From: Daucus carota subsp. sativus
Taxonomy: Eukaryota > Streptophyta > Magnoliopsida > Apiales > Apiaceae
DNA: 64,000 nt
Direction of reading: 5' to 3'
Assembly (NCBI RefSeq): GCF_001625215.2
Contig: NC_030383.2
Location: 6,150,779-6,214,778 of the forward strand
Part shown: positions 1 to 64,000 of the stretch, in pieces
Layout: each line of letters begins with the position of its first letter
How positions within the stretch are numbered: the stretch's first letter is position 1
Made by a program: the position numbers and the translations under genes
Notes under the pieces: generated by a model
Databases searched by the model: none
Seen by the model: the letters and a program-made list of their open reading frames with translations, nothing else
Told to the model about the DNA's origin: nothing

Positions 1-700
1 AAACTCTTTATACCTTGCAATTGGAAAAGCAGCTTCCTATGCTTTGAGTACTTATATTACATTTTTCTTACTATACAGTACGCAACTACGCATGATGTAG
101 ATTAATGTACATTCTGGGCAAAACTTATTTTTATCAGTCACCTATTTTGGGTAATATAGGTTAGTTTTGGGTAAAATTTATTTTTCTTATTATAGTTATT
201 TCAAGCGCTGTTTTGTTGGCAAGACATGATTCCTATGTAATTCATTTAAAGATCTTATACGAACGGATTAAAGAATTTAAATATTATATGTGATAAGCGA
301 TCTGAAAACAAAATAAGAAAACGACTATATGTTTAGCTTGTTTTTTTTGTCGTAATAAAGTTGTAATTGACAGTTTGAGCCTTGAGGGTTAGTCCGGTTT
401 CAATTATTTATTAAAATCTTCGCTTTTCGTTAAAAAAATAAAATAAATTCACATAAGCAACGACGTCGTTTTAGCAGATGAAGAAAGCCGGCTGCCCCTT
501 TTTTCTTACCAATGGCCTAAAGCAGTAAAATGATCTGGAAATAGATTGTCAAAACACGACCACCACCACCACAACTACCACCCAACTCTGAGATCTGCAA
601 CCACTCACACACAATTCTCTTGTGTAATAACTCTCACCCATCTATCCATCTCATTGTCTTTTGTACAAACACAATCACAATCCTTCTTGTTAACACCGCC
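1..700. other. intergenic DNA and 5' leader of the first gene
   Basis: AT-rich DNA with no supportable coding region. The last 80-100 bases are CA-rich and look like the 5' untranslated leader of the following gene. The reading frame of that gene is open back to 620, but no ATG occurs between 620 and 700. Confidence 0.6.
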
Positions 701-2089
701 ATGAACCACCACCGCCGCCGCCGAGCTGATTCTCCGGCGGCCGTGAACCTGGACTCCGCCACCCAAATCTTGAAACAAACTACCACTATCTTCAAAACCC
801 ATCTCCACACACTCGTGTTCCTCTCGTTCTTGATCCTTACTTTTCGGTCTAATGTCGAAAATGGCTCGAATTTCCTCACGACTTTTATTGATCGTGACCC
901 TTCTCTAAAGTCCTTGCTTTCGCGTATTGATATTTCTGGGAGGTCTCATTCGAGTCCCAATTCGAATCACCAGCCAATTCTTCAGCACCGGAGAAGAAGA
1001 CCCTTTTTGCAGCTCACTCGGGTGGGGACTCTAGATGATGATTTCTTTTCGGGGGATGATCATTCGGATAAGTCGCTTTTTGGGGGAATCGCCAAGTCAA
1101 ATTTAAATGGGACTTTTGTTATCTTTGATCATTTTGATCCTAATTTGGGGTTTTCGAATGGGGTTGTTGATAGTGGGATTTTGGTGAATGAAATTGTGAG
1201 GTCCGGGTTTACATTTAAGGCGCCTAGGGAAGAAGAGAGTTTGGGTGATGATGCGGTTGTTGAGGATGAGAAAATTGGGGATGGAAATGAAAGGGAGAAT
1301 TCGTTTGGTAATCTCTTCAAGGGTTTGGAGCTAGGGAGAAGGGATGCAACTGCATTGATGTTTGTTGCGGGCATTCTTTCTGCTTCGTATGGGTATGTAA
1401 TTCTTGGGTTTCTTGTTACGTATTCGTGGGTTCTTGGAACTGTGTTTGTTTTGGTGTTGAATGATTTGTTGGGGAGGTACAAGTCATTGACTTCCACTCT
1501 GTGGGATGGTTCTAATTTGGGTCTTAAGAGGCTTACTGGATTTATTCTTTTGAGATGGGCCGTTAGGGATGCACTTACACAGCTTTTGGGTATTTGTTTC
1601 TTTGGTGAAATTGATGATCACTACTTATTTTTTAAGATTTTTGTTAGATTGAAATTGATGCCTTTTTCTGTGATGGCTTCGTGGGTAAGAGGATATGAGA
1701 AAGAGAGTGCGGGGTTTTTGGTTTCCTGGTTTCTGTTTGATACTTTGTTAGCATTTGTTTTTGCTGTTGATGCTTGGGTAGCAATTGTGGACTCTAGGAA
1801 GAGTGGAAGGGAAGTTGTTAAGGAAGGCTGTCATCTGTTGGCGACAATGTTGAACCCTGCAATTAATATCAAGTGCTTAGAAGGAATTTTATGTGGTTCG
1901 TTGACGAGATGGATACTATCTAGTTGTTTTGGGAGATTGTTTGCCTCAGCCTTCCAGTCTGTCATGGAAGTTTATTTTATGGTGGCTTGGCTTGTATATT
2001 ACTTTGCTGTGAGATCTAAAACTGCTTCTTCTCTTGGAAGGACGTTTGGACAGAGAGAATTGGAGGGCATTCTTGAAGGTTTTAGATGA
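701..2089 (+). CDS. intronless plant transmembrane protein of unknown function
   Basis: A single open frame of 462 codons starting at the first in-frame ATG, which follows a CA-rich leader. The protein opens with a basic stretch (NHHRRRRADS), then a hydrophobic anchor at about residues 36-52. A long polar segment of about 150 residues with acidic and basic patches follows. The C-terminal half has several hydrophobic helices, including LMFVAGILSASYGYVILGF, a second pair near SWFLFDTLLAFVFAVDAW, and a last one near VYFMVAWLVYYFAV. This layout resembles uncharacterised plant membrane proteins that I cannot tie to a named family. Codon use shifts from C-rich at the start to T- and G-rich later, but the frame is intact. 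It is probably a real gene; its function and membrane compartment are unknown. Confidence 0.8.
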   Translation: MNHHRRRRADSPAAVNLDSATQILKQTTTIFKTHLHTLVFLSFLILTFRSNVENGSNFLTTFIDRDPSLKSLLSRIDISGRSHSSPNSNHQPILQHRRRRPFLQLTRVGTLDDDFFSGDDHSDKSLFGGIAKSNLNGTFVIFDHFDPNLGFSNGVVDSGILVNEIVRSGFTFKAPREEESLGDDAVVEDEKIGDGNERENSFGNLFKGLELGRRDATALMFVAGILSASYGYVILGFLVTYSWVLGTVFVLVLNDLLGRYKSLTSTLWDGSNLGLKRLTGFILLRWAVRDALTQLLGICFFGEIDDHYLFFKIFVRLKLMPFSVMASWVRGYEKESAGFLVSWFLFDTLLAFVFAVDAWVAIVDSRKSGREVVKEGCHLLATMLNPAINIKCLEGILCGSLTRWILSSCFGRLFASAFQSVMEVYFMVAWLVYYFAVRSKTASSLGRTFGQRELEGILEGFR

Positions 2090-5000
2090 TACACACTCAG
2101 CATATATAGCAGAAATCTCACTTTCAAGCCTCAGTCATTAGTCTTTGGCCAGTGGTAATCTTTTCGGTGCTTATTGTGTCAATTGTTTGGGCTAAACATG
2201 ATTCAGCACTGCCAATTGCTTACTGACATCAACAGGTTGTGTTGTATGTACTTTATCAGGATGCTATATATATTATATAGACTCTGTATATGTCGGCAAC
2301 AATGCTTTTTGTGTATACCATGTTTTTTGCGTATTGTGGTCATCTTTTAGTTCTCTTTGCAGTGAGCAGTTAATAATCATTACACTGTCTGCACTTAATT
2401 ACCCATACTGTATTTTCATGGAACTGTGTATAATATCATGTTTGTGATATATACTCGGATGATTGTAATACAGGGAAAGGATGATATTAATGGAAAGGAG
2501 CTAGAAAATGTAGTAAAGGGAAGGAGTAAAATAGTAACTAGGAGAAGAGTATATCTTCTCTTATGAATTTATGATATTTTCAAAGCTGAAAAGGAATATA
2601 AAAAGGACAAGACAGATGAGGAAAGAATTTCAAGTGATTAATATTTCAAAAATTATTGAAGATATGAAAAAAAAGTAATGACATGCTCAGAAGGATGCAG
2701 ACTGGAATATGTTTGTTGGTTTTTCTGATCCTGAATTACCCTCCTGTCCCTCCTCCCTTGTCACCTATATTTCCAGTTCAGACCATTCTTAAATTTGCAT
2801 GATTACTCCCGATGCTGGTTTGCGTCGCACCTCAGTTTTCTCTTGTAATTGTATTGTTAGAGAAACAGCATGACAACAGTCAAAACAACACAACTACACA
2901 AGAACTGATGCACTTATAAACAACAAAAGCAGATTTTTTTAGTCCTAAACTATGTGCTGAATTCTGTATTTTTTTTAGTAGATAGAGGGAAGTATATGGG
3001 GGATGTTTAGCTAGACTCTTTGTAAGAATGTGACTTTTTAGCTATAAATAAGTTCCTCGAGGCCTTAGTTTGCAGCCCGTGATGCCTTTGGCATTTTCTT
3101 GTTTAGATTTGATTTATGCAAGTAACGATTACAATAAAGTGCTCTAAAGTCATTTAGTATTAACCTATAGCTCATCCTGTTTGAAATTCTCCTATGTAGG
3201 ACTTACGAATCTTGTGACTCGTGATCATGACACAACATTATCATTCTTAGTGCAGATGTAACTCTTAGTAAAAAATATAAATTGTACAGCAAGTAAATTT
3301 ATAAAAATTTCATATCTGGAATCAAATTTATGATAGTAGATTTGAAAATAAATGTCAAATAGGAGTCAGCTTATGTAATGTTTTGTTATAGATAAATCTT
3401 TAGCAGGATTAAAATGTGCAATTGGATTGGAAATATATATATGAAATTGGAATTAGTACATTCAAAATATAGAATTACTGTTGTATTAGGAATGAAAATA
3501 AATCTTTTATTGGTACTAACATATGTGTAGTTTAGAATTAATATTGTATAAGAGTTGAAAATAAATTTGAATTGGAAGTAACATACATGGATATAGTACA
3601 AGTAGCTCTTAAAAAGAAATATAGAATAGTACAATTTCTTTTATTAAATATTAGGTTCACGACCAAAAACCAAAATTAATAGGCTTTACTATAAATATAT
3701 ATAGGCTTTGGTTCCAATACTAACCAATCCTCTCTTACAATTAATAGTAGTTCAGAATAGTTAACTCAATATTTGTTGGAGTTCAACAGACAATAGAGTG
3801 GTACACAAATTAATGATTACAAAAAGAATAAAGAAAGTTCATTCCAAAGTTTCAAGGATATAGGCCTCTTTGCTCAGTCTTTCTCTGTCTTGTTTGCAAG
3901 CTTTTTAGTAAGCAAAAGGAACTACAGCCATTTTAAGGTCTTAAAGTGTTGAGGGGTGTTGCATGTTTTGTGATGAACTGAGCCTGTGTTTGTTATCTTC
4001 AACTAATGCTGGGTCATATATGAATCTGAAATTCCTGTTGGTAACTGTATGTGTGAGCCTCACTCGTGTTGGAGGACTGATTTTTTTTCCCTTAAGCTTA
4101 TTACTTTCAGAAACAGTCACAAGCTAATGACTAGCTGCTTGAATTGAAACTGGGACTAGTATGAAATTTTCATATATTTATCTCTACATTATTGTAGCTT
4201 AAATAGTCTGTGTTTTTTCAGCAACATATTAAGTGTCTTAGCTTCTTAAACAGTCCATGTCACTGTGAGTGGCTTCTACAAACAGTTGTTTTTGATAAAA
4301 TGACTCTCTTCATTAATTTCCTTTCTACCTTATTCTAGTTTCAGGTGATTTCAATCTTGCTTCAATAATTTGTACCGCAAAGATATTTAAGAAGAGTTTC
4401 TTTCTGCAAATTCTCTTTGTTTAGGGATTTACCAATATTAAATTGGTTTCTATAGTTCTCTGTGTGATTAAATACTTTATACTGAGCCAAGGCCTCCAAG
4501 ACTTCGAATTCCAAAGCTGTATTTCCAAGTTTAGCAGGCAGTCTATTGCTATTTTTTTTTTGGCAGGCAACATTATTAAGAAGGAAAGAAGGCAACCCTT
4601 GTAAGATAGTAGTGGGCCGTTTAGATTATAAATCACTTAGTATATTTGTTTCATCTGATATTTTCTTATACATCGGATGTGGTGGTTCTTTTTGTTGGTA
4701 GAAGTTGTGGAACTTGTTTCTGTTTAGTTGTTAAGTAAGACTACTGATATATAGCTGATGAGAAGTCTCTTATCCATTGGAAAATATTAATTTGTAGTTG
4801 GACTGTTAGCTACATCCTTGCCCCACGTCTTTGTAAACATGCCTAAAGTAGTTGCCCTCAGTTGATATATATGATGCCATATCCAATACCTTATGTACAT
4901 TTGCATTTATTTTCAGTCGTGTAGGAGGTTTAACATTTAGATTGTCGTGTGGAAAATATCTGCACCATACTTTGTCCCAGTTGGCATGACAACTGAACAC

Positions 5001-5333
5001 ATTCTTTGGTCTCCATTTGTACATTTGTTGTGGAAATCATGAGAGATGTTAGTCATAAGGGATGAGAAGGGGTGAAGAAGATTCTTTTGCTTGTGTAAAT
5101 ATTGCAGCTAAGGTAAGATTTTACAACTATTGTCTTGTGGCACTGGGCCAGTGATTAAGAAAGGTCCTTTTCAGTAGAATGCCTCATTTTCAGTTTTGGT
5201 CTCATGACCCGGCGATGCTTGCTCTAAGCCTCTAAACACATTGTACGTATGAGCACATGTTAAAGCTCTACTACAAGGTACTTATAAGTATGTCTTCAAA
5301 TTAAACTCTTTACTTTGTAATTTAGAAATGCAG

Positions 5334-5386
5334 GAGACAGTTGAGATTTTTTTATTTTTTTTTGCTAAAAGAGACAGTTGAGATTT
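5334..5386 (-). repeat. 21-bp T-rich micro-insertion between perfect 16-bp direct repeats
   Basis: The 16-mer gagacagttgagattt occurs at 5334-5349 and again at 5371-5386. Between them lie 21 bases, a T-run followed by GCTAAAA. On - the insert reads as a few bases followed by an A-rich tail. A perfect long duplication flanking an A-tailed insert is the hallmark of target-primed retroposition, here with almost nothing but the tail. Confidence 0.5.
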
Positions 5387-5963
5387 GGTATAATCCAAAT
5401 AAGTGAATAACTGTACAATGCACTAATCATTTGGTTTATTCTTGATAAATTGTATGATCACCCCTCTTTTCCTTGAGTTTTGAATTTGGTAGCTTGTAAC
5501 AGTTTCTGAAACTATCTAGTTCCCATATCCTTTTAACAAAGTCAGTCTCATTACAAAAATGTCCATAATAAGATACTTCAACATCAAATATAATTTTTTT
5601 TTAAAAATGTTAAATACTCTAAAAGTTGTTCTTTTTTTTCTTTTTCTAAATCTTAGTTGGCAATATAATTGGATGCACACACACTAATAATAATGAGATC
5701 CTGTATGCACATAATCACTCAATTAAATTCATTCATCCGTCATTTAGGAAAAATTGGGACAGAATTTGGAACACGTAACATTAAACTTTCATTTTTCCCA
5801 CATTACTTATTTCAATTTATGAATAAACAAATATTTTCAATAGTTAATGTGAAAAAAGTCTATGATTGTTCAAGTAAAAAATAAATATTTAAATTAAAAA
5901 GAAAAACAATTATTAAAAGTGTAATGAAATTCAAAATGGATGAGTTTCTCAGTGGAACGGGTC

Positions 5964-6083
5964 AAACAAATAATCCTGTCAGTATATAATGAAATTTAAA
6001 ATAACGAGAATTAATTATTTTTTTCATGAGTCCGAATCCTGAACAATCGTATGTCAATATATATTGACAGGATTTCTTTTGTT
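5964..6083. repeat. short inverted-repeat element, possible small MITE
   Basis: The left end reads caaacaaataatcctgtcag; the right end, read on the other strand, gives caaacaaaagaaatcctgtc. The shared core is CAAACAAA, then AATCCTGTCA and TATATA. The whole is about 120 bp, with AT-rich sequence between the arms. I found no clear target-site duplication. Confidence 0.35.
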
Positions 6084-6532
6084 TGTGGATACTATTTTGT
6101 CATTCAACGAAAAACTGACATAATTTCTCTCGTATAGTATTTTATGTTGAACATATGCTATCTCTAAAGGTTTTTAGTGCATACTTCTATTACATGCTCG
6201 CATGCATGTTATTCAATGACATAGTTAATTTTATTTCAAAATCTTTGTATTTGGATTCTATATATTAACAATATGAATACACTAATTTTATATTTTAAAC
6301 CTAAAAACAATTTAAACCTATAAACATTTCTTAAGAAATTTTGTAGATAACATCATCAAATTTATATCTTATGTTCCTTATATATACCTAGAAAATTTCA
6401 TATCTATCATGACGGGGCTAAGAAGCAAAATATCCCGATCAGGTGGGGGGTGGGGATAGAAAGCAAAAATAATTACCCATGGGTAACAGGTTGGGGACGG
6501 GGCAAACAAAATTTATGCGCGGTGGGTACGGG

Positions 6533-6592
6533 AATCGCGATCTCGCCCCGCTGATAAGCCTGAATCACGATCTCGCCCCGCTGATAAGCCTG
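6533..6592. repeat. two-copy 30-bp tandem repeat
   Basis: A 30-base unit containing ctcgccccgctgataagcct occurs at 6533-6562 and again at 6563-6592, with one substitution near the start (aatcgcga versus aatcacga). The preceding 100 bases are unusually G-rich for this region and look like repeat-derived DNA. Confidence 0.7.
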
Positions 6593-6825
6593 AAAATGGA
6601 CAGGCATTATGCAGGAAAAAACCTAAAAAAACCCCAGTGACATGTGTTTCTTAGAAAATTCTAACTAAGATGTGACAATTTATAAAGTGCCAAAAAGCTC
6701 TGATATCCAGAGTCACTGAGTTTAGTCTTGCAAAGATAAACTTTGGCCAAAGCATATACAGAGTTAAAATAAGGGCAGACAGACTACACAGTTTGATCGC
6801 CAAACAGCTTAAACCCTGCACAAGT

Positions 6826-9800
6826 CTATTGTTGTCCTTCAGTTCCTTCTACCATTGTATCCCCATCCACTGCCAAGCCTCGAATTTTGACATCATAGTA
6901 AACTTCCTCAACCTTTCTTTGGTCATATTTCATTCCTGTAACAAGCCAAAGTAGGTTTACCAGACAGTTTGGTTGATATATATTTAATTATTATGCATTA
7001 CTACCATCAGTAAAAGAATAAATAATAGCATATTAAAAATCTTACCATCAAACTTTTTACGCAAGAAATCATTTCTCAGATTAAGCATGCGAAATGCTGC
7101 ATGAAGATCGGTCAAGAACTTCATAACCTTTCGGGGGCAATCATAATCACCAGCAGTCACTCGATTCACCACGTACCTAGGCTGCAAATAGAACCCAAAA
7201 AGTACTGTGATTCTATTTATTTGGTACATACAAACTATTTTGACTAAACTTTCACCAAGGAAATTAATCTTTATACAGCAACATAACTTAAACTTTACTA
7301 TACAACGTAACACATTTGACATATATAGCACATACTATTAAGACCTCAACTTTATATAGCAGCATCATAACTTCAAAATTTCTCATCAATTTTCCAACAA
7401 ACTATTTTCACTAAAATTTCATTGAGGAGATTGATCTTTCACAAATTGGATAGCATAAAGCATCAAATAGACGATTAATTGGCCAAGTATTCTTTCTTGT
7501 GTTCATCTAAATAAGTGAATCCTTCTCATTTTGAGATGTCCTAAAGCAATGATAGCAGTCTATCACTCTATCCAGTCCAGTCTACTGTAGCACTTGACAC
7601 ACTTAACCCCCCAGAGTCCCTGAATATAAGCAAAAACCACAAAACCCATCTTTGGATAAATTACACTAAGTCAACTAGCTATACAATAACATTTTCTACG
7701 CAATGATAGCAGTCTATCACTCTATCCTGTCCAGTCTACTGTAGCACTTGACACACTTAACCCCCCAGAGTCCCTGAATATAAGCAAAAACCACAAAAAC
7801 CCATCTTTGGATAAATTACACCAAGTCAACTAGCTATTCAATCACATTTTCTACGAATCATTTAATACATATGATATATTAAAATGCTGATTGTCTAATA
7901 CATTTTCTTACCAAATCATTTGCCATAAAGCATATTCCTGCATAAAACAACAAAAGAACGCCACGTCATTAGTACAATATAAAGGAGCCATGAGAACAAT
8001 GACAGGTGCAACTGAAAGCTACCATTTATTAACAATATATAGGTAACGACATAAACAAAAGAATAATTCCTGAACTAAGATAAATATTCAAATGAGGCCT
8101 ACTTCTCCCGTCAGTCTCCAAAGGATTCCAGGAGAAATGGCCAAAACAGAGGGCTTGAGGTTTGATGCAGTAAAAGACTATATTGAAGCACCTCTGACCC
8201 TAGAGTATAAGTTTTGTATCAGACCATTCCTACTCCTATCAACAAAAGTATGAGTAACACAGAAAAGTAAAGCCAGATGTTCCAAGCCCTTTTTTCTCTT
8301 CTAAAGATATATCATAATCTATTATTGTCTTCTTCCCAACTTATAACAAAGCATTGCAAGCAACATAACACAATAATAACTCTATCAACATTACTTGAAC
8401 GAGTGGATGTCATTTTCAGGACATATTCTTCACACATGCAGTGAACTTTCTAGGCAGAAACAAATTAATTCAACTTATTCTGGTTAATATGTTATAGAAA
8501 ACCTGCTTGTCAGATATGGTATTGTCCACTTCTCTTTTTATTTTACCTCACTTTGATCAACCACAATTATATGATACAGTGGAACAGGATTGGGAGAAAG
8601 TAGCACAACACTTTGAACCAAACGAAGAAAAAGATAGATAAAAAATCAAAAATAAAATAAAATAAAAGCCATGCACACAATTGTGGGTTCGTGCGAGGCC
8701 CCCTGCATTCATACACACAAGACAAACATACTGAATGTAGAACTTACAGCACTCATTTACTTACCAATCAGATAGTCTTCAACGTCAATACGAAACTCTG
8801 ACTTATCCACTGAACAATATCAGAAAGTCACTATGAAAGGTGAAATACATATTGGCATTTAAATCAATAATATCAATATTCATCGATCACCCCCCAAAAC
8901 GCACAAAGACATCAAGGATTGATAATGAGTCGGGCAATTTTTTTATCATACAGTAAACTATTAAATTTTAAGTATTAAGTCCTTCCCAATTGAACAGTGT
9001 AAATCAACTAATTATCATTGCATTTATGCATGTAAATCTTAGGTTATTATTATAAATCTGACATAGTTTAGCCTCCTTCAGTTTATTCATTGTTCAGCAC
9101 TGTACAAAACTAACTAAACAATTTACAAGTTAATTTCCAAAAGAGAAGCTCATATAAGTTTGAACGAGAAAAAGATATAGCAGGTATGCAGTTACAACTC
9201 CGCCAAAGGATGAGAAGCATGCGGTGAAGCTTAAATATCAGGTAATCTCATAGAAATTATGTTAATAAGAATACTTCAAAAAAAAAAAAACACGCTATAT
9301 AAGAATGATTTAACTCTTATAACCCTTAATTATAAAGAGGAAAACACAAGAAAGAAGCTCAGTTCACTGATTCGAATGCCTAAATTACTGAAGTCATAAT
9401 TGTCTTTCAAAAGCAAATGAGACTGAGAACACATGAATCTATTACATGGAACATACATCCGAGTTTCTGCTCCGCTTCAGCATGCCCAAGAAGAGTCCCG
9501 GTTTCTAGCCAATGCAGAAACGCAAGCAAAGAGACAACTGCTTGTGTCTCACTCTTCCAATTACCATGATACCTAACAAACAAAAAACACAAACAATAAG
9601 CAACATTAACGAATAACGAGCAATACCTATAATGTAAACAAACGATCCACAAACAGTAAGCAACATTAATGAGTAGTGAGCAATATTAATCCTGTAAACC
9701 GATCCACGACTATTAATCTATGATCTATCCATTCCCTAACCTATAGTACTGCCCAGGGCATTCACGAGCAATTTCCGCAAGCTGATTGAACAATCTCTTC

Positions 9801-10308
9801 AACACATCAATCTCCGAATTCACCTTCTCTAGAACCTCTACAGAACAATAAACATTATATTTATACAGGCATTTTAAAATTAAAAAAAAAATTCGAGACA
9901 CGATATTATTTGTCGAAAATTTCATTTGACGAGATTATCACCGGGCATGGGACGAGACTGATGAATGAGGAGAAGGAAAGAGTTGATGTTGCGATTAGTG
10001 GCTTCAATTTGGGTAGCAACAGCGCGGAAGCGGTCGCGTAAGCTACCGGATTCTTCCAAGTGTTGCCGAAAAGCTTCGAACTGTTTGTCCATCAGAGCAG
10101 AGAAGGGCGGCGCGTGTGTTTCAGCTCCGGAGAGTGTGTGGCACCGAGAGGGGTTTGAAACGACGGCGTTGCGAGGTGAAATGTGGTGGTGAATTGGACA
10201 AGTATTTATAAAAGAGGGGTTAGGGTTTAAGAAGGAAGAGCAACCGGCTTCTGAAAGATTAATTGAGAGTTTAGCAGCACCGGAAGCGTTTCGAAAGGCT
10301 AGCCTCAT
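6826..10308 (-). CDS. TSN: translin (TSN) family nuclease subunit, seven exons
   Basis: Exons on - are 9942-10308, 9741-9837, 9457-9572, 8765-8809, 7912-7937, 7046-7181 and 6826-6935. All introns are GT-AG and the joined frame closes at 298 residues. The family match rests on QYYRYHGNWKSETQAV, VTAGDYDCPRKVMKF, FRMLNLRNDFLRKKFDG and KYDQRKVEEVYYDVKIRGL, which follow the translin helical core in order. Translin binds single-stranded nucleic acid and joins TRAX in the C3PO ribonuclease; the catalytic acids sit in TRAX, not here. The first 70 residues or so, rich in Ser, Asn and Arg with few acids, look like an organelle-targeting extension, as in other plant translins. The start is the first ATG of exon 1. 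Exon 5 is only 26 nt. A tandem duplication lies in intron 5. Confidence 0.9.
7547..7855. repeat. 154-bp tandem duplication inside translin intron 5
   Basis: The segment 7547-7700 is repeated almost exactly at 7701-7855. Differences are a handful of substitutions and one extra A in an A-run. Both copies begin caatgatagcagtctatcac and end cattttctacg. It lies between exons 5 and 6 and does not touch either splice site. Confidence 0.9.
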
Positions 10309-11021
10309 TTTATCTCACTATTCCTGATTAGTTTGGCTGTGGTAAGCATTGTTGTAAAAATGTGAGAATCAAACTTAATCGGTGAAGTTACGGAAGAAAA
10401 ATTAATTAAGAATTAATTGAATTGATCGGAGATTAATCAGATTGATCAGTGATTAATCGGAGATTTAATCAGTTCGGCGAATTACGGAACAGTGATTAAT
10501 CACCGATTTTTAGAACTAAGCGGTAACTATTACATGATTTTAAGTTTTTTTTAACTATTATATTATTTAGTTATTACAAAAAAATTTATAACGCCTTTTC
10601 AATAAATCCATCGTTGTGATAATCATTTTATTAAACTGTAATAATCTAAGTTTTATTTTCATTAAATTTGCAAGGAGGTTTTAAATAAATCAAGAAAGAA
10701 TCTATCTCATACTTTCATCAATAATTAAAATTTACAAATCTGTTACCTGGACACAAAATCCACAAACTCTGCAATAGAATTGCTCAACTCATAGTTACCT
10801 CAAATTCAAAAATCAAATTAAACAAGTGATGATACAAGATGCATATATTTCTATTATCTACATGAACATTGTAACATGGCATTACCACTGCTGAAGCTTT
10901 TCACCATTTACAGTAAAAAATACACGTATAAGAACCTATGCTAATCTTCCTGTACATGAGAAAGAATGAAGCTGCATGGCCTCACTAATTAACCAAACCA
11001 ATGGAAGCTATGAAGATGCCT
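10309..11021. other. intergenic region between translin and the ABC transporter
   Basis: This holds the translin upstream region on - and the ABC-transporter 3' region on -. Between 10370 and 10520 the motif gattaatcgg and variants recur in both orientations, giving a small palindromic cluster. No coding region is seen. Confidence 0.5.
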
Positions 11022-14000
11022 TTATTTCTTTCCAACTCTAGTCAGACAAATGAAAGCCACAATTCGACAAAATACACCAAAGACCGCAAGAAGAACTAGA
11101 CATAGGGTGAAATCATTGAGGTTGTAGTCCATTTCTTTGAGATAAGTGCACCGAGTCATTAGGTATACTCCATTGTACCTGAAAGGAAAACCAGTTTGTC
11201 ACAGACATTGATCGAGACACGAAAGACAAGACGGGTATGCAAGCAAGGGCGGATCTAGGAAAATTTTCTTAGGGGGGCATCAAGCAAATTTTCGAAAAAC
11301 ATCTGTATATTTTCAAATTTTCAGTGGGGACACTTACATAATTTCATAAAATTTAGAATGGTGAAAAAACGTCAAATTTTTTTTTAGGGGGCACGTTTTT
11401 CCCGCGCCTCTTACTAGATCCGCCCCTGTATGCAAGCGTGTTAATAGCAGGGATCAGTTTGGTACCTTTCTGCATTTGCTATGACAAAAGCTTCTAGAGC
11501 CCATGTAGGGTAGATATACTTGGCTACAACCCTTGATATTCCGCCTTCTTTGCTCTGATTTGAGATGAGGGTCAAGACCACAGGAAGAAGAACACACCAC
11601 TGCAATCATAGGATGGCGAGTTTTGACATTTTAATCAGTGTAGTAAAGAGTTTATTGATGGAATTTTTTACAGTACTCACCAACTGAGCTTGACTAAAAT
11701 CAAGGAAGATGGCGAATATGTAGGCGACGCCAGTCACACAGTAGACAAGGCAGAGCAGGATTATGTAGTTGTATCCGAAACTTGATCTTGGACTGTTGAA
11801 GAAATAGAACATGCTAAGATAAACCACGGGCTTGACAACTGTATTAAAAAGATCCACTGTATCTTTGGCTAGAAAGTATGATAGTGAGTTCATCCCGCTG
11901 GAGCTCTCTCTTTTGTAGTGCAGTTTGTCCAATGCAAATGATCTCAATGCTGAAATTTTGCATAATAATGCTGCAACACAGCAAATAACAGACCGCCAAT
12001 TGTGAAAAAATAGAGCATTAGTCTAAGTCTCGGGTTTTAACAAGTTCTTTTAGTTCATGAAAAAATAGAGCATTAGATGGTTCATGAATATAGCTGGCCT
12101 TAGTAATAATTTTGGGTAACTTACAAACAGCGATGATGGTGTAAGTATAGCCGAGAGCCCCAAATTCTTCATCACTTGACTTGGCAAGGGTTCCCAAGCA
12201 TGCACCAGCAAGTAAAAGAATCAGAAAATCTGCTGCCTGTGATCTGGCTTCTCGCAATCGCTGCTTGCCAACCCTGAAATTGTGTTGACAGTAATCAAAA
12301 AACAAGTAATACATCATATTAATATAGAGAAAAGTAAGCATCCAAATCAAGTGTCAATGGTTCTTTTAATCTAGATTGTCAGTCTACTGACTTAGAGGAC
12401 CCTCAGAAAATAAGCAACTGATAACAGCAGACGGTGATTATACTCTTATTACCACAGAGATTCATCTATGCAGCACTGAAAACCTGATAATTTACCATCA
12501 AATGATCTAAATTTCAGTATTGCATGATACAAGTTACATTTCATTCTACAAGTTACATTTATCAAAGTGACTGATTATATAAATGAAGACAAGAAAAAAG
12601 GTTGGCGGACACAATTCATGATCGATCTGAATATAAGAGATCAAAACAAGAGCTATACCTTCCAAGAAAATATCTATATTGCCTAACTACACCAGGAGTG
12701 ACTCTGTTAGACATGTCACTGGATCTGCTGTTCTCAGGAGATTGGTTAATCTGCATATTGTGCTTTGTATCTTTCCACATTTCTCCAGCAGCGGAATCAG
12801 AACCTGCTGAGGATGCTGCAATCTCATCACAATAATGCATCATATCTGGAGGAACCGAGTACCCATTGCGAAGCATCCATCTGATTGGAAGCTGCTCTAC
12901 TGTCAATCCCGGTCCTAGTTTTACTACACCCTCGAGGAGGTCAATAAAGTGGTCTGGAGGATTTACACGATCTGGTACTACTATTCCTAGGTCTGCAAAG
13001 TATTCTTCAACTTTCTTCACAGACCCATGATAAACTGTAAGACCACCTTTGGCTAGAAGTATGAAGTCATCAAACATCTTGTACAAGGCGTAACTGAAGA
13101 AAAAAATTACATATTATAGAATCTAAAAGACAATCAACCGAAAAATAAGTTATTACACAAACATTTAAACAAAAACTTTTGTTCAGAATTTTATTATGGT
13201 GCAATTCTTTTCTGGGTGATTTTCAAGATAAAAGTTCCAAGATTAGGAGTGGAAGATGAACTGCGTTGGGGTCAAAATATATGGCAGGTATAATGTCTCA
13301 CTATATTCTTAAATCTTAAACTGCTTCAGAAATATTTCAACAATTTATATTCCAGGTTAATATGATTACTCTTTCGACTTGGTTCCTATTACTGTTATTT
13401 ACTGTTGAACCATGGACTGATAACTTCTGTCAGTGTCTCGCAAAGCAATATTTATGTTAAGCTATAAGATTTGATTATAAACCAATCATAAATTGGAGAA
13501 AGACCAAAAAACCTGGAAAAGTTATTTTGGCTAAGTAGTGAAGTTTCATGGTAACAAGATACTACCTTGGTTGATGAACAACCATGCAGATGTTAACTCC
13601 CTCGAGTGCTTCACGTCGAAGAGCTCTAAGAAGCAAATTGGATGAAGAGCTGTCCAAGCCAGTGGTGGGCTCATCCAATATTAATAGTGATGGTTCCATG
13701 ACCATTTCTAACCCAACATTCACTCGTTTTCTCTGACCTCCAGATATTCCACGCTTCTCTACTGTTCCCACTAGGGAATCCCTTACTGCCTGCAGTCCTA
13801 GTGACTCGATGACTCTTTCAACAACAAGAACCTTATCAGCTTTCGGAAGGTCCACAGATAGTCTATGAGAATTTCAAAAAACAGATAAAATCACAATCAG
13901 TAGAGAACAAGAAATGACAATGCACCTGTGATTTTAGAACACAAACAGTCTTTACTTTTTTTTAGAGTGAAAACAGTGGTCTTTCAATATAGTTCAAAAT

Positions 14001-17000
14001 AAACAATAAGATTTTGAGGTAGGTATGAATTTTGCAAGCAAGTCTCATACCTACAGCGTGCACTGAACCGCAAGTTCTCTTCTACTGTCAAGTTTCCATG
14101 CACGATATCATCTTGTGGGACAAAACCAATGATTTTCCGGTGTGTCTGAATTGGTTCATCTTTTCCGTTAATGAGAATCAGACCTGACCTAACGCAACCA
14201 GTGTCCCTTCCTACTACAGCAGAAAGAAATGTTGTTTTCCCAGCCCCAGATGGTCCCATGACAGCAGAAATACGGCCTGGCATAATCTTACCATAAACAC
14301 ATCTCATCAAATGCTTGTGTTTCTTCCTCAGTGTTAAGGTTAGATCCTTAAATACAACTTCAATTGGAGGCCTTGTCGTTAACTCAGTGTCAGTGGCCAT
14401 TGAGATAACTCCGGAGAATGTCATATTCTGATTCTTCTCTTCCATAGCTTTCTCTTTCTCAAGTTGACCATATGCATACCTAAATATCTGGCTCCGTGTA
14501 TGCAATTCTTTAGCCTTGGGCTTCTTAGAATGTTTTGACCCAATTTCTACATGGAAGTCCTCATGACCATCTGGATCATCCTCAATGTTGTGTAACATTT
14601 TTGTGAGGTTGCTAGGTTCCTGTTTCTTTGAAGCCTTTGCCTTTTCAGCTTTCTTTGTACTTGTCTTTCGTGAAAATGTCCGTGACAACTGTTGTGACAA
14701 GCCCTGCAAGGCAGAAGGTTCCTTTGAGGCGTTATCTTTTGCAGCCTTCCACCTTTGTCTTGCTTGTGCAGTTTCTCTTGCAGTCCTTGCTGCAGCTTCC
14801 CTGGACTTGGCCTGTCTTGCATGTCGAGTTGAGAGGACTTGGTCTGAACAGTTATATATGATGATCAGTATCAGAGCCACCACACCCTACGTACAAAAGT
14901 AAAATGTGAACAACATCTCCCATCGTTTAACAGCTGCAATTTGAAAGTCTTCCATGCTTAGAAAAATACATAATCATTGCATTCTACATCCAACTCGTGA
15001 ATACATATGCAGAAATCAACCAGAGATATACTTTTGAGTGCTAATAGCAAGCATATACAAAGACTATCAAATATCAGACACACAAGATAAGGATCTGTGG
15101 TGGAATCATACTGGACAAGTTAACAGGAAAAATATACATGAGCTCTGTACTCCAACTATATCGACATAAAGACTTACAAAAACCAAAAGCCCATAATAAT
15201 GCATGTTTTGATTTGTTGTATTTGCATTGCAGGTACTCATCTTGAAGCATGCTGCAAAATAATAAGCAAATTACATGCTAGTGTCAGCATTTGAATCCAT
15301 GATAATACTAACAAATGGAAGCAAAGGTTGTCACCTACACAAGTCAAAAGCAGAGAAGATATAACTTTCTAATGAGAATTTAAGAGTATAATTAGGCTTG
15401 AATACGAGGTTGAGAATACAAGTTCATATTCAACAGAACAGGTCGAGCCAACTTAAGGTGAAAATAGTCTACCCACCCCCTGAAGGTTTAAAAATAGATC
15501 AACACTGAGAAATTACCTTTCTGAGCTACAGACCCCTTCCTGCAGAAATGTCTGAAATTTCACGCAAAACACCTCATCAGTTATTTTACATGCAAAAGAT
15601 TAAGCAGTGAAATATGTTCATCATTTGTGCATATTCCTTCTGAAATTGATCCCATATATTGATATTGGCATACTTTTGACAGATTATGATTTCATTTTTT
15701 TTTTTTTGCCAGTACAGATTATGATTTCATAAGTAATGATAAAGGCAAAATTTTCAAATCTAGGCGGCGAAAAGCCTATAGTAAGACTTTAATCTCATTT
15801 AAGCTGCACAAACAAGTATTATAACATAAATTGCAGCTGATGCATTCTTTTATGTGAAGATATCAGTACGAAGTATTCCTAGTTATAAGTCTTATATCTG
15901 TCTAAAGACTCTAACAGCCTAATTTAAGCTTACAACAAATAGCTGCTTAAAAGAGATGAATAATTAGCATGAGTTCTGAGATATCATAAAACCAATACCC
16001 TTTTTGGCAGGAATTCTTTTTGGCAGTGGTTGGGCAATAATAACCTTCCGAGCAAAATAGATTCTTTGCAGCATTCATCGTTATGGGGCCCCAAAGGTCA
16101 GCTCCACCACAGGAATGATTTTGCTTTCCAGGAGGCAGTTGGTAGTGATATCTGTAAATGTTCTTTACCAAGGTATGTATTAATGGATCATATAAACCAT
16201 ACAAGGACCAGGACACAAAGAAAGGCAAGTTTAGTTAAGCTAGGAAATGAACTTACGGATCACATACACCAGTAGTCTTGTTGAGAGTTGCACGTGGACA
16301 GTAGGAACCTAACGGGCAAGCTTCATTCATAGTAGGAAAAAAATTCACGTATGAGCAGAATCCCTTAAATTTATGTGTGAGGTTTTATGTGATGAAGTTG
16401 AAGAAAATTTTAATCTTTACACATATTCATGATTTTATGAAAACAAGCAGTATCAACAAGTTTGTAAGAAATTACTTACGAATCATGCAAGTAAGGCCTG
16501 ACGGACAAAAGAAGCCTGCACAGCAAGGCTGACAATCATCAGTCCGGTCAGGGATGCTTTTTGAGTTCTTCAAGTCAGCTTTCTGTTCTTGAGGAATACT
16601 ACAAGCCCATCCTGGTTCACACCCAGGACTCCAAGAAGTCAAATTACAGTTCTTATTCGGTTTCAATACATGATTATTTGCATTTTCTTTCTCCTTCTTG
16701 TAAAAACTAGTAAAGTAGAACTTCATCTCTGCTGCTGAACATATTCTCTGAGTGATGTCTCCTGTTATTATAATGACATTCAAAAATCATTAGCGGAGAC
16801 AACACATTTCAGCGCTGATCAGTAACACGGTAGGAATCAATTTAAATTGCTAAACCAAATCATAAAAATAATATCCATAGTAACACATTTTAAGAATGCT
16901 GATCAACAGCAGCATGCATTATTAACAAGTGCCACAACAATTCAATTCCATATTAATCAGAATACCTTTCGCCTCTTTAATACAATCATTTATAAACCCC

Positions 17001-17393
17001 AGGTCCTTAGAGAAGTTGAATGCTGTATTCATATCAGATTTTCTGGAACACCAAACACATCAACAAAACAGAAAAATAAAAAAAATTACGACGAAATCAA
17101 ATTAATTAAAAGACATGATGAGGGCCATAATGATATACTCACACATCTTTAATGCAATAGCCTAGTTCCTCCTTGATATCATCATGATACACAACAGTGA
17201 GATTGGACACTTGATCATATATGTGTTTCGCGACAATAGGTGACATCTGAGAAGAGCTACCAGATGAACCATAGTCATCCCCATCGATACAAAAAACCCG
17301 AGGCAGAGTAATGATCAATAAGGACAGTATGCATGTCAGCCAGCACCAGGCATTCATCCTCCTCCCACAACTCATTTCAGATATCTTATTCAT
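11022..17393 (-). CDS. ABCG (white-brown complex) half-transporter, ABCG24/28 type, fourteen exons
   Basis: Exons on - are 17143-17393, 16966-17042, 16480-16761, 16257-16320, 15999-16151, 15517-15551, 15178-15251, 14051-14886, 13566-13862, 12659-13093, 12125-12273, 11681-11970, 11466-11599 and 11022-11178. The joined frame is 1077 residues. A signal peptide (about 13-35) is followed by a Cys-rich extracellular region (about 110-305), a membrane helix and a basic linker ([20 protein letters not shown]). The ATP-binding domain then shows Walker [10 protein letters not shown] (about 522), signature ISGGQRKR (about 627), Walker [11 protein letters not shown] (about 647) and H-loop HQPS (about 688). 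Membrane helices fill 840-1077. This order, with an N-terminal Cys-rich domain, marks the long plant ABCG24/25/28 clade, for which lipid or wall-precursor export is suspected but the substrate is unproven. The start could also be the ATG at 17357, which would give a cleaner signal peptide. Confidence 0.93.
11244..11428. mobile_element. 185-bp hAT-like MITE in the last ABCG intron
   Basis: The ends are CAAGGGCGGATCTAG and, on the other strand, CAGGGGCGGATCTAG. The element is flanked by a perfect 8-bp duplication TATGCAAG (11236-11243 and 11429-11436). An 8-bp duplication with a CAGGGGCGGA terminus is characteristic of hAT-type non-autonomous elements. It sits in the intron between the last two exons and does not alter the splice sites. 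Confidence 0.85.
15679..15730 (-). repeat. 18-bp T-rich micro-insertion between perfect 17-bp direct repeats
   Basis: The 17-mer acagattatgatttcat occurs at 15679-15695 and 15714-15730. The 18 bases between are twelve T followed by GCCAGT; on - this reads ACTGGC followed by A12. It lies inside an ABCG intron (between the fifth and sixth exons) and has the same architecture as the insertion at 5334-5386. Confidence 0.55.
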
Positions 17394-18995
17394 ATAAATT
17401 ATTTCATAAACTTAAGAGGGTTGCATGGGATCAAATGCCTAACAAAAAAATTGTGATCACTACAAGGGTGATGAACATGAAATGCCTCATGCATCAATTG
17501 AGGCAATGTGAAAATGACAAATGAAATGAAGCATGCTATCTAGAATGGTTAAATTTTTTTCTTGTGTTTTCTGATTTTTCTCTCTGCGAGTTGCGACGAC
17601 AAGGGAGAATAATGTTTCCCGAGAGAGAGCTATAGTGTGGAATTAAAGAGCTCCAAATTTTTGTGGTGGAAGAAATGGAGGGGAGAGATTTATGGCGATT
17701 CTCAAGGAACCAATGTTGTATATATGTATCATATGAAGTTCTAAAACAAGCAAGAAGATGTAAACATCTGGTAACATTTCAATTTCAATTCAACTTGCTA
17801 TTCAACCAAGTGTATCACAGAAACTTACAACACATATACTATAGGATTAATTTATAAAATATTTTTACTGATAATTATTTTGAATATTTACAAACCTCGA
17901 ATAATATGTTTTTGTAGTGTACTATAGGATTATTGCACTTCAATTGTATTGACTATATTGGTTGGTTATAATTTAAAAATAAAATGTTATTACTTATTAA
18001 TATTTTAGTTTGTTAAATAGAATATATCAGTTTAATATGATAATGAATGATGTGCAATCATCCTACGGATTTCTTAGAGGTTCGACAAATATAGTCATCC
18101 ACAGAAGGTTGGCTTAAATTATAGACAACAGGTTCACGTGGTTGGAGTATGATTTTTTCAATAAATTGGCTAAATTTTTTATATTTGGAATGCCAACTCA
18201 CATTTTAGCTGAGGGGTTTGTATGATTGGAGGTGGTCTATGAACCAAATAAGTTACGCTTATTAGTTCACAAATAATTATTTATATGTTAATCAGCTTTC
18301 AGTGTGACTTTTTGACCCAAAAAAAAGGAAAAGAACTTATAATACCATTTGTACATTTTGTACTTATACATGTCATTTATGTACGTATTTTTGATATATT
18401 AGGATCTTAACTGAATTTATGAATTTCAAGAATATGGTTGAATTTCATCGAATTTTGAATTTCGAGAAATTAATCATATCCAATAAAAAAAGTTCGATAA
18501 TGTTAATCTCGAATCGGCTGCCGAACAGTGAACAAAATATGTCAGAATGGCTACTGTTTACAACACAACATATTGCCCGGAATATGCATCTCATTGTACT
18601 TGTTACAGAGTTTAAAATACCTTCCATATATAGAAAAGATAACCTTGTCGAGATTTCAAAATTGTAGAATATCCGCAGGTTCAAACAATATAAAGCTGAC
18701 AAAAATTGAAGCTGTATCTTCATTCTTCTTCACATTCGGCAGCAAGCCAATCATATATAGCCGGTAACCAAACATTAAATATATACAACAACTCTTACAC
18801 GATCCCAAAGGCTACTTAATATAATCTTTTAGCATAGTAATATAAGAAATATCTTGTGAATTGACTCTAATTTGACGTTTAACATTAGGATTATGACACT
18901 AATAATCTGTCATTAGTGCAACAATATTTATTCTGACCTTCCCTCATCACACGAAGCCAGAAAAAATAATTATAATCACCGAAAGGACTTAGCAG
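17394..18995. other. intergenic region between the ABC transporter and NRT2
   Basis: It contains the upstream region of the ABC-transporter gene on - and a dispersed repeat at about 17930-18240. Short open frames on both strands around 18420-18770 overlap each other and have no protein features, so none is called. Confidence 0.5.
17930..18240. repeat. MITE-like dispersed repeat, copy 1
   Basis: About 300 bp align closely with 53890-54190, sharing for instance tatattggttggttataatt, gaatgatgtg and gacaaatatag. The right end of this copy reads attggaggtggtct, which resembles, inverted, the left end agcatctccaatggc of the second copy. Boundaries are approximate. Confidence 0.55.
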
Positions 18996-19137
18996 GATCA
19001 TATTGTTATTCTAACAGTTTCTCTCGAAAGCGGAGTGAAAGCCTATTTATTAGATGATCAATTCTCTCAAAATCTCAACGTGTTAAGAGGACCGGTGATC
19101 ATATTGTTATTCTAACACCAACGGTTCAGTATATATA
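18996..19137 (+). promoter_or_regulatory. putative NRT2 promoter: 21-bp direct repeat and TATA box
   Basis: The 21 bases starting gatcatattgttattctaac occur at 18996-19016 and again at 19097-19117, 101 bp apart. A TATATATA box lies at 19130-19137, 57 bp before the ATG, a normal position for a plant promoter. Whether the repeated block binds a regulator is inference only. Confidence 0.45.
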
Positions 19138-19193
19138 GCCAGAGAGCTTCTAATCGATGAATAGAGGATCAAATACACATTCAACGATTCACA

Positions 19194-21087
19194 ATGGCTG
19201 ATAAGTCAGTAGGCTCGCCGGAGAACTCGACTGAAAAAGATCAACAGTCCTACTCCTCCGTCGACACTTCTACTATGCCATTCCCGCAAAGTAATCAAAG
19301 TACAAAACACTTAGAATTTGACCTCCCTGTAGACTCGGAACATAAGGCCAAGACCATAAAAATTTTCTCATTCGCAAACCCTCACATGCGAACCTTCCAT
19401 CTCTCCTGGATATCTTTCTTCTCCTGTTTCGTCTCCACATTCGCGGCCGCGCCCCTCGTCCCCATCATCCGCGACAACCTCAACCTCGTCAAATCCGACA
19501 TTGGAAACGCCGCGATAGCCTCCGTGTCAGGCAGCATTTTCTCCAGGCTCGTAATGGGAGCCGTTTGTGACTTGATAGGTCCGCGTTACGGCTGTGCATT
19601 TCTCATAATGCTCTCGGCACCTACTGTTTTTTGCATGCCATTCGTCTCGTCTGCACAAGGCTATGTCGCGGTGAGGTTCATGATAGGCTTCTCTTTAGCG
19701 ACATTCGTTTCGTGTCAGTATTGGATGAGTAGCATGTTTAATGGGGAGACTATTGGACTTGTCAATGGCCTGGCTGCTGGCTGGGGAAATATGGGAGGTG
19801 GCGCGACTCAACTTATCATGCCTTTGCTTTATGAGATGATCCGAAAGGCAGGAGCCACGCCGTTCACAGCGTGGAGGATTGCGTTTTTTGTGCCGGGATG
19901 TTTGCATGTGGTAATGGGGCTTCTGGTGCTCGGATTGGGACAAGATTTTCCTGATGGCAATCTCGGTAGCTTACAAAAGAAAGGAGATGTCGCTAAAGAT
20001 AAATTCTCCAAGGTTTTATTTTTTTATCTCTGAGTAATGCTACGTATTCCAAATTTTTTTCTCAAATGACGTGGCAGACTGCAGGCTTGCATTTTCCTTT
20101 TTCTCTTGATAAGTAACTTAATTTTAGAAGTCCAGTGAAATATTTGATTTGAGAATTTGCAATTACAGGTGCTCTGGTGTGCGGTGACAAACTACAGAAC
20201 CTGGATATTTTTCCTTCTTTACGGCATGTCTTTGGGCGTGGAGTTAACTACTGATAATGTCATCGCTGAGTACTTTTTCGACAGGTTATACTTCATCCTT
20301 TCCATATGAGGGGTCATATCTAAGTAGAAACTATAATTTGCGATGTGACTAATTCTAGACTTCGGTGTTTTTATGCACAACTAATCTGATTAAATCATCG
20401 TCGATGTGACAATGCTTTAGGTTCAGTCTGAAACTGCATACAGCAGGCATTATAGCAGCTGCATTCGGGATGGCTAACGTGGTCTCTCGTCCAGCAGGCG
20501 GCCTCCTGTCCGACATGGCAACACGTCATTTCGGGATGAGAGGGCGCCTCTGGAACCTCTGGATCCTCCAAACTCTGGGAGGAATTTTCTGCATTTGTCT
20601 CGGCCGTGCAGACTCCCTCTTCCCCTCTATACTTTCCATGATGTTATTCTCCATCGGTGTACAAGCCGCGTGTGGCGCCACGTTTGGAATCATCCCCTTT
20701 ATTTCGCGCAGGTCTCTCGGCATTGTCTCGGGACTAACAGGAGCTGGTGGCAACTTCGGGTCCGGATTGACACAGCTGTTATTTTTTACTAGCTCTGGCC
20801 ATTCAACTGAATCCGGTTTGTCGTCGATGGGGTTTATGATTGTGGGATTGACCCTCGCGGTTGGACTGGTTCATTTTCCGCAATGGGGGAGCATGTTTTT
20901 AGCAGCGACGACAGATGAGAAGAAGAGCAAGGAAGAATATTATTACGGATTAGAATGGAATGAGGAAGAGAAAGACAGGGGTTTGCATTTCGGAAGCCTT
21001 AAGTTTGCTGAGAATAGTAGGTCAGAGCGCGGACGAAAGAAGCTGGTTTCTGAACCATTGCCACTACCTGATTCTTCCTCTGTTTGA
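19194..21087 (+). CDS. NRT2: NRT2-family high-affinity nitrate transporter, three exons
   Basis: Exons 19194-20012, 20169-20284 and 20421-21087 join to 533 residues, the usual NRT2 length, with GT-AG introns. The protein is a major-facilitator carrier. Nitrate/nitrite-porter glycine motifs are seen at AGWGNMGGG (about 193) and GAGGNFGSG (about 418). Other family signatures are [23 protein letters not shown] and the C-terminal tail [20 protein letters not shown] followed by SRSERGR. NRT2 proteins import nitrate with protons across the plasma membrane, usually together with a small NAR2/NRT3 partner, which is not in this window. The start is the first ATG after the TATA box. The polar N-terminus (Ser/Thr-rich, residues 1-45) is longer than in some paralogues. 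I cannot assign which NRT2 member it is. Confidence 0.93.
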
Positions 21088-21939
21088 ACTGATAGTTGTT
21101 CTACCAAACGAAACGAATTTGTGACAGTGTCTGGTAGTTTATCCACATCTTTAGTACCTACGTTCGATTTTAGTATCTTGGAGTCCTATCCTATTATTGT
21201 ACAACTATGTGCAGTCTTAAGGTATAAGTTTATAGGTCTTAATTTACGAGGTTAAAATCTATAGAAGAGCGATGGGAAGGCTAGAAATATCAAGCTCTGA
21301 GTGTAATTTTGAACTTTCTTGTGTAAATCAGCTCCGGGGAACATCATTAGGGAAATCTCAGTAACATGAATCTGTAAGGAGAATGACTGCAAGTTTCCTG
21401 GGCAAAGTCTTTGCATTAGAATTTTATTATCACCATTACACTATTACTATATCTTGGGGGGACATATCAGAAAATAGCAGCTGGAATATTTTGACTGATG
21501 ATCAACCTAAATCATATATTATGTTAAAAAGTGTTCCCAGTGATGACAGATTTCAAGCCAATTAATTTTACTGTAATATAAAACTGAGTTGATTACAGCA
21601 ATAGACTGGGACAGAACAAGCAGATATCACATGAAAGATACTAGTTATTAGTTTTTACCGGCAACTACTCATGTAACTAGTTTTGCTATAGAATCTTTAC
21701 TGCCTTCTGACTTGAGTAATTTATCTATATGCTTGAGGTTAAAATTTTTAATTTGTAGCAGTGAAATATTTTTGTCAATCACCATTCCAAGTTGATCATT
21801 CAAATCTGTAGGCGTCCCACCTCGCCTTCTCCTCCTAATATACTAAGGGCTGTCAGCCTGTCATAGTCAAGCTTAGGCATTAGTCTCAGCTTTAGAACTC
21901 GAATTACTTAGGATCCTCATATGATCTGAGACGTCTAGG
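21088..21939. other. NRT2 3' region and intergenic DNA
   Basis: Probable 3' untranslated sequence followed by non-coding DNA up to the Copia insertion. The last five bases, CTAGG at 21935-21939, are the left copy of the Copia target duplication. Nothing else is recognised. Confidence 0.5.
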
Positions 21940-22130
21940 TGTTACATAGAGAGTATATTTCAGAGTTAGTTGAGAGAGAGTGCCAACTCAGCATAATAGA
22001 CAGCTCAGCATAACAAATTTTTAGTCTAGATCCTTCTATCAACTTGTATATATACATAAGCATGTACAGTTTTAAGTTTTCAGTTTTATGAAATAGCATT
22101 TTCATTTCTGTGATATTCTCTGTTGTGATA
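21940..22130 (+). repeat. 5' LTR of the deleted Copia element
   Basis: 191 bp, the same length as the 3' LTR and differing at one position (T here, C in the other copy, near 22017). It is followed at once by the tRNA primer site. Confidence 0.95.
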
Positions 22131-22172
22131 TGGTATCAGAGCGAGGTTCTCTGGTAACATTTCGAGCAGATT

Positions 22173-23908
22173 ATGCGCTCATATGCTTCCGCACTTGCAT
22201 CTTCTTCACAAAATCTAGGTCACATGGCGTCAAATACTGTAATTGATATCAATCATCCATATTACTTATCACCATCTTATCAACAGTTTCTCTGGCTTCT
22301 GCTTCTACAGCTACTCCTCATACTTATCTTCAGGCATCAAAAGATGCAAACTGGCTTCAGGCCATGAAACTGGAACTTCATGCCTTGGAAAGTAATAACA
22401 CTTGGGAACTAGTTGAAAAACCACCTGGTCAGCTCATTGTATACTGCAAATGGATCTTTAAGGTCAAATATCTTCCAAATGGTGAGATTGAGAGATACAA
22501 AGCAAGATTAGTGACAAAGGGTTTTACACAAACATATGGTCTAGACTATTTTAAAACCTTTGCACCTGTTGCCAAAATGACATCTGTTAGACTTTTGATT
22601 GCACTGGCATCTGCTCAAAACTGGCCTATTTCTCAGTTGGATGTAACAAATGCTTTCCTTCATGGAGAGTTGAATGAGGAAGTATATATGAAGCTGCCTC
22701 CTGGATATTTTGAGTTGTCTTTAGTTGCTCAAATGAATCAACTGTCTGCTTCTTCCACTTTGGTGTGCAAAATGCTCAAGTCCATTTATGGCTTGAGGCA
22801 AGCTCCAAGATGTTGGTTCAACAAATTTGCTACTACTCTGAAGTCATACAATTTTGTCCAATCCCACGCTGATAATAGTCTGTTTACACTGCACACTTCC
22901 TCTAAATTTGTTGATGTCCTAGTGTATGTAGATGATATTCTTATCACTAGTACAGACAAAGACTTAATTCAGACAATTATCACCTACATGAGTACTGCTT
23001 TCAAGGTAAAGGATTTAGGTCCTTTGAAATATTTCTTGGGCATAGAGGTGGCACGATCTACCTCTGGTATTTACCTACATCAGAGGAAATATACTCTTGA
23101 TATCTTGCAAGATTCTAGTCTTCTTGGTGCTAAGCCATCTAAAATTCTTATGGAGCAGAATCATACTTTACAGAAGAGTGAAAGTGCTTTTTTGTCTTCT
23201 TCTGAGGTTGCCTCCTACAGAAGACTTGTTGGCAGGCTCCTGTACTTGACTGTTACCAGGTCTGATTTGGCCTATTCAGTGCAAGTTCTATCCCAGTTCA
23301 TTGCTAATCCCAGGGCAGATCACTTGCAAGCAGCCTACAAAGTGATTAAATACCTCAAGGCCTCTCCTGGTCAGGGTTTGTTTTTTGCTGCAAATACTCC
23401 ACTTACTCTTACAGCTTTTTGTGATTCTGATTGGGGTGGCTGCAAGACTTCTAGACAATCCTTAACTGGCTATTGTATTCTCTTTGGTAATTCTCTTATT
23501 TCATGGAAATGTAAGAAGCAGCATACTGTTTCAAGGTCTTCAGCTGAAGCTGAATATAGATGCATGGCTGATACATGCTGTGAGATTACCTGGTTACTGC
23601 ATCTTTTCAAAGCATTTGGATTGGTCAAGCTTACTCCTGTCAAACTTCTTTGTGACAGCAAATCTGCTTTATACATTGCTTCAAATTCTGTGTATCATGA
23701 GAGGACAAAGCATATTGAACTAGATTGTCATCTGGTGAGAGAAAAATTACAGCTTGGCATAATCTCTACTGATCACATTGATTCAGCACAGCAACCAGCA
23801 GATGTGCTCACTATGGCTCTGTCATCTGCTTCTTTAGCTTACTTACTGTCCAAGTTGGGTATTGTGAACTACTTCCAATCCTCCAACTTGAGGGGGGATG
23901 TTACATAG
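22173..23908 (+). pseudogene. Copia polyprotein remnant: gag start fused out of frame to reverse transcriptase and RNase H
   Basis: A short gag-like start (from 22173) runs to about 22270-22290, where the reading frame switches to the reverse-transcriptase frame. The internal deletion therefore joined the two parts out of frame. The second frame is open from before 22364 to 23908. It carries the Copia reverse transcriptase with the YVDD box at about residue 188 of that frame, and the RNase H region with the FCDSDW and SSAEAEYR motifs. Protease and integrase are absent. The product could not support transposition on its own; this copy must have moved using proteins from another element. The 3' end of the frame overlaps the first bases of the 3' LTR. 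Confidence 0.9.
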
Positions 23909-24089
23909 AGAGTATATTTCAGAGTTAGTTGAGAGAGAGTGCCAACTCAGCATAATAGACAGCTCAGCATAACAAACTTTTAGTCTAGATCCTTCTATCA
24001 ACTTGTATATATACATAAGCATGTACAGTTTTAAGTTTTCAGTTTTATGAAATAGCATTTTCATTTCTGTGATATTCTCTGTTGTGATA
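23899..24089 (+). repeat. 3' LTR of the deleted Copia element
   Basis: 191 bp, nearly identical to the left LTR. It is preceded by a purine tract at about 23889-23898 and followed by the CTAGG target duplication. Confidence 0.95.
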
Positions 24090-24101
24090 CTAGGGAACTT
24101 A

Positions 24102-24410
24102 TGTTGTGTTTGGTTGGAATGAATGAAAATGGATGGAATGGAATGAGATTTGAACTATAATTTAGTTGAATGTATAATAATATCATTCCTTCCACCATTT
24201 CATTCTTATCACCCTTAACTAAAGTTCAAACGCTCCATTATGTGAAGAATGCTCAATTCCTTATCATACCTATTTTCTACCCAAATCTTATCATACAAAA
24301 TTTTCACTCACTCATTTTTTTCAAAGTCCTCCATCCTACACTCTATTATTTTCTTTTATTTTTACTCATTCCATTCCATTCCAATCCATTCACCCCAACC
24401 AAACACAACA
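24102..24410. mobile_element. 309-bp MITE with TTA target duplication (PIF/Harbinger-like)
   Basis: The left end TGTTGTGTTTGGTTGG is matched perfectly in inverted orientation at the right end. Inner parts of both arms are TGGATTGGAATGGAATG-like repeats. TTA flanks both sides (24099-24101 and 24411-24413). A three-base TTA duplication suggests the PIF/Harbinger group. The element begins only 12 bp after the Copia 3' LTR. Confidence 0.8.
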
Positions 24411-24413
24411 TTA

Positions 24414-25721
24414 GGGTATAACAACGATTGTTTTAGGTGTTCTTGATAGGCTTTTGTTATCGGTTGTTTTGTTATATACTCCCTCTGTCCCAACAGGTAG
24501 TATATGTTTACGCAATATCAAGACTCTTATAAAATATGATTTTATAAATGTGTTCGGTCACATATATACAAGATTCGAAAGCATGTTGCCTGGCACATTT
24601 CTTGGACTCCAATATTTGCGGTAGCAGCAGCAACTGTAATTTTATAAAATTTTGAGACTACAAAATAATAAATCAAAAATAATAATATAGTTTCTTTGCT
24701 AATTAAAGTTTTTCCATCTTCAGTCAAGTAATGCATAGATTGACTCATTTCATCCAAATTCAATATATGTGAGTCTGGATTGCCTCTGGTCTTCTTGCTC
24801 CCGTTGTGTGTGTCAGTGTGTGTTTATCTCTTCCCAGTCGGGTTATAATAGTATTATAAACTTATAAGAGAGATTCTTCTCAATGCATGAAAGGTCATCG
24901 AATCGTGATTTAAACATGGCTGCTAACAAACATGTGAATTCTAAATCTACATAAAATGCCCATACTGGACTCAGTTTCTAAAGTTAAATAATCAGACTAA
25001 CATACTTTACATCAACTATAAGAACTATGAACAGAATTAACATCAGTAAAAGGACTAATTAATTGATTAGTTTAGATAAAATTTTGACCACCATGCTAAA
25101 TCAAGAAGACCTGGATAACAAAGAATTAATCTACAACAAGGTAAGGTTTGTAATTCTGGCTTACACATATAATACAAGATCAATCTTCAGTTGTGGGATT
25201 CGCTTCGCTGTTTTCTTTTATTAAAACCAAACAAATCATTTGTGCGCGAGCACAGACGCGCACATTAATTAGTCTATGCATTTATATACAGATTCTCTGG
25301 GTGGTGAGAACTGAGAAAAGAGGGAATATGTTTATATATAAAACTAAGAAATCCAGGAGTTCAATAACCAACACATTTCAATAATTGCAGATAATTAAAA
25401 CCATTTTAACTTGAATATATTTTTTGAAGTTAAAAACCCTAAAATTCTGTTCATAACATTTTGCTCACCGAAGTTTAGATGAATGGAGAGAATAAGAGTA
25501 CAAGTGTGTACAGCCCGAGAATGAAAATTTTTTAAGTCCTAGTTTCTGTCCAACAAAGAAAAAAGAAAGAAAAAGAAACTGCTATGATCACAAGGAAAAC
25601 AACAAGAAGATGAAACAACACACAGGCTAAAATCATGCACAGTGCTCCAAGTACGTGGTACTGATCATCCCTCAGATCTGCTGATGATTGATTTGATTTG
25701 TACCAACTAGTGAAATCAACA
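24414..25721. other. intergenic region with one truncated Stowaway-like end
   Basis: At 24479 the sequence ctccctctgtcccaacag, preceded by TA, is the left end of a Stowaway-type MITE. The matching right end is not found, so it is a fragment. The remainder is AT-rich, and its right part is probably the 3' untranslated region of the MYB gene on -. Confidence 0.5.
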
Positions 25722-28700
25722 TCAGTAGTACGATCCGACTTTTTCCTCCTGATTGTAAGGCATCATCTTATTACTTTCATTAATATTACCAAAGATATTA
25801 AGGTTAGAGTTACTTGTAGCGCTGATCAGCTGCTTAATCTCCTCTAAACTATTATAGTCTAGAGGAGCAGTTTCATCATCACCACTGAACAATACTTGTT
25901 TTCCTCCTGCGACGACATTAATCCCATCAATAAGACTGTGTCCGCCTCTATTAGGGTACATCAGCAGCTGGCCAAAATGATCTACCTGGTCTTTGTTGCT
26001 CGAGTTGCCTCCATCAGAAGAGCTGCCATTAGCAGCCGCTTGATTATTAGCTCCAAACATAATAATGGGAGATTCGTACATGACTCCTCCCCCGTGACAC
26101 AAATTTTGCATGGCTGGATCCGGAGGTCCAGTGCTTAGGGTTTCGGTATTCTGAACATGAACATTTGGTGGGAAGCTGATACTTGAGATGTTTTCATAAC
26201 TATAGTTCCCTGTGAAAGGCCCAGCTGCAGCAGCTGGGGTATCAGCGGAATCATAACCTTTACTTGTAGTAGTCGGCCTGCATTTGATTGGTGGTGATGA
26301 CGAGGAGGGGTTTGGGAGAGACGACGGGGATTGAAGAAATGAAACAGACGAGGGCGCATAAGAGGTATAGGAATATTGAAAATGTTGATGGTGATCAGAG
26401 GGCTTTATCTTGTGAGGAGGAAGCATGAATGATGAAGTTGATCCCATAAAGACCTTCTTCTTGAGCTTAGTGTTCCAGTAGTTTTTGATATCATTGTCAG
26501 TCCTCCCTGGTAATTGAGCGGCTATAATTGACCACCTGCAGCATTTACAATATTTTTGTTCTTTAATTTATAGGCTCACAATATGCCTGCCTTCAATTCG
26601 ACTTAATATATTTTCTTATTTAGGTTTGAGACTGATTGCAGAATATGCAAGTCTATCAATAAACCTAATTCCTCAAAATAGGACCATGCATAAGTTAACA
26701 GAAACACAACCTTGATAAATATTCTGTTCAATCGTCTATTAGTACCTGCAGATTTATTTACTTTGCAATTTAGAACTAGCTGGACTATATTTTTACATAT
26801 ATATAACATATATTAATTAACCTACGGATCAGATGGATTAATATATAAACCAGATCACTAGAAGTGGATTTATAAAAATTAAAAAGAAAAATAGAATGAT
26901 GCGATCGAAGGGCTGACATAGAGAAATACCTACTGCCGATGTTAGCAAAAAGGGTGCAGATAATTTTATCTTCAGCATCTGAGAATTCACCATGCCTTAT
27001 GTTAGGTCTAAGATAATTCAGCCATCTTAATCTGCAGCTTTTCCCGCATCTTCTAAGACCTGATCATTTCCGAGAGATCATATATAAATACTTCATAAAT
27101 ATATGTGTAAGTTAACAGCAGAAAGAGAAGCAAGTACTTGAAGATTCATTATCACAGCACACAAAGAAAAATCTGTTGGTTTTATTTAATCTAAACATGA
27201 TATTTTAAATAAAATTGTAGCTGTTGGAGCTATATTCTAGTGATAGAGACAGTAGCTTAGTAGTAGGAAATAGATAAAGATATTAGAATTGAGATAGAAG
27301 TTGGGAACTGATAGTAGAGTTGTGTTAGGAGTTTAATTTCTCTAGCTTGTACTGCACTATATATTTTCACGTCTGCTGCTTGAATTAATAAGAAGTTTTC
27401 TTTGCTTATTTCCATTTCTTATATCAGCTGTGTGTGTAAATCGTGAGTAGATTCTATACGTGGTATCAGAGCTTGAGTTTTCAATCAGTGCACCCATGGA
27501 AGCAAACAAGTCAAAAGAGAATGGGATCGGGCTGAGCTACCCAATGCTGACCAAAACCAATTATGCTGCGTGGGCTCAGAAGATGATGGTGTTCATGCAG
27601 GCACACGGCGTGTGGGACGCCATTGAACCCAAGGACCCGAAAACAGTAGTTGATGACAAGATGGACAAGCGCGCATTGGCTGTGATTTACCAGGGAATTC
27701 CGGAGGATCTGCTCCTGGCACTCGCTGACAAGAAGACATCGAAGGAAGCTTGGAATGCTGTGAAAACAATGAGTCTGGGAGCTGATAAGGTGAAGAAGGC
27801 GAAGGCCCAGACTTTGAAAGGTGAATTTGAAAACTTGAGTATGAAAGATAGTGATCAGCTGGACGATTTTTACCTGAAGCTGCATGGTCTGGTTTCAAAT
27901 ATCAGAGCACTAGGGGAAAAAATGGAAGAAAGTTATGTAGTGAAGAAGCTTCTCAGGGCAGTTCCCTCGAAATTTCTCCAAATTGCGTCCGCTATTGAGC
28001 AGTTTGGAAAGTTGGAGGAGATGTCTGTAGAAGAGGTCGTTGGTTCTTTGAAGGCTCACGAGGAACGCATGCGTGGGTCAAGCGAAACAAACCAGGGGCA
28101 CCTCTTGCTGACAGAGGAGGAGTGGAGGAAAAGAGACAGCAGTGAGGGACATCTGTTGTTAACTCGTGAAGAGTGGATGAAGAAAAACAGCGAAGGAACT
28201 CGTAACATTAACGAGAACCGGGGAAGAGAAGCAAATCGAGGAGGACGCGATAGAAGCAAACTGAGATGTTTTAATTGTCAAGGACTTGGACATTTTGCAT
28301 ACGAATGTCGCAAGCCTCGACGGGGAAGAGAGGTCCAAAAAGAAGTGAATCTCTCTCAAATTCAGGGAGACGAACCAGCATTGCTGATTGCTGAGGTTGA
28401 CAAGGTTGAAAGAAAGAACATGATGTTACTGAATGAAGAGATGGTGGCTCCAAAATTAACAGACAAGGCCGAGGGACACAGAGACTCATTAATCTGGTAT
28501 TTGGACAATGGTGCGAGCAATCACATGACTGGACAACGGGGAAAGTTTAAGGAGTTGGATGAGAGTGTAACTGGAAAAGTCAAGTTCGGTGATGGATCCA
28601 CGGTGAATATCAAAGGCAAGGGAGTGGTGGCATTTAAGTGCAAGAATGGGGAGGAGAAAATGCTAAATGAGGTATACTACATTCCTACTTTATGTAACAA

Positions 28701-31700
28701 TATCATATCTTTGGGTCAACTCTCAGAAGCGGGTAATAAAGTTATATTGGAAGGGGACTATCTGTGGGTGTATGAGGAGCAAGGTCGATTATTGATGAAG
28801 GTGAAAAGAACTGAGAACCGTCTTTATAAGATAAGTCTCGAGGAGAGCAGTCAAATGTGTTTCTTTTCAAAAAATGAGGAAGATACGTGGATGTGGCACA
28901 CAAGACTTGGACATGTAAATTTTCAAGCTCTGGAACTCATGTCAAGGGAAGGAATGGCACACGGAATTCCAAGAATGGTCCAACCGAAAGAAAAATGCGA
29001 AGGATGTTTGATGACAAAGCTGGCTAGGACCTCTTTCCCATCTCATACGAGTTTTGAGACAACGACCCCCCTTGAACTTGTGTATGCAGACATATGTGGC
29101 CCTATCATGCCTGAGACTCCCGGAGGTAATCGTTATTTTTTATTATTCGTGGATGATTATAGCAGGAAAATGTGGGTATACTTGCTAAAAGAGAAAAGTG
29201 ATGCATTTGGTATGTTCAAAAAATATAAGGCAGTGGTCGAAAAAGGTACAGGGAAAAGCATAAAGATGTTGAGAACGGATCGGGGGGGTGAGTTTTGTTC
29301 AAAAGAATTCACATCCTATTGTGAAGAAATGGGTATCGAGAGACAATACACTGCTCCGTATACTCCGCAGCAAAACGGGGTGGTCGAGAGGAGGAATAGA
29401 ACAGTAGCAGCGATGACCAGAAGTTTCTTGAGAGAATCAAAGTTGCCATCGTATATGTGGGGGGAGGCAGTAAGGCATTCCGTATACGTGCTAAACCGTT
29501 TGCCAACAAGAGCTTTGAATGGAACAACCCCATATGAAGCTTGGGGAGGCAGGAAACCAAACCTGAAACACATCAGGTTGTTTGGCTGTATAGCTATCAT
29601 GAAGGTCCCATCTGTGCATGTAAGTAAGCTGGACGATAGAGGAAGAAGAGTTGTGTACCTTGGGCGAGAACCGGGAACGAAGGGCTGCAGACTATATGAT
29701 CCGGTTACAAAGAAACTACAAGTGAGTCGAGATGTGGTATTTCGAGAGAAAGAACATTGGTCGTGGGAGAAGAATGAACAAGACGTGAACATTCCTGGAT
29801 TGATCACAATGATTGAAGATAATTCTGAGAAAGACAGTAGTACTGAGACTGGGGAAACTTGCTCAACCCCTGTGCGTATGATAGAAAACAGAGGCGCTGA
29901 CATGTCTGTAGAGAGGTCTGCTGCAACACCTGCGAGTAAACCTCGGAAATACAGGGGATTAGACGAGTTGTATAGTGAGACTGAAGTCATAGAAATGTTG
30001 GATGAACTTATGTTGTTAAAGGTCGAGGAACCAATGAACTATCAAGAAGCTAGCATGAAGAAGGAATGGAAGGACGCCATGAACATGGAGATGGAAACTA
30101 TCGAAAAGAATAACACCTGGGTGCTTATGGATCTTCCACCTGGGCACAAACCTATAGGACTAAAGTGGGTATTTAAATTGAAGAAGGATTCGGAAGGCAA
30201 CGTGGTGAAGCACAAGGCTCGACTTGTCGCGAAGGGTTATGTGCAGCGAAAGGGAATTGACTACAACGAAGTGTTTGCACCTGTGGCTCGACTTGAAACA
30301 ATACGTTTGTTGCTGGCATTATCTGCAAAAGAAGGTTGGGAGGTGCACCACTTGGACGTAAAATCAGCATTTCTAAATGGAGAACTACTTGAAGAAGTGT
30401 ATGTTATGCAACCAGAGGGATTCGAGAAAAAGGGAGAGGAACGAAAGGTGTATAGGTTATTGAAGGCACTTTACGGGTTACGTCAAGCACCGAGGGCCTG
30501 GAACGCAAGGTTGGACAAATGCTTGAGAGACTTGGGATTTAGGAAGTGCCAACATGAGCAGGCTGTTTATACAAAGTGCCAGAATGGGAATGTTGTGATC
30601 ATAGGTGTGTATGTAGACGACCTTTTGGTTGCAGGATCGGATCAAGAGGAGATCGAGTTATTTAAGAAGAAAATGAACGAGCAGTTTGAAATGAATAATC
30701 TGGGTCTACTGTCATATTATCTTGGAATCGAAGTTCATCAAGGAAAAGCATGCACAACACTGAAACAGTCTGCTTATGCTAAAAAAATCTTAGAAAATGC
30801 GGGAATGTGGAAGTGTAACTTAACCAGGAGTCCAATGGATCAGAAATTACAGTTAGATAAAGATGAAGACGGACAACCAGTGAATTCGACTGAGTACAGG
30901 AGTGTTGTTGGCAGCCTGAGATATTTAACTCACACGCGACCGGATATAACATTTGCAGTTGGGGTTGTTAGTAGATTCATGGAGAGACCCACTGTCAAAC
31001 ATCAACAAGCAGTAAAGCAAATTCTGAGGTATGTAAAGGGTACTGTGAACCACGGGTTGGCATATGCAAGGAATGGAACCAAGAAAGTTATAACCGGTTA
31101 CACAGACAGTGATCTAGCAGGTGACGTGGTTGATCGGCGCAGTACGGGCGGCATGTGTTTTTACTTGAATGGGAGCTTGATCTCATGGGCTTCACAAAAA
31201 CAGAGGGTCATTGCACTTTCTTCATGCGAAGCGGAGTACATGGCTGCAACTACAGCAGCCTGTCAGAGTATTTGGCTTCGTGGGCTGCTGGGAGAGATTT
31301 CTGGGCAACAAGTAGGAGCAGTGGTGTTGTGTATTGATAATAAATCTGCGATTGAGCTGATGAAGAACCCTGTGCTGCACGGAAGGAGTAAGCACATAGA
31401 TGTTCGTTTTCACTTCATTCGTGAGTGCATCGAGCGAGGAGAACTAGTGATTAAATATGTGGGCACGCAGGAGCAGAGGGCAGACATTTTAACTAAGGCA
31501 CTGGGAAGAGTTAAGTTTGAAGAGATGAAGGCGTTGATTGGGGTTGAAAATCTTGCTGAATAAAAGTCTGAGCGTATAGCAGCAGATAACATGTTTAGAT
31601 TAGGAGGGAATGTGTTGGTTTTATTTAATCTAAACATGATATTTTAAATAAAATTGTAGCTGTTGGAGCTATATTCTAGTGATAGAGACAGTAGCTTAGT

Positions 31701-32104
31701 AGTAGGAAATAGATAAAGATATTAGAATTGAGATAGAAGTTGGGAACTGATAGTAGAGTTGTGTTAGGAGTTTAATTTCTCTAGCTTGTACTGCACTATA
31801 TATTTTCACGTCTGCTGCTTGAATTAATAAGAAGTTTTCTTTGCTTATTTCCATTTCTTATATCAGCTGTGTGTGTAAATCGTGAGTAGATTCTATAAAA
31901 TCAAATAGCCAAGAAATTAACTAAAACCATCATTATATTTGGGGTGTTAAATCAATTATTAACAATACCAGCTTTTTGTGGTAAAGCAATCCAATTGCCT
32001 CCAGTTCCATGCTTCTCTATGTAGTCTTTAAGCTTGGCATCTTCTTCAGATGACCATGGCCCTCTCTTCACATTAGCCTTGTCACAACAAGGTGCTCTTC
32101 CCAT
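25722..32104 (-). CDS. R2R3-MYB transcription factor, RAX/MYB36/MYB68 type (subgroup 14), three exons
   Basis: Exons on - are 31969-32104, 26930-27059 and 25722-26535; the joined frame is 359 residues. Exon 1 encodes [20 protein letters not shown] and most of repeat R2. Exon 2 carries [20 protein letters not shown] and the start of R3. Exon 3 completes R3 with [20 protein letters not shown]. The conserved tryptophans and the [14 protein letters not shown] segment are typical of the RAX/MYB36/MYB68 clade, whose members act in axillary meristem formation or endodermal barrier differentiation. The C-terminal 240 residues are Ser-, Asn- and Pro-rich with no known domain. Intron positions match standard R2R3-MYB genes. 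Intron 1 is 4.9 kb because it contains a complete Copia element in the opposite orientation. Which clade member this is cannot be decided here. Confidence 0.93.
27174..27458 (+). repeat. 5' LTR of the intact Copia element
   Basis: 285 bp, identical to the 3' copy. It contains a likely promoter TATA region (actatatatttt near 27355). Confidence 0.95.
27496..31563 (+). CDS. Copia gag-pol polyprotein, uninterrupted, 1355 residues
   Basis: The domains follow the Ty1/copia order. Gag occupies roughly residues 1-250. A zinc knuckle CX2CX4HX4C is at about 258. An aspartic protease is marked by DNGAS at about 337. The integrase has a His/Cys region near 467 and a D-D-E triad at about 532, 595 and 631 (the last two acids 35 residues apart, as expected). 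Reverse transcriptase has its YVDD box at about 1039, and RNase H shows TDSDLAG and SSCEAEY near 1200-1240. Integrase before reverse transcriptase separates Copia from Gypsy. The frame is open slightly further upstream, but the first ATG is at 27496, soon after the primer site. All catalytic residues I looked for are present, so the element may be competent. It is transcribed in the direction opposite to the host MYB gene. Confidence 0.96.
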   Translation: MEANKSKENGIGLSYPMLTKTNYAAWAQKMMVFMQAHGVWDAIEPKDPKTVVDDKMDKRALAVIYQGIPEDLLLALADKKTSKEAWNAVKTMSLGADKVKKAKAQTLKGEFENLSMKDSDQLDDFYLKLHGLVSNIRALGEKMEESYVVKKLLRAVPSKFLQIASAIEQFGKLEEMSVEEVVGSLKAHEERMRGSSETNQGHLLLTEEEWRKRDSSEGHLLLTREEWMKKNSEGTRNINENRGREANRGGRDRSKLRCFNCQGLGHFAYECRKPRRGREVQKEVNLSQIQGDEPALLIAEVDKVERKNMMLLNEEMVAPKLTDKAEGHRDSLIWYLDNGASNHMTGQRGKFKELDESVTGKVKFGDGSTVNIKGKGVVAFKCKNGEEKMLNEVYYIPTLCNNIISLGQLSEAGNKVILEGDYLWVYEEQGRLLMKVKRTENRLYKISLEESSQMCFFSKNEEDTWMWHTRLGHVNFQALELMSREGMAHGIPRMVQPKEKCEGCLMTKLARTSFPSHTSFETTTPLELVYADICGPIMPETPGGNRYFLLFVDDYSRKMWVYLLKEKSDAFGMFKKYKAVVEKGTGKSIKMLRTDRGGEFCSKEFTSYCEEMGIERQYTAPYTPQQNGVVERRNRTVAAMTRSFLRESKLPSYMWGEAVRHSVYVLNRLPTRALNGTTPYEAWGGRKPNLKHIRLFGCIAIMKVPSVHVSKLDDRGRRVVYLGREPGTKGCRLYDPVTKKLQVSRDVVFREKEHWSWEKNEQDVNIPGLITMIEDNSEKDSSTETGETCSTPVRMIENRGADMSVERSAATPASKPRKYRGLDELYSETEVIEMLDELMLLKVEEPMNYQEASMKKEWKDAMNMEMETIEKNNTWVLMDLPPGHKPIGLKWVFKLKKDSEGNVVKHKARLVAKGYVQRKGIDYNEVFAPVARLETIRLLLALSAKEGWEVHHLDVKSAFLNGELLEEVYVMQPEGFEKKGEERKVYRLLKALYGLRQAPRAWNARLDKCLRDLGFRKCQHEQAVYTKCQNGNVVIIGVYVDDLLVAGSDQEEIELFKKKMNEQFEMNNLGLLSYYLGIEVHQGKACTTLKQSAYAKKILENAGMWKCNLTRSPMDQKLQLDKDEDGQPVNSTEYRSVVGSLRYLTHTRPDITFAVGVVSRFMERPTVKHQQAVKQILRYVKGTVNHGLAYARNGTKKVITGYTDSDLAGDVVDRRSTGGMCFYLNGSLISWASQKQRVIALSSCEAEYMAATTAACQSIWLRGLLGEISGQQVGAVVLCIDNKSAIELMKNPVLHGRSKHIDVRFHFIRECIERGELVIKYVGTQEQRADILTKALGRVKFEEMKALIGVENLAE
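31590..31638. repeat. 13-bp perfect inverted repeat around the purine tract and 3' LTR start
   Basis: catgtttagatta at 31590-31602 is exactly complementary to taatctaaacatg at 31626-31638. The 23-base loop holds most of the purine tract and the first bases of the LTR. Because the right arm lies in the LTR, it also occurs in the 5' LTR, but the left arm does not. Confidence 0.7.
31613..31897 (+). repeat. 3' LTR of the intact Copia element
   Basis: 285 bp, identical to the left LTR, followed by the AAATC duplication and then the remaining MYB intron 1 sequence. Confidence 0.95.
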
Positions 32105-32187
32105 CTTCTCTCTAGATCTACGGAGGACTACTTTTTCTTTTTGGTATATGATATAACTTTAACACACGAGTTGAGCTCTTGTGATGT

Positions 32188-32196
32188 TATATATAT
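32188..32196 (-). promoter_or_regulatory. candidate TATA box of the MYB gene
   Basis: On - the sequence reads TATATATAA, about 85 bp upstream of the MYB start codon, a typical plant core-promoter spacing. No other promoter element is claimed. Confidence 0.4.
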
Positions 32197-34501
32197 GGAA
32201 GGTGGTGTTTGTATGTTTTCGAGAGCTGGGGCTGTACTGGATCGCAGCAGTGAGTAGTGGACAAGTATAATACACTATTCCTCTTCTTCTGCAGCAAACA
32301 TAAAACAAGGTCAAACGCCACAATCTCCCCTTATCTCAATCATTATATATCCTTCCCTCATTTTCTATTAGGTTTTTCTAGTACACTAACAATTGTTAAG
32401 TACAAATGCACAATCATCATTATTAATAAAAAATGGGCATCTGCTAAAATAATAGATAAAATTTTAAATTTTTTCCTTAATTATTTTTCAGATTAAGGGT
32501 TTATCTCTAAAAATAATACATGAAACCATTATTTTTTCATTATATAATCTCTTAATGTTTTTGTTAAATAACGAATATGAAACATCTCTTTAATATTTAT
32601 ATTCAAAAAATAACTAAAAATTATTTTTTTTAAGAAAGTAAGGATCAAATGAAATGGTTGTCAAACACGATCCTTCTCCTTGACAAGATTCAAATCTCGA
32701 TTGATGATGCAAATGGACATAATCGCTCATGATCAAAATTTGAGCTTGTTTCGTTTAAGTGAGCTCGTTTCTGTCTGTTTACTAATTAAAAGAAGCCGGT
32801 CTTGAATATGTAATTTTGTTCGATTTGTAAACAAACATGAGTCGAGTTTTTTGCATGTTCAAATTGAGCTAGACTCGTTTAGTTTGGGATCAGTTCAGAT
32901 TCAAATCTGGCTTGTCGACATATTCTTTTAAAATATAAAATATTTTAATTATTTGAATATTAAATGAAAATTTCAAGCCAATATCTTATAAATTTGGCAC
33001 GAATGATATAATGAGACATATGATAAAAGTAAATGTACATATATTTTACTTGTGAGTCGATTATAAATGCATGAATATTACGATAGTTAGATATTGATTT
33101 TGATGTAACTCGCAAAATTCTTAATTATATTTTAAAATTAAGATTGATCGAGTAAAAAATATGATAATTATTTGTGAATCAGAGTGCGAAGTGTAAGTAT
33201 ATGAATTAGTGTGATATGAAGAGGGACGTAACTTAAATGTAAAATTATAATTGATAATAAAGATTGGTTGAACTAAAATTATGGGCTGTTTGGGAACCGG
33301 AAGTATTTTGCTTCTGCTTTTCTTGACCCGTTTGTGTAAAGAAGTAGAAACACTTTTAAGAAGCTGGAAATGCTATCTTCTCTCTCACAGCTTCTTTTAC
33401 AAACACTTTATTAACTTATTTTCTCACTTCTACTCCACTTCTTTACTTTAAGCATGGAATCACTTTTTTTAAGTTTGGCCAAACGGCCCCTGTATATATA
33501 GGAATTATATCTGCGGGTAACTTGACTTTGTTTAACTCGGTTGGAGTCATATATATGTACAGCGGTCGAACGGCGTCTCTCTTATGTACGATAGAATAGC
33601 TAGTGACAGTGTCTTCAACATGCAACAGTAAATGAGGAAAAAGTTTCTGCAAGTCACCGAAAATATAAAGCCTGGATATTCTTTCTTTTCGAACTAACCG
33701 TGCGGGAATTTTTGACCTTTCTTTCGGGTATTACGTTCCTTTAGCGTTGTTCAATAATGCTTTTCCCATAATTTAGTGTTGTTAATTTTGTTAAGCGCAT
33801 ACACAGATCTGTGGCCAGTATACTTAATATATTATTCTGGTGGGAGACAAAATATTAATAAAACTGGGGAATTATTGATTTAATCTGTATATTGTTTCTT
33901 TTGTCATGTTAAATGTGTGAAGACCGAACAAAAGTATGGAACACGTGATGCTGCTAGCTATGTGCCCAACCTTTTTGAATGTCATCCGATTGTTTTGGAC
34001 ATAACTCTGAAAATCGATTATCGGATCTAATTAATCACTATAACATATTCGGTCAAATCGAATTTTAGAAATTTAATCATAATATATATTTTAAAATTAA
34101 TTTTATAAATTTAATTAATTAATTATGATCATATTATTTTAATATATCCGTTAATGCCTGGTCAATCCTTTTAATTAATCTACCGATTATTTGATTAATT
34201 GTTAGACGACACTCTCACCGAATTAATTTTTGTTTTTTATACTGCTGATTTGAGGATTTGTGGATGTTTGGTATTTTTATTTGGTTCAAATCGTATACAT
34301 AAAACAAATATATCTAAGAGTTTTGCGGAATAGTGGTTTCATGTATATTTAATAAAAGTTTTGAATATATTTTTTTTTCAATATAAAATCAAATATATTC
34401 ACATCTTAATTAACATAAAAGTATTAAACCAAATACAAGATTGCAGCATGTAGGATTATCAAATATAGAAAAAAATGTGACATCGAACTAAAAAAAGTAT
34501 A
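32197..34501. other. intergenic, AT-rich, with a small MITE
   Basis: Upstream region of the MYB gene followed by repeat-derived DNA. A foldback element at about 33283-33490 is listed separately. Between 33990 and 34210 there are many TTAATTAAT-type words without clear structure. No coding region is seen. Confidence 0.5.
33283..33490. mobile_element. MITE with GGGCTGTTTGG / GGGGCCGTTTGG ends, copy 1
   Basis: The left end is gggctgtttggg and the right end, inverted, ggggccgtttggcc. The interior (cttttcttgacccgtttgtg, acttctactccacttcttta) recurs at 51703-51958. The target duplication is not clear. Termini of this kind are common in hAT-like plant MITEs. Confidence 0.6.
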
Positions 34502-34813
34502 CTCCCTCCGTCCCAATAGATAGTATACGTTTGGTGTGGACACGGAGACCAAGAAAAAGTGTAAAAAATGAGTAAAGTTAGATAAAAAATGAGTAAAGTG
34601 GTGGGATCCATTTGTATTTAAATATAGATGTGTGATAGTGGGGGAAAGTAGTGGGTGTAATAGTGTTTATATTATTATAAAATGAAGATAGTGGAAGAAA
34701 GTAGTTGGTGTAATAGTGTTTTACATTATTAAAAGTTGCTATTTTAGGAATGTATAGAAATGATGGGACGTCCCAAAGAGGAAACTGTATAGAAATGACC
34801 GGGACGGAGGGAG
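34502..34813. mobile_element. 312-bp Stowaway MITE
   Basis: The ends are CTCCCTCCGTCCC and its inverted copy GGGACGGAGGGAG, flanked by TA on both sides (34500-34501 and 34814-34815). These are the diagnostic Stowaway (Tc1/mariner) termini. The inner sequence contains repeated gagtaaagt and gtgtaatagtgttt blocks shared with the element at 53719-54415. Confidence 0.92.
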
Positions 34814-34815
34814 TA

Positions 34816-36409
34816 GGTACCATCGGTAAACCAATATTAAGATAAACAAATTTAAATAATTTATTATTTTAATTTATCTAGTATTAATCTATTGTGCTGC
34901 ATATATAACAATCTTTCACCAGTGTTACTTTGCAACGCAAAGCCGCGAACAAGGTTTCTTTCAGTATCACATTCATCATTTTAAACGGTTTCTTCTAAGC
35001 GACTAAGCTTCTGGACGTATGGAGAGAGCTGATGAAGGTGTTCTGCTGCCAGTAGTGTCTGTGGGTGTATGTATATATCTTTAATCCCCATACTCACAAC
35101 TCCAACTTGAACTTGTATCATCTTTTTAACGCTAATTTAACTTCCACAAGCATGAAACTCACTTTGGATGTGTTTTTTGTGCCCAACCTCAACCGACATT
35201 ATTAGCTATTTTATCTTGTTCAGTGCATGTGAGCTAGTCTGCCTGTACATATATTACACAGGCACTATGGGTTATAAATAAATTACCATCATCATTATAA
35301 AATCATTACCATCATGATTAAGAGTGATATATCACGTAGACCTCGCGCAGTGAGTCAAAGAGTCTTCTGTATGTGATCCAACACAAAAATGTGATTTTAT
35401 GCAAATATCGAGGCTCATTATTCTATGCGTACACAACATTTAAAGGAAACAGCTAAATGCATGGGAAGCTGGATATTTATTTAATTAATTATTTGTTGTC
35501 GAAAAATTTTATTTGGCTGTTTGGTTTCGGATTTGGTACCAGCTTTAGGCATCTTCTCACTTTGTCTTGGACACAGAGATTGTTGTCATTTGGAACTCAA
35601 ATTTCAGGTCGACTAGTAAATTGTCTTGAACGGGGTTGGTTTTTGAGAAATTACAAAAAAAAAAAAAAAAAAAAGGAACTTTTTTTTTTTTTGATTTTGT
35701 TGCTTTTCAAATGTTTGTTGAAGTATAATTTGTAACTAAAGTTAATTAGATATATTTGTTTTATGTATACGATTTGAACCAAATATAATGCAATGTAATT
35801 CTTTCCCAAAAATGTTGAAGTTAGTTTGGATTGTGCACGAGACTAGTTGTGATTGTATACAATTATATTTGATGCAAAATCGCATTTTTGTAATAAAATT
35901 TAAAATATCTTATTTTGAATTTTCTTAACAAATATATTTTTTGCAAAAAAAATTGAAAAACATATATTTCAAAACACCCTCTAATTTTGGGTTTTATGCA
36001 TGGTTAATAAAAAGAACAATTTGAGTTGATATAAATAAAAGTTCCCGTTTTTGGGCTTTATACCTAATTGGGTACTTACGAGGATTTTGAGACTTTTCAA
36101 GTGTTGGGCCATGTAAAATATGAACCTTATTGTCCTTAACTGTACAATATGATAGATTGTTTGGTAAAATAGAAGGGTATGGGTAATTGGGTCCGATTCC
36201 ACAAACTTCCAGAAAAACAGCTTCGTTGACGTATTTGAAAATGTTGTATTTTAAATTAAATTCTAAATTCAATTTTCTCTCTTTTTTTCTCTTGCAGGAT
36301 CTTTAACTTGATTTCAATAAGATCTAATAGTACCTTAATTCAGTTATTTTGCAAATTAAATATCAATATATGTCATATTATAAAATTTTTGCTAGCATCC
36401 TTGTTCCCT
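34816..36409. other. intergenic region with a poly-A/poly-T tract
   Basis: AT-rich non-coding DNA. At 35655-35692 a run of 20 A, a GGAAC spacer and a run of 13 T make a perfect potential hairpin. Open frames crossing this tract are not coding. No gene is seen. Confidence 0.5.
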
Positions 36410-36418
36410 ATTTGTGAC

Positions 36419-37267
36419 GGGTTAAATGGCGTTTTGGTCACTCAACTGACTGTAAACTTGCAATTGCGTCATCCAACTCAAAAAGCTGTCAGTCACATCA
36501 TTATACTCTTAAAAATTTTCATTCGGGTCACTGGCCGTTACATTCCGTTAAATATTTGACGGAAAGCTGACTAAGCGTCGTAACTTGGCTTAAATAAATC
36601 CATTGTGGCATGTACAGTCAGCTGAAATGGCATTTTGGTCACTCAACTGACTTCAAACTTGCAATCGGGTCATCAAACTCAAAAAACTTTCATTTAGGTC
36701 ACTCATCATAATACCCGTTAAAAATTGAAAAAAGAAAGAATTAAAAGCTATCAAGTAGCACCTTTTTAAAAAAAAAATTTTTTTGAAACTTCTTAACAAA
36801 TGAAACAAATACACACGCATAAAATCAATAGTTTCACCCACAAAAACTTAATCTTTGTTTATCTCGTATCGTTTTATATATCTTATGGCCATTTTGGAAA
36901 AACTTCGTACTTATAAATCTATTAACAGTTTATAATATATTTTAATTCTTTCTTTTTTCAATTTTTAACGGATATTATGATAAATGACCTAAATGAAAGT
37001 TTTTTAAGTTTGATGACTCGATTGCAAGTTTGAAGTCAGTTGAGTGACCAAAATGCCACTTCAGCTGACTGTACATGCCACAGTGGATTTATTTAAGCCA
37101 AGTCACGACGCTTAGTCAGCTTTCCGTCAAATATTTAACGGAGTGTAACGACGAGTGATCTGAATGAAATTTTTTACGAATATAATGACGTGACTGACAG
37201 TTTTTTGAGTTGGATGACCCAATTGCAAGTTTCCGATCAGTTGAGTGACCAAAACGTCTTTTAACCC
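36419..37267. mobile_element. 849-bp Mutator-like (MULE) foldback element
   Basis: Long inverted arms of about 328 bp each (36419-36746 and 36940-37267) surround a 193-bp AT-rich centre. The element is flanked by a perfect 9-bp duplication ATTTGTGAC (36410-36418 and 37268-37276). A 9-bp duplication and long arms beginning GGG are Mutator-superfamily marks. Each arm contains two direct copies of a block around ttttggtcactcaactgact, about 200 bp apart. No transposase frame is present. Confidence 0.92.
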
Positions 37268-37276
37268 ATTTGTGAC

Positions 37277-38882
37277 AGGAGTCGGGGAGAAAAAAAAATC
37301 TTGTTTGACAATCAGGACGGGTCCGAGGATGGGTATTAAATTCGGGACTGAGACGAAATCAAGAAGCGGAAATTTTTTCTAAAAAATTGAAGTCATTTTG
37401 GATTGCATTGGAGATAATTTGGATAGTATGGAATTATATTTGATTGTAATATCATAATAATTATATAATAATTACAGGTTAAAAGACACCATTTCCAATT
37501 AATATTATATTTTCACATATATTAATTTCGTCTCATTTATTCTTATACATTTTTATTGCTCAACACTCAATTTAATATTTATATAAAGTATAATTTATAA
37601 CTAATTTTTAAAAAAAATATATTTTAGGTAAATAATTATTAAAAAATATTAAAAATAAATAATAAAACTATATTTACAAGAAACATTAAAGTGAATATTG
37701 CGAATTCGAACATTCCCAATTAACGTTAGTCAGAACCGAAAACGAGAGAAACATTATTTAGCTAGCTGACTAGCTGCTAGCCTGCTAGTACAAGGTACTA
37801 AGGTAGGAGTATATTGCATGAGAGCATGCTATACAAGACGACACAACAAATTTCAATCTTAGCTTATTGACCCGTTGGGCACAGCCACATTATTCATCAG
37901 CCACAAACAACTGTAAATAAAATCCCAGATCTTGAATATGTACGTGTTCAATTATTTATCGCGTGACATCCTTCATTTTCGTTTCTAAATCTAGCCGTTG
38001 ACGACTTGACGGATCTTGTCACCCTATTTCTCTTGGCCACCGATCGCTACTAAAGCCTCCCTATATTTTGGCAATGTAGGAACGAGATCTCCAGCGGGAC
38101 AGGGCTCGAAGTTCGAGGTGGGCCCTGCTGGGTACCACTTGGGTCATTTTCAGCCTTTTCAGCTTTAAATTCCTTTCTCTCTATTGTGGACAAATGGATA
38201 TGGGTCCGATTTGTACTATATTCACATGGCCCAAATAGTATAAATGATATATATATATATATTTATCCGTGTTGTAATAGTTAGAAATTATTTTTCTGAT
38301 ATAAAATTAATATTGTCTGTTATTTTTATCAAGTTCCTATCATTTTAATTATATTATACAATTTTCTTTTAAACTCCACGTCCATTTAAATATAAACAAA
38401 TGAGTAGGAGGATGCAGCGATTGTGATGAAAACTACATAATCAGTTTAATTTTTATTTCCCTAATATAAATCTAGACAGGGCTACATGAAACTATCCTAA
38501 TTTGGACAGAAACTAATCGGGATCATGCGGAGGATAACGGTTTGAGAACGGATAGAGCCTAGAAGTTAGAATGATGACAAATCGTTTAGTTCGAAATTGG
38601 CTATGGGGTTATATTCAAGTATTAATAAGTTCAAATCTCTGATTTAAATTTTGAGTTCGTGTTTTGAATTTTAGATTTCAGATTTCGAGTTTTGGATATC
38701 CATATTCGATCTAACAAAAAAAGTTGTATTTCGGATATATTCCAATCCAATCCAAAATCCGTTAAATCGAGTTCAGGTTTTCGTTTTCATGTATTTTTTG
38801 AATTAAGATTTAGATAAAATTTGAATTTTGTCCGACTCGATTGTCATCTTTAATTATTGAGATACGGGTTTTATAGAAAAAA
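37277..38882. other. intergenic, repeat-derived
   Basis: No gene. It includes a (TA)n run near 38248-38268 and, around 38620-38850, stretches of repeated gttttgaatttt-like words. The first 120 bases (gacgggtccgagg, attcgggactgag) resemble the G-rich stretch near 6420-6540 in style only. Confidence 0.45.
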
Positions 38883-39084
38883 CTAGTATATTTTGCCCGT
38901 GCTTCGCACACGGGTAATGTTTATTGTTTTCATATTTTTATAATTGATGACTTATCTGTACACATCCAATAATCATATTTTCACTGCATATTGTTACGTG
39001 TCCTTTTTTCTAATTCTATGATTTCACAATTTTACAAAACATACATATCATATTTGTGTTATTAGATCGTCCTCTAAATCTACA
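38883..39084 (-). repeat. Helitron-like 3' terminal region, copy A
   Basis: About 200 bp, closely matching 46037-46236 in tttgcccgtgcttcgcacac, gtacacatccaataatca and tattgttacgt. It contains the terminal hairpin and CTAG. Confidence 0.8.
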
Positions 39085-39693
39085 TTATCTTCGTTAATCA
39101 GATTCTTAAGCTTCGGTTCTTTTTCTGTTATAGCTTTAATCTCCGGAGAAAAAACATTGGTTATTTGATTTTGGGATTGATTTTAAAAGGCAAAGTTAGC
39201 TCCATATACGGGATGGAAAACCAAATACAAAACTGATTGGCATTTAACAAAACTAATCCGCTTAAGTTTGTCGAAAATCATTTTTGTGGTTATTATACCA
39301 AGCATTCTCTTCACTCCTCGGTCCATCACGATAAAATTGTATGCTTCCGTGTAATTCTCGCCAAAAATACCTAAATCAAACAACAAAAAGTAAATATTTT
39401 TTTTTTTTTTTTAAGTCTATGACAATTACATGATAGAGAATGTAGTGACTTTTCATGCTCAGGCCTCTTCTCTACGACGGGAATTTAATGTTTGCGGTTG
39501 TTCCAAAAAAACTTACCATCTTGTTCTCCACCTATGTTTCACAACTTTCATAGCTATTGTACCACCAACACAGTAAATTTTTATAATATTTCCCGTGCTA
39601 CGCATACGGGGATTGATTTTTTCTAATTCATGTATATTTTATCATTGTGAAAAAAATAGCTCCTTATCATCTAAGTGTGTTTTCTATGATGTA

Positions 39694-40193
39694 TAGTAGA
39701 AACTCTTTAAATTAATACTCTATAAATTAATAAATTCTTTAAAATAATAAATTTGTCCGGTCCCGACTTGGGCTAGTGTAAAAAATTGAAAAACTCGATA
39801 AAATAATAAGATAATTATTTTTCGGGAGATCCCTTTATAATTTTCGGTCCCAAAAAAATCATAAATTAATAATTCACAGAAAGTTGCTTAAGAATACTGT
39901 ACATTGAACACATTTATTCCTCTTGTTTACATTTAGTGTATAGTACTTCAAAAGCCATCGTTAATTTTCAATACAAATGAACACAGTAGTTACTAATTAT
40001 GTTGAGACTCATGATTCGCTGCAATGTAATTCTAAGAGCTATACACTAATTTGTTTTTTTTGTTTGGTATGTACAATATAATCGGTTAAAAACTCTTTAA
40101 ATTAATAATTATTAATTTATCGATAAATTAATAACTCTCTAAATTAATAAATTCCTCCGGTCCCAATAATATTAATTTATAGAGTTTTCACTG
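39694..40193. mobile_element. 500-bp Emigrant-like (pogo-type) MITE
   Basis: The ends are TAGTAGAAACTCTTTAAATT and, inverted, CAGTGAAAACTCTATAAATT, flanked by TA (39692-39693 and 40194-40195). These resemble the termini of the Arabidopsis Emigrant family, related to pogo/mariner transposons. Subterminal ccggtccc motifs occur in opposite orientation in the two halves. Confidence 0.75.
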
Positions 40194-40195
40194 TA

Positions 40196-41482
40196 TTTAG
40201 CTGAATAAATAAATTATGCTTTATGAAAAATATCAAATTTAACAATAACAACTTGAATAGTCTTGATGAAGTATGAAAAAATTTTGTTAATAAAATATTC
40301 AATTGATGAATGAAGTAGTCAAAATTAAAATTTTGTATGAGAAAAAATAATATTAAAAGCCATCTATCTATTTTCGATTCACTCTTGCATAACCATATTT
40401 TTGCACTTCTTGTCATGATTTATTAGAATTTGTTTCATATTTTTCAGGATAGAATTTGAAATAAATTCACAATTATTTTCATAATTCATAATATTGATTT
40501 ATAATTATAATACTTTAATTTTAGATTAAATTAGTTTGAAGGATTATCTTCTTCTAATATAAAGATATTAATATCCATCACTTTCAAAATATTTTAGTTT
40601 TGATGATAAGAATATCTTTAATATGTTATTATATAATAAGATAAATATTAAAATATAATTTATACTCTTTTTAATAAAAATATATTATATTATATTATAA
40701 TAATTTCTCGGCCTCGATTTACTCTCTATGTTAATTTTGAAAAAAAAAAATCGTTATAAAAGAGTATGTATAAGTAAGCCTACAATATCTCTTGTGTATA
40801 GCATTCACTTGTACATTAATTACATTATAATTTTGTAAAACTGAACGACAAATCATAAAAAATTTAAACCAATAAATTATAAATAAATGTTATTACAACC
40901 TTGTGAAATTTCATATGTATATAATAAAATATATTTAGAATTATATAACTATTCTAATATAAAAGAAAACATCAATGTTTAGTACAAAATATACTCTAAT
41001 ATATAAAGTTGTAATATAAAAAGTAGGAAATTAAAGTTATATGTTATATAATAAATTATTCTTGAAAATACATAATTTAAAAAATTATTAAATTAATGAT
41101 AAAAGTACAATTATAATTATTTTTATCAACAAATTATATTTAATAAAGATAATTGAATAAATTAAAATTGTATTGAGTATTTCTCTTTAAAAAAATATAT
41201 TAAAAAAATTAATTTATAACCCTTCTCTGAAAGACATGGTTAGGCTCCTGGAATTAGCCTGATGGATGTGTAAAACTTAACAGTTTCTGTATCATTAATA
41301 AACAATATAAATATAATTTGGTACATCCAGATATTTGTTTTGTCATGGCCTTTTACTCATGACCTTTTACAACTTGATCAAGAGCTACACCCCGCTATTC
41401 TATACACCTGTTCTCCAGAGGAGTGAGTTGCACCAGCTATTCCATGCACATGTTCTGCAGAAGAGTTTTTTTGCTATTCCAG
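40196..41482. other. very AT-rich spacer
   Basis: Nearly pure A and T for most of 40400-41220. Nothing recognisable as coding or structured repeat. It lies between the MITE and the 3' end of the exon-array gene. Confidence 0.5.
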
Positions 41483-44400
41483 TTAGGGATACTGATGCTG
41501 TCTGGGATAGGGCATTGGTGAGATAGGTAAAGACGGCTTATTAAGTGTATTTGCTCGTTGTTTCAAAATCCTGCCCAAAGGCCTCTTATAGGTATTCCCT
41601 GCCGGAATATAGTTGCATTTGGTAACTCTGTCTTAAATAATCATGACTCATGTTAAAAAAAGTATTGTAGAATAACCTGATAGTGCAGCACCCTGAATCT
41701 TCCTTTGTGTTTGAGGCAGCAATGAACCTTCATCTGTAACTGCACTTCCACATCCTAAACATGATGAGTCAGGCGTGGGATGTGACTTTTATCATGAAAT
41801 AATGACTAAAAACACACTGCAAACATTGCCTGTTTCTCGAAAATTTCATTAACATGTTGACTGTATATAATTAAATAATACATATGATCAAGAACCTCAA
41901 AGGATTACATGTCTGCAAACACAGAACATACTTTTAAAAAATTAAAAACAAACACATAATAGCGAGAAGAGTCAGAAGACTTACCACTTGAGTGTCCAAT
42001 GGAAGATTCGACTCTACGGATTCTGCTCTGATTGGTTTGATATGTAAGAATGCTTCCTGTATTCATGTTAATTTGACAAACAACCATTAACGTGGAAGAA
42101 TGGACAGTTAGGTGGGACAATCGGAAAGCAGAAACCAAATAGTACTTCATACCAAGTGAGTTTCCAATAGAATGTTGAGAAGTATTGTCACTGCATTGAT
42201 GGCTATCTCTGCAACCTGTAACCATCAAAACAGGACATATCGTCGAGATTTGCAACATATACACAATTTTGGCAAAGATTTTCAGCAGCGAAGAAAGGAG
42301 AGGTAAAAAAAAGGAGAGATTATTACACATGTATCATCAAAAATAAAAAAACATCTGCTAAAGTTAAACTATATCAACGTGTTAAAACTTAGAGTCAACT
42401 TCGAACCTTAATTTTAGCAATCAGTGGCTGATTCTTTTTTTATTATGGCCACCGCTCCCTGCTGTAACATGGTTGTAAGTGGACTTTGACGTCTAACACC
42501 TGACAGACCAAGTATATATTAATGTGAACACACTACATGTATCTGCTTCTGTAAAAAAATCTCTGCACATACTTTTCTAATAGCTTAGAATTGTTTAGGA
42601 GCAATTTTTTTCAAGAACGCAGTATATATGTGCATTCTCTGGGATCTCGACTTCTCATCGTTTTCTTAAAATTGTTTGAGTTTCAGCAATGAAGAAGCCA
42701 ATTTTGTTTACAGAAGCAGATGGATAGTCATTTGTTATACATCCAGAGAGCAAGATATGCTACTGCTTAAACTCCACTCGGTAGTAAATACAAATAGAAA
42801 TAAGCAAAGAACAAAATATCATAAAATGGAGAAAAAGTTATCAACTTCACGCAACCTCCTTTGCAAAGGAGAGCAAAAATCATGAGTAGTACCGAAAGAG
42901 GTTCCACTATTAGGCTGAGAATTTTCATTGTTTCTTTTTGGTGGTAACCTGGGCTTCGTGTTTCCTTCATAAATTCCAAACATAAATTCCAATCAGTATG
43001 AGCGGCGGAAAATAAATAACGGAGTAAAATCAAATTCCAAATATATGCACAAAGGTAGAGCACTGACACTACATGTAACTTTTCATTTCAAAAGACTTAA
43101 ATAAATCAATAGTTAAATGTCTACCTGGGTAACATCTAGATCATAAACCCGAGAATCTAAACCCATTACTTATCGGCTCAAGAAATAAAATTTTACTCTT
43201 GTTGAAAAGATCCCAGATGATTACTCATGTAGAAGAAGCATGTACATACTTTGTTAGAACTAATGGGGAAAAAGAAGCAAGAATATCAGTTGGTGCAACT
43301 AACTTGTACAAATGTTGTTGTCACTGTTTCTCAAATTTTGCAATCTTCTTCCGCAAGCCATAGTTTTCATCGTTTTTATTTTGTACTGTTGCCTCCGTCT
43401 TAAGAACTCTCCTTTGCAGCTTAAGATGTTTCGAGTTAACCAGCCTCGTGATACTGAGAATTGAGATGTCTGTATGTTCTGTTCGCAATATTTCTAGCAT
43501 TTTCAGCTCGAACATCTGCAAGACAAATAAATCCAAATTAGATTCCTTAGAATTTTATCACTATCCAGTTATTTGTCACTGTAAAAGCCTGAACGTTTTT
43601 TATTGGGGGAGTAAAGGTTTATTAAGTTTTAATAGATTAAAGCCATAGACTTCATCAAGAGCCACGCTATAGCAGCAATATTATATAGTTCTATGAATTG
43701 TTTAACATGGATTACATGATTGCAGTGTAACTATCCCCCTTATGAGATCTTGATGGCGGTATCCATTGAAGTATGTCTGAGTGCCAAGCATCATTTGGAG
43801 GTCCTTTTCGCTTGTATAATCCACTATATCAGTCTGTATACAGTAGAATATATGTAAGTGTGCAATTCCCAGAAAAGTAACATACATTAATTGAAAAGGT
43901 AAAATCAAGAGAGCAGAAGGAGTTATTAAAACATGCTTGCCAGTAGTTCAAATGTTTAAAATAAAAAGGATATATTTGGTCATTTTTGAAAGTCTTTGTA
44001 TTCAGGAATTACGATTATATGGATAGATTAAATATTATAGATATCGCACAATTAAAATATTAACGTAGTATTTTAGTAACAACTTGGTGATGTAGTGACT
44101 AACCGCCTGAGGGTGGAGCACTCACAGGATTTAGTACTTTTGAAGCTGCAGGTAGTTGGAATTTCCTGCCATCGTTAAACACTGTCTGTTTCCTGTTAAT
44201 AAGTTTGGACGTTGAAACATTTTGGCTCAGTCCTGGGAATACAAATTTACACATTTCAATCGTGTACAGTTATCATATAAGAATTTGAAGTAAGGATACT
44301 GGGATACCTACTTAAGAAATAAACACCCTGAAGCCGTCTTTGCAATGGCGTGAGATAACCCTGACCACTTTTTTGATTATTAGAAGAGAGATCTTTGTTA

Positions 44401-45695
44401 TGTAGATGTCTTTGTGATGTTGTGATATATCTCGGATTTCCGCCAAGACCGGATTTGCCTGGACAGAAAAAAAAAAGGTGAGACTGCTTTATTCCAATTA
44501 TGAAATGGACTTGGGAGACACTTGTAATCTGGAGGTTTTAACCATCAAGAATCAAGAATCAGAGCAATACATGGTGGCTGAGGAGGTACATTTTATCTAT
44601 AACTTCGACATGTTTAAGGAGGAGAAATATCTTGTGTAAAATTGGAACCTACAATCAAAGACCCTACACCATAATCAGTATGTTTAAACAAACTGATTAT
44701 GGTCAAACGATGACACCTAGTGTTTTAAATAATATAATAAAAAATTATTCATCTCTATAACGTTAATAGGGTCATGTTCAAAACAAATAAGGTAATTTGT
44801 AGGGGTGGCAATCGTTTCGTTTCGTGCAACACAATGGCCAAGTGAAACTATCCGTTGTGAAAGTGATAAAACTTGCTCTATTTATGCATTTAAAGGTATT
44901 GAAGATATAGAACCGTGAAGCCGCCACCCTGTGGATTGGTAGATTATACGCCATATATGCAGGGAGAGGCTTATGGTCAGTTTGTGCAATTTCCGTACTT
45001 GTATTAACCACATTGGATTTTACACAGATTTTTAGAGTTTATAAATTCTTGATTGCACTAAAAGAAAGGAAAAATATATATATCAAAACAAAGATAGTTC
45101 CCTTCTCGGGTGACAGTACTTGAGCTGGAAATTGAAAATCTCAAAACATATTTTACAAAATTAAATGATCATGTCCAAATCAAAGACAAAGCAAGCAACA
45201 ATTTTCATTGTTAGTCCGTGTTTGATGGCAATACCAATACTCAGAAATACAATATCCACAGACCCAGTATTCAGTACGTTACTCAAAGCATTACTTTTGG
45301 CCTCTTTAAGGGAATGCCTCTTCTGTTCTACTAAATCGAAAGTGTCAATAAAGCAAACAATAAACCAAAATACAACCAGAACATACCAGTGCGTCCAGTG
45401 GAAATCTGGATGGTGTTCGGATCATTGTTTTCACCCGAATAAGAACCAGACATATCTTCTGTCCTGATAAAATGAGCAAAGACACACTTCTTGGGTCGAA
45501 ACGAAACAAAAACAAAAACCGATAGGAAGAGAACAGTTATTCAAACTCACCTGTACGTGCTGAAGAAGGAGATAGAGGATCCAAATGAACACGCTTATGA
45601 CCTGTTTATCATTAAAGCAAAAGCTTACGACGAAAAAATTACGAAACATCCAGCACAGAGAGGACTATCTGTAAGGAGTTACCTTTAGGGTCCAT
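41483..45695 (-). CDS. uncharacterised gene built from short phase-1 exons (locus A)
   Basis: I see nine exons on - that join in one frame: 45683-45695, 45551-45601, 45387-45458, 44312-44458, 42893-42964, 42153-42215, 41985-42056, 41677-41754 and 41483-41598 (stop). All are bounded by GT-AG, and every internal exon starts and ends in phase 1 with a length divisible by three. The product would be 227 residues, rich in Ser, Asn, Gln and Arg, without a known domain. Motifs include LDPLSPSSART, GYLTPLQRRLQGVYF and NTYKRPLGRILKQRANTLNK. Further open exon-like pieces lie at 44126-44232, 43790-43846 and 43321-43519 (coiled-coil-like, ending in a stop) and may be alternative 3' exons. The start ATG at 45695 is a choice; an in-frame ATG exists further upstream. 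The related locus B lies at 49660-50577. Function is unknown; it may be Helitron-associated. Whether one transcript spans all exons is unproven. Confidence 0.45.
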
Positions 45696-46036
45696 TAATT
45701 TAGAGTTATGCTGAGATGATTCTGAGGATTTAAAATTTGAATTGAAGAAGAAGAAGTGGGAGACATGGAGAAATAACTGAACGGACGCTAAAATCATGGC
45801 GCCTTTTGCCGAGGAATTAGGAAGTCTCTGCGGGTACGACCCATATAAGTATGGGTTATACATCAAACAACACAGAAAACATATAAAACTGGGTATGGAT
45901 CTAATCCGGGGAAAAAGGGTCAGCCCGGAAATTTAAGCAAAAGACAGTTATGTCCCTGGCTTGTTTGTTAGAAGAAAAATAAGGAAGGGTAAATAATGTC
46001 TTTTGCAATCCTGTTTGTATTCACAAATTAGGATTA

Positions 46037-46236
46037 CTAGTATATTTTGCCCGTGCTTCGCACACGGTAATGTATGTTGCTTTTGTATTTTTATAATTGT
46101 TACTTATATGTACACATCCAATAATCACATGTTCACTACATATTGTTACGTCCTTTTTTCTAACTCCATGATTCCACAATTTTACGAAACATATATACCA
46201 TAGTTTGTTATTAGATCGACATCTAAATCTTTTTAG
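46037..46236 (-). repeat. Helitron-like 3' terminal region, copy B
   Basis: Matches 38883-39084 over about 200 bp. Its CTAG terminus lies only 3 bp from the proposed TC start of segment A, so the two segments are head-to-tail neighbours. Confidence 0.8.
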
Positions 46237-47225
46237 GAATTCATTGGAAAAATGATATCTCATAAAACTATTGAATCAAAAGACTTCTCGTTTCGAAAAC
46301 TTTAAAACCTGAATACTCTAGTCAAATGGAACTTCTTAACAATAATAGAAATTCTTAGACAAACACCAATAAATTTAATAATATCCATTGAGTAAAGAAT
46401 AATAATAATAATAATAACTGAAATGCTTCCAAGGGAGAGCTCCTCATGCAAATCGTGAAACGCAACAAATAAAACCACCTTTTATTAGCAGCAGTGGAAC
46501 TCACGGTTCCTGCATTTTTTATAGAGTGGATGTAATCAGTTAAGTTTTAAATAAACACATGCGTGTAATGAATGAGGGAATATTAGGCATCAAGAATAAG
46601 CCAACCAATTTCATTTTTTTGGAAGAAGATTTTGAGGTTGATGGTGTGTCATTCTCCTCTGAAAACTTGATGACAGAGCTCTGCAAGTAAAGTTTTTATC
46701 CCAGGAAATCATATTATGTCTTATATGGAGTATTTTGCATAATAAAATGCTTATATTATCAATAGAAGATGTTGTGTTGGAAGTACCTGACACACTAATA
46801 GCAGAGACATGACATCAACAGTAAAAAAACAGCCCGTTATTCACCTTAACATTTTCTTCATTGATCAATAACTCAAACCTGAGTTAAAGACCACCAAACA
46901 CGTGCATAATGAAAATAATAATTTTAACCAAAATTAACAATGTTGAAGCATAATTAACTTATTTAGACACTAAAAAATTGATCGAAATTGCAGAAAAAAA
47001 GAACACACTTCAGCCGTCACGTGCTTCAAATACTTGGATGTACTTAAATAATTTACCACATATTCTAAGATGATTAAAATTGAAGTCAATAAGAATCCTC
47101 AACAAAACATCACTATGTGTAATTATAATAAATATTTTATATGTATAACAATATATTTTGGTAATTAAAAATGTAAAAGTAATTATTTTTTTCTTATTGT
47201 ATGATGTGGCGATTTCAGTTTTAGT

Positions 47226-47400
47226 GATAGACGGTGAATCCTTGTAATTTCGAGATTGAGTATAAGTTTTGTCTTCGAATTTTGGGAGTTTATATATATT
47301 AAATATCGATTTAAACATTTATAATGATAGACAATGAATCCTCGTAATTTTGGGATGGAGCATAACCTTTGTCATATTAAAAGTCGGTTTAAATCGTCTA
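47226..47400. repeat. 100-bp-period tandem repeat, about 1.7 copies
   Basis: gatagacggtgaatccttgt at 47226 recurs as gatagacaatgaatcctcgt at 47326. Similarity continues through the following attgagtataa / atggagcataa and cggtttaaat-like words. Confidence 0.7.
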
Positions 47401-47899
47401 CATCCCACTCATCAAGGGAATGATGTACCTAGTTATTTATTCCAAATGTCCTCCTAATTAGCCCAAAAGTTGGTCTATGTTCAAATGGTCAAGCTGGCCT
47501 GTCCCAAGTTGTTGAGTTTTTTTTTTATTTGAAATATTTTAAAAATAATAGTATCTCTTAACTATTAGTAAAATATTTTTTTTATAGAGGAATGTATTAT
47601 TTTGGACGATATTGTGAAGAAAATAATAAACTTTATGTCTTATTTATAGTTTCATATTATGTTTTATACACCAATTTGGATCTGTATTTAAAATAACGTA
47701 TTTACTAAGTGAAAAACTTATTCATAATAATCTATTATTCTTTCCGTCTTCGTATAATTATAATTTTGATCTTTTACACATAATTTAAGGTGGCTAAAGA
47801 AGGTACTATAGTTCAATTTATTCTCTTTTATTGCGGAAAAAACAAAAAAAAAATATAAAGTATAGTTTGAACCAAAAATTCCTTTTAATAGTGAAAATT

Positions 47900-48660
47900 T
47901 ATTGTTTTTAGTCACATTAAATTTTGTGTAAAAAAGGCGACCTTTTATTTTTGAAAGTTCGAAGCAAAATGAGATCCAAAAAAGTATTATTTAATAATCG
48001 GCAATTTTTTAAAATAACAATTTAATAATTATTTTAATTTATAATTTCAAATTAAAAATTAGTTTTTTTTTCTAATTTCTTCTGAAGGAAAAACTATAAA
48101 TTATAAATTTTAGAGTTGATTTTTTTTAAATAATGAGAAATTATATTTCTTTTTAGGGACCTTCAATTATGTGTAAAAAAGACGATCTTTAATTTTCAAA
48201 AGTTCGGAATAAAATGGGATCCAAAACAACATTGTATAATTTTTTTTGTAACTTTTCGGTTAATGCAATTTGAAGCAATTTTGTCCGTGCTACTACGCAC
48301 ACAGAAAATGAGATCGAAAAAAGTATTATTTAATAATCGGCAATCTGTTAAAATAGTTATTTTAATTTCTAATTTCTTGCTAAAATAGTTATTTTAATTT
48401 CTAATTTCTAATTAAAATTTAATGTTTTTTTTTAATTTCTTCTAAAGAAAAAACTATAAAAAATTTAGAGTTGAAAAAAGAATTTTTTCAAATAATGAGA
48501 TATCAATTTCTTTTAGTGACCTTAAGTTGTGTGTAAAGAAGGCAATCTTTAATTTTTAAAAGTTCGGAATACAATGTGATCCAAAACAACATTGCATAAT
48601 TCTTTTTATAACTTTTCAGTTAATGCAATTTTGTCCATACTACTACGCACATAGATAATT
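47900..48660. repeat. three-copy degenerate tandem repeat with Helitron-like hairpins
   Basis: Copies start near 47903, 48140 and 48500. Each has a tttttagtgacctt-like block, gtgtaaaaaaggcgatctt, aaaagttcggaa and gatccaaaacaac. The second and third copies continue to gtaacttttcggttaatgca and ttgtccgtgctactacgcac, the latter resembling a Helitron terminal hairpin. These look like repeated ends of related elements. Confidence 0.65.
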
Positions 48661-49659
48661 ATTTTCTATACAATAATATTTTAAAAAATTCAAAATTTAA
48701 TAGCATCTTAAAATATAAAACAAATGTTAAAAAAACTTGATATGTCAAAATAATTTAGACATTTGTAAATTGGATATCTAGCTACATGATATATATTAGC
48801 ACCTTCTGTAAATTAAGTAATTTCATGCCTATGGCTAGAAACTTTCAAATAAAAGACAGATTAATTTAAAATGAATATTGCAAGCAACTGAAAATTCTTA
48901 TAATTGTAGCCGAAGCCTGCATTTGAACTGAAGAAATAAACACTCAGTAATTCATAACAATAGAAAATTGCATATCAGAGATAGCCACAACCTCTTTATG
49001 CAGAATCTGATCATTTGTATGACCAAGACTGTTGCAATATACAGTGGTGTGCTACCAATTTTAGTTCAGAGAGCATCCCAGTGGCATTGGTTTCTGGGGC
49101 TGAGCAAGTCACTTCGGCTTGTTCATTTCAGCAAACTTGGATCAGGGACACACTGCACCACTTTTGGCAGCCCTGACAGAACTACCTTGAATTTGAAAAT
49201 ATAAATTTATCAGTGATAAGCCTAGCAAAAGAACATCTCAGTTTGAACCAGTAACAATGCCTATGGTGGACCTGTTAGTTGAGCACAGATAATCATAACA
49301 GAAATTTCACTGCACTGACAGGGGAGAAACATAGAACTATTATCAGCGTACATGCTTCACGTAGTGGTTAAACATACCACATGACTCATGGCAAAGACTA
49401 ACTACTTGTGGAAAAAATTCAAGTAATAAGCGTGTCAAGATATCAATCATGTCATCTTGTGTAGACACGTAATAATTATCATAAAAGACACCAAAGAGAG
49501 GATCTATCAAGATTATATGTTAGACCATGTTTCCCTCTGTAACTAAAATTATAATCAAGTTAGCGAATAATAGGTCTCTATGAAAATTCTAACCAATCAA
49601 GACTAATCTAAGTGATGTTTTTATATAAATCTCAAATTAATTCTTCGTCAATTTCAAAG

Positions 49660-50577
49660 TCAGCCGAAAGCACTGAAATCATATAGAGAGGCATGAAACA
49701 TAATCTCTACAATTCCATACTCTACTGCAACAGAGATGTTTGGTGGTTTAAAGATAGGCATAACAAAATTCTCACAGCCCAGACAGGGAAGAAACATACC
49801 ATAAGTATGCATGCCACACCTTAAACAAAGCAAAAAGGAATTGTTACTCACGCTCTGCTTATTTGACTGTATCGCTATAATTCGGGCCAGGGGTGTTCGT
49901 TGAGTAACAGCTGCAAAAACACGGTTGGTTAGTCCTGAAAACCACGAATAACATACATCGTCATGAGAGCTTGGTTGGAAGTATTCCTCATTGTCATAAC
50001 AGACAAATCAACGTCACGCAACCTCCTCTGCTATTCCATCTGAAACAAATAACAAAAACCAATGACATGAGAAAAAAAATATATCTATACTTTATATACT
50101 AAATAGGCTGTTGAATGCTTTGCGAAGACCAGGCTTTATCAAGAGAGTTATACCAGAAGGCAACTGAGAGCATATGGAGAATGAGCTTTATAAAGAGAAA
50201 GTGTGTTAAGGCCAGACAATCCTGTTATACACGCCGTGCAGATTTCCAAAACACAATAAATTGGCATCACAGTTTTAACGTATACACTCATTAATGAACA
50301 ACATAACCTGCATGATTCTCCAATGAGACAGATTATAGAATGTGAAGCCAAGAAAGGTTGAATGTAAAACCTGATGTTCGAATGTTGCGATTCGAGTTTT
50401 CTGAAACTGTGCCTCTGATCTGCACGTCACCGTTGCTTGAATAGACAGGCCGACGTTTCTCTGACAACAAAGAACAAACAAATAACATTATTAGAAGATA
50501 ACGAAGATCGCATACAGTAGACTAACCATTACTCCCGGAAGGAGGAGACAAAGGACGGAGTGGACGTTGAGATCATC
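49660..50577 (-). pseudogene. degenerate paralogue of the short-phase-1-exon gene (locus B)
   Basis: Exon-like pieces on - correspond in order and phase to locus A. About 50527-50577 reads QRPLRPLSPPSGSNG (compare KRVHLDPLSPSSART); 50371-50460 (90 nt, phase 1 to 1) reads RPVYSSNGDVQIRGTVSENS. A piece starting at 49910 reads AVTQRTPLARIIAIQSNKQS and stays open to 49660. Near 50025 QRRLRDVD matches QRRLREVD of locus A. In the first piece two TGA codons lie just upstream of the exon and the expected AG acceptor is missing, so this copy looks broken or is spliced differently. Confidence 0.35.
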
Positions 50578-51702
50578 AGTGCGTGAAGGAAGATGACATA
50601 AATGTGAACTCTGGAAGGCAAATAACCAACCGGACATGTTGATGAAGAATCCGGCAAGGACGCCACCATAAAGTGTTACAACCAAGGCTACGATTGGAAG
50701 GTATCAAATCAAGCCTCCACTAATCAAGGAATTTGAATTTCACGAGAAGATGATAGTGTTGTGCGTGAAAGGTGGCAGTTGGAGAAAAATCAGATGAAAG
50801 TTACGTGCTTTCTTAAAACTGTTATAACCCGTATGGTCACGGATAATCCAACCCAAGCACTAAAAAGAACTGAAATAGACATGGGTTCGACCCGTTTGTA
50901 GATGGATGATCCAAGGATAAGTAAAATGTCTAAAATACACATGCAGTCTAACTGTAAGTAAAGAGAAGGAAGGGCAAGATCGGTCTTTTGGAATGGCGGA
51001 AAGAAACTCAATGCTAGCACAAATTTAGAATATGTTGATGTTGATGTTGATATAGATATTCAACTAAAAACCATACATCGTTTTGGAATGAACAAAAAAT
51101 ACAAAGGAAAGCCACCAACTAAACAACGCCGTAAATTTGTCCTCCCTTGAATCGGCTCCACAAAATATTTTATACATCGGACGTGTGGACCTTGTCAAAT
51201 GTAGGAAGGGAATTGTTAGGATAAAAGAGATCTATCTAGTTTTGGAATGTTATGTTCCGTAATGTGTTCATGGGGTTTTAGATCTTACAAGATTTGCTCA
51301 ACAATAAGATCTTTTGTTTTGTATAGTTGATAGGCGGTGCCGCGGTGGGATATTCTAAATAAAACACAAATTCGGTAGTCCTATAGTGAACAATGAACAA
51401 CTAGTTGACATTCATGTATCTAGCTTTGAATTGAAGGTGAGGAGGATAAGATATGCATATTAAATATGAGAAACAACTTACTGTTCACCCCATCAATATT
51501 TCCTCATGGACCCTTGTAAAATGAAGACTTTGTACTATTCCGTATTCTAATCAGTACAGTGATACCACATTTGAATCAATTTTTCTGTAATATTTGTACA
51601 TTGTAAACATGCACATAGTTTTGGGTTTTAACAAGTTCGGTCTTCGGAACATAAGCAAGCTGCAAAGTTTATCTTCCGATTTTAAATAGATCAAGACATA
51701 GC

Positions 51703-51958
51703 CCCTGTCTTGGGGGAGAGAAGCTGGAGCTGCTTCTTGCTTATACTTTTCTTGACCCGTTTATGTAAATAAGTAAGAAGTACTTATAAGAAGTCGTGAA
51801 AAAAAAATTGGAAGTTGAAAATACTAGCTTCTCTTTATAATTTCTATTTTTTTTTCAAACACTTTAACAACTTATAATTATTGATTTATTTATCACTTCT
51901 ACTCCACTTCTTTACTCAGAGCAAGAAATCACTTCTTTTAAACAAACCCAAATAGTCT
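51703..51958. mobile_element. MITE of the GGGCTGTTTGG family, copy 2
   Basis: The interior matches the element at 33283-33490 (cttttcttgacccgttta, cacttctactccacttcttt). The ends are cctgtcttgggg and, inverted, gactatttgggtttg, both diverged. Confidence 0.55.
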
Positions 51959-52358
51959 CATAATTATCGAGTTCAAGTTCGAGTCAGTGTCAATTATATG
52001 TTTTTATTTATGATTGATATTCTTTTTTCAGGAAAATGTAAGTTTAGTGAAGATTTCCATCATCAAAGGCTTCTTGAATTTGCAAGAAAAGGAAAACATA
52101 CACAAACTTGTGGCTATATGATGAGGAATCCTCTTGCGTAGAAAGCAGCAATGTCATTTCGACAATTGTACGAGTAAATATTGACATATATAGTTGCATA
52201 TGTGATGGATGGACATGTCGGGGGAGAGATCGATCTGGATTCTGGTCTGCTCGCATTTATTATTGAATGGGGGTACTCAACAACTCTTCTACAGTCGTGC
52301 AACTCAAGTCAACAGCTTATTTTCTCACAAATTTAATAGCCGGGACGAACTTACAATT
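51959..52358. other. intergenic region
   Basis: No supportable gene; overlapping short frames at 52044-52302 have no protein character. Confidence 0.4.
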
Positions 52359-53551
52359 TTATAAAAGAAAAATAGATTTTTTTACCACTTAATTTATAGT
52401 GTTTTTAGAAACTTGCCACCCAACTATATTTTGTTTTCTTTTACTCACTAATGTTAGGTTTGGATTTTTTTTAGCCACCAGCTTAGGTTCGGATTTCATT
52501 ACTAGCATTATATTAATTTTATTTGTCACTAAACTTATTGTTTCTTTAGAAATTAACCACTCAACTATATTTTTTTTATTTTACTCACTAATGTTAGGTT
52601 CATTTTTTTTTTGTCACTGAAGTTAGGTTTGAATTTGATTATTAGCATTACATTAATTCTGTCTAGTATTATTAAAATACAGTGGTAGTCTGTAATAATA
52701 CTTTGATGATTTAGTATATGTCTGTATCTTTATATATAGTATTTTTTATGTCTCCAACGTCGTTTACTTTGGGCGATAAGAATTTTACACGCATTTGATG
52801 ACTTTTAAAAGACTACTTTTCATAAATAAGTTTACTTTTTTCTTCCGAATAAAAATTCAGCGCTTGAATTTTTACACACATAAAAAATCACAGAAATAAG
52901 TTATGAAACTATATTTTATAGGAGTCTTAAAATACGTACGAAGCAGTAGAAAAAATTGTAAATTAATGAGAAAGACGGAGGGAGTAATAATAATAAAATG
53001 ATGCATTATAGAGGGCAATCATCGAAAATTAAGTTAACCTCTCTATTTATTTATCTTGAAAATTGTAATAAGATAAAGTTATTAAAATTTATGAAGATAA
53101 ATTTGAGAGAGATTTTAGACTGAGCTTGTCGATTGAAACTTTAATAGCGAAAGATGATGCATCATATCATTCAATTACACTTTATCTTATGAGGGAGGGT
53201 GAATTGTTTGAAGTCATTGATTTCATATTCATGATTTATTGAATTTTTAGAATTCTAATTACGATTTTTCCTGGTTTTAATTTTTCGTCGGCTCATTTTA
53301 TATTATTATTGTTATATATAAAGATATAAACATACGACACATCATCAAAATATTACATACTATCACTATGTATAAATGATGCTACAATGATTATCATAAT
53401 GCTAGTAATCAAATCCAAACCTAAGTTGGTGGCTAAAAAAAGATCCAAACCTAACATAAGTGAGTAAAAGAAAAAAAAAATTAGTTGGATGGCAAATTTC
53501 TAAAAACACTATAAGTTGAGTGGCAAAAAAATCTATTTTCCCTTTTATAAA
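52359..53551. mobile_element. about 1.2-kb element with 155-bp inverted ends
   Basis: The left arm (52359-52516) and right arm (about 53396-53551) are inverted copies, sharing aaatagatttttttaccact, ttttactcactaatgttagg and tttggatttgattactagca. The left arm is followed by a second, direct partial copy of itself (52540-52665). A sequence near 52970 (gacggagggag followed by TA) looks like a Stowaway end inside the element. The boundaries and target duplication are not clear, so the superfamily is unassigned. Confidence 0.65.
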
Positions 53552-53718
53552 TGCTTTGGCCGATCATGAAATTATTTCAAATACAATTTCAAATATTTTA
53601 TGACCAAAGGGACATGGTTTCAAATGCAGAGGATCGTCCCGAGTTTAACTTTTTTTTTGAAATGAGCAAAATGGCTGAGTTTTTTTATCAAATAAAAGAT
53701 GATACAATATCAAATATT

Positions 53719-54415
53719 CTCTTCGTCTCAATCAATTTTATTCAGTTTTTTTTTGAGATGTCCCATCATTTCTATACATTCTCAAAATAGCAACTTTTTA
53801 TAATATAAAACAATATTAAGAGCATCTCCAATGGCATTGGTTATAATCGTTGGCTAAGTTGGACCTGTAAGATATTATATAAAATTTGCTGAACCTGTAA
53901 GACATTATACATTAACGGTATTGGCTATATTAGTTGGTTATAATTTAAAAATAATATGTTATTATTAATATTTTAGATTGTTAAAATAGAATATATTAGT
54001 TCAATATAGTAATGAATGATGTGTAATCTTCTTACAGATCTTACAGACCTGTAGCGGATCGACAAATATAGCCATCGATAGGAGGTTGGCTAAAATTATA
54101 GACAATTGATGGATGTGGTTGGAGTGCTATTTTTTTAACATATTGGATATATTTTTTATATTTGGTATGACAACTGATCTTTTAGCGCTTTGCATGGTTG
54201 ACACCAACTAAATTCTCCCACTATCTCCATTTTATAATAATAAAAACACTATTACAACCACTACTTTATTTCACTATCTCAAATCTATTATTAAAAAATA
54301 TATGGGTTCCACCACTTTACTCATTTTCCATTTAACTTTACTCATTTCTTAAGTTTTTTCTTGGTCTCTGTGTCCAATCCTAATGTATATACGTAATTCA
54401 TCAGGACGGAGGGAG
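53719..54415. mobile_element. Stowaway-like element interrupted by another MITE
   Basis: The right end GGACGGAGGGAG followed by TA is clear; the left end (ctcttcgtctc) is diverged. The flanking halves match the intact Stowaway at 34502-34813 read in reverse (gtcccatcatttctatacat, aaaatagcaacttttt, aaaacactattaca). The match is broken at about 53819-54200 by an unrelated insert. Confidence 0.7.
53819..54200. mobile_element. MITE-like dispersed repeat, copy 2, nested in the Stowaway-like element
   Basis: Begins agagcatctccaatggcatt and shares about 300 bp with 17930-18240. Host sequence resumes at acaccaacta, exactly where the intact Stowaway copy continues. The right terminus is diverged and the target duplication is unclear. 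Confidence 0.65.
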
Positions 54416-55912
54416 TATCAATTTGTTAATAAATGAAGAGAATTGATAAATAAGCTCCAAAATTTATTATTTAAACTCTAGTTAAATTTTATTTATTTAT
54501 TCAAATCACATTATCACCACTAATATGGATGAAACATGTGGAGAAGGCATGTATAAATATGGTATAAATTTTGAAATTGGAGTTTAAATAGTAAAATGTG
54601 GAGTTATGTATCATCTTTTATTCGTCCTTATTTTTCGAACTTTAAATAATGTTGTTTTAGATACAATCACATTATATTAAATTTCTGTTCTGCCCGTTTG
54701 CTTGTTCAAATTACGTGGGTGGATCTATAAAATATTTTGGTATTGTATAATCTATTTTATACGCTCTCTGAGAATGCGATTAGTAGCAGGGTTTTTAGAT
54801 TATTTATTATTTATTTATTTATATAAAAACTATATTTTTTATAATATATGTATTACATTCCTACCAATTTTTGTATTTATAATTCATTAAATTTTTTCAT
54901 GAAAATACAATATAATTCATATTTTATTTAGACAATGAAATGTGGACATATATATATAATATTTAGACATTGTTTATTAAGATTTATTTTTCTAATAAAA
55001 AATCATCATACACAAGTCGTATTGAAGAAATATATTGGTTGATTGAGATTATATTTATTTGATATTATTTTAATGTTTAACTTATATTCTTATATTTAAC
55101 AATCTTTATTTTTGTTAGACGATAAATTAAGATTATTCTATCTGATCCTGTAAAATATAATCAGAAATAAAAAATACGAATTCTGAACCAAAATTTGTGC
55201 CATTTTAATTCAAAATTTATCTAATTTTTTGTTGAACCACAACCAGTCCAGACCTCGCAAAAGGCAAAACTACCAAAATATACGTCCAAAGTTGATAGCA
55301 TCTTAAACAACCATAATCATTTCTCTCCTAACGAAGCCCAAGATTGACATTGTTAAATAGTAATTGATTCAAATGGGAATCACAAAGAATTTCAGAAAAA
55401 AAGACAGAGACGAACAGAGAATCACAAATCACACTTCTGAAACTGCGAAAATCAACCCCTCTGGTCTTCGAACTCTTGTTTAGTCAAGTTAAACGTTTTA
55501 TAAAACAAAACCTCTTAGTTTACCAAGTTTTTCACATAATGTTACATGGCCAACTCATTTTTCATGTACCCAAATAATGGTCTACAATCTAACACTAACC
55601 ATTCAAATCTTCCATAATATACAAACATAGAATTACATGAACAAATTAGGTGTAAAATGAATAAGGTGATAGGTGATGAATCTATGAGCTTTGCTATTAT
55701 GCATGGGGACCTACGAGTCCTTTTTAAATTATTACATCAGCTGTACGACCATACTATTCTTTTCCCTACACCACTCCTGATTTTTACACTACACAAACAT
55801 CATATTTCTCACAATAATTCTATATCTTATATCCCATTATTCCACTACACTACTCATCACTTGCCTATATTATCCTCCCTCACTTCTTTTCTCCATTTAA
55901 CTTGTGTTTTTC
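54416..55912. other. intergenic DNA and XTH upstream region
   Basis: AT-rich, without a supportable gene. A TATA-like ctatattat lies at about 55864, some 48 bp before the XTH start codon, and may be its core promoter. Confidence 0.45.
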
Positions 55913-57238
55913 ATGGCCTTCTCGTATATTCCTTTTCTTCTTCTGGCCATTTATATTCATGCCTTGGCTACTCTAAGCAATGCTGGTGGTCATCACATTA
56001 GGCCGCCTTCTCCGGGATACCGGCCCAGCTCTAAATTCAGGTCTATGAGCTTTTATAAAGGTTATAGAAACCTCTGGGGTCCTAATCATCAGAGGCTCGA
56101 TAACAAAGCTCTCACCATTTGGCTCGATAGAACCTCGGGTATGTGATCCAATTCACGTCTTTCTCTGATACCTCAAGGTTTTAGAAGAGTTGGTCACTTA
56201 ATATCAGACTGTGCATAATGTGTGTGAATTAAGTTAAGTATGATCGGTGTTAATGGGTTTTTTACATGCAGGGAGTGGATTCAAGTCTGTGAGGCCTTTT
56301 CGATCAGGCTATTTTGGTGCCTCGATCAAACTCCAACCCGGGTATACTGCAGGGGTGATTACAGCGTTCTATGTGAGCACTTCAACCTACCGCATAAGTA
56401 TGTGTTTACGATTATAAGCTGATTAATTATGTGTTATATGTGTGCAGCTTTCAAACAGTGAAGCGCACCCGGGGTACCATGATGAGGTGGACATTGAGTT
56501 TCTGGGGACAACATTTGGGAAACCTTATACACTGCAAACAAATGTATATATCAGAGGAAGTGGAGATGGTAAAATTATAGGAAGGGAGATGAAGTTTCAT
56601 CTCTGGTTTAATCCTACCAAACGATTTCATCATTATGCAATCTTGTGGTCTCCAAAGGAAATCATGTAAGGATACTTCAGTTAAGTTGATTGTAGTTTAT
56701 ATCTATTTAGTAAAATAACCAAATAATTACAAATGGAAGTGCAATTGTCTAGATTTAGTCAGACATGTTAATTTTTAGGATTCTATTTGGTGAACAGCCT
56801 GAAGTTGCAAAAAGTGGGTCTTCATTATGTACAACATGTATTAAGGGAGAAGTTTAATAAATATTGTGCAGATTTCTAGTTGATGATATCCCAATCAGGA
56901 GATATCAAAGAAAGAGTGTGGCTACATTCCCACTAAGGCCAATGTGGGTTTATGGGTCCATATGGGATGCTTCTTCATGGGCAACAGAGGATGGGAAATA
57001 CAAAGCCAACTATCAGTACCAACCATTTGTGGGAAAGTTTACAAATTTCAAGGCAAGTGGTTGCACTGCCTATTCTCCGCGGTGGTGCCGCCCCGTTTCC
57101 GCCTCTCCGTGGCAGTCCGGGGGCTTAAGCAGCCAGCAGAACATGGCCATGCATTGGGTACAGAGTCACTACTTGGTTTATGACTATTGTAGGGACAACA
57201 AAAGAGACCATTCCAAAACACCAGAATGTTGGGGTTAG
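55913..57238 (+). CDS. XTH: xyloglucan endotransglucosylase/hydrolase, group III-A (XTH31/32-like), four exons
   Basis: Exons 55913-56138, 56272-56372, 56448-56665 and 56872-57238 join to 303 residues with GT-AG introns. A signal peptide covers about residues 1-24. The glycoside hydrolase family 16 active site [10 protein letters not shown] is at about 120-129, with nucleophile E122 and acid/base E126. Around it are [20 protein letters not shown] and [20 protein letters not shown]. The C-terminal XET domain has its Cys residues ([25 protein letters not shown]). The N-glycosylation sequon that follows the active site in groups I/II is absent (GTTFG instead), as in group III-A, where mainly hydrolytic activity is known for some members. 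The enzyme is secreted and cuts or rejoins xyloglucan in the wall. The start is the ATG that begins the signal peptide. Exact orthology (XTH31 or XTH32) is inferred from similarity. Confidence 0.94.
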
Positions 57239-59328
57239 TATACTTCCACAAATGGAATTACCATGTGCCCAAGGCCTAAGTTACTGGAGGAACAAAAATT
57301 TCTTCTAAGAAAATTATAAGTAGATTTGTTTGGTACTACTTTGTTAATGTTTTTCGATTTATACTCGTGGTATGTTGTTGTACAATAGGTAGAATACACT
57401 GAATATGAGAAGTAGGTGAAGTTATGGGGGATTAGATCTAAGGGCAAAGGCCTGATTTGAGTGAATGCATTTATTTCTTACATCACAATAATGTCAAAAA
57501 AGTAAAAGAGTTCTCATTATTTCTGGAACACAACAGCAAGTACTACTCCGTCTGCCATTTGCTTGTTTAGCTTGCTATCATTATTTGTCATCTTTTATAA
57601 TTTTAAACTTCTCTTCATCTTCCTTTATTAGTTAGCATGATATGTATTGCCGACAAATCCCAGCAAACAGTTTAAAAAAATAAATGTATAACTAAAATCC
57701 GGAAGTAACTTGATCTAGCTAAGGTTTTAAATACTTAAATAGTAACATGCACCGAACTGGTTCTTAAATGTCAAGGCCACAAGCATATACATCCAATATA
57801 CTACAGTTACAGTATATTACTATAACCCCTCAACAAAAGATGTGAAACTACAAGGCTGCGTATTTTTTGTAACACAATAAAGCAGGCAATTTCCTCCCAA
57901 AACATCCATCTACAATTTTCTTTCAAATCCTAATTTTGGTTTTGTGAGTCGTCTTTTATAAAAATAATTGATATTCCAACCTTGGTAACTGCCCCAAAGT
58001 TATTATTGTATATTATAGACTAAAATCCATAATCTTGACACAAATAAGTACTATTGAGATTGCCATTGAATTTGAAATCTAGAATGCTGATAATTTTGCC
58101 ATCAAATACAAACTCTACATATTTCACCATATATATAATTACATCTGAAACCTAATGACTAATCTTTGTAAATCTAACAAATTAACCACATAAATGGGAG
58201 GCTATATACCTCCACTCAATAAGAAACAAGACTGTAAAGCAGGACTGCATCTGTCACTCGAAACTGACCTGCAACACAGCAAAATCATTTACTGCCAAGT
58301 GCTAATCAAAGTGAATTAATTTCTATTCAATGGCAATAGCCAATACATGTAACAAAAAAATATAAAAAATCTCCTAAACCATATTTTATATAATAATATA
58401 GTAATTTAGCATATAAAAAATTAACCAAACAAATTCAGAGATTGCATACTAGAACATCTATGTATCTAAAAGCATTAAACTCAGGTGTCGGTACTAATCA
58501 ACAGTGTACTAGTTGTGGAAATTTAACTACATTACGTAATACTATTCATGATTTGTTCAGGATACTAGCAAAATATTTGTATGGAATTTAGTGATTATCC
58601 AGATAACCTCTGTAGGTCAAATTAGAAAAGGATAATATAAAAAATAGTAACAAAAAATAACTACCAAGGAAGCATATGCCAAACATCAGATCTTAAGAAC
58701 ACAAATGAAGCACTGTAGTAATTATCCAGTATGGTATCTAAAAATAAGATTTTATCATGTTAAGCACCTATACACCTAGGATTTGATAGCATCTGTTTAA
58801 ATTATTACTACCCAGAATAGCAGTACATCTTATCTTTATATTATTCTTGTACTTGAAGCCAACAATTCTTCTTATATGCGTGTTTTATTTGCAAAATTAC
58901 TCCTAGATTAGGATTTTTTGCTTCAAATTTACATTATGTTAATCCCAGACTACACGTTAAATTGTCTCAGAGACTAAACTTTATAGCTTTTGGTTTAACT
59001 CTATACATTCTGCAGTATTCATTGTCCCATCAACTCATCAAGAGCCAACCAAATACACACCCATAATAAATAAAAATAAAAATTGAGAGAGCCCCCAATC
59101 CCTCCCACCATAGTTGATGTTAGAAAAGGTAGAGTTGGGGTACAGAATTACTTATATGCAAACATCTATACATGTAGATAGGAGTAATTTAACTTAAAAT
59201 GCATGTAGTAGCACTGTATAATGAAAAACAAGAATAAAAAAATTGTGTTTTGCCAGAGATAGAGAAAACATTCATCCAAGTAAATGTAAAAGAGATAACA
59301 TATAATTAAGCTTGGTTACCTATTTTTC
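57239..59328. other. intergenic: XTH 3' region and 3' region of the WD-repeat gene
   Basis: About 2.1 kb of AT-rich DNA between convergent genes. It should hold both 3' untranslated regions. No open frame longer than a few dozen codons and no clear repeat element is seen. Confidence 0.5.
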
Positions 59329-62300
59329 TCATGAGAGCTTGAGAGAGTATAGTTTCAATATATCGTCACATAAACAGCCGAGTATACTAGAATTGCTGCC
59401 ATGTGTAAACTTCACATCACGGACAGGAAACTTTTGAGGGGTAAGATGCTGAACAGTAAGTAATGATGGCAGCAATTGCAGCGTTATTTCACCTCTAGCC
59501 TCATCCCCAGACACAAATAATGGTGCGTCATTGTTGCGTATGTCAACTATTGCAGATTTTGGCAGCCTGATATCATTTACATTGGCACATGTAGATCCGA
59601 GTTTCTGAAAACATTGACTACTTGTTCTTTTGTATGAAACATGAGAGCCCACAACAGAGTTTCCCATAGCATTAGTGGAAGGTGTAGGAACAGCTTGGGA
59701 TGCAGATTCCTTGTTAAGCATGTTTACTTTTGGACGATATGATGCTACAATGTTACTATTGCTAGAAGAACATGCAAGAGATACACAAACTCCCTCATTA
59801 TCTGATCCCGGGATCAAAAATGGCCTGCAGTGCGAATTGGAGGATTGTCATATATTTATTTGTTCCTCCAACAATCAATCTAAAGGCATTTACAATTTTG
59901 TTTTTAAAACAGTTTGGTCAGATTTTTTGTAATGATTCATGCACAATGACTTCCACCCTCTTAGTTGCTAAATAGAATACTAGTAAAAGCAGCAAATAAG
60001 ATATATTTATGGGTTGTTTGCAACTCCAGATTCCAAACAGTAGCCAGAGGAAAGCAAATATTTTGATTATTTTGCTTACATTTTCATATGTGCCTAGATT
60101 CCTTCCGTGAATGAAACTGATACAGGTCATGAATAGGGGGTAGAATGCAAACAAATGACAGATTGTGGTAGAAACCATCACACAATATTAGGTCAGGACT
60201 CTCTCAAACGGGCAGAACTGCATTTTCATATCATCAATATATTCAACTCTTAGTATAATGCAATATAGACCCCTAGTTCTTACAAACAACTCCTAATAAG
60301 AACCAGTAACAATTTTTTTATAAAGAGAGGACAGCGTAGTACATAAATGAACCTTTTATAAGCAAAAGAAATTAAATTAATTAAGCTAATTATATTACCA
60401 GAACCAGCAAAAGCCTTCTCCAAAAAATTGGGGTAGTTTAAAGTGAACCACAAAATATAACTCAAGGGCCAAGGCACATTATATAATCAAAATATAATTA
60501 ACAACAATGGACCTACTGGCTGATTATGTGTCAGTAACCCTGATCAGCCAGAGAAATATGTTTTGGCCCGATCACGTAAAAGAATGAACCGGATGAGAGG
60601 AAAAAACGCGATGTTATGTATATTTCAGCCATTGTGGTTTCAAATGATCTGTCAGTCCAATATGGTTATGACATGGCAACATAAGATGCACAGATGCGCA
60701 GACCTGCGTGTGTGTGCTCACAACCATAATAAGTATCCTTACATGTATGTGAGAGAAAAAGAGTGTGCATGCGTATGCGTCAGCGTATCAGATCTCAAAT
60801 AATACGGGTCAGTGTATGTCTGTATGTGTGCAAAAGGAAGAAGCATAACAAATTCCATACAAAATAATCAAAAACATGTCAGAAACAAGTGTGTTTGCTT
60901 CCAAGTTCATTAATCCTAATATCTAATACTATAAATATGGGCAGAAAAAAAGAGTGGCCCAATCCTCAACTTCATACACCAAGTGAAACATAGGAGGGGA
61001 AAAAAATACCTTTCATCAACACCTCCAAAGTTCCACTCGCAAGCGCCAATTGAAGATGCAGTTAGAATTGTTCTCACACCAGAAGGCGAGGGTGACTCAG
61101 GTGAAACCGAATATAAACTATGAATCGGGTTGCATGTTATCCCGGCTAAGCATTTTACAGGTTCCCGAGTTTGGCGCATATCAAACACCAAAAGCATGCC
61201 ATTCTGCGAGGTGTTTATGAAATACTAATCAATTTCAAGATATATCCAGTATAGACCTTAAGATAACCAAACTTTATATGACCTGTAATCCAGCATATGC
61301 ATAATTCGAACAGCTGATATCCCATGAACATGACCAAGCAGCAGCCTAGAAATACAATGGCAACAGATACATAATATGATTCCCGGGAAACTTGAAAAAC
61401 TGAGGACACATATGCTATGAACTTTGTCAGCTTAGCACTAGGTAATTGCCTAATGGGCTAACACCTCACACTATAAATTTGTTTGGTTACGTCCTTCCAG
61501 CAATCAGAGGCTTAGAGCAAGTGCACGGAATCAGATTCAACCTCTGGCCTATGGCTCCAAAGTCCAAAGGCTATAAACTATACCTATTTACATTCTACCA
61601 CCTAATAGAACAAGTTGATATAATATTTCTTGTTAAAACTAAGTTATTCTCTCTTTTGCTCAACCTACATTTTGAACTGATAATGCGTGCAATGAATCCA
61701 ATGATACTTCAGCAATTTTGCAATCATGCTAAGAAAGCAGTAAGACCGCAAAAAGTGATCTACTAAATACAAAGGATAGTTCAATATTCTCTTTCCTATT
61801 TAAGGAAATTAACATCTAGCAGACTAGCACTAAATAATGATTAAATTTTATACAAGCTAAGACAGAAAAATGAAAGGCTGAAATTTTTACCGGCAAATCA
61901 TAGGTAAGAACTGTGGTGTTGCTTTGAGAACTGAAAATAAATATCACGTAATAATTAATAATGAGAACAGTCATTGACTCATTGTAGAGAGAACCACAAA
62001 AAGTTTCAGAAAAAAATTTTGAAACAAGCACAAGCAAACCTAATAATTGACAGCTTTTTCCCTAGTGAGGCAACCAGTAACAATCTGTCACGGGGAGAGA
62101 ATCGCAAGTCTCTAACAGCCTTTGTGTTTGAAGGAAGTTGCATATCCAATCTATCATGCGGAGCTACCAAACTTATCTGCAAATCAAAGACGCACAAAAT
62201 TTCAGAATATATCTCAATATGCAATATTCTTGCCAACTTCACATTCCCGTCTCTAATTAAGAGTTTACTTTAGTAAGTCCAAACAGTCCCCCCATTCCAG

Positions 62301-63587
62301 TGAGCCTTCGAGCAATAAGCAAAACTTGACCAGAAGCATCCACATCAAATACGCGAGCACCTTCAATATTGAACTCTTTCTGCACAAATTACACTATTAA
62401 GTCAATAAGAGTAGATAAAAAATTGAAAATTTCGTAGAAATGTCTATACCCCATATATAACAAATGACAAATAATATATTTAAGACTATAAAGCCATAGA
62501 ATCTTTAGTTAGACCTATTTTGCGTGATTAACTATAATTCCATATATATCATGTTAAAAAAATGGAACAAATATTGTTGTAGCATATCTACCAAATGGAT
62601 GTTCCAGTTTTTCTATCATAAAAGAACTTCACTTCTACCATAGTGAGGTCAACCCAAGAATTAATCTGTACTCGATCTCTTAGGAATAAAATCAAGAATA
62701 CTGATAGGAGCTGATATATGCTGATAAAAGGAATGTGAGGAGTACTAGACAATATGACCTAAATCAGATTATTGACACTCTTGCAACACAACCTTAGGTA
62801 GTATTCGAGAGACCACCCACTCTCCACTCACACAGTTCACTCTTAATTCTTCCTGCCCTTCAACATACCAATGGCTTTCCTATTTATAACCCCCAACATC
62901 AAACCATAGTCCCTAAATTAAAGCTGAAATATTCCACCAATCACTCCCTTTCAAATCCGAACTGATGCACAGTCAATCATTCAGATTTTTTAAGTCATTA
63001 AATAATTAATGTGTAACTAATTAAATAATTAATGTGCTTATTATGTTTCCTGAAAAATACAAACTCAGCCACAATATATTAAGAAAGTGGAAGCAATTGA
63101 GAAATCATTCCATAACCTTTGTAGAACAAAAGAGGGTAAAATAATGAACCTGCAATTCAAAGCTGTTGGAACATCCTGTCTTCCTAAATTGTCCTGTGAG
63201 CCATGAATAATAATAATTCTCAGTAATTTACTCATCTTAAACATATTGCTAAATAAAGTTTACACTCAATACGAAACCATATATCAAATGTACCTGTACA
63301 AGAACTCCTTGGAAAATCACTGCTAGCAGTGACTGATCCTGCTGTCCTCTCGGAATGTTCTAACATGCCCTCCAAATACCTTGCTCTCTGAGAAACCACA
63401 AGTTGTTTCAACAGAAACCAAAAAAAAAAGTGTGAGATAGCAAGTGGTCCCAGATGGAGGGAGGGAGGAGAAAGTGAGAGGAAGGAGGAGATCATATTAA
63501 ACATGCCTCTTTGAGTTGTTGCACCTGCAGATATAATTCAGCTTCTCTCTTTTTCCCTTCATCTTCTCTCTTTACACATTCCGCATG
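59329..63587 (-). CDS. RFWD3-like WD-repeat E3 ubiquitin ligase, 3' part (gene runs off the window)
   Basis: Ten exons on - are visible: 63507-63587, 63294-63387, 63150-63193, 62269-62379, 62040-62176, 61891-61930, 61283-61345, 61010-61203 and 59329-59824 (stop), all in frame, with at least one more expected beyond 64000. (The nine listed are those I can place.) The 5'-most piece is a coiled-coil-like stretch (EGKKREAELYLQVQQLKERA). WD-type segments follow: VRDLRFSPRDRLLLVASLGK, NTTVLTYDLP, SNYAYAGLQNGMLLVFDMRQ, ILTASSIGACEWNF and DVKFTHGSNSSILGCLCDDI. Order and wording match plant homologues of RFWD3, a RING plus WD40 ubiquitin ligase acting at stalled replication forks in animals. The RING finger, expected upstream, is outside the window, so ligase activity is inferred. 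The 63507 splice seems to use a GC donor; the alternative CAG|GTGCAA site also keeps frame. Confidence 0.8.
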
Positions 63588-63854
63588 CTGTATATAATGA
63601 CATAATAGGTATTAGCATATATGCACAATTTTCTCTAACATTGAGAAAACTGCATTTGGACAATTTCGTGCAATGAGATAACCAGTAATTTAATGAATAA
63701 AATCCATGCGATGTGGACTTTAATAAGGATGAAATGATATTCATCATATTCACGGTAATTTCAAAGCTGGTGGTTGGGTTGGGGGACAAATCACATGTAG
63801 AGCACTCAGTTTACCATCCTTTATTCCATTATGGGTCTGGAAACAAGTTTCCCA

Positions 63855-64000
63855 CGCAATGACTGGTCACCAGGGACAGAGCCAGACCTCAATCTCGACG
63901 GGGGCCAACTCATATAATAATAAAACATATTTGATACATAAATAAAAAAAATATAAAGTAACTTACATATAATATCAATCAAAACAGCACCCTACATTCT
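63855..64000. mobile_element. possible transposon end at the window edge
   Basis: The sequence caccagggacagagccagac, then gacgggggccaac, resembles the CAGGGGCGGA-type start of hAT-like plant elements. The element would continue beyond the window, so it cannot be confirmed. Confidence 0.25.

Follow-up and report, generated by a model that had tools for sequence, protein, structure and literature searches.

At one locus of the carrot genome (Daucus carota subsp. sativus, NC_030383.2), two Helitron-like segments, here A and B, follow each other on the minus strand, which raises the question of how they came to lie together. An earlier note on the 64,000-nucleotide stretch of DNA analyzed here (the window) took them for two related non-autonomous Helitrons side by side, each with a copy of the same gene. 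Helitrons in plants start with TC, end with a hairpin and CTRR, and insert between A and T. Both 3′ ends conform. The 32-bp ends at 38882-38913 and 46036-46067 (minus strand) are identical, which was matched by no shuffle, and each carries a stem-loop (z -3.5, 0/200 shuffles as good, and z -2.3, 6/200) with CTAG followed directly by T. The shared terminal sequence that had been put at about 200 bp measures 200 bp at 88% identity. The homology of the upstream regions that had been seen up to 46033 and 51029 did not hold: direct DNA alignment of the 5′ regions scored 42, inside the shuffle range (maximum 51), and end to end only the 200-bp tail and one 25-bp exon align. A translated comparison of the reading frames of A with B gave many weak matches, which we set aside as evidence.

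We searched the 441-Mb carrot assembly with the window sequences to see where else these ends occur. The tail gave 43 matching rows at about 40 distinct places, which is a minimum count because scoring covered 40 of 65 candidates; the last base of the tail was reached in 28 of the 43 rows. Eight fetched tail ends read CTAG|T in six cases, CTAA|T in one and GTAG|T in one; nothing in a plasmid collection matched the tail. Genome-wide, Helitron-type 3′ ends (hairpin, CTRR, T) number 138, vs 0 for the reversed pattern, and A-type 5′ ends 95, vs 0 for a reversed control. The usual A-type 5′ end is A|TCTATATAATCCTAAT. Among 68 exact A-type starts, 34 have no extra TCTATA or TCTA unit in front, and A precedes 33 of these 34. 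All nine fetched B-type 5′ ends begin TCAA after A, so that both types show a TC start after A. At 17 of 40 3′-end places, the preceding 12 kb contain an A-type 5′ end on that strand (random placement: mean 0.054, maximum 1 in 1000); the one case of wrong order or strand is taken to be the joint in the window. Over all types, 43 of 100 listed 3′ ends are paired with a 5′ end at element length, as expected of multi-copy elements.

In the window, the A-type 5′ end is split. Its first six bases, TCTATA (51051..51056, minus strand), stand upstream of B with an A at 51057, and TAATCCTAAT follows the CTAG of B; together they give TCTATATAATCC, the usual A-type start. Joining the flanks of B yields A|TCTATATAATCCTAATTTG, in which the A-type 5′ end is whole and no base is duplicated. 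The six bases beyond B are required to rebuild this end, which places B within A and makes A the older insertion. TCTATA is found in the window at a rate of 0.0004 per position and precedes TCAA in 0/9 fetched B-type 5′ ends. B thus inserted behind the first 6 bases of A, pointing the same way, at the A^T step of TCTATA^TAATCC, a position read from the sequence. Element B, 5.0 kb, occupies 46037..51050 with its 3′ end (hairpin, CTAG, then T) at 46037..46069; the remainder of A, 7.15 kb, begins TAATCCTAATTTG and occupies 38883..46036, so that A in full extends from 51056 to 38883 (all minus strand).

These boundaries change the earlier picture. The 5′ end of A is at 51056 and not at 46033, and the TAA that had been read as a 3-bp gap between the 3′ end of B and the 5′ end of A is the sequence of A itself. 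A start of B at 51029 was rejected, as it is preceded by T; B begins at 51050, with 51044 and 51038 as alternatives (in-register TCAACA units, A before each). The two elements are non-autonomous Helitrons with proper ends, as had been proposed, but nested rather than side by side. Flank joins within one assembly bore out insertion between A and T without target duplication. Before B landed, the site would have read GAATATCTATATAATCCTAATTTG, and a site with neither element would read through GAATA|TTTTTTCTATAAAACCCG.

The joint in the window has parallels. Of the 95 A-type 5′ ends, 73 are fronted by TCTATATAA/TAT or something close to it, another 16 being degenerate or repeat variants. The other six abut the CTAG of a foreign Helitron 3′ end that points the same way (simple chance estimate 0.0002). 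Joining the flanks restores a 5′ end in all four joinable cases, of which the window case alone is strong. The joins at C9:8368185/8375488 and C4:44386365/44377134 give back a 5′ end and agree with insertion at A^T without duplication. We had read them as strong proof of nesting and downgraded them to moderate support after counting the units in front of exact starts, because TCTA alone precedes 7 of the 68 (these two included), a further TCTATA precedes 27, and the ends were paired by distance. The C7 joint sits within a TCTATA array, where the join is non-discriminating; at C4:15873155 and C4:44351017 the left side falls outside the joinable set.

Pairing the ends sorted them into three families. 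Family I heads are paired with ATTG/ATTA-type tails in 19/20 cases, family II heads with ATAT-type tails in 8/8 and family III heads with AAAGC-type tails in 9/10, based on 100 of the 138 3′ ends; of these 100, 57 have no partner. Both exceptions are the elements of the window: A combines a head of family I, and B a head of family III, with a tail of family II. The family limits may be less sharp than these counts suggest, because the pair C5:29229316/29236183 joins a C.CC.T 5′ end, a kind found with ATTG/ATTA-type tails in 3/4 cases, to an ATAT-type tail. In B, the head (50160..51050) is 92% identical over 51038-50160 to an element at C3:54015460-54011350, while the body and tail (46037..50031) match the element at C6:30628029-30621480 in three collinear blocks (97.9, 93.5 and 92.6%); the latter has 1.6 kb absent from B, and B carries a 0.5-kb stretch with no collinear match in it. 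The tail of A (38883..39081) is 91% identical to the C6 copy. An internal Helitron-like hairpin in A (39578..39609), degenerate and without CTAG, is perhaps its own disabled 3′ end, which is suggestive only: we dropped the reading of a bypassed family I 3′ end, as local alignments rose just above 300 shuffles for 2/4 family I tails.

Related short exons can be read on the minus strand of both elements, with splice borders placed by eye. Those in A are GHKRVHLDPLSPSSARTG (45551..45601; weakly matched in the C6 copy at E 0.017), one ending in LTPLQRRLQGVYF (44312..44458; five further genome matches, E 4e-12 to 0.48) and one ending in SPLQRRLREVD (42837..42950). B has one running from EKRRPVYSSNGDVQ to IRTSG (50371..50460), and QRRLRDVD and AVTQRTPLARIIAIQSNK within 49850..50030. 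A and B are not two copies of one element: their heads differ in family, and what they have in common is limited to the tails and a few exons. A family 3′ end lies downstream at all 10 exon-bearing places (two with weak exon matches, E 0.46 and 0.84, A's own included), which argues that the exons are part of the elements and that the hairpins do not belong to shorter, gene-free ones. At nine of the places this is the shared 3′ end on the same strand; at the tenth, it is a 3′ end of family I at a distance of 5.4 kb.

A also carries a host-derived fragment at 43180..43937 (minus strand), matching C9:10817868-10818952 at 92% (43937-43468) and 77% (43421-43180); a search of B with it gave no match. 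At six loci, Myosin_head exons lie upstream of relatives of the neighboring C9 pieces. We identify the fragment as myosin-type exons from this position, as comparison with Pfam and PDB sequences did not show the identity; presumably it is of class VIII. Capture of a host gene piece present elsewhere was found in A only.

The search for a relative encoding Rep/helicase found no PF14214 domain at the coordinates of A or B among the matches listed (150 of 344 candidates scored), so neither shows the Rep and PIF1-like helicase between its ends that mark an autonomous Helitron. Of the 168 PF14214 matches, 150 were compared with these ends by position. One is 29.8 kb away from an A-type 5′ end and another 13.4 kb away from a B-type 5′ end; the 30 kb upstream of each of the 40 3′ ends contain none of them. 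The gene at C9:33024386-33029007, 13 kb from a B-type 5′ end, was rejected as a partner and is taken as a mere neighbor: a complete 3.4-kb element (33011946-33015308) intervenes, and the stretch read showed no 3′ end that would belong to the gene. In the 1.5 kb upstream of each of 30 fetched Rep/helicase places, a search for N-terminal exons by tblastn gave nothing at E 0.3; a loose motif was present at 6/30, three of them identical (YTPLSNRMKNK), and was not used as evidence. A weak exon match at a Rep/helicase locus (L028, E 0.026) was unhelpful, as it lies downstream of the domain.

Taken together, it is very probable that A and B are non-autonomous Helitrons, that A came first and B nested in its 5′ end, and that the hybrids arose most likely by read-through. 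Both would have been mobilized in trans by Rep/helicase encoded elsewhere. A, with its family I head and family II tail, would have been present first, and has additionally acquired a piece of a host myosin gene; B, with its family III head and family II tail, would have inserted next. With one Helitron lodged in another's 5′ end, rolling-circle copying begun at the upstream 5′ end may miss the first 3′ end and run to that of the downstream element, and internal deletion afterwards would leave the head of one family with the tail of another.

Other histories account for parts of this arrangement. Two independent insertions 3 bp apart, with A beginning at 46033 and TCTATA before B arising by chance or belonging to B, would also give boundaries reading A-T (46034 is A), and Helitrons are reported to insert close to other Helitrons in the part of PMC12477314 that we draw on. 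We hold this to be improbable, however, given the sequence that fronts 73/95 A-type ends, the rarity of TCTATA in the window and its absence before fetched B-type ends, and the same kind of joint at five other A-type ends. A rolling-circle dimer, formed by failure to stop at the 3′ end, is hardly credible: it would explain the head-to-tail order, and PMC5148889 (in part) considers tandem copies made by rolling circle in fungi and plant centromeres, but a dimer would need near-identical units, whereas A and B have only the tail and one short exon in common, have heads from different families, and meet inside a 5′ end and not as CTAG joined to TC. The hybrid ends could instead have been made in place, by deletion between neighbors in an older chain, such that B never jumped as a hybrid. 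A succession of head-to-tail joints on C4 (44377155, 44351045) and then a 3′ end (44345925; chain read excluding 44363601-44375499) would provide the raw material, and because each hybrid is a single copy among the listed ends, it may have formed after insertion. This we consider unlikely, as the two foreign ends of B exactly flank the restored 5′ end of A with a single TCTATA on the left, where a second unit would be expected had there been an older chain.

A separate alternative concerns the short exons, which could be captured host gene rather than coding relics of Helitrons. The myosin-like block at 43937-43180 means that capture occurs here, and links between the exons and Rep/helicase genes fall below significance. 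On the other side stand the downstream family 3′ ends at every exon-bearing place, a joined exon protein with no Pfam match, and the one Rep/helicase gene read, which has a similar run of short exons including SQFTPLQRKGSLR. We regard host capture as doubtful for these exons. They would be relic coding pieces carried by the elements, possibly the multi-exon N-terminal part of the Helitrons' own Rep/helicase gene.

Nested and multi-terminus Helitrons are already known. In maize, as described in the portion of PMC3288121 available to us, Helitrons inserted in Helitrons are a proposed source of elements with several 5′ or 3′ ends, gene fragments are captured step by step, and insertion near other Helitrons is preferred. 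Carrot resembles this, and differs in the landings a few bases inside relatives' 5′ ends in one orientation and in the two cross-family hybrids, although the overlap may be larger. For fungi, the sections of PMC5148889 used here propose self-insertion and composite elements of Fusarium FoHeli, with one FoHeli4 lying 2 bp upstream of another's 5′ terminal sequence, and explain three tandem copies in Metarhizium by repeated 5′-end insertion or rolling-circle replication; FoHeli elements, unlike those of carrot, are non-canonical, have other termini and are single cases in those sections. Plant gene-capturing non-autonomous Helitrons (PMC12477314, again in part) share the TC start, hairpin and CTRR, A-T target and sense host fragment, and differ from the carrot genome's three matched end sets, two of them combined crosswise. 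What is new against the portions of these sources used here is that Helitrons have landed repeatedly, and in one direction, inside the 5′ ends of related elements, and that two hybrids occur.

The routes by which Helitrons gain new ends and take up genes are still mostly inferred. Three end families, landings at 6 of 95 5′ ends and two hybrids in one nest offer a concrete, testable route in carrot, by which an element would nest, be read through, undergo deletion and jump as a hybrid. We tentatively suggest that the Helitron machinery may target the 5′ ends of relatives, incoming copies being joined a few bases into the TCTATA start and pointing the same way, such that polar chains grow 5′ and read-through yields new head/tail hybrids. 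If so, the 5′ end would be both start site and landing pad.

Two real Helitrons are very probably present in this region, B (51050-46037, - strand) nested in the 5′ end of A (51056-38883, - strand), each a cross-family hybrid, and such joints recur in the genome. In the window, the CTAG of B is directly followed by A's TAATCCTAATTTG, and the TCTATA missing from A stands beyond B, after GAATA. Joining the flanks around B gives A|TCTATATAATCCTAATTTG, the usual start of ends resembling A's (A-type), so that B is nested and not, as the earlier note had it, side by side with A. TCTATA is absent from all nine fetched 5′ ends resembling B's (B-type), one of which, at genome locus L016, carries TCTA, and its frequency in the window is 0.0004 per position; this absence and rarity make the window join a strong case for nesting. 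Since B-type copies start with TCAA units after an A (9/9 fetched), we place the 5′ end of B at 51050 (or 51044/51038), and the start proposed earlier, 51029, is rejected.

A search pattern derived from five A-type ends matched 95 genome places, compared with 0 for a reversed control. The flanks of all 95 (89 newly fetched, 6 already in hand) were inspected: directly upstream stood TCTATATAA/TAT or close variants in 73, a foreign CTAG in 6 and degenerate or repeat variants in 16, and no opposite-facing Helitron 5′ end was seen among them. Exact starts (n = 68) had an extra TCTATA in front in 27 cases, TCTA only in 7 and neither in 34, 33 of these last being preceded by A. Expanded TCTATA or TAATCC arrays precede the ends at C1:16560535, C1:33335308, C2:31196809/31196912 and C2:25312498, as if the 5′ end itself were growing and shrinking like a microsatellite.

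Within each of the six abutments, the A-type 5′ end and the foreign 3′ end have identical orientation. Taking 95 5′ ends and the 138 3′ ends that fit one pattern, a simple estimate puts the chance expectation at 0.00016. This figure ignores AT-rich target preference, and one abutting 3′ end (C4:15873155) has a hairpin other than that of the pattern. On C9, TCTA and then TATATTCTTAATTCC flank the insertion, and on C4, TCTA and then TATAATCCTAATTCC; both pairs of flanks together restore a 5′ end. These joins give moderate support, because TCTA precedes 7/68 exact starts and the ends were paired by distance, and their weakness lowers our confidence in nesting and raises that in two independent insertions side by side, which we still consider improbable. 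The C7 joint is consistent with nesting but sits within a TCTATA array, and at C4:15873155 and C4:44351017 the evidence is from the right side, where a foreign CTAG adjoins an A-type end.

The 3′ termini described earlier, a hairpin and CTAG followed by T, are genuine and multi-copy: the window has two copies of the 32-bp end, whereas 100 shuffles gave none. The 238-bp tail query had at least 43 matching rows at a minimum of about 40 distinct genome places, a lower bound from 40 of 65 scored candidates; 28 of the 43 rows reached its last base, and eight fetched ends read CTAG|T (6), CTAA|T (1) and GTAG|T (1). The previously claimed homology of A and B holds for the tail (88% over 200 bp), and beyond it consists of just one 25-bp exon.

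Each 3′ end was paired with the nearest upstream same-strand 5′ end within 12.5 kb; of 100 listed 3′ ends (138 in all), 43 were paired and 57 lacked a partner. Among listed pairs, ATTG/ATTA-type tails follow 19/20 family I heads (C.TG.T), 3/4 C.CC.T heads and the single C.TT.T head, ATAT-type tails follow 8/8 family II heads (T..C), and AAAGC-type tails follow 9/10 B-type (family III) heads, one head being common to two of these tails. Within families I to III the exceptions are A and B, each of which ends in an ATAT-type tail. In the remaining C.CC.T pair (C5:29229316/29236183) the tail is again ATAT-type, which speaks against sharp family borders. The head of B, to 50160, is 92% identical to an element at C3:54015460-54011350, and its body from 50031 matches one at C6:30628029-30621480 in three blocks (97.9, 93.5 and 92.6%). 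B and the C6 copy differ at 47906-48631, where B has three copies of a 121-nt unit (64-88% to the reference) close to GCACAC/CCGTGC motifs that resemble hairpins.

The exon-pair query gave 13 rows at E≤1, which fall at 10 places. At nine of these the tail 3′ end follows downstream on that strand, at most about 11 kb away; at the tenth, C3:49859085, a family I 3′ end follows after 5.4 kb. With a family 3′ end at 10/10 places, the exons belong to the elements, and the objection raised earlier, that the hairpin belongs to much shorter elements without the genes, fails. The joined exon protein had no Pfam match. Our leading guess, unproven, is that the short exons are a relic N-terminal part of a Rep/helicase gene, because one carrot Rep/helicase gene starts with a similar string of short exons; sequence comparison with such genes was not significant. 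PF14214 had at least 168 genome matches (150 of 344 candidates scored). Of 150 places compared, none fell in the 12 kb downstream of any of 95 A-type and 23 B-type 5′ ends, and none in the 30 kb upstream of any of 40 tails. The search suggested earlier for a full-length Rep/helicase-encoding relative found none among the places compared, and as far as seen the families are non-autonomous.

A also carries a block (43937-43180) that, judged by the position of its relatives beside Myosin_head exons, is a host myosin fragment, putatively of class VIII. Its parts 43937-43468 and 43421-43180 are 92% and 77% identical to C9:10817868-10818952, whose protein pieces match six loci (C1, C3 twice, C4, C7 and C8); at each of these, Myosin_head exons lie on the strand of the coiled-coil piece and upstream of it. 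Among matches listed (65 of 184 candidates scored), no Myosin_head fell at the C9 stretch or a C6 relative (16238822/16236505). The closest relative of the fragment, locus L161 (C9:10816900-10819600), is a myosin-like copy in which N-terminal, IQ-like and coiled-coil pieces are present with, among matches listed, no motor exons between them. An AT-rich repeat inside A (39697-40194, borders by eye) has ends like CTCTATAAATTAATA and GGTCCCGACTTGGG, which we take to be reminiscent of pogo-like MITEs.

Other repeats lie elsewhere in the window. The 289-bp direct repeats of a Copia-type LTR retroelement (27170-31897), flanking a 1370-aa gag-pol frame, are 100% identical, which suggests a very recent insertion. 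At 21940-24089, 191-bp direct repeats (99%) enclose a frame of 553 aa that contains RVT_2; this is probably another copia-type element. Long inverted-repeat structures at 36419-37267 (333-nt arms, 92%) and 52356-53552 (117-nt arms, 87%) are likely foldback or MITE-type elements.

Published work (PMC3288121, PMC12477314, PMC5148889) already describes Helitrons nested in one another, Helitrons with multiple termini and insertion of Helitrons close to others. Our literature search, with subscription papers mostly outside its scope, turned up neither a description of Helitron end families in carrot nor a genome-wide tally of insertions inside 5′ ends. On C4, two joints of this nested kind (44377155 and 44351045) are followed by a 3′ end at 44345925; the middle unit, read outside 44363601-44375499, has long plus-strand frames that by eye are retroelement-like. 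We speculate, tentatively and with more doubt than conviction, that Helitron insertion might target the 5′ ends of relatives in the same direction, and that the resulting polar chains might yield head/tail hybrids by read-through.
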